A stretch of 42,033 bases of DNA from a virus. Of the stretch, positions 1 to 42,033 are shown piece by piece. Made by a program: the position numbers and the translations under genes. Position 1 is the first letter of the stretch. Every line of letters starts with the position of its first letter. The stretch covers positions 1 through 42,033 of the IMG/VR virus record IMGVR_UViG_3300029811_000080; one strand, given 5' to 3'. The notes beneath the pieces are model-generated. The model had not been told where the DNA came from. It saw only the letters and a program-made list of their open reading frames with translations, and made no database searches.

Positions 1-30
1 ACTGAGAACAATAGCGATGGCGATGGCTAA
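1..30 (+). CDS. C-terminal end of Gly-rich repeat protein (partial, wraps from right end)
   Basis: The first ten codons read TENNSDGDG and a stop. The same bases, with one mismatch over 29, recur at 41941-41969, just after the start codon of the Gly-rich gene at 41938. The window's last codon ends exactly at 42033, so joining 42033 to 1 keeps the frame and closes a 41-residue protein. This is either the true end of that gene in a circular molecule or a second repeat copy left by an assembly break. No start codon is inside the window. Confidence 0.5.
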   Translation, partial: TENNSDGDG

Positions 31-51
31 TTCCATAAAAAAGAGATAAAA

Positions 52-246
52 ATGGGATTAAAACATTTAAGACAGGCAGAAGAGATATTTAAACAGAATC
101 CAGATAGACTGTTTTATAAAACAGAAATTAGGGATATAATTGGAACTAGTTACCTGCTGGTCTTGGATGTTTTAGATTACCTTTTGCATGACAAGAAAAT
201 CCTTAAGGTTGGAAATAAATATAGATGGAATGGAGGCAAAAAATGA
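52..246 (+). CDS. Small winged-helix-like DNA-binding protein
   Basis: This 64-residue basic protein reads as a helix (residues 1-15), a second helical segment containing FYKTEIRDIIGTSYLLVLDVLDYLL (about 20-45) and a final strand pair KKILKVGNKYRW. That order of recognition helix then beta wing is typical of minimal winged-helix proteins. It is the first complete gene of the left + strand operon, and its stop overlaps the next start by ATGA, so the two are probably co-translated. The function is inferred from shape only; no catalytic motif is present. It could be a transcriptional regulator or a DNA-processing accessory protein. Confidence 0.65.
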   Translation: MGLKHLRQAEEIFKQNPDRLFYKTEIRDIIGTSYLLVLDVLDYLLHDKKILKVGNKYRWNGGKK

Positions 247-485
247 CTAAAATAAAAGAAATATTGTTTGAAGGAAGAAATGAAAAAGTAACAGATTTAG
301 AAACTTATGAGATATATCAAGGAAAATGTAGGGCAGTCAGATGCCTGCTAGTGTGTGGGGGTGATGAGGTAATAAGGATCTCCTCTGAGGGTAAATTAAG
401 TCATGCAACCAGAAAATATTATTTAGATAATTGCAAGGAACTAAAAAAAGTAACTAGTAAGATAAGAATAATTGTAGATTCATAA
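243..485 (+). CDS. Hypothetical protein, 80 aa
   Basis: I chose the ATG at 243 because GGAGG lies eight bases upstream and the start overlaps the previous stop (ATGA). An earlier in-frame ATG at 225 would sit inside the upstream gene with no ribosome site. The product is a mixed alpha/beta protein with predicted strands around CRAVRCLLVCGGDEVIRIS and a terminal SKIRIIVDS strand. I do not recognise the family. Its operon position suggests an early viral function. Confidence 0.65.
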   Translation: MTKIKEILFEGRNEKVTDLETYEIYQGKCRAVRCLLVCGGDEVIRISSEGKLSHATRKYYLDNCKELKKVTSKIRIIVDS

Positions 486-489
486 TCCA

Positions 490-645
490 ATGATAAGAAT
501 AACCCCAATCATTGCAGATGTCACAGACCTGACATATAACGAAGTAGTTGAGAAGTATGAATCAATATATGGATTCAAAGAAAAAGAGGGAAAAATCTTT
601 GCAGAAATAGGATATATCCAGATTGAAGGGGGAATGAAAGAGTAA
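490..645 (+). CDS. Hypothetical protein, 51 aa
   Basis: A short open frame starts at ATG 490, five bases after the previous stop, and ends at 645. The product begins MIRITPIIADVTDLTYNEVV and is acidic in its second half. It has no cysteines and no membrane segment. The tight spacing and codon use match the neighbours, which supports it as a real gene; the ribosome site is weak. The family is not recognised. Confidence 0.5.
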   Translation: MIRITPIIADVTDLTYNEVVEKYESIYGFKEKEGKIFAEIGYIQIEGGMKE

Positions 646-663
646 ATTATATGAGGGGTTAAA

Positions 664-930
664 ATGAATAAAAAAATACTGCGTGAGGAAGATATGTTGT
701 TTTTAGATGAATTTGGGATTAATGCTGTTGGAAACTTATTAGATAAGCGAGGCTACGAAAGGGTGAAATTAGATTTTGGATATTTGAAGGCAGCCATAAA
801 TATTCTTGAATTACAAAGAATAAAAGAAATTACCTTATTTGTGAAAACTGACAGCCCTTTTCAAATAGGAACAGACAAAATAGGAGTCATCATTGCGCCG
901 AGAGTAGATATCAAGAGGGAAGACCAATGA
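664..930 (+). CDS. 88-aa protein with possible PCNA C-terminal-like segment
   Basis: The start at 664 follows a GAGGGG ribosome site. The first half is helical. The second half, about residues 36-82, reads YLKAAINILELQRIKEIT, then TLFVKTDSPFQIG, then KIGVIIAPRVD. That order (helix, strand with D-x-P, final strand ending in APR-hydrophobic-acid) is how archaeal PCNA sliding clamps end. At 88 residues it is about a third of a clamp and could not form a normal ring alone. The resemblance is from memory of the family and is weak. The stop overlaps the following nuclease-like gene by ATGA. It might be a decoy, a clamp partner or an unrelated fold. Confidence 0.5.
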   Translation: MNKKILREEDMLFLDEFGINAVGNLLDKRGYERVKLDFGYLKAAINILELQRIKEITLFVKTDSPFQIGTDKIGVIIAPRVDIKREDQ

Positions 931-1196
931 AAGAATCAAACATCTGTGATATAGTAAAGAATATAGTAGAGATTAACCTTGGCGGTGATGCTTTTTCAAA
1001 TGTGATATACAAACATGGAGAAATGGATGTATTGCATATAGCCTCAGAAGGCTGTAGAACATATTATGAAATAAAAACTACCAATAAATATAAGAGTATT
1101 CACAAAGGAATAAGCCAGATTAAAAGAGCTATGAAGTATGGCATGTGTGATTGTGGATATGTAGTCACACCTGATGGCTGGGAGCAAGTAAAATGA
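927..1196 (+). CDS. Minimal PD-(D/E)XK-like nuclease
   Basis: This 89-residue protein carries the order expected of a PD-(D/E)XK core: a first helix, the strand GEMDVLHI with Asp34, the strand TYYEIK with Glu48 and Lys50, then helix GISQIKRAMKYG with Gln64, and the closing strand CGYVVTP. Asp34, Glu48 and Lys50 would form the metal site. The family includes Holliday-junction resolvases and restriction-like nucleases; 89 residues is near the minimum. The gene overlaps both neighbours by ATGA, so it is co-translated with the PCNA-like gene upstream and the SWIM gene downstream, which fits a role in viral DNA processing. Activity is inferred. Confidence 0.65.
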   Translation: MKESNICDIVKNIVEINLGGDAFSNVIYKHGEMDVLHIASEGCRTYYEIKTTNKYKSIHKGISQIKRAMKYGMCDCGYVVTPDGWEQVK

Positions 1197-1738
1197 GTGA
1201 ATACATCCGACAGCAAGCAGATAAGCATACGGTGAAGCATGAATCTAGTGGAAAATTGCATTTCTTTGAAGTCACAAGCGGCAATAGTGGCAAGAAATAT
1301 TCAGTTTCTATAAAGATAAACTGCGATTGTGCCTATACAAGCATAAAAGGTCAGGCTAATGCCACAATGTGCTCTCATGTGCTTGCTGTGCTGAGAGAAA
1401 TAATCAACAGAGCGGATATTCAGATAATCCATAGTGAGAACATCATGGATAAAAGAAATGCTTGCAAACAACTTGTAAGAAGTGGTGAGAATATGACTGA
1501 CATAACAGAAGAACAATTAAGAAAAGGGATACAGAAAGCAAAAGAAACAGGTATTTCACCAGATGTTTTACTGATTCCAAGACCAAAATTAAACACTATT
1601 AATATCTGTGGAATTGAATTATATGTTACGCCAAACCATTATTTATGCACAGTTGAAGGAATAGAAATACATATAGATGAGAAGATGCCTAAAGATAAGG
1701 CATACTTAATTGATTCAAAAACAATGGTGCTATTATGA
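1193..1738 (+). CDS. SWIM zinc-finger protein
   Basis: The N-terminal half contains a CxC...CxH zinc motif: Cys44, Cys46, Cys60 and His62, spaced as in SWIM domains (CxCx13CxH). SWIM domains bind DNA or partner proteins and occur with recombination and chromatin factors. From about residue 103 a second part begins with a helical segment ITEEQLRKGIQKAKE and continues as a beta-rich tail that I do not recognise. Start and stop overlap the neighbouring genes by four bases. The SWIM call is from visible residues; the DNA-binding role is inferred. Confidence 0.75.
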   Translation: MSEYIRQQADKHTVKHESSGKLHFFEVTSGNSGKKYSVSIKINCDCAYTSIKGQANATMCSHVLAVLREIINRADIQIIHSENIMDKRNACKQLVRSGENMTDITEEQLRKGIQKAKETGISPDVLLIPRPKLNTINICGIELYVTPNHYLCTVEGIEIHIDEKMPKDKAYLIDSKTMVLL

Positions 1739-1959
1739 AAAACATACATTATACAAGAAAATATAAGGTAGTGCTTTGTCCTGCTTGTGATGAGATTCAA
1801 GTATCAGTGCAAGGATTTAAATGCAAATATTGCAATAAAAAGACTACAATCATAAGTTCAGGCAAAGCCAAATTCCCAGTATCAATATTGAACTCATACC
1901 ATACAAAGAAAGAAGCAGAGATTGTCTGCAAACATTTAAAGGAAATAATCAGAGGTTAG
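1735..1959 (+). CDS. Zinc-ribbon protein, 74 aa
   Basis: Cys15-x2-Cys18 and Cys30-x2-Cys33 form a four-cysteine zinc ribbon. The rest is basic, ending in a helix KKEAEIVCKHLKEII. Such small ribbons usually bind nucleic acid or a protein partner. It overlaps the SWIM gene by ATGA. The specific partner cannot be told from sequence. Confidence 0.65.
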   Translation: MKNIHYTRKYKVVLCPACDEIQVSVQGFKCKYCNKKTTIISSGKAKFPVSILNSYHTKKEAEIVCKHLKEIIRG

Positions 1960-1963
1960 ATAA

Positions 1964-2140
1964 ATGATATACGGACTTCAAAGAAAGAAGAAAGACATGA
2001 CCAGAATGATTAAATTAGAAGAGAAGAAGAAAGACCCCTATCTAATGAAGATACAAAGTTTGAGAAAGGCTCAACAGAACTGCCAAAAACAGATAAATGA
2101 TATAAAAAAAACAAAAGAATTAAATAAAAAGATTTCATAA
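1964..2140 (+). CDS. Small Lys-rich coiled-coil protein, 58 aa
   Basis: The frame starts at ATG 1964 with GAGGTTA just upstream and ends at 2140. The product is extremely basic and helical (many KKK runs, QSLRKAQQNCQKQINDIKK), likely a short coiled coil or nucleic-acid binder. It is the last gene before the tRNA-like RNA. The family is not recognised. Confidence 0.5.
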   Translation: MIYGLQRKKKDMTRMIKLEEKKKDPYLMKIQSLRKAQQNCQKQINDIKKTKELNKKIS

Positions 2141-2156
2141 ATCATATTCACTGGGC

Positions 2157-2337
2157 AGGATTGGCTACTTCATTTGGATTTGCCTCTGATTGACTTTCTG
2201 AGCCCGCCTGGTTTCATAGGGATTGAGGGCGGAGAGGAAAGCCGCAAGGTCACTAGGTTTGGGAAAACCAATGTGAGGAGCACCCTAGGATCCTACTTAT
2301 ACCCCAAGTGTTGCAGGTTCGAATCCTGCCAATCCTA
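2157..2337 (+). ncRNA. tRNA-like structured RNA with about 150-nt insert
   Basis: The 3' end is a perfect T-arm: stem GCAGG (2313-2317), loop TTCGAAT, stem CCTGC (2325-2329), followed by CAATCCT (2330-2336) and A. The 5' end AGGATTG (2157-2163) pairs fully with CAATCCT as a 7-bp acceptor helix, and the pairing can extend to 9 bp. No clear D-arm or anticodon arm follows. The interior holds a CCCGCC/GGGCGG hairpin (about 2203-2232), the string GAGGAAAG, a TTGG-GAAAA-CCAA hairpin and a CTAGG/CCTAG helix (2253-2288). It could be an intron-rich tRNA, a tRNA-like viral RNA or the tRNA end of an attachment site. No protein gene lies between 2141 and 2357. Confidence 0.5.
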
Positions 2338-2357
2338 TTATTATCTTGGAGGTAAAA

Positions 2358-2516
2358 ATGACTGAAAAAGAAAGAAGAAGATTATTGTTCTTGAGGGAAG
2401 ATAAAGAAATCTTTGGCTTAACTTATCCTGAAGAGCAAGAATTAAAGAAGTTAGAAAGCAGGAGGAAAAATGAAATTTGTGAGGATTTAACAAATGACAA
2501 AACCAATAAGCTATAA
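2358..2516 (+). CDS. Hypothetical protein, 52 aa
   Basis: ATG 2358 has a strong GGAGG five bases upstream (2348-2352), directly after the tRNA-like RNA. The product begins MTEKERRRLLFLREDKEIFG and continues as a charged helix (EEQELKKLESRRK). It is probably a small helical protein; the family is not recognised. The good ribosome site supports translation. Confidence 0.55.
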   Translation: MTEKERRRLLFLREDKEIFGLTYPEEQELKKLESRRKNEICEDLTNDKTNKL

Positions 2517-2589
2517 AGGACAAAAGAAGTGTAGGAGACTCAATGAATTTGTAGAAGAAGAGGATGAAACTGATGAAAACAAGACCTGA
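2494..2589 (+). CDS. Very small hypothetical protein, 31 aa
   Basis: This frame (start 2494, GAGG upstream) begins MTKPISYKGQKKCRRLNEF and ends in an acidic tail. It overlaps the genes on both sides (2358-2516 and 2573-2692), in keeping with the compaction of this operon. Its shortness keeps confidence low. Confidence 0.35.
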   Translation: MTKPISYKGQKKCRRLNEFVEEEDETDENKT

Positions 2590-2692
2590 ACTGATGATAG
2601 AACTTAATGAACTTTTAGGGAAAAATTATAACTGGAGACGGCTTCACTTGCTTGATTTGCAGAGGCTTGTAGATTCTATTAAAGCAAAGTAA
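2573..2692 (+). CDS. Small hypothetical protein, 39 aa
   Basis: Start 2573 is preceded by GAGG. The product contains ELLGKNYNWRRLHLLDLQRL, an amphipathic helical segment of the kind seen in many small phage proteins that fold as short helix-turn units. It is the last gene before the promoter at 2693. The function is unknown. Confidence 0.45.
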   Translation: MKTRPELMIELNELLGKNYNWRRLHLLDLQRLVDSIKAK

Positions 2693-2710
2693 ACCAAAGG
2701 TTTATATATA
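2693..2710 (+). promoter_or_regulatory. Archaeal BRE/TATA promoter
   Basis: The sequence AACCAAAGG followed by TTTATATATA (2701-2710) matches the element seen at 38938, 39801 and 40919. Transcription would begin near 2730. A 12-codon frame (2750-2788) lies between this site and the membrane-peptide gene at 2785. Confidence 0.65.
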
Positions 2711-2784
2711 AGATATAATTAAAGTAATAAAAGTAAGTAAAGTAATAACATGGTATCATTATACCTAATTGCAGAGGTGATTAA

Positions 2785-2901
2785 ATGAAAATTAATATTG
2801 AGTTTGAGATAGGTGAGAATTACAAAGAATGGATAGCTATTGCTGTGCCTATATTATCAACATTGGCTATTGTCCTGACTTACGTTTTGGTGGTCATATA
2901 A
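2785..2901 (+). CDS. Single-span membrane peptide, 38 aa
   Basis: After a charged start (MKINIEFEIGENYKE) the product has one hydrophobic segment, WIAIAVPILSTLAIVLTYVL, reaching the C-terminus. It follows GAGGTGA and overlaps a 12-codon leader frame (2750-2788) by ATGA. The next gene starts immediately after its stop. Small one-span viral proteins can act as holins or membrane modifiers; nothing more specific is visible. Confidence 0.55.
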   Translation: MKINIEFEIGENYKEWIAIAVPILSTLAIVLTYVLVVI

Positions 2902-3144
2902 ATGGTATCGGAAAAACTAAAAACATTGAAAGAATTAGAGATTACATCAGGACATCCCATGTTTAATATGGGGGCAGCAACGCAATATAAAACAATGAAA
3001 GCAGAAGCTATCAAATGGATTCAGGAGCTATCGTTAGCAAATTCAGGGAATAGCCATATTGATGAAATATATGAATTCAATCACGGAAGAGTTATCGGAT
3101 GGATTAAGCATTTCTTCGAAATAACAGACGAGGATTTGAAATAA
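2902..3144 (+). CDS. Small helical protein, paralogue of 34593-34844
   Basis: This 80-residue protein has TLKELE near the N-terminus, the central helix AIKWIQEL, and the C-terminal GRVIGWIKHFFEITDEDLK. The gene at 34593-34844 keeps the same anchors (TLKELE, IEWIK, GRI, FNISEDDLK), so the two are paralogues carried in different modules. The other copy adds a zinc ribbon that this one lacks. It starts at the base after the upstream stop. I recall this C-terminal pattern from uncharacterised viral proteins but know no function. Confidence 0.65.
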   Translation: MVSEKLKTLKELEITSGHPMFNMGAATQYKTMKAEAIKWIQELSLANSGNSHIDEIYEFNHGRVIGWIKHFFEITDEDLK

Positions 3145-3287
3145 TGTCATTAATACATATAGATATTCCAGACAATGAACATAGGAAAGCAAAATCTTAT
3201 GCAGCAATAAAGGGAGTAAATCTTAAAGATTATTTCATAGAGGCAATAAAAGAGAAAAATGATAATACCAAAAGAACAATTAAATGA
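3144..3287 (+). CDS. Ribbon-helix-helix (CopG/Arc-like) protein, 47 aa
   Basis: The start overlaps the previous stop. The product reads as an N-terminal beta strand (MSLIHIDIPD) followed by two helices (EHRKAKSYAAIKGV, LKDYFIEAIKEK), the classic ribbon-helix-helix layout. Such dimers bind short palindromic operators and often repress their own operon. Specificity is unknown. Confidence 0.6.
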   Translation: MSLIHIDIPDNEHRKAKSYAAIKGVNLKDYFIEAIKEKNDNTKRTIK

Positions 3288-3495
3288 TCTAGGATTCATT
3301 GAAATAAAAGAAAACCTATTTATGAATGAATTACCTGGAGGCATTAAGTTATACAGAGATTATAGAAATGAGCCTCCAGTTAGTTATGCTTACCGTGGAA
3401 GTGACAAAATAAATTATAAGTTCATAAGAGAGTATCAAACTATCACCAAGATTGAAAGACAGATGGATGATATGAAAAAGGAGGGAGAATTATGA
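3259..3495 (+). CDS. Hypothetical protein, 78 aa
   Basis: The frame starts inside the end of the ribbon-helix-helix gene and has GAGG about 15-20 bases upstream. It is a mixed protein with a strand-rich middle (FIEIKENLFMNELPGGIKLYRD, predicted hairpin) and a C-terminal helix. The family is not recognised. The overlap is longer than typical here, so the true start may be a later Met. Confidence 0.5.
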   Translation: MIIPKEQLNDLGFIEIKENLFMNELPGGIKLYRDYRNEPPVSYAYRGSDKINYKFIREYQTITKIERQMDDMKKEGEL

Positions 3496-3620
3496 CACCA
3501 ACACGGAACAGACCCAACTATTTCAGTTCACCAAAAGAATTCACCGATTTTGAGATAGAAAGATTTATGATGGAAGAAATTGAAGAAGACGAAGAGAACA
3601 TTGAAAAGGAGTATGTATAA
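3492..3620 (+). CDS. Small acidic protein, 42 aa
   Basis: The start at 3492 is preceded by GGGAG and overlaps the previous stop by ATGA. The N-terminus is basic and proline-containing (MTPTRNRPNYFSSP); the rest is a strongly acidic helix (MMEEIEEDEENIEKEY). Acidic short proteins in viral early regions can mimic DNA, but that is only a guess. Confidence 0.45.
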   Translation: MTPTRNRPNYFSSPKEFTDFEIERFMMEEIEEDEENIEKEYV

Positions 3621-3621
3621 G

Positions 3622-3756
3622 ATGTTCAATTTTCCTTATTGCATAACAGACGGCTGGAATCATATCAATTGTCAAAATGGATGGTGGGATGTTTTCCTTG
3701 CTATGTTTTTGGTTGTATTATTCATTGCTGTTTGGAGGAAAATAATATTCTCATAG
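3622..3756 (+). CDS. Single-span membrane protein, 44 aa
   Basis: The frame starts at ATG 3622, one base after the previous stop, with AAGGAG upstream. A polar N-terminus with two cysteines (YCITDGWNHINCQNGW) precedes the hydrophobic segment DVFLAMFLVVLFIAVW and a short basic tail RKIIFS. This suggests an outward N-terminus. It is the last gene of the left + strand operon. A lysis or superinfection role is possible but unproven. Confidence 0.55.
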   Translation: MFNFPYCITDGWNHINCQNGWWDVFLAMFLVVLFIAVWRKIIFS

Positions 3757-3776
3757 TCGCATATCTCCTCGCGTGT

Positions 3777-3830
3777 GCAGGCATTCGTTGCGACAAGGGT
3801 TCACCTCATCCTTTATTTGCGGATGCCTGC
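3777..3830. terminator. Long hairpin between convergent operons
   Basis: GCAGGCAT (3777-3784) is the exact reverse complement of ATGCCTGC (3823-3830), and one wobble plus two more pairs extend the stem to 11 bp around a loop of about 32 nt. It lies between the end of the + strand operon (3756) and the end of the - strand structural operon (3935). A bidirectional 3'-end or stabilising element is the simplest reading. Nothing else is evident in 3757-3934. Confidence 0.4.
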
Positions 3831-3934
3831 TTTATTCTACATAGAACTACTTAAATCAAATCAAAAGAAGAATAAATATATCATTCTAAGGTGTTATAAT
3901 GTGTAGTATCAGACCCTAATAACCGAAAATTCCA

Positions 3935-5134
3935 TTATTGGAATACATCTCCGTTTAATTGTAATACCAGTGCATTTCCTGTGCCACCTGCACCCCCATT
4001 ACCATCAGCCCCAGTTCCTCCTGAACCACCTGTAACTTGAATTGCCCCTGAATTTGAATAAGTCCCAAGATGTCTTAACATAATTGAACCTCCTCCACCT
4101 CCACCGCTTCCTCCAGCATCACCTGTTGCAGCACTAGGAGTATTTCCTCTGCAATCTATATCTCCAGCCGCACCTATACTAATATTGCCTTTGGCAATAA
4201 TAATTAAACTCATGCCACCTGTGCCTCCAGTTGCACTTGTTCCGCCTTTGGATGTTCCAGAAGCTCCCCCTGAACCATTAATTGCAACTGGATGCCATTG
4301 ATATATTAAAGTATGTTTTAAAAGTGTCATATTCATAGATAATTTTGAACTCCATCCAGTTCCACCAATTCCACCAACAGCAATACCTGTCTTTCCACCA
4401 TTAGCACCATTTGAATAACCACCGCCACCGCCACCGCCAGCATTATCATCACCACTTCTAGTACCATTAGCTCCACAAGTAGAACAATCATCTGTTACAC
4501 TTGAACCACTACTACCATTCCCCTCACCAACTTGTGAAGCTCCACCAACTTTACCTTTACCTTTTAAATTAATAGTTCCATTAATTGTAACATCTCCTTG
4601 ACATAGAAGTATAATTGTTTCACTAGAATCACTACTTGATGTTCCTAATGTAGCACCTGTTGATATATTGATAGAAGTATATTTTTTTATTCCAGCTGTA
4701 ATATTAGTAGTTCCTGTAGTTATATTTAAAGCACCATCTGAACCGTCACCAAAAACACTATAAGGAATAAATTTACTATCTGTCCCATCATGATCATGTC
4801 CTGTGGAAGTATTGCTTATTGTATCCGCATTTGTAACAGTAGCACCAGATACTACCAATCCTGCGCCGGATACAGCATAACCAGCACCGGATACTGTGCT
4901 TATTGTGTTTGCATTTGTAACTGTTGCGCCGGATACTACAACCCCTGCTCCTGATACTACAACTCCCGCTCCGGATACAGCATAACCAGCCCCAGATACA
5001 GTACCTAATATTCCTGATTCTGTATTAATCCTGTTAGTGATAAAGTTAAGTCCTGAAGCTCCATCTGCTTGTCCTGTGAAACTTCCTGCAGTAAGCATTC
5101 CGCCGCTTGAAAAGTTTGTATGTAAATCTGCCAT
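3935..5134 (-). CDS. Glycine-rich tail fibre / adhesin
   Basis: This 399-residue protein closes the tail module, where receptor-binding proteins usually sit. Residues about 42-110 are tandem beta repeats of the type VSGAGYAVSGAG and VSGATVTNA. A middle beta domain (about 130-200) follows. From about 205 to 395 it is a glycine-rich domain with runs such as GGGGGGGY and GGSGGTGAD. Glycine-rich tips of this kind in phage adhesins form polyglycine-II sandwiches that contact host receptors. The start has a good GGGAGG site. It is probably the host-recognition protein; its partner is unknown. Confidence 0.65.
   Translation of the reverse strand: MADLHTNFSSGGMLTAGSFTGQADGASGLNFITNRINTESGILGTVSGAGYAVSGAGVVVSGAGVVVSGATVTNANTISTVSGAGYAVSGAGLVVSGATVTNADTISNTSTGHDHDGTDSKFIPYSVFGDGSDGALNITTGTTNITAGIKKYTSINISTGATLGTSSSDSSETIILLCQGDVTINGTINLKGKGKVGGASQVGEGNGSSGSSVTDDCSTCGANGTRSGDDNAGGGGGGGYSNGANGGKTGIAVGGIGGTGWSSKLSMNMTLLKHTLIYQWHPVAINGSGGASGTSKGGTSATGGTGGMSLIIIAKGNISIGAAGDIDCRGNTPSAATGDAGGSGGGGGGSIMLRHLGTYSNSGAIQVTGGSGGTGADGNGGAGGTGNALVLQLNGDVFQ
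4815..5010 (-). repeat. Intragenic repeats of the fibre gene
   Basis: Near-identical units encoding VSGAG(Y/V)(A/V)V recur at least six times, and the block ending in VSGATVTNA(N/D)TIS occurs twice. The repeats are similar in DNA as well as protein, pointing to recent expansion or contraction of the shaft. Confidence 0.7.
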
Positions 5135-5155
5135 ATTTTAAATTCCTCCCTTTTT

Positions 5156-5518
5156 TTAAGTGCCGCTCTTCGCAAAACGTAAAGTACATTGAATCTGAAG
5201 TTCTCTATCCCCTTCAAATAAATCTGCTGCAATTGCTTCTCTTACAAACATACTGCCTGCAGATGATGCATTAAAAATGCCCCATTCTGCTAAATTTGTA
5301 CCAGATATTTCAGTTGAACTAAAATCTGCTGTGTAAGTAACATCTTTTACAACTGACAAATCTGTGCTAGTAAAAGCATTTCTATCTGTTTCAGTGTTTA
5401 AAGCTGTCTGCCCTGCAGTAACAGTTGTGCTGCCAGTCCCTATAGCAATATGGGTAGGTATTGCACCAGAACCTCCAACTATTCCTGCTATAGTTTCTAT
5501 ACCATCATCAGTCAACAT
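5156..5518 (-). CDS. Tail tip/fibre-associated protein
   Basis: I chose ATG 5518 (MLTDDGIETIAG) because GGAGGAGG lies a few bases upstream; the frame extends six codons further but lacks such a site. The 120-residue product has the segment THIAIGTGSTTVTAGQTALNTETDR, a pattern I associate with small distal-tail proteins that link fibres to the baseplate. It lies between the tail hub gene and the fibre gene. The partner assignment is inference from position. Confidence 0.55.
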   Translation of the reverse strand: MLTDDGIETIAGIVGGSGAIPTHIAIGTGSTTVTAGQTALNTETDRNAFTSTDLSVVKDVTYTADFSSTEISGTNLAEWGIFNASSAGSMFVREAIAADLFEGDRELQIQCTLRFAKSGT

Positions 5519-5519
5519 T

Positions 5520-7055
5520 TTAAAATCCTCCTCCACTTATTACCAGCGTGCTTCCAAGTCCGCCCTGAATCAGGTTGCCTACACCTATTCGACTATCAGG
5601 ACTTTCTATCAAACCATGTTTCTCTGAATGAAATACGAAATTATTGTTTATTGCACCAGTCCATATCTCCCAATGAGTATCAATATCAACATGTTTAGTT
5701 GCAGTTTTAAGTGTTGTGAAATCTCCTACAAGTTCGCCAATCTCAACATTTCGTATCCTGTTCATATTATCCTGCATAACATCTGTGAAATCTGATACTT
5801 TCTTATTGACATCTATAGTTAAAACTTTCTCAGAAAGGTTATTGGTAGCATTAAAAGAATAGGAAACAGATAATATTGTATATGTTTGACTGCTAATACC
5901 ATGCCAAGGTAAATCAACTATGCATGTATTCCCTGCAGTGATAGTTATTACTCCTTTTATGTTTATTGTCCCCTGAATCTTTGGGTCTTTATTTTCTGCC
6001 AGGAAAGCTGTAGCCTTTTCATTAGCCTCAACATAACTTTTTATGTTAGAATCTTTGATTATTTTAGTTTTAGGACCATAAGCAGTGATACTTGTAACAT
6101 CATGTATATATTTTAAGATAGGTGCTAATCTTTCGTATTCCATGAAAACTGAGCCCGCAGCAGGGATATTTTCGCCTGCAGTTGTGCCTGAAGTGAACAC
6201 TATCTGTTTATTATGGAAATCAAGTAACCATTTTGAATCTTTAGTGGCAGGGTCATCCATATTAATTATACCCCCAGGCTGGATTATAGCAGGATTAGTC
6301 CCACTTGTATATACTCGAGTATTATGCGGTTTATCAGTTAAAGTGAACACGCTGCCTGTACCGTCAGATTTTAAATATTGTGAATTACCAGTAAGCACCC
6401 TATCACCATATACCCAAACTTTATTAAATATTTCTCTATCTTCTTTCTTGAATTTTGCACGGATTACATTAGTCTTATCAAATGTTTCGCCGCTTGATAT
6501 GGTAGATTTTAATATAAAATTTACATCTTTGTCTTCATCAACGAACCAATAACAATCCGCAAGCTCTGCCAATTCATTAAGAGAATTAAATATATGTTTA
6601 TGGTTAAAACCTATGGCTCCTATTGTGACCCCTGTAGAAAGATTAATATTATTGACTGACACTAAACCCTCGGCATTATTGGCAATGATAGTTTTTGCTA
6701 TCAAGCCTGCATCCTTATTTTTATATATTATCGGACTAACAGTCATATCCTGCAGCACTGCCCCGTAATCCCTGCCTCTTATTGTTACTCTTTCTTCACT
6801 AGCATCACCATCAAAACTTATGTCTTCTATTATGCCTGTAAAGATTTTTGTTGTTGCAGGGTTTGTATCCTTATCCGCATAAATTATAACTTCATCATTC
6901 AGATTAAATGTATTATTATACATGCCTGTGAAATTCTCAAACTCTACTGAGAAATTTGAGGCTGCATTGAAATCTCCTATGTTACGTTCTACATCAATAT
7001 TTAAAGAATCCTGGTATGTTGTACCACCGATAGTAATCTTTGTGTATATTGTCAT
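5520..7055 (-). CDS. Tail hub / baseplate protein (gp27/GpD-like)
   Basis: The 511-residue protein begins with a beta-rich domain (about 1-90) containing FSVEFENFTGMYNNTFNLNDEVIIY and FTGIIEDISFDG, as in hub proteins such as Mu gp44, T4 gp27 and lambda-type tail proteins. A middle region holds LNELAELADCYWFVDEDKDVNF, the segment that in hubs precedes the second barrel, then an inserted domain and a C-terminal Gly-rich tail. It directly follows the tape measure gene with no gap. A hub that caps the tube and contacts the cell envelope is the expected role. Confidence 0.65.
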   Translation of the reverse strand: MTIYTKITIGGTTYQDSLNIDVERNIGDFNAASNFSVEFENFTGMYNNTFNLNDEVIIYADKDTNPATTKIFTGIIEDISFDGDASEERVTIRGRDYGAVLQDMTVSPIIYKNKDAGLIAKTIIANNAEGLVSVNNINLSTGVTIGAIGFNHKHIFNSLNELAELADCYWFVDEDKDVNFILKSTISSGETFDKTNVIRAKFKKEDREIFNKVWVYGDRVLTGNSQYLKSDGTGSVFTLTDKPHNTRVYTSGTNPAIIQPGGIINMDDPATKDSKWLLDFHNKQIVFTSGTTAGENIPAAGSVFMEYERLAPILKYIHDVTSITAYGPKTKIIKDSNIKSYVEANEKATAFLAENKDPKIQGTINIKGVITITAGNTCIVDLPWHGISSQTYTILSVSYSFNATNNLSEKVLTIDVNKKVSDFTDVMQDNMNRIRNVEIGELVGDFTTLKTATKHVDIDTHWEIWTGAINNNFVFHSEKHGLIESPDSRIGVGNLIQGGLGSTLVISGGGF

Positions 7056-8630
7056 TTATCCTAAACTTACCTTTTTGTTTAATTCTCTCTGCAATTGGTC
7101 AGCAATATCTCTGCCATTGAAACCATTGAGGTTATTGATATAGATGGTTATACCTTTTTTGTCATGATTATCATGATACTTATCTAAAGGTATTACTGCT
7201 TCTGGTCCAGCTTCCCCTATCAAAGCTAATGTAGGTTTGTTGATAATACCTCCTTCTGCTAATCTAGGTAAACTTAATTCTGAGGCATAGGATAGATTTA
7301 CTCCGAAAGATTTTCCTCCTATCCCAGGAACCCAACTAGGGATACTTACTTGTATCTTATTTAATGCTCCTATCACGAAATTAATTGCTTTAATCCATAC
7401 ATTAGCCCAAGATTCTGCAAGTCCTATCATGAAATTTACTCCGCCCTTAAAAGTATCTTTAATGCCGGTCCAAAGTTCACCAAAGAAACCTTTTAAGACT
7501 TCCCAATGCTTAATCACAAGCCCTAAAGGGTGATAATCTAAGAATAATTGTTTAATCCATTTCATAGATTTCCAAAATACATCTTTGATGCCGCCCCATA
7601 ATTTAACAAAGAAAACAGAAATAGCATCCCAATGTTTCCAAAGAAAATAACCTACAACTATCACTGCTGCTATTGCTGCAATTATGGCTAACAATACTGC
7701 CCATACTGGAGCACCTGCTATTGAAACTGCTCCCATACCTGCTGCAACTAAACCTAAACCTGCTGATATTGCAGGTAACATTCCGACTATGATTAATAAT
7801 GGTCCTCCAATTAACGCCAAAGCTGTACCTGCGCCTAATGTTATCGCGGTCCATTTTGCAATAGTAGGATGTGCTTGAAAGAAGTCTAAGACAGGGGTAA
7901 ACAATTCAATAGCCCGTTCTATGATTGGGAGGAAATGTTCGCCTAATTCTACTTTGGCATTCGCCCATGCAGCACCCATCTGCTGAGTCTGGATTGCTAC
8001 ACCATTCTCAATAGTGCCTATGCGTTCAGCGTTCTCAGTCAGAGCAGCCATTGTAGCGTTCATAAAAGCAGTCTTTTTCTCTGCATCGGTGAGTTCGTCT
8101 GAAGCTTTGCCTAATGATTCAGCAAAACCATCATAAGCGCCTTGAGTATCTACCATTATACCAAGATTATCCAGAATTAATTTCGACTGCCTGCCGATTC
8201 CAGTTGTGATGTCTTCGATTGCTTTCCCCACTTGGGATCCTGTAGCTTGCGAAGCTGCCAATGCACCTTCAAACATAGAAGGTAAAGCATTAGGATCTAT
8301 CCCTAATAACATTGCCTGGTTAGCCTGAGTCATCAACCCCACATCAGATACTGTCCCTCGAGTGGCTTCCTGTAATTTCTTCATCATGGCAGGCGCATCT
8401 TTGCCTAACATATTATTAAAAGCATCCATGATCGGAGCTGCACTCCCTGCTTCTTTAGCAAAATTTGTGATTAATGCAGCACCACCCACACCTGCAGCAG
8501 TTATTCCTGTCCCTATCGCTACCAGTTTCTTATCTACTTTTTCAAAAGTTTTAGAAAAATCATCTATTGCAGATATAACTATAGCTACACCTGCACCTCC
8601 TGCTGCACCTGCTAACAGACCGCCTACCAT
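7056..8630 (-). CDS. Tail tape measure protein
   Basis: The 524-residue protein has a Gly/Ala-rich N-terminus, long helical stretches, a cluster of hydrophobic segments (about 235-345) and the C-terminal motif PTLALIGEAGPEAVIPLD, which is widespread in phage tape measures. It follows the tail chaperone frames, overlapping the extension's stop by TAATG, the usual order. With about 1.5 angstroms of tail per residue, a tail of roughly 80 nm is expected. The hydrophobic block may enter the host membrane during DNA delivery. Confidence 0.85.
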   Translation of the reverse strand: MVGGLLAGAAGGAGVAIVISAIDDFSKTFEKVDKKLVAIGTGITAAGVGGAALITNFAKEAGSAAPIMDAFNNMLGKDAPAMMKKLQEATRGTVSDVGLMTQANQAMLLGIDPNALPSMFEGALAASQATGSQVGKAIEDITTGIGRQSKLILDNLGIMVDTQGAYDGFAESLGKASDELTDAEKKTAFMNATMAALTENAERIGTIENGVAIQTQQMGAAWANAKVELGEHFLPIIERAIELFTPVLDFFQAHPTIAKWTAITLGAGTALALIGGPLLIIVGMLPAISAGLGLVAAGMGAVSIAGAPVWAVLLAIIAAIAAVIVVGYFLWKHWDAISVFFVKLWGGIKDVFWKSMKWIKQLFLDYHPLGLVIKHWEVLKGFFGELWTGIKDTFKGGVNFMIGLAESWANVWIKAINFVIGALNKIQVSIPSWVPGIGGKSFGVNLSYASELSLPRLAEGGIINKPTLALIGEAGPEAVIPLDKYHDNHDKKGITIYINNLNGFNGRDIADQLQRELNKKVSLG

Positions 8631-8794
8631 TATCTTTTTCCTCTTGACATTTGCTTTCTTTCTGCCTTTTTCATTTCTTTCTTCTGTTTCTTGTTTTCTC
8701 TGTTCTTTGCACTGACCAATAAGTTTATTTCAGGATATGTTAATCGGGGGATATTAAAGAAATTATATCCTTGTTTATGAAGCCATAATATCAT
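8630..8794 (-). CDS. Tail assembly chaperone extension (reached by -1 frameshift)
   Basis: This 54-residue basic frame (MILWLHKQGYNFFNIPRLTY, then a Lys/Arg-rich tail) ends at the tape measure start. Read upstream, the same frame stays open without a stop through nine A residues at the end of the preceding chaperone gene, so a -1 slip there would fuse the two. That is the G/GT arrangement of lambda-like tail chaperones. The internal ATG at 8794 has no good ribosome site, which favours frameshifting over independent initiation. Confidence 0.65.
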   Translation of the reverse strand: MILWLHKQGYNFFNIPRLTYPEINLLVSAKNRENKKQKKEMKKAERKQMSRGKR

Positions 8795-8805
8795 ATCCCC
8801 ATTAT

Positions 8806-9183
8806 TTACTTTTTTTTTAACTCAAGTTCATTATTTTCTATCACTGTCTCTGCTTTCTCACTCATCTTTTCCTGGGTTACGTCAAGGCTTACTGCAAGAA
8901 TAGCTATGGCTATCGCATTTGCATAAGAAGGTTTTATGTCTTGCAATTTCTTTTCATCCATAACGGGTTTCACCAATCCTAACAAGATTATCTCATTATC
9001 AGATCTTAACTTTTCTTCCTGACTCCCAGAAGTTGCTTTTGAGTATATTGTTCTTAGTTGTCCTCTTGAAAGAGGTCTTATCATTACAGTGGGTTTATTT
9101 TCCAACAATTCAAGTATTACTTCTTCAGCAATTAAATTACCATCTTCTCCCCTTTCAAATAACATAGTGTTTTCTTCTAACAT
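8806..9183 (-). CDS. Tail assembly chaperone (gpG-like)
   Basis: The 125-residue protein sits just before the tape measure gene, where tail chaperones are found. It has an acidic beta N-terminus and helical middle (MIRPLSRGQLRTIYSKATS, ANAIAIAILAVSLDV) and ends ELELKKK. The last codons hold nine A residues on the coding strand (8818-8810) right before the stop at 8806, a likely -1 slippery site into the frame at 8794-8630. The start at 9183 has GGAGGA. The family name is assigned by position and architecture. Confidence 0.65.
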   Translation of the reverse strand: MLEENTMLFERGEDGNLIAEEVILELLENKPTVMIRPLSRGQLRTIYSKATSGSQEEKLRSDNEIILLGLVKPVMDEKKLQDIKPSYANAIAIAILAVSLDVTQEKMSEKAETVIENNELELKKK

Positions 9184-9198
9184 TTTATTCCTCCTTAA

Positions 9199-9816
9199 CT
9201 AAATCATAATTACCTCAATAGGATAATATAATTTGTTTGTTTTAATTGTTTCAATTCTTATAAATTTGTTTGTCTGAGGTTCGATTATCCACACCTTTTT
9301 ATTATGATCAACCATAATATTAAACGCATGTATCTTGCTCCAGGCAATACCTAAAGCGAACTGCTTAAGTCCAGTATTCCAGTACCCCATCAATGCAAAA
9401 CTAAACTCATCACAGTCATGCTTTTCTTTTACCCATTTCTTTGATTCAAGTTTGGTAGCTTTACTGAAAGCCCTGGCTTTTGTCATGCTTGTAAGACCAT
9501 AAATGACATCTGATAAATGAACATTCTTACAATGAGATTCAAGTAAATGTCTCATATCTTTGATGTGCATCTCACCTAACTTCTCAGGCTGTTTAATGAT
9601 AGCACTTAAGTTCTGCTTTTTCAATGATGCAATCTCTCTTAATAAGTCGTTGATATGTAATCTAAGGTCGTTAACCTCTAATTTCTCTAACCTAATTTCA
9701 TCCAAATACTTTACATTTAATTTATCTATATTTAGCTTTAGTTTATATATTTCATCACCAAATAACTTGATATATTGTCTTTCAATGAAATTCTTATAAA
9801 AAATAAAAAAGTCCAT
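9199..9816 (-). CDS. Papain/transglutaminase-like cysteine hydrolase
   Basis: I chose ATG 9816, just after the upstream stop. The 205-residue protein has an N-terminal coiled coil (about 20-75) and a C-terminal domain with HDCDEFSF (Cys135), KIHAFNIMV (His163) and WIIEPQTN (Glu179). This C/H/E order, with CDxF, HAxN and EPQ, is what I recall from the papain-like domain of MOA-related agglutinins and transglutaminase-like enzymes. In a tail module it may cleave envelope or capsid proteins. Archaeal viruses do carry such folds as pseudomurein endopeptidases, but that substrate is not shown here. Confidence 0.5.
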   Translation of the reverse strand: MDFFIFYKNFIERQYIKLFGDEIYKLKLNIDKLNVKYLDEIRLEKLEVNDLRLHINDLLREIASLKKQNLSAIIKQPEKLGEMHIKDMRHLLESHCKNVHLSDVIYGLTSMTKARAFSKATKLESKKWVKEKHDCDEFSFALMGYWNTGLKQFALGIAWSKIHAFNIMVDHNKKVWIIEPQTNKFIRIETIKTNKLYYPIEVIMI

Positions 9817-9820
9817 GTTT

Positions 9821-10861
9821 TTACCACGGATTATATAAATGCGTACGATCAAAAGCAGAACCTGTCACATGCTGAGGTCGGATATCAAAACTTAGCTCGT
9901 TTGCACCGTCTGTTGTGCTGGGGTTATCCATGCTGGTTATGTGGCACCCACTCATATAAAATATTGAGTGTTTACTTCCAACTGCAGTGATGTCAGCGTT
10001 TAGATCCAGAGTGGTATTAAACTCACTGCCACCTTTGTAATATTTCTCATATAACCATGCTGCATCCTGGCCGTCAAGGTCTGCTGTAACCGAAAGAGAA
10101 TAATCCCGGTTTCCATTATATGGCGTGCCTATAACTCTGCTTCCATTGAGGTAATGTGGAGCTGTCATATTACCTGCAACAGCAAACGTAACTTCTTTGG
10201 CAGTATCCATGGGACTGCCTGCAACTGTCAATAGACTATCTTCCCACATGTACGGTGTTAAGTATTGAGTTCCGCTATTGATTAATGTTGTTGTAGTCCC
10301 TGAAGAGAATATTATATGTTCTGCGATATAATCCACTTCTATTGTTGTTTTCTCACCTTGGGATAATGTAAGTGTGGTTGTGTTAGAAACAACACCTTTC
10401 ACAGACCTTATAAAATTTCTTCCAGTTCCCGGAGATTGTTTTGAATCTTCTATTGTAAAACTCATTGGCGCAGGATGAGAATTTGTGCCTGAAGTGAATG
10501 GACTTTGCCAAACATCACTATCAACTTCGCTTACTGCATGCGTGCATGTTGTTGCTGTTGCCCCGGATACTTCAACAGTAGATCCAATTGCATAAAACAT
10601 AAGCCTCATATCATGAGCATTATAAGTTAGTGTACCAGTTACATCATGATGTCCCCTGTCCATTGTGTCATAAGACCTGGAAGCAGTGCCCATATATCTA
10701 TCTTCCATATAAGTCTCAGCATCATCTATGGTATGGTCTGTCACCTGACCTAGCCAAAATGTACTTCCTGCAACGCTGTCTGCACCGTTCGCATTATTCG
10801 CATAAGTCCCACTTTCATGGATGCCTAACACTTTATTCATATCGCTTAGAAATCTTGCCAC
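9821..10861 (-). CDS. Major tail tube protein
   Basis: This protein of about 346 residues is beta-rich and Thr/Ser/Gly-rich, with an HK97-gpV-like layout: N-terminal SGTYANNANGADSV, central long strands and a C-terminal SFDIRPQHVTGS. It lies between connector/terminator genes and the chaperone gene, the standard site of the tube protein. I prefer the GTG at 10861, nine bases after GGAGG; a GTG at 10870 is too close to that site. At about 346 residues it is longer than simple tube proteins, so an extra surface domain is likely. Confidence 0.65.
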   Translation of the reverse strand: MARFLSDMNKVLGIHESGTYANNANGADSVAGSTFWLGQVTDHTIDDAETYMEDRYMGTASRSYDTMDRGHHDVTGTLTYNAHDMRLMFYAIGSTVEVSGATATTCTHAVSEVDSDVWQSPFTSGTNSHPAPMSFTIEDSKQSPGTGRNFIRSVKGVVSNTTTLTLSQGEKTTIEVDYIAEHIIFSSGTTTTLINSGTQYLTPYMWEDSLLTVAGSPMDTAKEVTFAVAGNMTAPHYLNGSRVIGTPYNGNRDYSLSVTADLDGQDAAWLYEKYYKGGSEFNTTLDLNADITAVGSKHSIFYMSGCHITSMDNPSTTDGANELSFDIRPQHVTGSAFDRTHLYNPW

Positions 10862-10862
10862 C

Positions 10863-11120
10863 TTAATCACCCTCCTTTATCTTGAAATGTTTTTTTAGCT
10901 TTTTTACTACATCATTCCTCAAAGAAACTTTATCTGTTTTCAGAGCTTCAATGAGTTCCTGCTTGCTTGTGAACATCCGTAATATATCTTCTGCTGTCTC
11001 ATCACCGATTCCGTTTATTTTTTTCAGGTCGTTAACAAATAAATCAGAAGATTTCTCTACCAGGTTCTTATCTTCTTTAGTGACTGTTTGGGCATACCCT
11101 TTCTCATCTCTGTCTGCCAT
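10863..11120 (-). CDS. Helix-hairpin-helix protein, 85 aa
   Basis: Residues 32-50 read LKKINGIGDETAEDILRMF, a standard helix-hairpin-helix with the GIG turn that binds the DNA backbone without sequence specificity. The rest is helical and basic. A DNA-binding protein between tail genes is unusual; in phages HhH domains sometimes serve as protein docking modules on the tail. The gene follows the KTASV-repeat gene by two bases. The role is uncertain. Confidence 0.6.
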   Translation of the reverse strand: MADRDEKGYAQTVTKEDKNLVEKSSDLFVNDLKKINGIGDETAEDILRMFTSKQELIEALKTDKVSLRNDVVKKLKKHFKIKEGD

Positions 11121-11122
11121 TT

Positions 11123-11365
11123 TCAGTTTTTGATATATTGACTTGCTTCTATCTTTGTGCAGCCCAATTCTAATGCCACATCTTTTGTTGTCAAACCTGC
11201 CTTAGATAGTCGTTTAGCTTTGTCTGCTATCGGTTCTGAGGCTGTCTTTACTGAGGCTGTCTTTACTGAGGCTGTCTTTGCTTTCTTTTCAATTTTTACC
11301 GGGATTCCCGGTGTGTTCATTTCTTTATTTGCCTGTGGTCTTGTGTGTTGCATTCCAAAATCCAT
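11123..11365 (-). CDS. Repeat-linker protein with C-terminal helix-turn-helix
   Basis: I chose ATG 11365 because GGAGG lies upstream; the open frame extends further but lacks a site. The 80-residue product has a Pro-rich start, three tandem KTASV repeats (residues about 34-48), then ADKAKRLSKAGLTTKDVALELGCTKIEASQYI, a homeodomain-like helix-turn-helix. The adjacent gene also carries a DNA-binding fold. It may be a tail-associated linker or a late regulator tucked into the operon. Confidence 0.55.
   Translation of the reverse strand: MDFGMQHTRPQANKEMNTPGIPVKIEKKAKTASVKTASVKTASEPIADKAKRLSKAGLTTKDVALELGCTKIEASQYIKN
11236..11280 (-). repeat. Three tandem 15-bp repeats
   Basis: CTGAGGCTGTCTTTA occurs at 11236, 11251 and 11266 (the last with one change), encoding KTASV three times on the - strand. 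Perfect DNA identity suggests recent slippage. Confidence 0.85.
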
Positions 11366-11378
11366 GTTAATCCCTCCG

Positions 11379-11831
11379 TTAGATGTCATAAAAATTGTAT
11401 TGAATATTAAGTAACCTTGATTTAGGCTGGTCCTCACCGTCTTCATCTACTTCAACTGCGCTAAGTAACTTGAAATTATGAAGATAATTTGCTATGCTCC
11501 CAGTAGAAGCAGTGAATTGTATATCTCGTAATCTTTTGTAACAATCATTTGCTAGCTCATCTTTTTCTTTCTGATTTCTGCCCCAGATTCTAATCTCTAA
11601 GTTCAGGATTACATCCATTGCATTGGTCTGCATTCCGGAAGATGTCCCTGAAAAGTTTGTAAGTTTTATTGTGATTAGAGGATATTCTACTTTCCTTTGA
11701 GGGTAACTTGTCATTACAAATTTAGACTGAGTAGTTCTTGCAGCAGTTAGGGGATCAGTGATATTACTAAGAAAATCATTTTTAATGAAAAATAGTATGT
11801 CTCTTGGAAATGTGCCTGATTCTATTACCAT
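11379..11831 (-). CDS. Tail terminator / head-tail joining protein
   Basis: This 150-residue protein has the pattern of gpU/gp17-type tail terminators: an N-terminal helical part (IKNDFLSNITDPLTAA), the strand YPLITIKLTNFSG, a central strand DVILNLEIRIWGRNQKEKDELANDCYKRL (strand then helix) and a C-terminal strand pair. It sits after the gp10-like gene and before the tube gene, as expected. GAGGATAC precedes the start. The name is by fold pattern and position. Confidence 0.6.
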   Translation of the reverse strand: MVIESGTFPRDILFFIKNDFLSNITDPLTAARTTQSKFVMTSYPQRKVEYPLITIKLTNFSGTSSGMQTNAMDVILNLEIRIWGRNQKEKDELANDCYKRLRDIQFTASTGSIANYLHNFKLLSAVEVDEDGEDQPKSRLLNIQYNFYDI

Positions 11832-11893
11832 GTATCCTCGCTTGAATCCTAACTTAACTAAGCCTCGCTTGACTTAATTATACTTTCAATGAC

Positions 11894-11922
11894 TCACAAT
11901 TATTTAAATGTATTGATTTTTT
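11894..11922 (-). promoter_or_regulatory. Candidate promoter, copy 1 of a 29-bp repeat
   Basis: A 29-bp sequence here is identical to 22545-22573. On the - strand it contains ACATTTAAATA, a plausible TATA element, and precedes the tail terminator gene by about 70 bases. The leader downstream holds two copies of TCAAGCGAGG. Confidence 0.5.
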
Positions 11923-12291
11923 TTATAACTGTGAAAGGCTGTCTCTTATGATCAACCTGAACTTGTCCCGATTTCTTGCTATGGAATTAGCAAAATGATG
12001 CCTTGCTTTTATCCTGCTAGTTCCAAATTCTAACCCTTCAGGATAATCTAATGGCGTGAAAACTACTGCATCATAATCAAACTGTTCCATAGCAACAGAG
12101 TTCATAAACCTTCCTGTGTCAACGCTGGTAGGTTCAGCTTTTCTTCCTGCAATACTTTCTTTCACTTCATTTCGGCCTAATCTTCCTGCTTTAGCAATTC
12201 CCTGTTTCAATAAACTGTCTGCATGTTTTGTCTTTGCAACCAAGAACTGCTGAGTCTTAGCCAAACCTGTGACACTCATCTTTATTGGCAT
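11923..12291 (-). CDS. HK97 gp10-like tail completion protein
   Basis: The 122-residue basic protein begins MPIKMSVTGLAKTQQFLVAK and has a long N-terminal helix with GRLGRNEVKESIAGRKAEPTSVDTGRFMNSV followed by strands (DAVVFTPLDYPEGLEFGTSR) and a final helix. VDTGRxxxS and EFGT are the markers of HK97-gp10-like (minor tail / tail completion) proteins. It joins the tube to the head connector. Start and stop abut its neighbours. Confidence 0.7.
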   Translation of the reverse strand: MPIKMSVTGLAKTQQFLVAKTKHADSLLKQGIAKAGRLGRNEVKESIAGRKAEPTSVDTGRFMNSVAMEQFDYDAVVFTPLDYPEGLEFGTSRIKARHHFANSIARNRDKFRLIIRDSLSQL

Positions 12292-12995
12292 TAGCTTTCA
12301 CCTATGAATGAGCCAGCAGTTAATTTCCTGATATAAACCTTTTTGTATATCTGGACTGCGCCAACTTCTATAGGCAACCCCCCAATAGGGATCATAGTAA
12401 AATTATCTGCCTGGATTGGGCTTCCATTCATTCCGATCTTAACTTTAAATATGCTTCCTGTACTTGTGAAGTCAAGGGAACCATTAACAAATAATCTCTG
12501 GTCATGAAGACTTAATTTACCTTGTTCTACAAGGTTATAATCTTCTGAACCATACTTGTTATTTAAAGGGAATACTATTCCTGAAGTCCATACTGTTGAA
12601 CCTGTAACCTCTGATAATGTGACTTCATCATCATATACTGAACCTGTGACCATAGAATAATATTTGATAGTGATAGGTTTGCCTGCATAATCTACCATCC
12701 TTTTAAATCCTAATGAGAAGTTATTAGCCAAATTACTTTCTTCAGATAATTTAACTACATCATAACTTACACTGATAGGAGTATCATTATATACTTTAAT
12801 TAGGAATGTGATTACTGTCCCGGTATCATTATGAACTACAGTATAATCTAAGTCTATGTATAGATAACTACCGCTATGAGTTACAAGGAATCTCCCGCCT
12901 ACTGTCTTGATAGTATTGGCTAATGTTAATGTCCTGTTCTTATTACCTGAAGTTCCTGTTAAATTGGCACCTGTATAATCTTCTGTATCGCTCAT
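12291..12995 (-). CDS. Virion-associated beta protein, 234 aa
   Basis: ATG 12995 overlaps the upstream stop by ATGA and has GGGGGA six bases before it; the ATG at 13004 lies on top of that site. The protein is beta-rich, Thr/Ser/Asn-rich and lacks cysteines and a signal peptide. It lies between the giant LamG protein and the gp10-like gene. It is probably structural or a partner of the LamG protein, but the family is not recognised. Confidence 0.55.
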   Translation of the reverse strand: MSDTEDYTGANLTGTSGNKNRTLTLANTIKTVGGRFLVTHSGSYLYIDLDYTVVHNDTGTVITFLIKVYNDTPISVSYDVVKLSEESNLANNFSLGFKRMVDYAGKPITIKYYSMVTGSVYDDEVTLSEVTGSTVWTSGIVFPLNNKYGSEDYNLVEQGKLSLHDQRLFVNGSLDFTSTGSIFKVKIGMNGSPIQADNFTMIPIGGLPIEVGAVQIYKKVYIRKLTAGSFIGES

Positions 12996-15900
12996 ATAAA
13001 ACATCCCCCTGAATCACATCTAATCCAACATTTATCGCTGCTATTATAACCAGCTGTGGTAATATTCCCATGATTAGATACATTACCTGCAAATGTTATA
13101 TTACCTTGTCCTGCATCGGACTGATTGATAATAATCTGTTCTCCACCCATATCAGTCGCAACCAATTCACAGTTATCGCTGCAATCAATATGCCAAGTTC
13201 CTGAACCTGAATATGTACAAGTATCTTCGGCACTTTCTGCTTCTTCTACCCCAACAGTATAAAAGGTTGAAGGTGAATTTTGGTTGTCATACTCAGTTTT
13301 AATCCAACCTGATGAACGAGCAACATTAGAAGCACGAACTTCATCTATGGTGCCATTGAATGATTCTGGTGGATCATCACTAATAAATCTATTGGTCAAT
13401 ACCTCAGTCCCCCAATTTGGTGTAAAGGAATCTATTGTTGACCCTATACTTGCGCCATCCTTATAAATTATTCCTGTTGTTCCGTCATATGTTGCAACAA
13501 CATAATAAAAAGTATCAACAATCATTCCATGACTATAGTCCCAAAAAGTGTATGATGAACCATCACCAATATAAAAGTCTAATGATGTACCATCTAATCT
13601 AAAAGATGCACCCTTGTTAGAGTTTGATGACTTAATTATACCTGTATTCACAACAAAACTTCGGGTGGAAATCCACGCACTGAATGTAATCTCATCCCCT
13701 GACGTTGGAACTGGTCTTTTTGTTAAACTAATATGGTCATTTGTCCCATCAAAATCTAAACTCCCATCAATCTGTCCTGCTACTTGGTCAGCACTATCCA
13801 TCCCTGAAGTTGTCCCATTATTTCCGTTTGAAGTGGAATCATAAGTTGTCCCTGCTGGTGTCTCCTGCAAATGCTGAACCATCAAAAAATTACTATCCCA
13901 AACATCATTTACATTCTCTTGATTACTTGCAGCTGCATTACCATAATACATTTGTATAACAGTATCTGTACTACCACTTAAACTAGGTATCCTAACCCAT
14001 GCCTGTAATTCGCCAGTAGTTCCGTTATAAAATTCTATCTCATGGTCTAATTTACTGCCTGAACTGTTTACAAACACTATATCGTCACCGTCAGCTTGTG
14101 CATCATCTCTCAAATCTGTATCTGTTATATTTATTAAAATAGGGAAATTAGTTTGGGTTCCGTTCACTTTAGAAGAATTTATGGTAATGTTTTTCTTATA
14201 AGACCAAGAAGAATTATACCATGGTGTTGCTGTGCTTATTGTAATTGTCCTTTCCTCAGTATTATTTAAATTCCCTGCTATATTTTTAACAAATGTTTGG
14301 TAAGTGTAAATTCCATCATCTAGCCCATCAGTGGTATTCTTACTTTGATTTAAATAAAGAGTCCAGTTATCTGTGTCATATTTATTTAAATTAGAAAGAT
14401 ACATTATTTCAATTTCTTGTTTAGTAAAACTCCTATTAACATAAATTCTATATTCGTCAATTGTGCCATTAAAAAAATCGTCATCTTGGGTATCCTTACT
14501 TCCAATTGTCAAATTTGCAGTATTAGAAATTGAACCAGAAACTGTATTATCATCTTCTCCTGCTGTAAAACTAGTTTGATTAACCCCATCAATCCATAAC
14601 TCTGCTAAATCACCAATTCTTTGTCCTAGTCCAAAATGCCAATTATCATCACAAACATCCTGCGTTGATTGTAATGTTGCAGTATTTGGGCTTGCGCCAG
14701 GTCCCCTAAACTGCAAAGACAATACATCAGCATCGCCATAACCTCCCACTTCCATTTTATACCATCCCCCAGCATTATGAGTGGCAGTACTTCCTTTTCT
14801 TGAAATATCTGAATCCAAACAATAATCACATTTAAACCAAAACATCATAGCAAAATCAGTATCTCCAGGATTTAATGAATCACTATGAGGGATATGAATA
14901 CTTTGACCATCAGAAACAAAATCTGTAGTTGTAAACTGAAATGCCCCATTATATTTCCCGCCAGAAATCCATTGAGGTAATCCTGACTGATCATGCCCAG
15001 CATCAGTGATATTAGTTAAATTACCATGATTTTCATTTCCTGAAAAATCATAAACTAAACAATTCCAATCACTACATTCCTCAAATGCAGAAATATTATC
15101 AAAATTAAATCCTAAAACTAACTTGTCATCATACATAGTATAATTAGTTCCATTCCAATTCCATTTTATTTCGTCTAAATTACTTTCAGTTATTGAAACA
15201 TTGATTTGAATTGAAGTGTTTGAAGTAGTTGTATCATTTACAGGAGTGGGGGTTGTGAAGTCAATGTAGGGGTAGGAGTCTGCCTCTTCTGCCCCAACTG
15301 TATAGAAGGTTGAAGGTGAGTTTTGATTGTCATACTCAGTTTTAATCCAACCAGCAGAACGAGAGGTGTTGGAGATTCGGACTTCGTCCATTGTACCATT
15401 GAAATGCTGATTCCCTCCAGGTGAAGAAGTATCCTGAGATCGCGCAATTCTCAGGAGATTATTGCTATTGGTTATTAATGATTTTGGGAGTGTCCCAGAT
15501 CCGTTTTGTTGTCCATTTATATAAAAAACATAATTATCGCTTGAATCAACGGTGATACTAATTTGTTGACTTTGACTAACAATTATTTTATTAATGCTAA
15601 TTACACTGAACCAACCACTGTTATAACCAGCTAACATTAATTTTTCTTCGTTAACACTATTATAAGATCCTTCAATAACAAAAGCATAATTACTTGGACC
15701 ACCACCACCACCACCACGATGGCTTACTAACGCAAAACCGTTATCAGAAGTGGTTACACTATTTGGATTTATCCAAAGAGATATAGTAAGTGCGGTAATA
15801 TCCAATGAATTATCAGAGCCACAAGTTAGATGATCATCATTCCCATCAAAATCTAAACACCCATCAATCTGTCCTGCTACTTGGTCTGATGTGTTCATCC

Positions 15901-17680
15901 CTGAAGTTGTTCCATTATTTCCATAAGATGTACTATCTTTAATATCTCCTGCCCCACCATCAATATCTGTCTCCTGCATATGCTGAACCATTTTAAAGTT
16001 GCTATCCCAAACACCATTCACATTTTCTTGATTACTTGCACCTGCATTACCATAATACATTTGTATAACAGTATCTGTACTACCACTTAAACTAGGTATC
16101 CTAACCCAAGCCTGTAATTCGCCAGTAGTTCCGTTATAAAATTCTATCTCATGGTCAAGTTTTGTACCAGAAGTATTAGTAAACACTATATCATCACCAT
16201 CATTCTGGGCGCTGGTTGAAAGGTTAGCATCAGTCATACTAATTAATACTGGGAAATTGGTTTGAGTTCCATTTACTTTAGAAGAATTTATTGTAATATT
16301 TTTCTTATAAGTCCATGAAGAATTATACCATGGGTCAAGGTAATAAAATCTATCATTATCTATTGCTTGTGTTAAAGTATCACTTGATATTTTAATGCCC
16401 CAGAAATATTTACCATCAATATCATTAAAACCTATAGGCATATCAACATACATCCTGATTTGGTATGATTTATTATTTTCAATAGCCACATCTTTGATAT
16501 AATACCATTGATTCATACCTTGAAATTGTCTGTTTATTTGATTGAATGAATGAGTAAAATCTACCCAATCTACTATCTTTGAATAATCTGTTTGCCAAGT
16601 TATAGTATAATTATTGCCCTCAGTATTTTCGTAACTATCAAAACATATCACTGAATCTGTCTGATTATATGATTCACACATTTCAGATGTTTCATTATAT
16701 TTACTACATACCATATATGATATGTTCCTTTTATGATTGTTATATTCATTGCCATAATCACAATCACCTGAAGTGACACTTATATCAGACACATCCTGGA
16801 ATGAATGGGTATGATTATTGCTCCAATTAACATAATGAGGCTTATATAATTCAGCTTTTTTCGGTTTTACATTTGAACTATTAAACCCCCAAACTGCATC
16901 AATGTTACCTGAATAATGTTTAGATGTAAGATTAAAATATACCCACCCGGGAGAACTTATAGTGTGAGGAGAGGATGAAAGATAGACATTAGAATCTTCC
17001 ATAAATACAGTATCATCAATTATGGCCCAATCATCAGAGTTTTCACCTAATATAATCTCTGGGTCAAAAAAAGCATTACCTTCAAATACTCTGGTTCGTA
17101 TCTTTAATTTTCCGTTCTGGAATCTTTCAACTCTTACAATGTTATCTAATTCTTGCTCCCAGTTATTAATAATCTTAAAATCCATCTCTGCCTGAGTTCC
17201 TCTAATGTTCTTATCCACATAAACTACCTTATCTTTAAATTCATCTAATTTGCTATAAGTCCAAACAAAATATGTTCTTAAATTAGAATCAATAGGATCC
17301 CATTCAAAACTTTCTTTAACCTTATATTCAGTGATTTCAAAATATCTAGTAAGATTACCTTTACTATAATAGATAGTCTGCTTAACATAAGTAATATCAT
17401 CTTCTGAATGATATGATAAGTTAGAATATTTTGCACCTCTATTTTTATACATAGTTACATATCCTTTACCGTTCCAATAATACGGCTGGATAGAATCTTC
17501 AAAAGCTAAATATCGCCCATTATAAGCCTTAAATAAACCATCAGAATATTTTACTTTTACAGTATCATCATTTAAAATAATCTTAAATTTGTCAGGCTCT
17601 ATAAATATTGTTATCCCACCTATAACTACAAAAATGATAGAAGTTGCAATTATCCATTTTGTTATAGTTTGCCATTCCAT
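12992..17680 (-). CDS. Giant membrane-anchored DUF2341/LamG surface protein
   Basis: The 1562-residue protein has an N-terminal membrane segment (about 9-28, WIIATSIIFVVIGGITIFI), an extracellular region to about 450, DUF2341 (about 450-556), a LamG lectin-like domain (about 556-797), a second LamG (about 853-1083), a second DUF2341 (about 1153-1260), a third LamG (about 1260-1475) and a Cys-rich tail with CTYSGSGTWHIDCSDNC. There are dozens of N-x-S/T sites. Such proteins are typical of archaeal cell surfaces, and LamG domains bind glycans. It lies inside the connector-tail operon, four bases from its neighbour, so it is expressed as a late gene. It may be a virion adhesin or a host-surface modifier. 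Confidence 0.75.
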   Translation of the reverse strand: MEWQTITKWIIATSIIFVVIGGITIFIEPDKFKIILNDDTVKVKYSDGLFKAYNGRYLAFEDSIQPYYWNGKGYVTMYKNRGAKYSNLSYHSEDDITYVKQTIYYSKGNLTRYFEITEYKVKESFEWDPIDSNLRTYFVWTYSKLDEFKDKVVYVDKNIRGTQAEMDFKIINNWEQELDNIVRVERFQNGKLKIRTRVFEGNAFFDPEIILGENSDDWAIIDDTVFMEDSNVYLSSSPHTISSPGWVYFNLTSKHYSGNIDAVWGFNSSNVKPKKAELYKPHYVNWSNNHTHSFQDVSDISVTSGDCDYGNEYNNHKRNISYMVCSKYNETSEMCESYNQTDSVICFDSYENTEGNNYTITWQTDYSKIVDWVDFTHSFNQINRQFQGMNQWYYIKDVAIENNKSYQIRMYVDMPIGFNDIDGKYFWGIKISSDTLTQAIDNDRFYYLDPWYNSSWTYKKNITINSSKVNGTQTNFPVLISMTDANLSTSAQNDGDDIVFTNTSGTKLDHEIEFYNGTTGELQAWVRIPSLSGSTDTVIQMYYGNAGASNQENVNGVWDSNFKMVQHMQETDIDGGAGDIKDSTSYGNNGTTSGMNTSDQVAGQIDGCLDFDGNDDHLTCGSDNSLDITALTISLWINPNSVTTSDNGFALVSHRGGGGGGPSNYAFVIEGSYNSVNEEKLMLAGYNSGWFSVISINKIIVSQSQQISITVDSSDNYVFYINGQQNGSGTLPKSLITNSNNLLRIARSQDTSSPGGNQHFNGTMDEVRISNTSRSAGWIKTEYDNQNSPSTFYTVGAEEADSYPYIDFTTPTPVNDTTTSNTSIQINVSITESNLDEIKWNWNGTNYTMYDDKLVLGFNFDNISAFEECSDWNCLVYDFSGNENHGNLTNITDAGHDQSGLPQWISGGKYNGAFQFTTTDFVSDGQSIHIPHSDSLNPGDTDFAMMFWFKCDYCLDSDISRKGSTATHNAGGWYKMEVGGYGDADVLSLQFRGPGASPNTATLQSTQDVCDDNWHFGLGQRIGDLAELWIDGVNQTSFTAGEDDNTVSGSISNTANLTIGSKDTQDDDFFNGTIDEYRIYVNRSFTKQEIEIMYLSNLNKYDTDNWTLYLNQSKNTTDGLDDGIYTYQTFVKNIAGNLNNTEERTITISTATPWYNSSWSYKKNITINSSKVNGTQTNFPILINITDTDLRDDAQADGDDIVFVNSSGSKLDHEIEFYNGTTGELQAWVRIPSLSGSTDTVIQMYYGNAAASNQENVNDVWDSNFLMVQHLQETPAGTTYDSTSNGNNGTTSGMDSADQVAGQIDGSLDFDGTNDHISLTKRPVPTSGDEITFSAWISTRSFVVNTGIIKSSNSNKGASFRLDGTSLDFYIGDGSSYTFWDYSHGMIVDTFYYVVATYDGTTGIIYKDGASIGSTIDSFTPNWGTEVLTNRFISDDPPESFNGTIDEVRASNVARSSGWIKTEYDNQNSPSTFYTVGVEEAESAEDTCTYSGSGTWHIDCSDNCELVATDMGGEQIIINQSDAGQGNITFAGNVSNHGNITTAGYNSSDKCWIRCDSGGCFI
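13250..16335 (-). repeat. Two-copy DUF2341-LamG duplication inside the giant gene
   Basis: DNA at about 13250-14225 and about 15290-16335 is strongly similar, with long nearly identical stretches at both ends (for example 13930-14050 against 16050-16170). The copies encode the two DUF2341 plus LamG units. The middle LamG (about 14430-15120) is different. Intragenic duplication followed by divergence of the lectin part is the likely history. Confidence 0.75.
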
Positions 17681-17684
17681 TTCC

Positions 17685-19379
17685 TTATCCTACGATAAGA
17701 CAGCTTGTGTCACCACATATAAAAGTATGAGTAGCATTATCATAGATTTTATGATTAGTTGCATCATTCTCTAACTTAATTGTCTGTACAGTTAAGTTTG
17801 TGCTAATAACCATATTTGCATGAGTAGGTGAAGATGTGGAAGTTAAATGTTGACCAGTATTAAAAGCTAATTGAGTGTCGCCTATGCCATCCGCAGTCAC
17901 AGAAAGACCATCAGCGTCCTGTGTTAAAGCAGTATTACCAGCTACACTAAATGTAGTTGTCGATAAACTTATACCATTACCAGCAGAATATGTTGTGTCA
18001 TCATCCGCTTCACAAGCCAAGTCATTACCACTAAGATAATAATGGTTTCCTGCTGCACATGCTGTACTAAATGCTATCTTACCTTCACTTATTTCATCAT
18101 TTGAAATAACTGTATCTAAATCTAAACTGGCATTCCAATAATCTGATTTGTCAGCAGTCCAATTACCTACCATAGATACAATATCAGACTTTGCAGCATA
18201 AGCTAATCCAATTACCCAATCATATATTTCATCTGCTAAACTAAAATGTGTAGTATCTCCATTGCTGGGAGTTGCATGCGGCATCCCTGTTAAGTTATTC
18301 CAACTCTGTAATCTATATTCTGTGCTTAAACAGTTCCCGCCAGTTATGCAAATATCACCGCTAGTTGAATTTATATTGCCTGCAACTTCCAATACTTCCC
18401 CAGGAGAAGAATCATTAATGCCTACATTCCCATCAGATGTAACCCTAAGTTTCTCATTTCTAATCCCTTGATGTCTTGTGTCAATTATGAGATTACCTGT
18501 AACATTTCCAGTAGTATGATTAATGAACTGTGTTAATAATCTTACACCTGAATATACATCCCCATTAGCATCTTTGGTCTGCATAGAATATCCAGCCCAA
18601 TTATTATCTGTGGTCCCTGTATTTCTTGAAACAATCAATGCCTTAACATTATCTATGTTAGTTATCCCCTCTTCTGTTACAACCTGAAAATGATTTAACA
18701 TATCAGAATTATCACCTATTGCTAACTTACCCCCATTATCCAGTTCAAAATATAATTTTGAATTGCTTTGAAATATTTTACCATCCTCAGCAATATAAAG
18801 TATTGAGCCATTAGTAAAACCTGTTAAAGATATATTATCTGATGTAAAAGTTCCCATAGTGGTAATATCTGCAGGAGAATCTAAATCATCCCAATTATCA
18901 CTGCTATTCACGGCAAGACTTGTTCCTGCTAAAGTAGAATTAAATGTTACGGTTCCTGTGGTAGTAATTGCCCCACCAGTTAAATAAGTATCATCAGTAG
19001 ATATACTGGTGACTGTACCTGTTGTAGTAGAATAACCTAAACCAATTACATAATCTCTTATTTGGTCAGCAGTAGAAAGGTGTGTAGTATCACCGTCAGA
19101 TGGGGTTGCAGTAGGAATACCTGTAAAATTATTCCATGATTGTAGTCTATACAATTCATCAGTTAAAGTTTGATTAAAAGAAGCGTTACCTCCTTCAGCT
19201 ACAATGCCTGTAAGATGACTTCCGTCACCATAATAATATTGAAAATCTGCTATAACACCATCATTAATACTGTATTCATCCCTGAGAGTAATGTTTCTTG
19301 CAGGGTCAAAATCATAAGCTGTAACAAATGAAATTGTAGATATAAAAAGTATGATCAGTAATAGGATATATTTATTCAT
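17685..19379 (-). CDS. Secreted fibre-like surface protein with signal peptide
   Basis: The 564-residue protein begins MNKYILLLIILFISTISFVTA, a clear signal peptide ending near residue 21. It continues as Thr/Ser/Asn-rich beta repeats with many glycosylation sites. The unit YRLQSWNN(F/L)TG followed by ATPS(D/N)GDTTH appears twice (about 78 and 353), and GTVTSISTDDTYLTGG and SSPTHANM resemble tail-fibre repeats. It overlaps the head-tail adaptor gene by ATGA and precedes the LamG giant by five bases. A signal peptide is not expected on a cytoplasmically assembled virion part, so it probably acts at the host surface or reaches the virion by another route. Confidence 0.65.
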   Translation of the reverse strand: MNKYILLLIILFISTISFVTAYDFDPARNITLRDEYSINDGVIADFQYYYGDGSHLTGIVAEGGNASFNQTLTDELYRLQSWNNFTGIPTATPSDGDTTHLSTADQIRDYVIGLGYSTTTGTVTSISTDDTYLTGGAITTTGTVTFNSTLAGTSLAVNSSDNWDDLDSPADITTMGTFTSDNISLTGFTNGSILYIAEDGKIFQSNSKLYFELDNGGKLAIGDNSDMLNHFQVVTEEGITNIDNVKALIVSRNTGTTDNNWAGYSMQTKDANGDVYSGVRLLTQFINHTTGNVTGNLIIDTRHQGIRNEKLRVTSDGNVGINDSSPGEVLEVAGNINSTSGDICITGGNCLSTEYRLQSWNNLTGMPHATPSNGDTTHFSLADEIYDWVIGLAYAAKSDIVSMVGNWTADKSDYWNASLDLDTVISNDEISEGKIAFSTACAAGNHYYLSGNDLACEADDDTTYSAGNGISLSTTTFSVAGNTALTQDADGLSVTADGIGDTQLAFNTGQHLTSTSSPTHANMVISTNLTVQTIKLENDATNHKIYDNATHTFICGDTSCLIVG

Positions 19380-19750
19380 GATAAACTCCTCGCAAATTGT
19401 ATTTTTCTTCCAATAGCCTTTAATCTCATATCCCCAAATATTCTGTACTGTTTAGCACTTAAAACATCACCACTATCATCAATGCTTAACTCTGCCAATC
19501 TTAGCTTTTCTCCTCCTGGCTGTGCCTGTACTAAATCTATTGTATCTGCCTTAGCAAAATCTACAATAGCACCTCTATACTTTTCATCAATAGAGTTAGA
19601 ATCAATTGTATGCCCTGTAAAATTGGCTACATGTTGTTTAGATAATTCTACTATCTCAATCATATTACCAGATACACCTACTGGCACTGAAATACATTCA
19701 TTAATGAAAGTAGCTATGCTCCCCACAGAATTTAATACTATTGTTGCCAT
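19376..19750 (-). CDS. Head-tail connector (adaptor) protein
   Basis: This 124-residue mostly helical protein lies right after the capsid region. It has the segment EIVELSKQHVANFTGHTI and a C-terminal AKQYRIFGDMRLKAIGRKIQFARS, like the helical adaptor proteins (HK97 gp6 / SPP1 gp15 class) that dock on the portal. The assignment is by position, length and helix content. The start follows the previous stop directly. Confidence 0.55.
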   Translation of the reverse strand: MATIVLNSVGSIATFINECISVPVGVSGNMIEIVELSKQHVANFTGHTIDSNSIDEKYRGAIVDFAKADTIDLVQAQPGGEKLRLAELSIDDSGDVLSAKQYRIFGDMRLKAIGRKIQFARSLS

Positions 19751-19927
19751 TCAAATCCCTGAAATCAGTAACATCCCTTCTGAGTTACATAGTAATGGTA
19801 CAGCAGTAGATGTCCCGCTTTGTATTGCATGTAAAACTACGCCCATTGCACTAACAGAACCTGTCTGAACTGTAATAAATTTATTAAATTCTCTATCTCT
19901 TAAACCTGCTGATTGTGTAAATGTCAT
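19751..19927 (-). CDS. Small virion-associated protein, 58 aa
   Basis: The start at 19927 has a strong GGAGGTC site. The product begins MTFTQSAGLRDREFNKFITV and is beta-rich with small residues (QTGSVSAMGVVLHAIQSGTS). It ends where the adaptor begins. Its composition resembles the 75-residue protein encoded upstream, so both may be capsid decoration or cement-type proteins. The family is not recognised. Confidence 0.55.
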   Translation of the reverse strand: MTFTQSAGLRDREFNKFITVQTGSVSAMGVVLHAIQSGTSTAVPLLCNSEGMLLISGI

Positions 19928-19960
19928 CTTTAATGACCTCCTTTTGTTTTTGTATTTTAC

Positions 19961-19992
19961 TTGTCGAAGATTCAGAGATTACCTCACGACAA
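19961..19992 (-). promoter_or_regulatory. Hairpin in the gap after the capsid genes
   Basis: TTGTCG and CGACAA form an outer 6-bp stem around an inner GAG/CTC pairing, inside a 93-base gap in an otherwise gapless operon. On the - strand it is preceded by T/A-rich TTTTTTAATTTTAAATTAAA. It may end or attenuate transcription after the abundant capsid message, or act as an internal promoter. Confidence 0.35.
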
Positions 19993-20020
19993 AATTTAAT
20001 TTAAAATTAAAAAATAAGTT

Positions 20021-20248
20021 CTATGTTCCTGAGATGAGATGTATCCATTCACTGCCACTTTGAGCTTCACACATATAGAGTTCATTGTTAGCGACATCTA
20101 AACATATGTCACTTCCAACATTGCCAGTCAAGATATTGTCAGGACTTGCATCATGGAGCATTATGCCTCCAATTGCTAGCCCTGAAGTTCCTACACCTTT
20201 CCCCATGCCATCTACAGTTCCAAACAAACTACCTGCTTGAGTCACCAT
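20021..20248 (-). CDS. Small capsid-associated protein, 75 aa
   Basis: The 75-residue beta-type protein directly follows the capsid gene (12 bases). It has a Gly-rich N-terminal half and a final segment DICLDVANNELYMCEAQSGSEWIHL, a strand pair with two cysteines. I recall this ending from phage head-associated proteins whose last domain decorates the particle. It may be a cement or head-fibre subunit. Confidence 0.55.
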   Translation of the reverse strand: MVTQAGSLFGTVDGMGKGVGTSGLAIGGIMLHDASPDNILTGNVGSDICLDVANNELYMCEAQSGSEWIHLISGT

Positions 20249-20260
20249 TCTTTATGACCT

Positions 20261-21130
20261 CTATGTAGTGGTAATCTCACATGTAGCATAGTCTCTCAGA
20301 TATTCGACATCAAGTCTCATGGTGATAGCTGCGCCCTGCATGTCAAATGTAGGGAGGTCGAAATTCTCTATGGTGATGTCCCTCTTATATGCCACAACAT
20401 AAGCATTAGCCCTGTCAATAACATAAGCATACTTTGCATATGTGCCTGGAGTTGCTGTTGCATTCCTTGAGAACCTGACAACATTCATGCCGAAGATAGT
20501 TCCTAAAAATCCAGTCTTCATCATGTCTGTGTTTCCTGCTTTGTCAGCTTCAACAAAGGTGTCGATGTTTCTTAAATCCTGAAGAATCAAGTCTCCTGCA
20601 AGGAAGTCAGTAGGGGTATAATCATACCTTTCCAGGTAATTCATACCTTCTGCAATGTTAGCAATGGTAATAGCTGCACCGCCAGTTACTGCATTAGTTG
20701 TAGAGTTTAACTCAGTTATGATCAACTCAGTCTCTTTCTCTGCCATCCTTTTGCCGACATACCTAAGATTTATTTCAAACAGGTCAAACTGACTATCTTC
20801 CATCATCTCTCTGGTGATCCTTACAGATACTCCCCATTTGACAGGTTCAATGGTCACACTGGTATCATACTCAAGAGAGTCCATTATATTCTCTGCCCCT
20901 TCTCCAATTTCTCTTATATCCATTGAATTAGGTTTAATCAAGTTGATAGTCCAACTTGAACCCTGGTTTGCTGTCTGTGCAGGTGTCTGGAACATTGCAG
21001 CCAATTCTCTTGGAAGAAGATGTTTATCAACTTCATCAATAAGAACAGGCATGATTAGCTTGGGTATAAGCAAGGTTCCTGCTACTCCTGTGTCTCTCGT
21101 AATGTATTCCTGTATTCGATTAAATGTCAT
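20261..21130 (-). CDS. Major capsid protein (HK97 fold)
   Basis: The 289-residue protein has the outline of an HK97-type coat: an N-terminal arm, an E-loop-like stretch (QTANQGSSWTINLIKPN), a spine helix region (MMEDSQFDLFEINLRYVGKRMAEKETELI), the peripheral domain with NYLERYDYTPTDFLAGDLILQDLRN and the closing FGMNVVRFSRNATA...YAKYAYVIDRANAYVVAYKR. Short coat proteins of this type occur in many siphoviruses and archaeal tailed viruses. The order protease, decoration protein, coat matches known heads. It assembles the icosahedral shell. Confidence 0.85.
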   Translation of the reverse strand: MTFNRIQEYITRDTGVAGTLLIPKLIMPVLIDEVDKHLLPRELAAMFQTPAQTANQGSSWTINLIKPNSMDIREIGEGAENIMDSLEYDTSVTIEPVKWGVSVRITREMMEDSQFDLFEINLRYVGKRMAEKETELIITELNSTTNAVTGGAAITIANIAEGMNYLERYDYTPTDFLAGDLILQDLRNIDTFVEADKAGNTDMMKTGFLGTIFGMNVVRFSRNATATPGTYAKYAYVIDRANAYVVAYKRDITIENFDLPTFDMQGAAITMRLDVEYLRDYATCEITTT

Positions 21131-21140
21131 CTTTATTCAC

Positions 21141-21617
21141 CTATAGATTTAATGATACAAGGCAGTAGTTCTCGCTACCTGCTTCTGTTATTGCTCTTCC
21201 GATTACAGATGATATAACACTTCCGGTATCTACTCCAACACCTATGTTAATCACTGAATCATTCCCAGCAGTTGCTGAAGCTCCACTAAGTAAGCCCACT
21301 AACATACCGCCTGATACTGCGCCGCCTGCTTTCACAAGATATGCGCCCCTTGTAGCAATCGTAACCAGTTCGTCACTGCCTGCATTGTTCAGAGCAATTC
21401 CGTTACATCGTCCAAATGAATCACATTTGCAAGCATCTAAATCACTTGTGACAAAACTTGATGCCTGTGAACCTACAACTCCTGCTGCTGCTGCTGCGCC
21501 TGAAATGTAAACAAAGTTACCGCCTGAAATAGTCTCTCTTGCCTTTGCTGTGAATGTCCTTGGATTTTCTCCATCCCACAAACAAACTGCACCTAATGGA
21601 TTTGTTCCTTGTGTCAT
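21141..21617 (-). CDS. Capsid decoration protein (DUF2190-like)
   Basis: The 158-residue Gly/Ala-rich beta protein has the layout of the DUF2190 decoration family, including the segments ARETISGGNFVYISGAAAA, CNGIALNNAGSDELVTIATRGAYLVKAGGAVSGG (given here as two adjoining strands) and a C-terminal ITEAGSENYCLVSL. It sits between the protease and the coat gene as expected. It likely binds the outer capsid surface and stabilises it. Confidence 0.75.
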   Translation of the reverse strand: MTQGTNPLGAVCLWDGENPRTFTAKARETISGGNFVYISGAAAAAGVVGSQASSFVTSDLDACKCDSFGRCNGIALNNAGSDELVTIATRGAYLVKAGGAVSGGMLVGLLSGASATAGNDSVINIGVGVDTGSVISSVIGRAITEAGSENYCLVSLNL

Positions 21618-21621
21618 TTAT

Positions 21622-22527
21622 CTAACCTCTCACCAGGGTGAATGCTCCGCCCCTAATACTTCCATGCTCTTGGATAATCTGATTGCCTTTTTCATCAGCA
21701 GTATCTTCGTCATCAGAATCAGACTCAGCATCTGCTTTTGCTTTAGCATCAGCTTCTTCTTTTGCCTTTGCATCGGCTTCTTCCTTTGCTTTAGCATCAG
21801 CTTCTTCTTTTTCCTTAGCTTCCGCTTCTTCTTTGGCTTTTGCTGCTTCTTCTTCCTTTGCTTTGGTTTCAGCTTCTTCTCTCACTTTAGCTTCTGCCTT
21901 AGCTTTAGCAATAGTTTCATTAGCTTCTTTTAACTTACTTTCAGCAAGCTTCAATTTCTCTTCTGATTCTTGAAGTTTTACTGCTGTATCTTTTTCTTCA
22001 GACATTTTCAAGGCCTCCCTAGATTTTTTTAATGATTCATCATTAACATTAGTTTGATTAAGTTTGTATGCTTCAGCAAGAGCCATGCCAAAGGTTGCGC
22101 CTTCATCTGCTGGAACTGCAACAAGGCTTAGTTCTCTGAATGTTATCCCTCTGGGTATAAATATTCCTTCATCATCTTCTTCAATGCTTTCAACATCTGC
22201 GCCAACAGATACGGTGTTAAGCCTGCCATCTTGGATCATTGCCTGCATACCTTTGTCTATTACTTTTGCTTTGAAAGTTACTTTTTGTTGAGATTCAGAA
22301 TATTCACCTAATAGTACTCTCCCCATGATAGAATCAACAGTATTATCATGGTCTTTCAAAAGAGGCACACCTGTCAAAGTCATAGCAGAAGGTCTTAATT
22401 CTTCCTGAAGAAATCTATGATTATTGGATGTTACAACTGCATTTATTGCGGTGCCATTAATAATAAAGTTACCATCAACTGAAGTATGCTCGATTATTGG
22501 CACTTGATAATTCAGATTTAATCTCAT
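21622..22527 (-). CDS. Prohead protease with fused coiled-coil scaffold
   Basis: I chose ATG 22527 (MRLNLNYQVP); an upstream GTG lies within the promoter. Residues 1-155 are a herpes/HK97-type maturation protease with His60 in LLKDHDN and Ser107 in NTVSVGAD, the catalytic pair of the family. Residues about 165-290 are a highly charged coiled coil with repeated AKEEADAK units, which fits a scaffold domain cleaved during maturation. TTTAAATA is centred about 28 bases before the ATG, so the mRNA is probably leaderless or nearly so. Confidence 0.8.
   Translation of the reverse strand: MRLNLNYQVPIIEHTSVDGNFIINGTAINAVVTSNNHRFLQEELRPSAMTLTGVPLLKDHDNTVDSIMGRVLLGEYSESQQKVTFKAKVIDKGMQAMIQDGRLNTVSVGADVESIEEDDEGIFIPRGITFRELSLVAVPADEGATFGMALAEAYKLNQTNVNDESLKKSREALKMSEEKDTAVKLQESEEKLKLAESKLKEANETIAKAKAEAKVREEAETKAKEEEAAKAKEEAEAKEKEEADAKAKEEADAKAKEEADAKAKADAESDSDDEDTADEKGNQIIQEHGSIRGGAFTLVRG
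21725..21860 (-). repeat. Degenerate 24-bp repeats in scaffold coding region
   Basis: Successive units encode ADAKAKEE and close variants, giving a long single alpha-helix or coiled coil. DNA similarity between units indicates slippage-type expansion. Confidence 0.65.
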
Positions 22528-22544
22528 TTCACTATATAATACTA

Positions 22545-22573
22545 TCACAATTATTTAAATGTATTGATTTTTT
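22545..22573 (-). promoter_or_regulatory. Promoter for the head genes, copy 2 of a 29-bp repeat
   Basis: Identical over 29 bp to 11894-11922. On the - strand ACATTTAAATA lies at 22562-22552; its centre is about 28 bases before the protease ATG, the standard archaeal TATA to start distance for leaderless mRNA. Confidence 0.65.
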
Positions 22574-22620
22574 AAACCAAATACACCTATAAAGTTGATT
22601 TATTAACCTAAATCAAAGAA

Positions 22621-22893
22621 TTAATCAAGTTTTACATACCTACTGGTGGCAGTTCTTTTAACAATCTTCTTATTTTGCCCGATTTCATTCAGATTTTCAT
22701 CAGTGGCAGGATTTAATGTTAATTCTCTGGAAAACTTTAGCTCAGATTTCTTAGAAATAGCTGCACTTCCTTGCAGTTTATACACAATATCTCCAGAATG
22801 GGGCATAAACTGTACTGTCTGCCCTGTCACTGGGTCTGTTCTGCAGCCCCTATTTTTAGTACCCAAAACTCGCCTATTAAAAAATTCTGCCAT
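22621..22893 (-). CDS. Hypothetical head-region protein, 90 aa
   Basis: I chose ATG 22893 (MAEFFNRRVLGTKNRGCRTD) because GGAGG is four bases upstream and it overlaps the preceding stop by TAATG. The protein is basic, beta-rich, with QTVQFMPHSGDIVYKLQGSA in the middle. It sits between the portal and the protease. The family is not recognised; a minor head protein is likely. Confidence 0.55.
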   Translation of the reverse strand: MAEFFNRRVLGTKNRGCRTDPVTGQTVQFMPHSGDIVYKLQGSAAISKKSELKFSRELTLNPATDENLNEIGQNKKIVKRTATSRYVKLD

Positions 22894-23048
22894 TAGCCCT
22901 CCAATAATAACTTTTCTTTGGCTTGTCTCACCTTTTCTTGTATCTTCATCACACAAGTGCCGCAAAGCCACATGCCATTAACTAATGTCATTGCTTCATT
23001 ACCACAATTATCATAATTGTGACATTTTGGTTTGTTTCGTATTTCCAT
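22893..23048 (-). CDS. Small zinc-binding protein, 51 aa
   Basis: The frame starts at ATG 23048, one base after the portal stop, and overlaps the next gene by TAATG. It begins MEIRNKPKCHNYDNCGNEAM and contains Cys9, Cys15, Cys29 and Cys32 (last pair CGTC), a compact zinc ribbon, then a basic helix. Small zinc proteins next to portal genes are common in phages; the role is unknown. Confidence 0.55.
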   Translation of the reverse strand: MEIRNKPKCHNYDNCGNEAMTLVNGMWLCGTCVMKIQEKVRQAKEKLLLEG

Positions 23049-23049
23049 C

Positions 23050-25011
23050 TTAATTCTCTACTGACAATAGACTACATCTGCAACGAGGATGAAGGGGGGG
23101 TTGGTTTTCTCCTATTCTGAGTTCTTTGATTGAGAACACCTGACCATTGAGATTATTGCAAATCGGGCATGTTCTTTCTGAGAGTGCTGCAAGAAATCTT
23201 ACCTTTTTTATCCCTTCATCAACATAAGTATCCACTAGCCCTATGTTCGCCAACCTTATAGTTTCTGTCCTTGCTATCATTGCAGGCCGTAATTCTGCTT
23301 TGACAGTGATCTTCTCATCTTTGAATATATCTTTGATGTCTATATTATCTCTGATATTGTTTTCAATATCTTTTATTGGATGATTTTGTCTGAAGCCATC
23401 TTTTAGTATGTTCCTCAGTTTAGTTATATCATTTTCAGGGAATTTGCCATTAGCAACTTCAAGCGCAGTTTTTGCAGCTAAATCCTCAAACTTGTCAACC
23501 CTTAATCTTCTCAATACATTCACCAAATAATCATAATACCCAAACTCTTCAACCTCTTTAAGATTTACATACTCTTGCACAGACATCTCACCAGAGTCAG
23601 CCCGCTTAAGTTCAAGTTTAGCCTGATCAACTGATTCCCTCAATTCTTTAGGCTTTGGTTCATCCTCTTTTTTAAGCACTTCAGGTTCTTCAGGTTCAGG
23701 TGCTACTGGCTTTTCTCCGGGTTCGTTTAATTCATCTTCTGGATCAACTTTCTCAGGCTTTGGAAGTATATCCTCTGCACCTTCAAAATTAAGTAACCGT
23801 GCGATCTCTAACTCTGCCATCCTTCTAAGAGGTTCTGATACATTAAAGTTCTCAACTATCTTAGTAAGCCTTTCTAATCTTTTATTTATCTCTTCTTCAC
23901 CTGGAAGGTTCCACACAAAATCTATCTCAGTATCTAATCCTTTGGACTCTAAGAATGGTATGAATATCTGCTCTTCAATTATACTTTCTACTTCTTCCTG
24001 CATGGATTTAATCTCTCTCTGCCAAAATTCAAGCTGGACGTTTGCAAGTCCTTCAGGGATATTAGCTGCCCCGAATAACACTAAAGGAATCTCCATGCCA
24101 TAAGCAAGACGTATCATGTGATGGTCAGATACGTCAGTCAAATTTTTACCTACATCCTTGAAATCTATGACACTCATATCTACATTGCCATCAGTTACCC
24201 ATTCAGTCCTATTAGTAAGAAATTTAAGTTTATCATTGAAATCGTCAACATCATCAGGGTTAACAGCTTCACCAGGCGCACCTACTTTCACATGGATAGG
24301 TGATCCTGCTTTCCGGGAGATCAGTTTTTGTAAATCAGACTCATTTATGACCATATTCTCAATCACCATCTCATTCGGCCATATAATCCCCATTCCATAC
24401 GCTTCACCAGGAATCTTATTCACCTGCAAATGCGCAATCTGGGTAGGTTCAAATGGGATAAGTTTAGAACTGTTCTTAGTATATCTTTTAAGATCACACA
24501 TAAACTGATTATATCCTATTACTTTCCCTTTCTTATCTCTCTTGACATACATGTTATTTGCGTTATTCACCTTAAGTTTTTCTTCTTTTATGTCAATCTC
24601 CATAAAACCGTTTCCTTTAGAGAACCCTTCCCTAAGCCATTCTCTAAGAACTGTGGGGAAATCTGTATTACTTATGAACATATCAACTGCTTCTTTCGAT
24701 TTAGGATTCTTTGCCTTGATTGAGAAATCTCCAACAATAGAATGACTTATCTTATTGACTCCTGCAGCTACCACACCAACAGATTTATACAACTTTTCAA
24801 CATCCTCAAAACTGAACGGATGCTCAACGCCCAAATCTTTCGGAAATCTAACAATAGTATCCTTTACTTCGCCTTTGAACTGTTCCTGGACAGGGTATGA
24901 ATCGCTGGGTTTTGCTGCGATATATCCTTTAGTGTTATCTCTTACCTCATTTCCCTTATCATTAAATTTGTCTTTTGTCATTTTCTTAGAATGGGATAAA
25001 TTGTCTGCCAA
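23050..25011 (-). CDS. Portal protein fused to a MuF-type minor head domain
   Basis: The 653-residue protein has a portal core (about 50-420) with KSVGVVAAGVNKISHSIVGD near the start, GYNQFMCDLKRYTKNSS and a long clip/stem region rich in charged helices. An acidic Pro/Glu linker follows (about 420-470). The C-terminal part (about 480-653) is SPP1-gp7/MuF-like, ending ARTETIRLANIG, CPICNNLNG and HPRCRCSLLS, the conserved zinc-type motif of that family. In most phages these are two genes; here they are one chain. The portal forms the DNA entry ring, and MuF proteins enter the head and are often ejected. Confidence 0.8.
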   Translation of the reverse strand: MADNLSHSKKMTKDKFNDKGNEVRDNTKGYIAAKPSDSYPVQEQFKGEVKDTIVRFPKDLGVEHPFSFEDVEKLYKSVGVVAAGVNKISHSIVGDFSIKAKNPKSKEAVDMFISNTDFPTVLREWLREGFSKGNGFMEIDIKEEKLKVNNANNMYVKRDKKGKVIGYNQFMCDLKRYTKNSSKLIPFEPTQIAHLQVNKIPGEAYGMGIIWPNEMVIENMVINESDLQKLISRKAGSPIHVKVGAPGEAVNPDDVDDFNDKLKFLTNRTEWVTDGNVDMSVIDFKDVGKNLTDVSDHHMIRLAYGMEIPLVLFGAANIPEGLANVQLEFWQREIKSMQEEVESIIEEQIFIPFLESKGLDTEIDFVWNLPGEEEINKRLERLTKIVENFNVSEPLRRMAELEIARLLNFEGAEDILPKPEKVDPEDELNEPGEKPVAPEPEEPEVLKKEDEPKPKELRESVDQAKLELKRADSGEMSVQEYVNLKEVEEFGYYDYLVNVLRRLRVDKFEDLAAKTALEVANGKFPENDITKLRNILKDGFRQNHPIKDIENNIRDNIDIKDIFKDEKITVKAELRPAMIARTETIRLANIGLVDTYVDEGIKKVRFLAALSERTCPICNNLNGQVFSIKELRIGENQPPLHPRCRCSLLSVEN

Positions 25012-25183
25012 CCAATGCCATGGTTAATCCAAATAACCAACAATATTGCACCTTATAATGCAGCCTTGAATTATGTTTAATCTGTCTGTTTGCGATCACA
25101 TTTTTGTATATCAACACATCTCTATCAATAGACTTCATACGCTTGAACTCTTCCAGTCCCACGTTAAGCCCCTCTGTATCCAT
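24986..25183 (-). CDS. Small protein with hydrophobic C-terminal segment, 65 aa
   Basis: It overlaps the portal start by 26 bases and is the first gene after the promoter region at 25198. The N-terminal half is charged; the C-terminal half has QYCWLFGLTMALVGRQF, a possible membrane or packing helix. Its place directly before the portal suggests a packaging or head accessory. The family is not recognised. Confidence 0.5.
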   Translation of the reverse strand: MDTEGLNVGLEEFKRMKSIDRDVLIYKNVIANRQIKHNSRLHYKVQYCWLFGLTMALVGRQFIPF

Positions 25184-25197
25184 ATTGACACTATAAC

Positions 25198-25257
25198 TAC
25201 ACTATTATATAAACATTCTGTTTTTTTGAGGTAATTTATATATATACTTAGGTTGAT
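25198..25257 (-). promoter_or_regulatory. Promoter region for portal-head operon
   Basis: On the - strand it contains CAACCTAAG followed by TATATATATAA, similar to the AACCCAA-TTTATATA sites on the + strand, and a second TATA-like TTTATATAA nearer the start at 25183. It begins inside the last codons of the terminase gene. Confidence 0.5.
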
Positions 25258-26675
25258 ATGTATGGCTTATATCTTGGTGAAGTGTCAAACAAGGCAAGAG
25301 AGATACTCCAAAAGGCATCACCATGACCTATTGCAGTAGTATGAGATTTAAGTTCGTTGTTAACCGCAAGTATGCTATGTAGCATCTTTTGATGATTCAA
25401 AAGAGTTATCTTAGGTTTATACTCATCATTTTCTTTGTAATTGACTAACCTACTGAAATTGCTTGCCATATTAAATTTACTTTTAACTGAGAATACTACT
25501 GGTTCCCAGATTCGTTTATTTATCAGGTTTCGTTCTCTGAAACTTTCTAGCTCTGACCTGGTATCGTCATAGCTTACTCGGTCTATCTGGAAGAATTCTA
25601 TTGCTTCATTTACAAAATCTACCTGCTTAGTGTATTCCCAGTTGTGCATGAACTTCTCAAATAATTGGGTATAATGCCCCCCTTCCTGCATAAATATAGT
25701 GAAATGAGAGGGGTGAGCTTTCATGCCAATATCTAATCCTGCAACAATCTCTATCCTCCTTGTCTTGAACTCGCAAGCAGGGGATTTGCATGTGTCTAAG
25801 TTTAGATCCACTACTTTCATTAATTCTACTCTCTTAAAATAAGCATTCTCAGACCATACCGGACTGCACATATATTCTTTGTTAAAAGCTTTCTCTCCAA
25901 TCTCATCATTCCTTATCTCACACAACCTTCTGTAACTGAACAACTCAGGCCATAACACTTCTTTTTTTCCTTCATTAATTATTGCTTTGTACTCAGCCCA
26001 ATCCCATAACTTATTATCTTTTAATTGAAAAAATAGGTCTGTCTGATGCTGAGCTGTGCCTACCAAATGAACCTGCCCTCCCTCCTTAGGTAGGCTCATC
26101 ACCTGCTCTCTGAAAATAATATTAATCTTATCTATCACAGTAAAATTCAGTTCATTAGTTGGGTCTGCAAGTATATCATCACAGATAACACCTTCACCGT
26201 GCCAGCCACGATTAAAGGTTAATATCCCTGAGGGGGTAACCCTAAACCTGTCACCATTACCCCAAGTATAATCTAACATAGCTTTCCCTAGATTATTATC
26301 TGTCAGGTTATGAAAATAGGGGTTTGTTGATATGAGCTGTTTGATGTTCTCAGTATGATATGAGCTCATATTTTGGTTATAACTCATATATAGCCAACGC
26401 TGATTATCTTTTTCTTTGATTCTATAAATTAGCCACATGATAAAAGCGTAGATGGTTATTGATTTCAGGTGCTTCCTTGCAGATAATGTTGCTGTCCGTT
26501 TGTTGTTCTCTATCCTGAGAGCCCACCTAAATGTATGAGGTGCCTTAACAATTGTACCTTTCTTAAAACTGCAGGGGTATATATATTGTATAAAATACGC
26601 AAAAGAATCTTTAGCCTTAGTTTGAATATCTAATAGTTCGGTCTTAAGTTTTTCCAAATCATCTGCCGAGCCCAT
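25248..26675 (-). CDS. Terminase large subunit
   Basis: The 475-residue packaging motor has an ATPase domain with a non-canonical Walker A (TLSARKHLKS, residues 64-72), Walker B VICDD (163-167) and a C-terminal RNase-H-like nuclease with Asp315 (VAGLDIG), Asp370/371 (VSYDD) and Asp453 (HGDAF). The Walker A lacks the GxxGxGKS form, as in many terminases where the Lys is displaced. It overlaps the small subunit gene by 17 bases. It pumps and cuts the viral DNA at the portal. Confidence 0.9.
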   Translation of the reverse strand: MGSADDLEKLKTELLDIQTKAKDSFAYFIQYIYPCSFKKGTIVKAPHTFRWALRIENNKRTATLSARKHLKSITIYAFIMWLIYRIKEKDNQRWLYMSYNQNMSSYHTENIKQLISTNPYFHNLTDNNLGKAMLDYTWGNGDRFRVTPSGILTFNRGWHGEGVICDDILADPTNELNFTVIDKINIIFREQVMSLPKEGGQVHLVGTAQHQTDLFFQLKDNKLWDWAEYKAIINEGKKEVLWPELFSYRRLCEIRNDEIGEKAFNKEYMCSPVWSENAYFKRVELMKVVDLNLDTCKSPACEFKTRRIEIVAGLDIGMKAHPSHFTIFMQEGGHYTQLFEKFMHNWEYTKQVDFVNEAIEFFQIDRVSYDDTRSELESFRERNLINKRIWEPVVFSVKSKFNMASNFSRLVNYKENDEYKPKITLLNHQKMLHSILAVNNELKSHTTAIGHGDAFWSISLALFDTSPRYKPYIST

Positions 26676-27126
26676 TTCTTGTGTCTTCCAGTAACTTTTT
26701 CAATTCAACATTTATGGTCAAATTATTTTCATTCTTAGTAAAATTGAAGTTAGTTACTTGCCTTGGTGTCAGTATTTCCCATTTAACCTTTTGTAACTGT
26801 GCAAATGCGCCAGTCCCTTTAGGTAAATCTTCCCAATCTTCTAACTGGTTCAGGCATTTGAGATATTTCTGTTCTGCTAAAGCAATTATCCTTAATGACT
26901 TTGCCTTTTCTTTGGCTATGTCTGTATGCAAATCTTTTTTAACAGATTCAAGTATTACTTTAGAGGTTTTATCCCAACCATACTTCTTAACCCACCCATA
27001 GAATGTGGTATGAGATATGCCACACTTCGTATAGATTCTGTTAGCTGGAACTTTCTCATGATAAAGTTTTTCAGCTTCAAGCCTCAGTTTTTGCATTGCC
27101 GCTTTTGTCTGCCCGGTCTTTCCCAT
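26659..27126 (-). CDS. Terminase small subunit
   Basis: The 155-residue protein has an N-terminal helix-turn-helix (ANRIYTKCGISHTTFYGWVKKYGW, split by the turn at GIS, about residues 28-52), a central helical part and a C-terminal segment TNFNFTKNENNLTINVELKKLL, matching terminase small subunits that recognise the packaging site. The start overlaps the preceding gene by 50 bases. Its location before the large subunit supports the call. Confidence 0.8.
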   Translation of the reverse strand: MGKTGQTKAAMQKLRLEAEKLYHEKVPANRIYTKCGISHTTFYGWVKKYGWDKTSKVILESVKKDLHTDIAKEKAKSLRIIALAEQKYLKCLNQLEDWEDLPKGTGAFAQLQKVKWEILTPRQVTNFNFTKNENNLTINVELKKLLEDTRNGLGR

Positions 27127-27691
27127 CTTTTTCCTTCTTATCTATTCTTGCAGAATTGTTCCCATACAATCCGCTCTGTTTTTCTGCCAATGATATGCCT
27201 TCTAATTCAGGTTTATTTTCATAACTTGCCCTTGCACGCTTGACTGCATACATTTCTTCTTCCATGACAGACATGTTATAATCTCCTTCTCTGCCATAAC
27301 CTTCATACTTATACCTAAATGCGTTCACGAATACATCAAAAGGGTGCTTCTTTGAAACAGCAGAGTCACGTTTTGCAACAACTTCAACAAAAGATATATA
27401 CTTAGGTGAACTGTATTTAGTCCAGTCAATCTTAATAGGCTTGATGTCAGCTGCGTTAACATATCCATTCTTACGCATAGATTTCTTAATCTCTTCCTGA
27501 TAGTGTGCCTCAAAATCATCCATTGCAGCTTTCTTGAAAAAAGGTAACTTCTTCTTGCTTACATCCATCCGTACATTTGATAACTCTCTTAAGAACATGA
27601 TTTTTGCACTTTTTTGGCTATGCGGACCTACCTGGTTAAAATCTTGTTTTTCTTCTTCTGTAGGTCTTCTGAAAAATTGTCCTCCTGCCAT
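27077..27691 (-). CDS. Hypothetical protein, 204 aa, upstream of terminase
   Basis: A mostly helical basic protein beginning MAGGQFFRRPTEEEKQDFNQ, with a central DWTKYSSPKYISFVEVVAKRDSA and a Lys/Asp-rich disordered tail. GGAGG precedes the start; its end overlaps the small terminase by 50 bases. I do not recognise it. Given its place it may act in packaging or late regulation. Confidence 0.55.
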   Translation of the reverse strand: MAGGQFFRRPTEEEKQDFNQVGPHSQKSAKIMFLRELSNVRMDVSKKKLPFFKKAAMDDFEAHYQEEIKKSMRKNGYVNAADIKPIKIDWTKYSSPKYISFVEVVAKRDSAVSKKHPFDVFVNAFRYKYEGYGREGDYNMSVMEEEMYAVKRARASYENKPELEGISLAEKQSGLYGNNSARIDKKEKDGKDRADKSGNAKTEA

Positions 27692-27994
27692 TTAGTCCTC
27701 CTTGACTTCTTTCTCTTCTACGCCTTCGGTCAGATGTTTATTCATTCTGCTAAGGGTATCCTCTTTTTGTACCAACTTCTCATTCAGTGCATCCATGATC
27801 TTCTTATCTTCTTTCTCTTTTCTTTCTTTTAAGAATGGTCTTACTGTTTCTTGATACCTCTCTTGAAGCCTTTGAAAATTTATTGACAGCTCATTATACT
27901 CGATTTGTTTCTTGAGTTCTTCAATATCTGACTTTACATTGATTATTCCTTTCTCAGTTAATTTTGTTTCTGTTTCATCTAGTTTTCTTTTCAT
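27692..27994 (-). CDS. Coiled-coil protein, 100 aa
   Basis: The product is almost entirely charged heptad-like helix (ETETKLTEKGIINVKSD, ELKKQIEYNELSINFQRL, KERKEKEDKK), a strong coiled-coil prediction by eye. It overlaps the upstream stop by ATGA and abuts the next start. A structural adaptor or scaffold role is possible; no family is recognised. Confidence 0.55.
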   Translation of the reverse strand: MKRKLDETETKLTEKGIINVKSDIEELKKQIEYNELSINFQRLQERYQETVRPFLKERKEKEDKKIMDALNEKLVQKEDTLSRMNKHLTEGVEEKEVKED

Positions 27995-28164
27995 TTGTCC
28001 TCCTCTAAATACTTATCATCAATCTCTCTTATCTGATTATCTATTGCCATCCTGCAGAATGTGTCAGGCTTAAAATCAGGATATGCCTCAAAGAATTCCA
28101 TCTGCCTAACACAAAATCCTATGCACCTTTGCACTATCTTGTCTCTTAGCTTAACCTTTTTCAT
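27991..28164 (-). CDS. Small protein, possible ribbon-helix-helix, 57 aa
   Basis: The frame starts at ATG 28164 and overlaps the next gene by ATGA. It reads MKKVKLRDKIVQRCIGFCVR then EFFEAYPDFKPDTFCRMAID and QIREIDDKYLEED. The ending (F-x-PDTFCRMAIDNQI) resembles the helical part of small regulators, but the N-terminal ribbon strand is unclear. It opens the structural operon on the - strand, just after the glycan cassette ends. Confidence 0.45.
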   Translation of the reverse strand: MKKVKLRDKIVQRCIGFCVRQMEFFEAYPDFKPDTFCRMAIDNQIREIDDKYLEEDK

Positions 28165-28185
28165 TACAAGTTAATTAATTAACTA

Positions 28186-29307
28186 CTATATTAATGTCTC
28201 TATTTTTGTAGCAGTTTTAGCCCAGGTATTATCTTTGGAGGTCTTTATTGTTGCAATTGATTTCTCTCTTATAATTGACTGATCATCATATATTCCCCTC
28301 ATAACATTCCTTAATTCAGTTATATCAGGAGTTAACCATTTTATACCCTCATATTGCACCTCATGCTGTATTTCTGTAAGTTTACCACCAATAATCCAAC
28401 CATTTTTATCATTTACATAATCAGTCTGACCACCAAAATTTGTAGTAATAACAGGCAACCCGCAAGCCATAGCCTCAATACATGGAAGATTGTATGCCTC
28501 TGCCCTAGTAGGGCTTACAAAAATGTCAGCCTGTGCATACAGATTAACCAATTTATCATAAGGGATATTCTCTAGATTTATATCCAGGATTGGCAAATCT
28601 GTTCTATCTTTAGGTGCTAATTCTGATATCAACTTCTGAACATCAGGTATTCCATAAGCAGGGTTGAGTTTCAATAACAGTTTAACATCTTCTTTGTCTG
28701 TGAACTCTTCCAAGTATGCCTTAATTAAATACTGAACTCCTCCTCTGTCTTCCAAATTCCTAAAACCTTTGTTTGCCATGAACACAAATTTGTCTTTATC
28801 TAGAGTCTTTTCTTTTGGTGAGAATAATAATAAATCTACCCCATGAGGGACTATCTTAACTTTATTTGTGATTTCAGAAACTTTATAAGAAGAATTCATT
28901 ATACATTTATCTGGTTTAGCTCCCCATTGATAATCTTTAAATGTATTCATCACTGCTCTCCTGGTATGCTCACTAGGGACAAAGATGTATTCTATATCAG
29001 GATTCATACATTCTTCAATGAAACTTTTAGGTACACAATCTCCTTCCCAAATCAAGTAAACCCAGTTTCTTTTAGCCTGAGTATTAAGCCTCCAATATAA
29101 TGGATGAGTTATAATAAGATTAATCTCATCATTTTCTGGTTCTGCTTTCAACATCTTTAATTCATTATCATCTACCATAGTCTGCCAGTTAGGAGGAACT
29201 GGGACAGTCAATCTTACATCTGTAATCTTGCTTAATGCTCGGGATAAGTTTCTTATATGATTTGAATATCCTGACGAATCAAACATAGTGCCTATAATAT
29301 TTATCAT
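28186..29307 (-). CDS. GT4 family glycosyltransferase
   Basis: The 373-residue protein has the GT-B fold plan: an N-terminal domain starting with a Gly-Tyr acceptor loop (MFDSSGYSNHIRNLSRAL), the linker KVKIVPHGVDLLLFSP, and a C-terminal donor domain with FVSPTRAEAYNLPCIEAMACG, which contains the E-x7-E donor signature of GT4. It transfers sugar from a nucleotide donor to a glycan or lipid; the exact sugar is not visible. It is the last gene of the glycan cassette. Confidence 0.85.
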   Translation of the reverse strand: MINIIGTMFDSSGYSNHIRNLSRALSKITDVRLTVPVPPNWQTMVDDNELKMLKAEPENDEINLIITHPLYWRLNTQAKRNWVYLIWEGDCVPKSFIEECMNPDIEYIFVPSEHTRRAVMNTFKDYQWGAKPDKCIMNSSYKVSEITNKVKIVPHGVDLLLFSPKEKTLDKDKFVFMANKGFRNLEDRGGVQYLIKAYLEEFTDKEDVKLLLKLNPAYGIPDVQKLISELAPKDRTDLPILDINLENIPYDKLVNLYAQADIFVSPTRAEAYNLPCIEAMACGLPVITTNFGGQTDYVNDKNGWIIGGKLTEIQHEVQYEGIKWLTPDITELRNVMRGIYDDQSIIREKSIATIKTSKDNTWAKTATKIETLI

Positions 29308-29311
29308 TTTA

Positions 29312-30190
29312 TTACCTCATCAATAGATTATTTTCTTTCTTTAGTTCATCCTTGTTGGGCATATTTTCGTGAGTAAAGATTCTGTTTAATTCATTTTCAT
29401 GCTCTCTTGTGAACTCTTCAAATATGCCCTGATTAAACTTTGTAAGGTTTTGGCTGTCACTGAATCTTTCACCACCTGAAGGAGTCAATTGATGATAATT
29501 AACTGCATGAGTATCAACACCAATCTTAAACCCTTCCATTTCTGCCTTATAGCTAAATATCTGCTCTTCCCTGAAACCATGCTTACTTAATCTTGTAGGA
29601 TAATATTTCACATTTTCATGCACTATCTTTTTAATTAAAGCACAAGACCTAAAATGATGAGCTGGCATAATCTTATCATCAACATAACCATAACCGCAAT
29701 CATCACCATTAAATATATGATTTCCGTCCTTATCTAAGATCACCCGGTTTATTATCCCATTTGTAAGAAATCTTGTCTCTCTTTTCATTATAGGCTGAGT
29801 CATTGGAACTGTCACTCCGCTAGCAATGTCATAACCTGCAGCTATTACTCTAAACAACCTTTCAATATAATCATATTTTAATATCACATCATCATCTACC
29901 CTAATGAAATAATCATAACCTCCTTTCTCCATAGCTAAATCTACTATCGCTTGCCTTGCTCTGCTTACACCATGAGGGAACTCAGTCTTTTTAAGGAATA
30001 TTTTATGATTCTCCAATTTAATCCTTGTAACAATACAATTAAAGAAATGATAATTATTTAATGGAGTGCCTCCACAATCATCAAGAATAAATATATCAAA
30101 ATCTTTATATGTCTGTGTCCGTAGTGATTGGAGTAATAATGCCAATTCTGTAGGTCTATCTCTAGTATTGATTAAAATTGCGGTTTTCAT
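29312..30190 (-). CDS. GT2 family glycosyltransferase (GT-A)
   Basis: A GT-A fold is visible: N-terminal INTRDRPTELALLLQSLRTQT and FILDDCGG, then FIRVDDDV with Asp99-101 as the metal-binding DxD, and SRARQAIVDLA before it. The 292 residues match soluble GT2 enzymes. Its start overlaps the dehydrogenase stop by four bases. It should add one sugar to a growing glycan. Confidence 0.8.
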   Translation of the reverse strand: MKTAILINTRDRPTELALLLQSLRTQTYKDFDIFILDDCGGTPLNNYHFFNCIVTRIKLENHKIFLKKTEFPHGVSRARQAIVDLAMEKGGYDYFIRVDDDVILKYDYIERLFRVIAAGYDIASGVTVPMTQPIMKRETRFLTNGIINRVILDKDGNHIFNGDDCGYGYVDDKIMPAHHFRSCALIKKIVHENVKYYPTRLSKHGFREEQIFSYKAEMEGFKIGVDTHAVNYHQLTPSGGERFSDSQNLTKFNQGIFEEFTREHENELNRIFTHENMPNKDELKKENNLLMR

Positions 30191-31041
30191 AGTGTGCTAT
30201 ACCTCTTACTTTTGTTATGGAATCCTGTCTGTTTTGATTGGTGAATGTTAATCTTATCAGTCAAACTGGCATAATTCGGTATGTCTCCTGCAACATGACT
30301 GAATGCTCTGTTATCCCTGGGGAAACAAGGACCGCCATAAGCACCACCTGGTTTAAAATATTCTGTTCCTATCCTTCTGTCTTCACCTATTGCATCAAGA
30401 ATCGTCTCCCCATCTGCGCCTATCTTATTAGCTATCTCATTTACCGAATTAGCAAAACTTATCTTCATAGTGATATAAGAGTTAAGTGCCATCTTCGCAA
30501 GTTCTGCTGACTTCAAGCCCATGCGCTTAATCGGTGCATTGACAATATCTTTATATACATTCTCAAGCAAATCCCCTGCTTTCTTGTTTTCTTCGCCAAT
30601 AAGAATAAAGTCCGGCTTATACATATCACTTACTACATGACCCAATCTTATGAACTCAGGATTATAGCAGATGTCTCCACAAGGCAAGTATTTAGCTAAC
30701 GCATTGCAAGTCCCAGGCATAACCGTGGAAGTAACCACATACAGATCGCAGTTAAGATGTTTCCATGACTTCTCGATAGAAGAATAGATATATTTGTTAC
30801 TAAAACTTCCATCAGGCATACTTGGTGTAGGTACTACATTAAATACAACTTCGCAGTCTTTTAGCATAGAAAAGTCTGTGCTAATAATCAACCTTTCAAG
30901 ATTCATTTGTTGTAAATCCTTGTCTTCGTTCTCTTTTGGGATCATCTCTACTACATCAACGCCATATACTTCATGTTTCTGTGCAAGAACCCCTGCCAAA
31001 CACATGCCTAACTTTCCCAATCCAATCACTCCTATGTTCAT
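30187..31041 (-). CDS. Shortened UDP-glucose/UDP-sugar 6-dehydrogenase-like protein
   Basis: Residues 1-185 are the NAD-binding domain with GVIGLGKLG. Residues about 178-260 are the central helical domain containing KSAELAKMALNSY and GGPCFPRD, with catalytic Cys239. The family normally continues for about 130 residues with a C-terminal UDP-sugar-binding domain; here the protein stops at 284. It may oxidise a nucleotide sugar with an altered dimer, work with a partner, or be inactive. The start lies in a 20-bp tandem repeat that copies its own ribosome site. Confidence 0.75.
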   Translation of the reverse strand: MNIGVIGLGKLGMCLAGVLAQKHEVYGVDVVEMIPKENEDKDLQQMNLERLIISTDFSMLKDCEVVFNVVPTPSMPDGSFSNKYIYSSIEKSWKHLNCDLYVVTSTVMPGTCNALAKYLPCGDICYNPEFIRLGHVVSDMYKPDFILIGEENKKAGDLLENVYKDIVNAPIKRMGLKSAELAKMALNSYITMKISFANSVNEIANKIGADGETILDAIGEDRRIGTEYFKPGGAYGGPCFPRDNRAFSHVAGDIPNYASLTDKINIHQSKQTGFHNKSKRYSTL

Positions 31042-31086
31042 CTTTTCACTCCTATGTTCATCTTTTCACTCCTATGTTCATCTTTT
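31027..31086 (-). repeat. Three tandem 20-bp repeats carrying a start codon and ribosome site
   Basis: CACTCCTATGTTCATCTTTT occurs exactly three times, at 31027, 31047 and 31067. On the - strand each unit supplies ATGAACATAGGAGTG, so it has both a start codon and a GGAGTG ribosome site for the next copy. Two upstream copies encode seven-codon frames (MNIGVKR, stop) that end by ATGA overlap into the next start. Confidence 0.9.
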
Positions 31087-32379
31087 CCCCCATACACTAT
31101 TAATCCCTATCTTTTTGATCAGGGTATAACCTTTCCTAGAAAGATAATCTGCACCCTCTTTTATGTCTTCAATTATCAGAATAGGATGATATTTGTCAAG
31201 TATCTTATCTGCACCTTTTAATACATGCAAATCATTCCCTTCCGTATCTATTTTAATCAATCTTACATTCTTAAACTTGTAACTATCTAACATTACTGTA
31301 TTCTTATCGCTACTCTCAGTAGTACATATTTTATCCATGCCTGGCCATCTGATACCATTCAAATTAGCTTTCTGTATGGCATAAGGCAAAACCTCATCAT
31401 ACACAGCTTCATTGATAGGTGTGATATTTTTCCATTCGTTTATCACTGCATTATTTTCTAATATATCAAAAGTTTTAGGAGTAGGCTCAAATGCAATGAC
31501 TTTACCTTTCTGTACTGCAAGGCTCATCATGCCAGTGTTAGCTCCAATGTCAAGAGTCAAATCATCATCTGTGAAATCCTGAGTAATTTCTTTTATGTAT
31601 AACATTGTTGCAGGATCATCTATTATATCACCTTGCCTAAAACAACCATACCAGGTTTTAGTCCTATCATCAATCAAGAATTTCTCATCATCAAATACAA
31701 ACTCCTGCCAGGATGGTTTTATGTTATGCTTCTTTCTGAAATAGCCTGCATTCTTCATCTTGATATATTCTATATTATCGTTGAAGTTCTCTGTCTGCCT
31801 ATGGTGATCAACCCAGAAGTCAGATATATAAATCCTTAACTCTGCTTGATGAACTCTATAAGAATAATCTATATCATCACCTGGTCCTGGGCTGAAGTTC
31901 TCATCAAAGTTGCCTATTTTGTTAATAGTTTTTCTTGGGATGAACAGACTCCATGTCCCAGCCCATTTCATACCTTTAATGTATATCTGCCCTGCTGTAC
32001 CTCCTGCGTTGAACGTAGTTACTACTCCGCATTTATCAAGATTGGAACCTTTGACCAATTCAGTAAGCCAATCTCTGCCATAAAGATTAGGTAAGATAAC
32101 ATCATCCTGAGTAAGATACACATCTAAATCTCCTGCTTTCTCTATCCCGAAGTTGATAGCTTTAGTTATTCCTTCCTTTTTTGTATGATATACTTCTACA
32201 TTATCATATAAATCAACATATCTATCACAGACTTTATCTGTCCCATCAGTAGATTCGCTTTCAATAAGAATTAATTTAAAAGGATATTCTGTGTTATCAA
32301 GAATACTATCAATTGCTGGTTCTAAATGCTTACCTGAATTATGTACAGGCATAATTATTGCTATTGGTTTATTTTCCAT
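31078..32379 (-). CDS. GT2 glycosyltransferase fused to FkbM methyltransferase
   Basis: I chose ATG 32379 (MENKPIAIIM) after GAGGAAT; the open frame extends further but lacks a site. Residues 1-225 are a GT2 (PVHNSGKHLEPAIDSIL, ESTDGT, acidic QDD at 91-93). Residues about 255-433 are an FkbM-type SAM methyltransferase with LTLDIGANTGMMSLAV, AFEPTPKTFDIL and RLIKIDTEGND. The two steps, sugar addition and O-methylation, are thus on one chain. It overlaps the epimerase stop by 11 bases. Confidence 0.85.
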   Translation of the reverse strand: MENKPIAIIMPVHNSGKHLEPAIDSILDNTEYPFKLILIESESTDGTDKVCDRYVDLYDNVEVYHTKKEGITKAINFGIEKAGDLDVYLTQDDVILPNLYGRDWLTELVKGSNLDKCGVVTTFNAGGTAGQIYIKGMKWAGTWSLFIPRKTINKIGNFDENFSPGPGDDIDYSYRVHQAELRIYISDFWVDHHRQTENFNDNIEYIKMKNAGYFRKKHNIKPSWQEFVFDDEKFLIDDRTKTWYGCFRQGDIIDDPATMLYIKEITQDFTDDDLTLDIGANTGMMSLAVQKGKVIAFEPTPKTFDILENNAVINEWKNITPINEAVYDEVLPYAIQKANLNGIRWPGMDKICTTESSDKNTVMLDSYKFKNVRLIKIDTEGNDLHVLKGADKILDKYHPILIIEDIKEGADYLSRKGYTLIKKIGINSVWGKR

Positions 32380-33340
32380 TGTTGATATTCCTCTTAATCC
32401 ATCTATATGTTTTATCAAGACCTGTCTTCATGGATATTTCTGGTTGCCACCCAAATTCTTTCTGGAATAATGTATTATCTGAATCTCTGCCTCTTACACC
32501 TTCTGGACCTTTTATATGATTTATATCTAATTTAAAAGTTCCATTATCCAAATTCATTACAATATCCATCATGTTATTCATTGAGATCATGTCCTGCCTT
32601 CCAAGATTTATAGGATAATCTAAATCAGAGTTCATAATTAATTGTAATGCTTTAACGCAATCATCAATATAACAGAAGCTTCTTGTCTGTTTACCATCTC
32701 CCCACATATCAACATATTTCTTATTATCTCTTTTTGCTTCTATTACTTTTCTGCAAAATGCAGCTGGTGCTTTCTCTCTACCTCCATCAAATACTCCTTC
32801 AATACCATATATGTTATGAAGTCTGGCTACTTTAATGTCCATACCATAACTTCTATAAGCTTTACATAAGTGTTCCATCTGCAACTTTTCCCAACCATAA
32901 GTGTCTTGTGGGTCTGCCGGATACGCATTGGACTCTTTTAAAGCAGGTATGTCCACATTCTTTTGTTTATAGTTAGGATAAATACAGGCAGAACTTGTGT
33001 ATAATACATTTTTGATCCCTTCCTTTCTGCATGCTTCAAGTGAATTGAAGTTTACTTGGGTATTATTATATAATATGCTTGCCTGATTATCTGGGTCTTG
33101 TATGAAACCCATACCACCCATATCAGCAGCTAATAGATAAGCCTTATCCATACCAGATACTGCCTTTTTGCAGGAGTTGTAATTCCTTAAATCAAGTCTA
33201 ATAAATTCATCAGTGCAATCTTTATATTCTTCATTTACCCAATCAACACCTCTTACATAGTTTCCTTGTTTCTTTAAATCTCTACATAAATGATGTCCTA
33301 TAAAACCTGCTGCCCCTGTTACTAATATTTTTGTTTTCAT
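32369..33340 (-). CDS. GDP-mannose 3,5-epimerase-like nucleotide-sugar epimerase
   Basis: This is an extended short-chain dehydrogenase: TGAAGFIG (8-15) binds NAD, SSACIYP holds Ser116/117 and Cys119, and YGWEK gives Tyr148 and Lys152. LAADMGGMGFIQ and SSACIYP are the marks of GDP-mannose 3,5-epimerase, where the Cys is a catalytic acid/base. At 323 residues it is a little short for that enzyme. It would supply GDP-L-galactose or a related sugar to the cassette's transferases. It overlaps the upstream stop by four bases. Confidence 0.8.
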   Translation of the reverse strand: MKTKILVTGAAGFIGHHLCRDLKKQGNYVRGVDWVNEEYKDCTDEFIRLDLRNYNSCKKAVSGMDKAYLLAADMGGMGFIQDPDNQASILYNNTQVNFNSLEACRKEGIKNVLYTSSACIYPNYKQKNVDIPALKESNAYPADPQDTYGWEKLQMEHLCKAYRSYGMDIKVARLHNIYGIEGVFDGGREKAPAAFCRKVIEAKRDNKKYVDMWGDGKQTRSFCYIDDCVKALQLIMNSDLDYPINLGRQDMISMNNMMDIVMNLDNGTFKLDINHIKGPEGVRGRDSDNTLFQKEFGWQPEISMKTGLDKTYRWIKRNINNGK

Positions 33341-34605
33341 TTTGACCTACCCACCAACATTTGTTTATGAAATAACCAATCTTTCGGTGCATCCTTTATA
33401 TTAAAATATCTACTTAACCTATTTACCCACCATTCTTTACTTTCCTTAATTCTGTGTGTAGGGTCAGCATCCAAATTAGGGTCGCCTAAATAGGGTATGC
33501 TAAATATAAAAATACCGCCATATGCCCTGATAAGATTTAATGTTTTATTAAGATCTTCACCTTTAAGATGTTCCAACACATCTATGACCAATACTAAATC
33601 ATAACCTGTATATTCTTGTTTTTCAGTTATATCGCCTTGCCTGATGTCAAGATGTTTATATGCAGTATTATCAACAGCCCAGTGTGATTTTTCCACACCC
33701 ACATAATTCACACCCATATTGTCAAAACCCATACCATACATGCCAAGACCGCAGCCTACATCTAATACAGAGAAAGGATCACAATAATCTTTCCATTGTT
33801 TTGCCATTAAAAAGTGTTTTACCTCAAGTTTGTTATGGGTCATATAATATATCTTATCTGAGTTAATCAAGAACTCTCCCATGATTATATCTGGTATTTC
33901 CATCAAATTAATCTCTTTTATAGGATATTTACCGAACAAATGTGAAAAGTACCAACTGTCTAAATATTCATTGCTGTGCATCTCTGACTTATTACGATGA
34001 TTGATATATCGTTTTCTTATGTCCCAAATGTTGCTGCAATAAGCTAAATGCCAGATTGTTGTACCTTCAAATTCAGTTATATTTTTCACAAGTTCGGTCT
34101 CAGGCAGTTGCTTTCCATCTTGAGTTATCCATAATACTGGATGTTCGCATTCAGGGTAACGTAACTCTTCTCTTACTTTAAACAGTCTATGAGGCACATG
34201 ATGTTTAGGAGTGATAGCATCTTCAAAACCTAATGACCCAATAAAATGCCTCATCTTTACTGATACTAATTTCTCAGGATAAGTAGTATTATCTATATAT
34301 CCTCTTATCTTACTTAAATCCTCTACAACTTCGTCAGCATCCAAAACTAAACACCATTCACCCATGTGATGTAATTTCAAATGTTTAAGATAAAAGTTAC
34401 GCTGTTTACCATTCATCTTCTTATCTTCCTGATTATAATGTTGAGTTATGACTGTTGCCCTATAATCTAAAGCTAATTGGATTGAGTTATCTTCTGAACC
34501 ACCATCACAATATATAATATTGTCTGCACTCCTAACAGATTTAAGGCACATCCTTAGATGTTTTTCACAATCTTGACCCATAATTACTACATTTAGTTTT
34601 TGCAT
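33337..34605 (-). CDS. GT2 glycosyltransferase fused to a SAM methyltransferase
   Basis: The N-terminal half (about 1-235) is GT2-like: MGQDCEKHLRMCLKSV, YCDGGSEDN and LVLDADE (89-92) as the metal site. The C-terminal half (about 265-422) is a class I methyltransferase with FSVLDVGCGLGMYG and LVLVIDVLEHL. The pairing mirrors the other fusion at 31078-32379, although the methyltransferase type differs. It overlaps both neighbours. Confidence 0.8.
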   Translation of the reverse strand: MQKLNVVIMGQDCEKHLRMCLKSVRSADNIIYCDGGSEDNSIQLALDYRATVITQHYNQEDKKMNGKQRNFYLKHLKLHHMGEWCLVLDADEVVEDLSKIRGYIDNTTYPEKLVSVKMRHFIGSLGFEDAITPKHHVPHRLFKVREELRYPECEHPVLWITQDGKQLPETELVKNITEFEGTTIWHLAYCSNIWDIRKRYINHRNKSEMHSNEYLDSWYFSHLFGKYPIKEINLMEIPDIIMGEFLINSDKIYYMTHNKLEVKHFLMAKQWKDYCDPFSVLDVGCGLGMYGMGFDNMGVNYVGVEKSHWAVDNTAYKHLDIRQGDITEKQEYTGYDLVLVIDVLEHLKGEDLNKTLNLIRAYGGIFIFSIPYLGDPNLDADPTHRIKESKEWWVNRLSRYFNIKDAPKDWLFHKQMLVGRSK

Positions 34606-34844
34606 TTTAAATCATCCTCACTAATATTAAACACATTCATTAGCGAATCTATACGACCACTCATCACATCATCTACTACTTCTTTATCAATCAAACTTTG
34701 ATAGTATTTAATCCACTCAATTCCAATATTCTTCAATAGAAGGAATGTAATAGTATTATTATGCCCACATTTTTTACAATATGCTCCTTCAGATAAACCA
34801 CAATTACATTCTAGTTCTTTCAATGTTGTTGGTTTTTGTTCCAT
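34593..34844 (-). CDS. Small zinc-ribbon protein, paralogue of 2902-3144
   Basis: Residues 5-12 read TTLKELEC, followed by CNCGLSEGAYCKKCG, a zinc ribbon (CxC...CxxC). The C-terminal half IEWIK...GRI...FNISEDDLK matches the early protein at 2902-3144. It overlaps the radical SAM gene by 25 bases and the next gene by 13. A small adaptor for the glycan enzymes or an unrelated passenger are both possible. Confidence 0.6.
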   Translation of the reverse strand: MEQKPTTLKELECNCGLSEGAYCKKCGHNNTITFLLLKNIGIEWIKYYQSLIDKEVVDDVMSGRIDSLMNVFNISEDDLKCKN

Positions 34845-36031
34845 CTTTTTTTTGCCTCGATCACCAATTCTTCTATCCTTTCAGCTTTCAAATATTCTGT
34901 ATCAATACAACAATGCGCATTCTTACCAGCTTCAAGATATTTAGTATAATCCTTGTCTATGATCTTAATGCGCCACTTAACAGGATCATTCCATATAGGA
35001 GTTCCAGGAAACGGTGTAAGAAAATAAAAGTCAGCATTAACCAAGCCTTTGCCTTTCATTGATAACGCAAAATCTATTGTCTTATTAGCAGTCTTTTCAT
35101 TCTCTCCAGGCAAACCTATGATAAAAAATCCTTTAACATTAACACCATATTTATGCGATAATTCTATTGCTTTCTGGTTTTGTTCAATAGTCATACCCTT
35201 ATTAGATTTCCTTAATATCTCATTATCTCCGCTTTCTATACCTAACGATAACCATTCACAACCATTCTTAGATAATATTTCAAGCCTTGATTCATCTACT
35301 AAATTTGCCCTTGTTGTTACTCTAAAAGGCATATCTTTAGTCTTGACATAATCTGTTATTTCTTTCATTCTATCTTTATTCAATGTAAACACGTCATCCA
35401 GGAAATAAATTGATTCAAAGCCTTCATCATACACCTGGTCTATCTGTTGTTTCATCTTATCCATAGGAACATATCTTACTACTTTGCTGATATTGAAACA
35501 GAATGCGCAGTTATAGGGGCAACCTCTGCTGGATAATAAAGTAGCTGTCCTCTTGCCTGACTGATTAATACCATACTTAGACATATCAAGTAAATCTCTT
35601 GCAGGATTAGGTAATTTATTTAAGTCAGGCGGACCATCTTTGATTATACCATCATGATTTAATGCAGTAAGCATGCTATCTTCTCCTTCACCTATTATTA
35701 CAGCATCAAAATAATCAATTACTTCAGAGGGTAAGGCAGAAGCATGATAACCGCCAGTGACTAATCTTGCCTTACCTTTTAGCTTGTTAGCGATTATCTT
35801 TGCTTCCGTCCAGCCTGGAGAAGTATAAGCGGATATTCCGATACAATTAGGATTATATGTTTCAACATCATCCATAAAATCATCAATTGATGTATGATTC
35901 AAATCATATACACTAACAGCATGATCATGTTTCTTTAGATTTGCTGCAATATATAACAAACCAATAGGAACTCTATCACCTGCATTTTCCAATATTGATT
36001 TTTCTGAAGGATTCACTAGATACACGTTCAT
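34820..36031 (-). CDS. B12-binding-type radical SAM enzyme
   Basis: Residues 1-135 form a Rossmann-type cobalamin-binding-like domain (IGLLYIAANLKKHDHAVSVYD, then ISAYTSPGW and GGYHASALP); the usual DxHxxG histidine motif is not evident, so B12 binding is uncertain. Residues about 160-400 are a radical SAM barrel with Cys171-x3-Cys175-x2-Cys178 for the [4Fe-4S] cluster, LGIESGDNEIL and GFFIIGLPGE. Such enzymes methylate or rearrange unactivated carbons. Within the glycan cassette it may modify a sugar or lipid. Confidence 0.85.
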   Translation of the reverse strand: MNVYLVNPSEKSILENAGDRVPIGLLYIAANLKKHDHAVSVYDLNHTSIDDFMDDVETYNPNCIGISAYTSPGWTEAKIIANKLKGKARLVTGGYHASALPSEVIDYFDAVIIGEGEDSMLTALNHDGIIKDGPPDLNKLPNPARDLLDMSKYGINQSGKRTATLLSSRGCPYNCAFCFNISKVVRYVPMDKMKQQIDQVYDEGFESIYFLDDVFTLNKDRMKEITDYVKTKDMPFRVTTRANLVDESRLEILSKNGCEWLSLGIESGDNEILRKSNKGMTIEQNQKAIELSHKYGVNVKGFFIIGLPGENEKTANKTIDFALSMKGKGLVNADFYFLTPFPGTPIWNDPVKWRIKIIDKDYTKYLEAGKNAHCCIDTEYLKAERIEELVIEAKKRWNKNQQH

Positions 36032-36192
36032 TTCTTTATCCCATGCCTGATGAATAATCCCTGCAGTCCTAACATCCCTAATATCATTTCTGTTGGCACA
36101 TCATAACCCAGCGCAGCAAGTCCCCCGCATGCAAATACTACCATCCCTGCATAAAATGTTTTCTGTTTCCAGAATTGTTTTGTTTCTGCCAT
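36028..36192 (-). CDS. Two-span holin-like membrane peptide, 54 aa
   Basis: The start at 36192 has a GGAGGAG site and abuts the upstream gene. The product begins with a polar MAETKQFWKQKT, then two hydrophobic segments (FYAGMVVFACGGLAALGY and MILGMLGLQGLFI) and a basic end RHGIKK. This two-span plan with LQGLFxRxGI is common in phage holin-like proteins. The stop overlaps the radical SAM start by ATGA. Confidence 0.6.
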   Translation of the reverse strand: MAETKQFWKQKTFYAGMVVFACGGLAALGYDVPTEMILGMLGLQGLFIRHGIKK

Positions 36193-37436
36193 TTATTTCT
36201 CCTCCATTAGTCTGTTCCATGCCTTTCCTACAAGCTCAAAGTCATACTTTTCTATTACAGCTTTTCTCCCATTCAAGCCCATCTCTTTCTTTCGTTCAGG
36301 GTGATCATATAAATAGACTATTTTCTTGGCTGCATCATTTACGTCACATATTCCTCTTTCTACTTCCCAGCTACCAGTGATAGTTCCATTCATTGCCTTG
36401 TCGTCATATTCTTTTGAGTGGATACCAAACAGATCTAATTCATTTACCCCAGCTAAATTAACTCCATAACCTGCTTTGTTATTTATCACCAGCTCAGGGG
36501 TAGTTGTGTAATTTGTTGCAATTATTGGAACTTCGCAGGCCATTGCTTCAATAATAGGAATCCCAAAACCTTCACCACTAGTTGAAAGAAAGAAACAGTC
36601 CATGACATTATAGATTTCGCCCATATCTTTATTGGCAAAACCTTTATGCGATTCCATGCCAGAGAAGATTACCCTATTTTCAAGCCCAAACTTAGAAATG
36701 AGGCTCCGGATTTTCCATAATGATTGTGCTGGATCGTCTGCATCAATGTGCATGAATAATATCGCGTTAGGCACTATTGCAGATACAAGTTTCATGGTCT
36801 TAAGTGTCTTATCTAACTGCTTCCTAGGCTGATTTCGAGCAACAACTCCTATCACAAACTTGTCAATTAATCCATATTTAACTCTGAACCTATTTCTTTC
36901 TTCTTCTGGTTTTTTGTAGAATATTGATAAATCTACTCCATGAGGTATAAATCCTGTATCTATATTATGATAATCTTTAGCTTGTTTCTGTCCAAATTCT
37001 GACATTGCTATAGGCATGTCTATCTTTTTGAGGATATTGGCGCAACCTACTGGAAGGCCACCCCCTCCATCAGTAGGAAACCAAAAGAAAGTCTTAGCTG
37101 GCGAAGTGTCAATGTTCAAAAACCAGCCATCATTACCATGAAGCATAAATGTGTCAAGGAGTATGATAAATCTGTCTATCATGTTCTCTTTTATGATCTT
37201 GGTCATGCTATTCCTGAAATAACTTGGCTGCAGTTCCCCATACATCTTGAAATTACATTTAGTTCCGTCAAATAGTTCGCAGTTGTTTAATGCCATCCCA
37301 ATATAGGCATTTGCCATATAATGTATCTCATGCCCTTGCTTCTGTAGGTACTGTGCAAGTTGCAAAGCCTGATTACGAATTATTACCGATAGCCCGTTGG
37401 AATCATTGGGCTATCAGATAGAATTGCTATTTTCAT
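36193..37436 (-). pseudogene. GT4 glycosyltransferase split by a frameshift near its N-terminus
   Basis: The main frame (36193-37365, 390 residues) starts mid-fold at MQLAQYLQKQGHEIHY and has the linker FIPHGVDLSIFY and donor motif EGFGIPIIEAMACE (E-x7-E). The missing start is just upstream in another frame: ATG 37436 after a strong GGAGG encodes MKIAILSDSPMIPTGY, then a stop. The frame of the main part, read back, encodes VIIRNQALQLAQYL. One missing base near 37385 would restore a full GT4. A sequencing error, a true mutation or recoding are all possible. Confidence 0.7.
37388..37415. repeat. Inverted repeat beside the frameshift
   Basis: GATAGCCC (37388-37395) and GGGCTATC (37408-37415) are perfect inverted copies with a 12-base spacer, placed right before the frameshift in the glycosyltransferase gene. 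A hairpin here could cause polymerase slippage, assembly error or a regulated frameshift. Confidence 0.55.
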
Positions 37437-37478
37437 TTAGACACCTCCACAGATTCGCTTATAATCTGCATTTTTTTA

Positions 37479-37607
37479 TTATAATTTAGTTTTTTCTTTT
37501 CCATTTTGGTCTAATTGTTTCAAAATTTGTGTATCAATAATCTTTGCAATATTATGACAAATCGCTGTAAATTTGACACGTTTTTCTTCATTCATTTTCT
37601 TTTCCAT
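37479..37607 (-). CDS. Small basic protein, 42 aa
   Basis: The frame begins at ATG 37607 and reads MEKKMNEEKRVKFTAICHNI, then an amphipathic helix AKIIDTQILKQLDQNG and a Lys-rich end. An alternative ATG four codons later overlaps the upstream stop by ATGA. No family is recognised. Confidence 0.4.
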   Translation of the reverse strand: MEKKMNEEKRVKFTAICHNIAKIIDTQILKQLDQNGKEKTKL

Positions 37608-37729
37608 TTTATTTTTCCACATTTATAGCGTACACAATCTAATTCTCTAGTGACTAAATTATATTCCATAATATTATTAGGAGTGATATTGCAAGGAGCA
37701 ATAAACAATCCCTCTTTTAGTCTTTCCAT
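37592..37729 (-). CDS. Small Cys-containing protein, 45 aa
   Basis: The frame starts at ATG 37729 with AAGGAATT upstream and ends at 37592. It has three cysteines (about 13, 32 and 37; the last two in LDCVRYKCGK), possibly a partial zinc site, and a basic end KIKWKRK. No family is recognised. Confidence 0.4.
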   Translation of the reverse strand: MERLKEGLFIAPCNITPNNIMEYNLVTRELDCVRYKCGKIKWKRK

Positions 37730-37736
37730 TTTTTTA

Positions 37737-38183
37737 TCAAATTCCTTTTACCTCTTGTTCAGGTATTATATATTCCTTATAGGTCCATGCTATCTTCCCA
37801 TAATTAAAACTTTCTGGACTTGTAAATCTAAACTTACTTTTTCCTATAGTTCTATCCAATACCAAAACATTACCAAGTTCTCCAATTGTTGAGGTAACAT
37901 AACATTTTTTGCCTGAACTCATAATAAGATTGTTATATCCTATATTGTCGTTGGTTACTATAGCAGAAGTTAATTCATTCAAATATTCTTTAGTGTTACA
38001 AACTGTTACCATTGTATTATTCCCTTTCTGTAATTTACCTTCTTCACCTATTGATACAGATTTTCTTACATCAACTCTTTCCTCTTCTATAGTAGGTTCA
38101 TTAGGAAGTATAATAATTAAAAAAATTACAAATGCCCATAACCCTCCTATAATCCATAATAATATTTTAAACCATTTTTCCAT
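37737..38183 (-). CDS. Membrane-anchored protein with external domain, 148 aa
   Basis: A short positive N-terminus (MEKWFK) is followed by one membrane span (ILLWIIGGLWAFVIFLIIIL) and about 120 residues outside, beginning PNEPTIEEERVDVRKS. The external part is beta-rich with two cysteines that could form a disulfide. GGAGGAG precedes the start. It might be a superinfection-exclusion or surface protein; no family is recognised. Confidence 0.6.
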   Translation of the reverse strand: MEKWFKILLWIIGGLWAFVIFLIIILPNEPTIEEERVDVRKSVSIGEEGKLQKGNNTMVTVCNTKEYLNELTSAIVTNDNIGYNNLIMSSGKKCYVTSTIGELGNVLVLDRTIGKSKFRFTSPESFNYGKIAWTYKEYIIPEQEVKGI

Positions 38184-38203
38184 TTTTTATCTCCTCCAAG
38201 ATA

Positions 38204-38416
38204 TTACTCTATTATTCTACAGTCTTCAAATTTATAGCTATCTATATCTGATTCAGTAGGCTTGATAGAAGTTCCTGACTCAAATATGATGCTATTATCT
38301 ACTTTCCTCACATGGAAAAAGCAGCCAGAGAAGAATATGGCAATCTCTTGCGGTACAGTAAATCCTTGTGTGGACTGTCTTTTTCCTCTAACGATCTCTC
38401 TTAGTTTAACTTCCAT
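38204..38416 (-). CDS. AbrB-like swapped-hairpin regulator, 70 aa
   Basis: I chose ATG 38416 (MEVKLREIVRGKRQSTQGFT); the open frame begins 11 codons earlier with GTG but inside the promoter. The order of strand, RGKRQSTQGFTVPQEIA and later strands resembles SpoVT/AbrB-type transcription factors, with VPQEIA in the place of the usual IPKEI. The match is by eye. It would bind DNA as a dimer and regulate viral genes. Confidence 0.5.
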   Translation of the reverse strand: MEVKLREIVRGKRQSTQGFTVPQEIAIFFSGCFFHVRKVDNSIIFESGTSIKPTESDIDSYKFEDCRIIE

Positions 38417-38449
38417 TGTGACTAACCTTATATATAGAATCAGGGTCAC

Positions 38450-38460
38450 TATTTAAATGT
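38450..38460 (-). promoter_or_regulatory. ACATTTAAATA promoter element
   Basis: On the - strand ACATTTAAATA lies about 39 bases before the AbrB-like start, and TATATATAAGG follows. The same 11-mer is found at 11901-11911, 22552-22562 and 38838-38848. Confidence 0.5.
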
Positions 38461-38465
38461 TGCGT

Positions 38466-38753
38466 TTATTTGTAAAATACTTCCTTGATTTTGTTGATAG
38501 AAGTCTTAAAGTCAGACTTAAGACTAACTATGCAATCAAGCTGAGCCTGCATATCTTTGTTCCTGGGCAGAGAAATAGACTTTATCTTGCCATCACTTCT
38601 GAGACATTTTAAGATGCCTAAAATTGATTTAATATCTCTTTCCATAGTCTTACGGACCTTAATGTAATTAGTCTCATTTACATAGATCATAAAACTGGAA
38701 CTATCATATAAGTTTTTTATTACTCCTGCTTTTACTATTATTTTTGCTCCCAT
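38466..38753 (-). CDS. Hypothetical regulator-region protein, 95 aa
   Basis: The 95-residue basic protein begins MGAKIIVKAGVIKNLYDSSS and has helical middle MERDIKSILGILKCLRSDGK. It is the first - strand gene of the divergent control region and has no clear ribosome site, consistent with leaderless translation. The family is not recognised. Confidence 0.5.
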   Translation of the reverse strand: MGAKIIVKAGVIKNLYDSSSFMIYVNETNYIKVRKTMERDIKSILGILKCLRSDGKIKSISLPRNKDMQAQLDCIVSLKSDFKTSINKIKEVFYK

Positions 38754-38778
38754 TTTTTTGTTATTTATTATTTATTCC

Positions 38779-38925
38779 AATACTACTTTAGTAAATTTAG
38801 AACATTTAGGAATGATATATTTGGAATCTATGGGTGATATTTAAATGTTTCTATCATAAAGTTTTATATCAGAAGTCTGATACTTTAATTTATATAGTGA
38901 TACTACTCTATTTTTGGGGTAGTAT
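38779..38925. promoter_or_regulatory. Divergent control region with candidate operators
   Basis: TATCAGAAGTCTGATA (38867-38882) is a perfect 7-2-7 palindrome. ATACTAC (38900-38906) and GTAGTAT (38919-38925) form a second inverted repeat, and AATACTACT also occurs at 38779. ACATTTAAATA faces left at 38848-38838. The region separates leftward and rightward genes and lies near several small DNA-binding proteins, so these are good operator candidates. Confidence 0.45.
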
Positions 38926-38937
38926 TGATTTAATTCC

Positions 38938-38957
38938 TAAACCCAAGTTTTATATAT
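38938..38957 (+). promoter_or_regulatory. Archaeal BRE/TATA promoter
   Basis: AAACCCAAG followed by TTTTATATAT (to 38957) matches the promoters at 2693, 39801 and 40919. Its centre lies about 31 bases before ATG 38984, so a nearly leaderless mRNA is expected. Confidence 0.6.
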
Positions 38958-38983
38958 TAGTTATTTTTTAATGTTCTCAGATA

Positions 38984-39148
38984 ATGATCATATTTAAAAA
39001 AATAAGAAAAAGTCTCATGCTTGGAGGCATAGGACTATATTCTTATTGTATCTATATAAATCCTTTGGTATTAATCGGGATATTCATCAAATCATACTCA
39101 ATCAATTTCAGAAAAAAACATGAGAGATATGTAAGAAATGAGAAGTAA
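38984..39148 (+). CDS. Small basic membrane protein, 54 aa
   Basis: The frame starts at ATG 38984 just after the promoter. It has a basic start (MIIFKKIRKS), a hydrophobic middle (LMLGGIGLYSYCIYINPLVLIGIFI, two short spans or one hairpin) and a basic end KSYSINFRKKHERYVRNEK. It may be a membrane effector expressed early. No family is recognised. Confidence 0.5.
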   Translation: MIIFKKIRKSLMLGGIGLYSYCIYINPLVLIGIFIKSYSINFRKKHERYVRNEK

Positions 39149-39503
39149 GAGCAGTGATGACAACCAGTGACGTAAGGATCTCATGATGGATATAATCTAG
39201 AAGATTGTTCAATTTTATTTGTTTTTGTCTGTTTTTCTGGATGAAATTGTATACTTAAAATACTAAATAATTAATTAACAGAATCGGATAGGCACCAAAA
39301 TAAATTTGCAAAAGAAAAATATGATGCTTATCTATGTAAATTTTTAGTTTTTAGCTATTGTTACGTCTATTAAAATACTCAATAAAATACTCAATTATGG
39401 GGTATCAAAATAGAAAAATAAAAACACAAAAAAAAAATTTTGCTTTTGATTTATTTTTTATTTGTTATTTAATATTTTAAGTAAATAAAAAAAGGGTGAT
39501 TAA
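39149..39503. other. AT-rich intergenic region, 355 bp
   Basis: No convincing gene. It holds AT-rich tracts, two copies of AAAATACTCAAT (near 39374), and a run of A then T near 39430. AT-rich gaps beside recombination genes can serve as replication origins, but no iterons or clear motif prove it. Confidence 0.4.
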
Positions 39504-39740
39504 ATGGGAAGACCAAAAAAGAATAAAAATGGAACTAGCTTAATTACAATAAGCCTGGACAATGATGTTTTATATCAGATTGATGCTAAATCCAAGAGTG
39601 TTGACAAAAACAGAAGTGAGTTCATAAAAGATGTCTTGAACACTTTTGCACTTTCGGAAATTGACTTCTGTAATATGATGGCAAAGAAAGCAGCTCAAGA
39701 TATGTATTATTGGCAAAGCAGGGGAGATTCACTAAAATAA
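39504..39740 (+). CDS. Ribbon-helix-helix regulator, 78 aa
   Basis: After a basic tail MGRPKKNKNG, the strand TSLITISLDNDV and helices YQIDAKSKSVDK and RSEFIKDVLNTF form a ribbon-helix-helix of the CopG/NikR type. A C-terminal helical extension follows. GGTGATT precedes the start. It faces the control region at 38779-38925 and may repress the divergent promoters. Confidence 0.7.
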   Translation: MGRPKKNKNGTSLITISLDNDVLYQIDAKSKSVDKNRSEFIKDVLNTFALSEIDFCNMMAKKAAQDMYYWQSRGDSLK

Positions 39741-39800
39741 TTCAATAAAGGTGTTTAAAGTGATTGAATCAAGTTATTAAAACCAAACCTCATTTTATTC

Positions 39801-39882
39801 TTTAATTAATCAACCCAAGGTTTATATATATGCTATGATTACTAATATGTAATTGAGGCGAAAACCTCTGGAGGCAAAACAA
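39801..39882 (+). promoter_or_regulatory. Promoter and leader hairpin, copy 1
   Basis: TTTAATTAATCAACCCAA (39801-39818) and TTTATATATA (39821-39830) form the promoter. The leader then folds GAGG-CGAAAA-CCTC (39855-39868) right before the ribosome site GGAGG (39870-39874). The same order, with an 18-bp identical upstream block, recurs at 40919-40997. Confidence 0.65.
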
Positions 39883-40062
39883 ATGATGGATAACCATATA
39901 GAGCAAGCATTCAATGCACAAGAAAGAAAGAACTTAACATTTGAAAGATGGGTTGAGGATAATGAAAGTAGAATCTTGGAAGAATATAAAGAAAGTTTAG
40001 ATTTTAGTGATGTGCCAGACGAATTTATCAACGAAAGATATATAGAGAGCTTGGAGAATTAA
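39883..40062 (+). CDS. Small acidic helical protein, 59 aa
   Basis: I chose ATG 39883, eight bases after GGAGG; a TTG further up lies inside the leader hairpin. The product begins MMDNHIEQAFNAQERKNLTF and is acidic and helical throughout (ERWVEDNESRILEEYKESL). No family is recognised; acidic early proteins can be anti-host factors. Confidence 0.55.
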   Translation: MMDNHIEQAFNAQERKNLTFERWVEDNESRILEEYKESLDFSDVPDEFINERYIESLEN

Positions 40063-40064
40063 GA

Positions 40065-40175
40065 ATGCGAATGACAGAAGAAGATAATGAATTTTTGGAA
40101 GCAGTGGAAAGTATTGACAACGAAACAACAAAGAACATAATTATTTCTTATGTTCAGAATATCAAAAAGAGGTGA
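40065..40175 (+). CDS. Small protein, 36 aa
   Basis: ATG 40065 follows GGAGAA. The product MRMTEEDNEFLEAVESIDNE continues with a short helix and basic end VQNIKKR. It abuts the Gam/Gp157-like gene. No family is recognised. Confidence 0.4.
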   Translation: MRMTEEDNEFLEAVESIDNETTKNIIISYVQNIKKR

Positions 40176-40181
40176 TCTAAA

Positions 40182-40715
40182 ATGCAAGGAGAAGGAGAAC
40201 AGGAATATGCAGATTATCAAGCTGAGTGTGATGCGATGGCTCAGGCAGAAGGACAAGCACAAGAGGAAATACAAATGGAAGAAACAAAAGAAGAAGCAGG
40301 ATTTGAGAGAGAACTAAAAGAACTGAAAATATCAAGAGAGAATGATAGGGACTATAAGTCAGTCTTGAAAGGACTACAAGAACAGTTTGCAGAGAAACAT
40401 AAAGTTATGATAAATTCAATGGCAGAGAATCAGGAAGCAATATCTAAACTTGAAGATGCAATCAAAACTAAAGCACTTGCTGAATTTATCCTAACTGGAG
40501 AGAAGAAACTATCTAGAGGGGTAGGAATAAGGGTAATGAAAGATGTATTGTTTGATGACGATCTGGCTATGGGCTGGGCTAAGCAGACCGGATTATGTCT
40601 CAAACTTGACGTATATGGATTCAAGAAGATAGCTAAAGCACAGAATATTAGTTTTGTGACAATCAAAGAAAGGGCTATTGCAACAATCCCCACTAATATT
40701 GAGGTAGATAAATGA
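40182..40715 (+). CDS. Gam/Gp157-like coiled-coil recombination protein
   Basis: The 177-residue protein has a long acidic coiled coil (about 1-100; FERELKELKISRENDRDYKS, EKHKVMINSMAENQEAISKLEDAI) and a C-terminal domain with LSRGVGIRVMKDVLFDDDLAMGWAKQ and YGFKKIAKAQNISFVTI ending ATIPTN. This layout is familiar from phage proteins next to annealing recombinases (Gam or Gp157 class), which protect DNA ends or assist recombination. It is followed by a zinc protein and the Rad52/Sak-like gene, fitting that role. Confidence 0.55.
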   Translation: MQGEGEQEYADYQAECDAMAQAEGQAQEEIQMEETKEEAGFERELKELKISRENDRDYKSVLKGLQEQFAEKHKVMINSMAENQEAISKLEDAIKTKALAEFILTGEKKLSRGVGIRVMKDVLFDDDLAMGWAKQTGLCLKLDVYGFKKIAKAQNISFVTIKERAIATIPTNIEVDK

Positions 40716-40918
40716 ATAAGGAAGAAATAGCCAAACTCATAGAAGAGATACGAGGAAAAGACAAGAGCAATAAAATGGTTTACTGCACATCTTGTGGGGA
40801 AATTTATACTGTAACAGGAGACTCTAACCTTTGGGATATGAATGACTCTTGTTGTTATGGTGGATATATGCTCTGGCTATCCTTAAACTTCCATCCAAAA
40901 AAATGGGATGAACTTTAG
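40712..40918 (+). CDS. Small zinc protein, 68 aa
   Basis: A charged N-terminal helix is followed by CTSCGEIYTVTGDSNLWDMNDSCC, with Cys25-x2-Cys28 and Cys47-Cys48 as a possible zinc site. It overlaps the upstream stop by ATGA. A role with the recombination genes is likely from position only. Confidence 0.55.
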   Translation: MNKEEIAKLIEEIRGKDKSNKMVYCTSCGEIYTVTGDSNLWDMNDSCCYGGYMLWLSLNFHPKKWDEL

Positions 40919-40997
40919 TTTAATTAATCAACCCAACATTTATATACGTACCAGTTATCAATTTGTAATAAGTGGGAAACCACAGGAGGCAAAATAA
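40919..40997 (+). promoter_or_regulatory. Promoter and leader hairpin, copy 2
   Basis: TTTAATTAATCAACCCAA (40919-40936) is identical to 39801-39818 and is followed by TTTATATAC. The leader folds GTGG-GAAA-CCAC (40972-40983), a GNRA tetraloop hairpin, directly joined to AGGAGG (40984-40989) and ATG 40998. The stem sequence differs from copy 1 but keeps pairing. Confidence 0.7.
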
Positions 40998-41582
40998 ATG
41001 ACAGAAAACAAAACCGTAATACCACAAGAGTATATGATTAACCTGCAAGGGAAAGACTTCATCACACACAAAGGTCTTTTGGCTATTGCGCATGATAAGG
41101 GATTAACCTCTATTGAAACAGAACTGATCACAGAACCCACAGCAGACATAATAGTATTCAAAGCAACTGCAATAATGAGCACAGGATTGCATGAAAAGAA
41201 GTTTTCTGGATATGGGGATGCTACACAATCAAACGTAAATGCAATGGTTGCGCCTCACATGCTAAGAATGGCTGAAACTAGAGCGATAAATCGTGCTTTA
41301 CGATTGGCTACAAATGTTGGGATGTGCAGCTCAGAAGAGCTGGGGGATATGAAAAAAACAACAGTGCAAACGATACCTCCAAAAAGAATACCTGTTGAGG
41401 AGAAAGATGGAGAGCTTCACATGGTGTGTATAGGTTGCGGGAAGAATCTCACAGATAAAGTATATGGCTTCTCTATGAGTAAGTATAATGAGAGCCTTTG
41501 TTTTGTTTGCCAGAAGAAGAAAGAGAAAGGAGAAGAGTATCTTCCCCAAGAAGAAGTAGTTGAGGAAGAAACGGTGATCTAA
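40998..41582 (+). CDS. Rad52/Sak-like single-strand annealing protein with zinc tail
   Basis: The 194-residue protein has an N-terminal domain with LQGKDFITHKGLLAIAHDKG, strands IETELITE and IIVFKATAIM, GYGDATQ and the helix APHMLRMAETRAINRALRLAT, a pattern I associate with Rad52-like or Sak-type annealing proteins of phages and archaeal viruses. Cys144-x2-Cys147 and Cys168-x2-Cys171 form a C-terminal zinc ribbon. It would anneal single strands during viral recombination. It has its own promoter with the leader hairpin. Confidence 0.65.
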   Translation: MTENKTVIPQEYMINLQGKDFITHKGLLAIAHDKGLTSIETELITEPTADIIVFKATAIMSTGLHEKKFSGYGDATQSNVNAMVAPHMLRMAETRAINRALRLATNVGMCSSEELGDMKKTTVQTIPPKRIPVEEKDGELHMVCIGCGKNLTDKVYGFSMSKYNESLCFVCQKKKEKGEEYLPQEEVVEEETVI

Positions 41583-41945
41583 ATGGATGAAATAAAAATA
41601 AATGGAAAAGACTATGTGCTGAAAGGCACAACACAAGGAAAGAGAGAGAGCGTGGCAAATAATAAGTATCTGGTAGTGAGAACCTACTCTGCAGGAGTAT
41701 TTGCAGGACATTTAAAGAAAAGAGAAGGCAAAGAAGTAACATTGCAGGATGCAAGACGGATATGGTATTGGCAAGGTGCGGCATCACTTTCACAACTTGC
41801 AATGGAAGGAACAAAGGACCCCGCTAATTGCAAGTTTGCCATGCCTGTGGACGAAGTAATCCTCACAGAAGCAATAGAACTACTGCCTTGCACAAAGAAA
41901 GCAGAAGATTCAATAAAATCTGTTGGTGAATGGAAGAATGACTGA
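41583..41945 (+). CDS. DUF6948-like phage protein
   Basis: The 120-residue protein has KYLVVRTYSAGVFAGHLKKR and RRIWYWQGAASLSQLAMEG then CKFAMPVDEVILTEAIELLP, a pattern I know from an uncharacterised phage family (DUF6948, from memory). In phages it is often followed by a Gly-rich repeat gene, as here. It starts directly after the annealing protein's stop and overlaps the next start. The function is unknown. Confidence 0.65.
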   Translation: MDEIKINGKDYVLKGTTQGKRESVANNKYLVVRTYSAGVFAGHLKKREGKEVTLQDARRIWYWQGAASLSQLAMEGTKDPANCKFAMPVDEVILTEAIELLPCTKKAEDSIKSVGEWKND

Positions 41946-42033
41946 GAACAATATCGATGGCGATGGCTATGGCTCTGGCTATTGCTCTGGCTCTGGCGCT
42001 GGCGCTGGCTCTGGCTATGGCTATGGCTCTGGC
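41938..42033 (+). CDS. Gly-rich dipeptide-repeat protein (runs off the right end)
   Basis: ATG 41938 overlaps the previous stop. The product begins MTENNIDGDGYGSGYCSG and consists of Gly alternating with Ser, Tyr, Ala or Asp, encoded by GGCTCT and GGCTAT hexamers. It is open to the window end. Joined to position 1 it would continue TENNSDGDG and stop. Similar Gly-rich genes follow DUF6948-like genes in phages. Confidence 0.6.
   Translation, partial: MTENNIDGDGYGSGYCSGSGAGAGSGYGYGSG

Follow-up and report, generated by a model that had tools for sequence, protein, structure and literature searches.

The 42,033-nt stretch of viral DNA analysed here (the window; record IMGVR_UViG_3300029811_000080, with linear ends according to the IMG/VR classification) contains, at positions 2157-2337 (+), a 181-nt element with the acceptor helix and T-arm of a tRNA at its ends. 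These ends are real. The reading we favor, to which we give an even chance, is that the element is a viral RNA gene combining a tRNA acceptor helix and T-arm with no decoding arm, on the plan of the T4 species 1 RNA (rnaC), and that its product is processed and CCA-tailed and has a functional interior; transcription, processing, CCA addition, stability, and function of this RNA are what we infer. The RNA is probably new as an individual, with a plan similar to that of T4 species 1 RNA.

The virus and its likely host

The gene set of the contig is that of a tailed virus, including a terminase, a portal with a Mu-F domain, an HK97-type capsid, a tail tube, and a tape measure protein. The host is likely an archaeon, because annotated relatives of the capsid include haloarchaeal tailed viruses and because BRE/TATA-like boxes, found by pattern matching, head several genes in the window and in its relatives. 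A search of GTDB genomes with the terminase profile found no provirus, and a search for relatives of the protein encoded at 1193-1738 returned none. The reverse strand also carries, at 28186-37365, a sugar/surface-glycan module of glycosyltransferases, a UDP-glucose dehydrogenase, a nucleotide-sugar epimerase, methyltransferase fusions, and a B12-binding radical SAM protein and, at 12992-17680, a gene for a protein of 1562 aa that contains LamG-like and DUF2341 stretches and may be an adhesion fiber.

tRNA-type ends and a GC island define one element

The element occupies the gap between an ORF at 1964-2140 and an ORF starting at 2358 (Table 1). As originally predicted, it is framed by a perfect T-arm and a closing acceptor helix, the latter forming part of a 9-bp inverted repeat (AGGATTGGC/GCCAATCCT) that reaches to 2165 and runs into the T-stem. 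In dinucleotide-shuffled sequence, 0.05 T-arms as good as this one are expected per window, and the combination of such a T-arm with a perfect 7-nt acceptor strand at most 300 nt upstream was seen in 0 of 300 shuffles. The approximately 150-nt interior lacking D and anticodon arms was also borne out, the enclosed sequence measuring 149 nt with neither arm recognized.

Table 1. Features of the 2157-2337 element and its upstream region
Feature	Positions	Strand	Basis
Possible archaeal promoter, BRE/TATA-like AAAAGAATTAAATAAA	2113-2128	+	Pattern match only
TCATATTCA motif, 6 nt upstream of the acceptor strand; the L003 array spacer is TCATAYTCA	2142-2150	+	Motif comparison
5' strand of acceptor-type helix, AGGATTG	2157-2163	+	7/7 Watson-Crick pairs with 2330-2336
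Interior, 149 nt, GC 0.50; no D or anticodon arm recognized	2164-2312	+	Folding against shuffles; GC island
Alternative 5' acceptor strand GGGATTG (6 Watson-Crick pairs and 1 GU), followed by D-arm-like GGCGGAGAGGAAAGCC	2219-2225	+	Acceptor scan; ARAGORN, relaxed
Candidate hairpin beside the T-arm, 5 bp and 7-nt loop, around TACTT-ATACCCC-AAGTG	2293-2309	+	Constrained fold only
T-arm, perfect, GCAGG-TTCGAAT-CCTGC	2313-2329	+	Sequence; T-arm/acceptor scan, shuffles
3' acceptor strand CAATCCT and discriminator A2337; CCA not encoded	2330-2337	+	Sequence

The composition of the region marks out almost the same stretch. Likelihood segmentation by GC content gave 2149-2330 as the top GC-rich segment of bases 1-3900, with a score reached by 0 of 200 block shuffles, and the GC content of the element (0.497) is equalled by fewer than 0.1% of the 180-nt stretches of the window. 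Because this segmentation is blind to structure and its borders coincide with those of the acceptor helix, it favors one gene of about 181 nt over both a 3' tRNA fragment and a start at 2219. The 2219 start is also the less favored in energy, its closure being 8.7 kcal/mol worse than that at 2157 when the T-arm is held.

These borders bear directly on an attachment site (attP), in which the T-arm and 3' acceptor strand would have been copied from the 3' end of a host tRNA gene for use by an integrase and the 5' complement would have arisen by chance. Such an origin would account for the T-arm, a 7-nt complement is expected by chance within 300 nt at a rate of about 2% (4^-7 x 300), and two control viral contigs (L083 and L132) show similar tRNA 3' ends without a tRNA. 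However, the 5' complement matches exactly and continues to 9 bp, and the GC island spans the whole closed element rather than its 3' end, features for which attP fails to account. Moreover, no integrase was found among the window proteins scanned, on a contig that may be incomplete, and the sequence immediately before the T-arm does not resemble an anticodon stem and variable loop. A search for the 28-nt 3' end in 84,980 GTDB genomes, which need not include the host, gave no match. We regard attP as unlikely.

Upstream, the promoter-like box lies about 30-45 nt before the element, and a transcription start some 25 nt past AAAAGAATTAAATAAA would be predicted near 2147. A similar sequence, AAAGACTTAAATAGA, heads an array of tRNA-like units in a related virus (L003, described below). 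The TCATATTCA/TCATAYTCA motif occurs 6 times in the window, where 2.1 copies are expected, which is weak when taken alone.

Searches for known RNA classes

The original prediction had proposed ARAGORN and Rfam searches, and these gave no tRNA, tmRNA, RNase P RNA, or other family for 2157-2337 at default settings and cut-offs. Two resemblances suggested from the letters thus found no counterpart: a supposed likeness of the interior to the CR-I region of RNase P RNA (no Rfam match to that RNA up to E = 10) and a likeness to tmRNA (no ARAGORN or Rfam call and no tag frame). A large interior closed by tRNA-like ends is nonetheless what the window RNA shares with tmRNA. YrlA-type Y RNA, which resembles it as a T-arm-bearing non-coding RNA mimicking tRNA, scored 14.7 bits against a cut-off of 69, on the wrong part of the sequence, and was rejected.

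The T-arm would also be explained by a gene for a working tRNA that begins at 2157 or 2219 and is interrupted by unusual introns (one or more) or by a large insert in the anticodon loop; an intron-rich tRNA had been among the possibilities first raised. At a 50% threshold, ARAGORN drew a weak class-II-like cloverleaf for tRNA-Ser(GGA) at 2219-2337 (119 nt, 24-nt intron), and insert-bearing tRNAs do occur in viruses: the terminase relative L023 has two tRNAs (6502-6589 and 11327-11464) with anticodon-loop inserts of about 15 and 64 nt, together with a weak tRNA-Trp-like gene (9392-9463), and the unrelated phage contig L133 (reverse strand 3220-3429, 4586-4746, and 2865-3212) has a predicted tmRNA, a tRNA-Pro, and two tRNAs with anticodon-region inserts of 133 and 72 nt. 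Like the window RNA, these insert-bearing tRNAs are viral and set an acceptor helix and T-arm around an enlarged interior; unlike it, they retain a normal D-arm and linker, and the L023 genes reach 47 bits with the tRNA model. Under loose limits, Rfam scored the element at no more than 19 bits as a tRNA (cut-off 29), from a start at neither 2157 nor 2219, and the relaxed cloverleaf has A at position 8 and lacks U33. Bulge-helix-bulge motifs are not enriched (24 against a shuffled mean of 19.8, with 53 of 200 shuffles as high); the larger L023 insert has no clear motif of this kind either. A scan deleting single segments in search of an intron-bearing tRNA (ARAGORN, 60% threshold) returned 4,564 weak and uninformative calls and no convincing tRNA, and a tRNA-Pro(UGG)-like anticodon arm drawn by hand, CTAGG-TTTGGG...CCTAG, was set aside because the flanking arms misfit and no bulge-helix-bulge is present there. 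On this evidence, an intron- or insert-bearing tRNA is improbable.

The interior is no more stable than expected

At least three helices had been proposed for the interior. Folding of the whole RNA without constraints gave z = -0.7 or -0.5 against shuffles in two runs, and with the acceptor and T-arm held fixed the interior had a z of about +1, if anything less stable than shuffles, so that the helices first drawn are not supported beyond what composition gives. With the ends held, the RNA folds in the order acceptor, long rod, hairpin, T-arm, the same order as in rnaC, at a level not better than chance; the rod helix beside the acceptor was discarded as a signal since 24% of shuffles do equally well. 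Without constraints, an alternative fold in which the T-arm is broken lies 2.5 kcal/mol below the fold with ends held. On the other hand, a genuine phage tRNA in L133 has a z near 0 in the same test, so a low folding score does not disprove an RNA. Exact matches between the RNA and the virus's own genes do not exceed 10 nt.

Odd tRNA-like elements in related viruses

No homologue was found by searching IMG/VR with the 25-nt T-arm/acceptor end and an interior motif or by blastn of the RNA against phages, plasmids, and terminase relatives, where one match at E = 0.07 in a terminase relative was a false lead. A terminase profile gave 31 viral loci, which were scanned for a T-arm with an acceptor strand alongside 80 other viral stretches as control; a pattern aimed at L003-like arrays (CACCANTCATACTCA) returned unrelated contigs, which were reused as a control set. 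Several terminase relatives carry odd tRNA-like elements, none of them a sequence homologue of the window RNA. For example, in L003, whose terminase is 64% identical, the 716-nt gap between terminase and portal holds an array of tRNA-like units (1168-1884) spaced by TCATAYTCA, a motif that also precedes the window RNA by 6 nt. Two of these units carry a terminal ACCA, and their closing helices, GACCGA/TCGGTC and GGTTGC/GCAACC, are compensated at 4 of 6 pairs; the unit at 1717-1798 is tRNA-Sec-like (27.9 bits against a cut-off of 47). Two larger units of this array are without explanation. L047 (3916-3977) has a tRNA-like element of about 62 nt consisting of an acceptor, a single hairpin, and a T-arm, with D and anticodon arms absent.

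The sole relative spanning the syntenic region, L189, has no T-arm there. Its intergenic stretches 9055-9440 and 9907-9993 instead contain a series of hairpins with differing 9-12-bp stems, three of them with z between -3.8 and -6.3 and several headed by ATTGTCGC or ATAGTCGC and with ATT after the hairpin; they have no Rfam match and lie directly upstream of a homologue of window 2902-3144, near the place of the window RNA. The failure to find a homologue kept in relatives, including L189, and an interior that is not unusually stable are what would be expected of a decaying or chimeric tRNA gene without function, which would also account for the T-arm. We consider such a relic quite unlikely, because the acceptor and T-arm are perfect and the GC content is high within an AT-rich genome.

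T4 species 1 RNA is the nearest known system

The favored reading, that of a tRNA-ended RNA gene, has a precedent in rnaC (RNA C; NC_000866 70908-71046, our locus L183:909-1047, with further copies L184-L187), a 139-nt RNA whose 3' part reads CCGGG-TTCGAAT-CCCGG-CGTTTCG. It is expressed late and has no known function (PMC9697503). We found it in more than 700 phage records, and like the window RNA it has no match at cut-off in tRNA searches or Rfam. In an alignment of five distinct copies from T4-like phages, all cells of the 10 acceptor and T-stem pairs counted are standard pairs, and 4 pairs are changed on both sides, far above slid controls; this count excludes two middle acceptor positions, which are T-T in T4, and the phiR1-RT acceptor pairs perfectly over 7 bp. 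The predicted fold of the interior is a long rod and a second hairpin adjoining the T-arm, with z = -5.4 in T4 and -6.2 in the other of the two copies tested. rnaC is thus a tRNA-ended RNA without an anticodon arm, in which a covarying acceptor helix and T-arm surround a non-tRNA interior.

The window RNA shares with rnaC a T-arm and 7-nt acceptor strands at its ends, a long interior, and the absence of an anticodon arm. It differs in length (181 nt against 139 nt) and in setting, rnaC lying in a tRNA cluster of a bacterial phage, and the interior of rnaC is a very stable rod (z = -5.4) of conserved sequence, whereas that of the window RNA has a z of about +1. A covariance model built from the five copies scores the phiR1-RT copy at 170.8 bits and finds nothing at 2157-2337; the likeness is therefore one of plan and not of family membership. 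GOLLD and ROOL are further viral non-coding RNAs that are linked to tRNAs and whose function is unknown (PMC12286853). They are far larger than the window RNA, which has no Rfam match.

Discussion

Our analyses leave a previously undescribed viral RNA or tRNA mimic, one of the possibilities first proposed, as the best surviving reading of the element, upheld by its tRNA ends, its GC island, and the lack of an Rfam family, while the richly folded interior that went with the proposal did not stand. In favor of a tRNA-ended RNA gene are a T-arm and acceptor beyond chance, the position in an ORF gap, the promoter-like box, and the failure to match a known family, joined by the precedent of rnaC, with the same ends covarying across five phages, and by the tRNA-like array of L003. 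Against it stand an interior no stabler than shuffles, unlike that of rnaC, the lack of a homologue and hence of covariation, the missing T-arm in L189, and the miss of the rnaC model.

The acceptor/T half of a tRNA is the main target of RNase P, tRNase Z, and the CCA-adding enzyme, and because this is the part that they mainly read, their action on the window RNA is the most likely route of maturation. Host RNase P would cut the transcript at its 5' end before A2157, tRNase Z would cut it at its 3' end after A2337, and CCA would then be added. RNase P also processes tmRNA, the tRNA-like ends of plant viruses, and phage RNAs (PMC11143913). The product would be a stable, protected RNA whose non-tRNA interior may carry a virus-specific function, our best guess being a protected regulatory or decoy RNA.

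More broadly, archaeal and bacterial tailed viruses might share widespread, unannotated RNAs in which an acceptor/T half gives unrelated payloads (rnaC, the window RNA, the L003 units) entry to tRNA maturation and which present tRNA finders miss, a generalization that we put forward tentatively and hold to be rather unlikely as it stands. If a virus that is unrelated to T4 and probably archaeal has an RNA built like rnaC, the wrapping of a foreign interior in an acceptor/T half would look like a recurrent viral device. The element also offers a search rule, namely a T-arm whose acceptor strand has its complement 100-300 nt upstream, the lack of any tRNA call, and a GC island, and such a search could find more tRNA-ended RNAs and reopen the question of their function.
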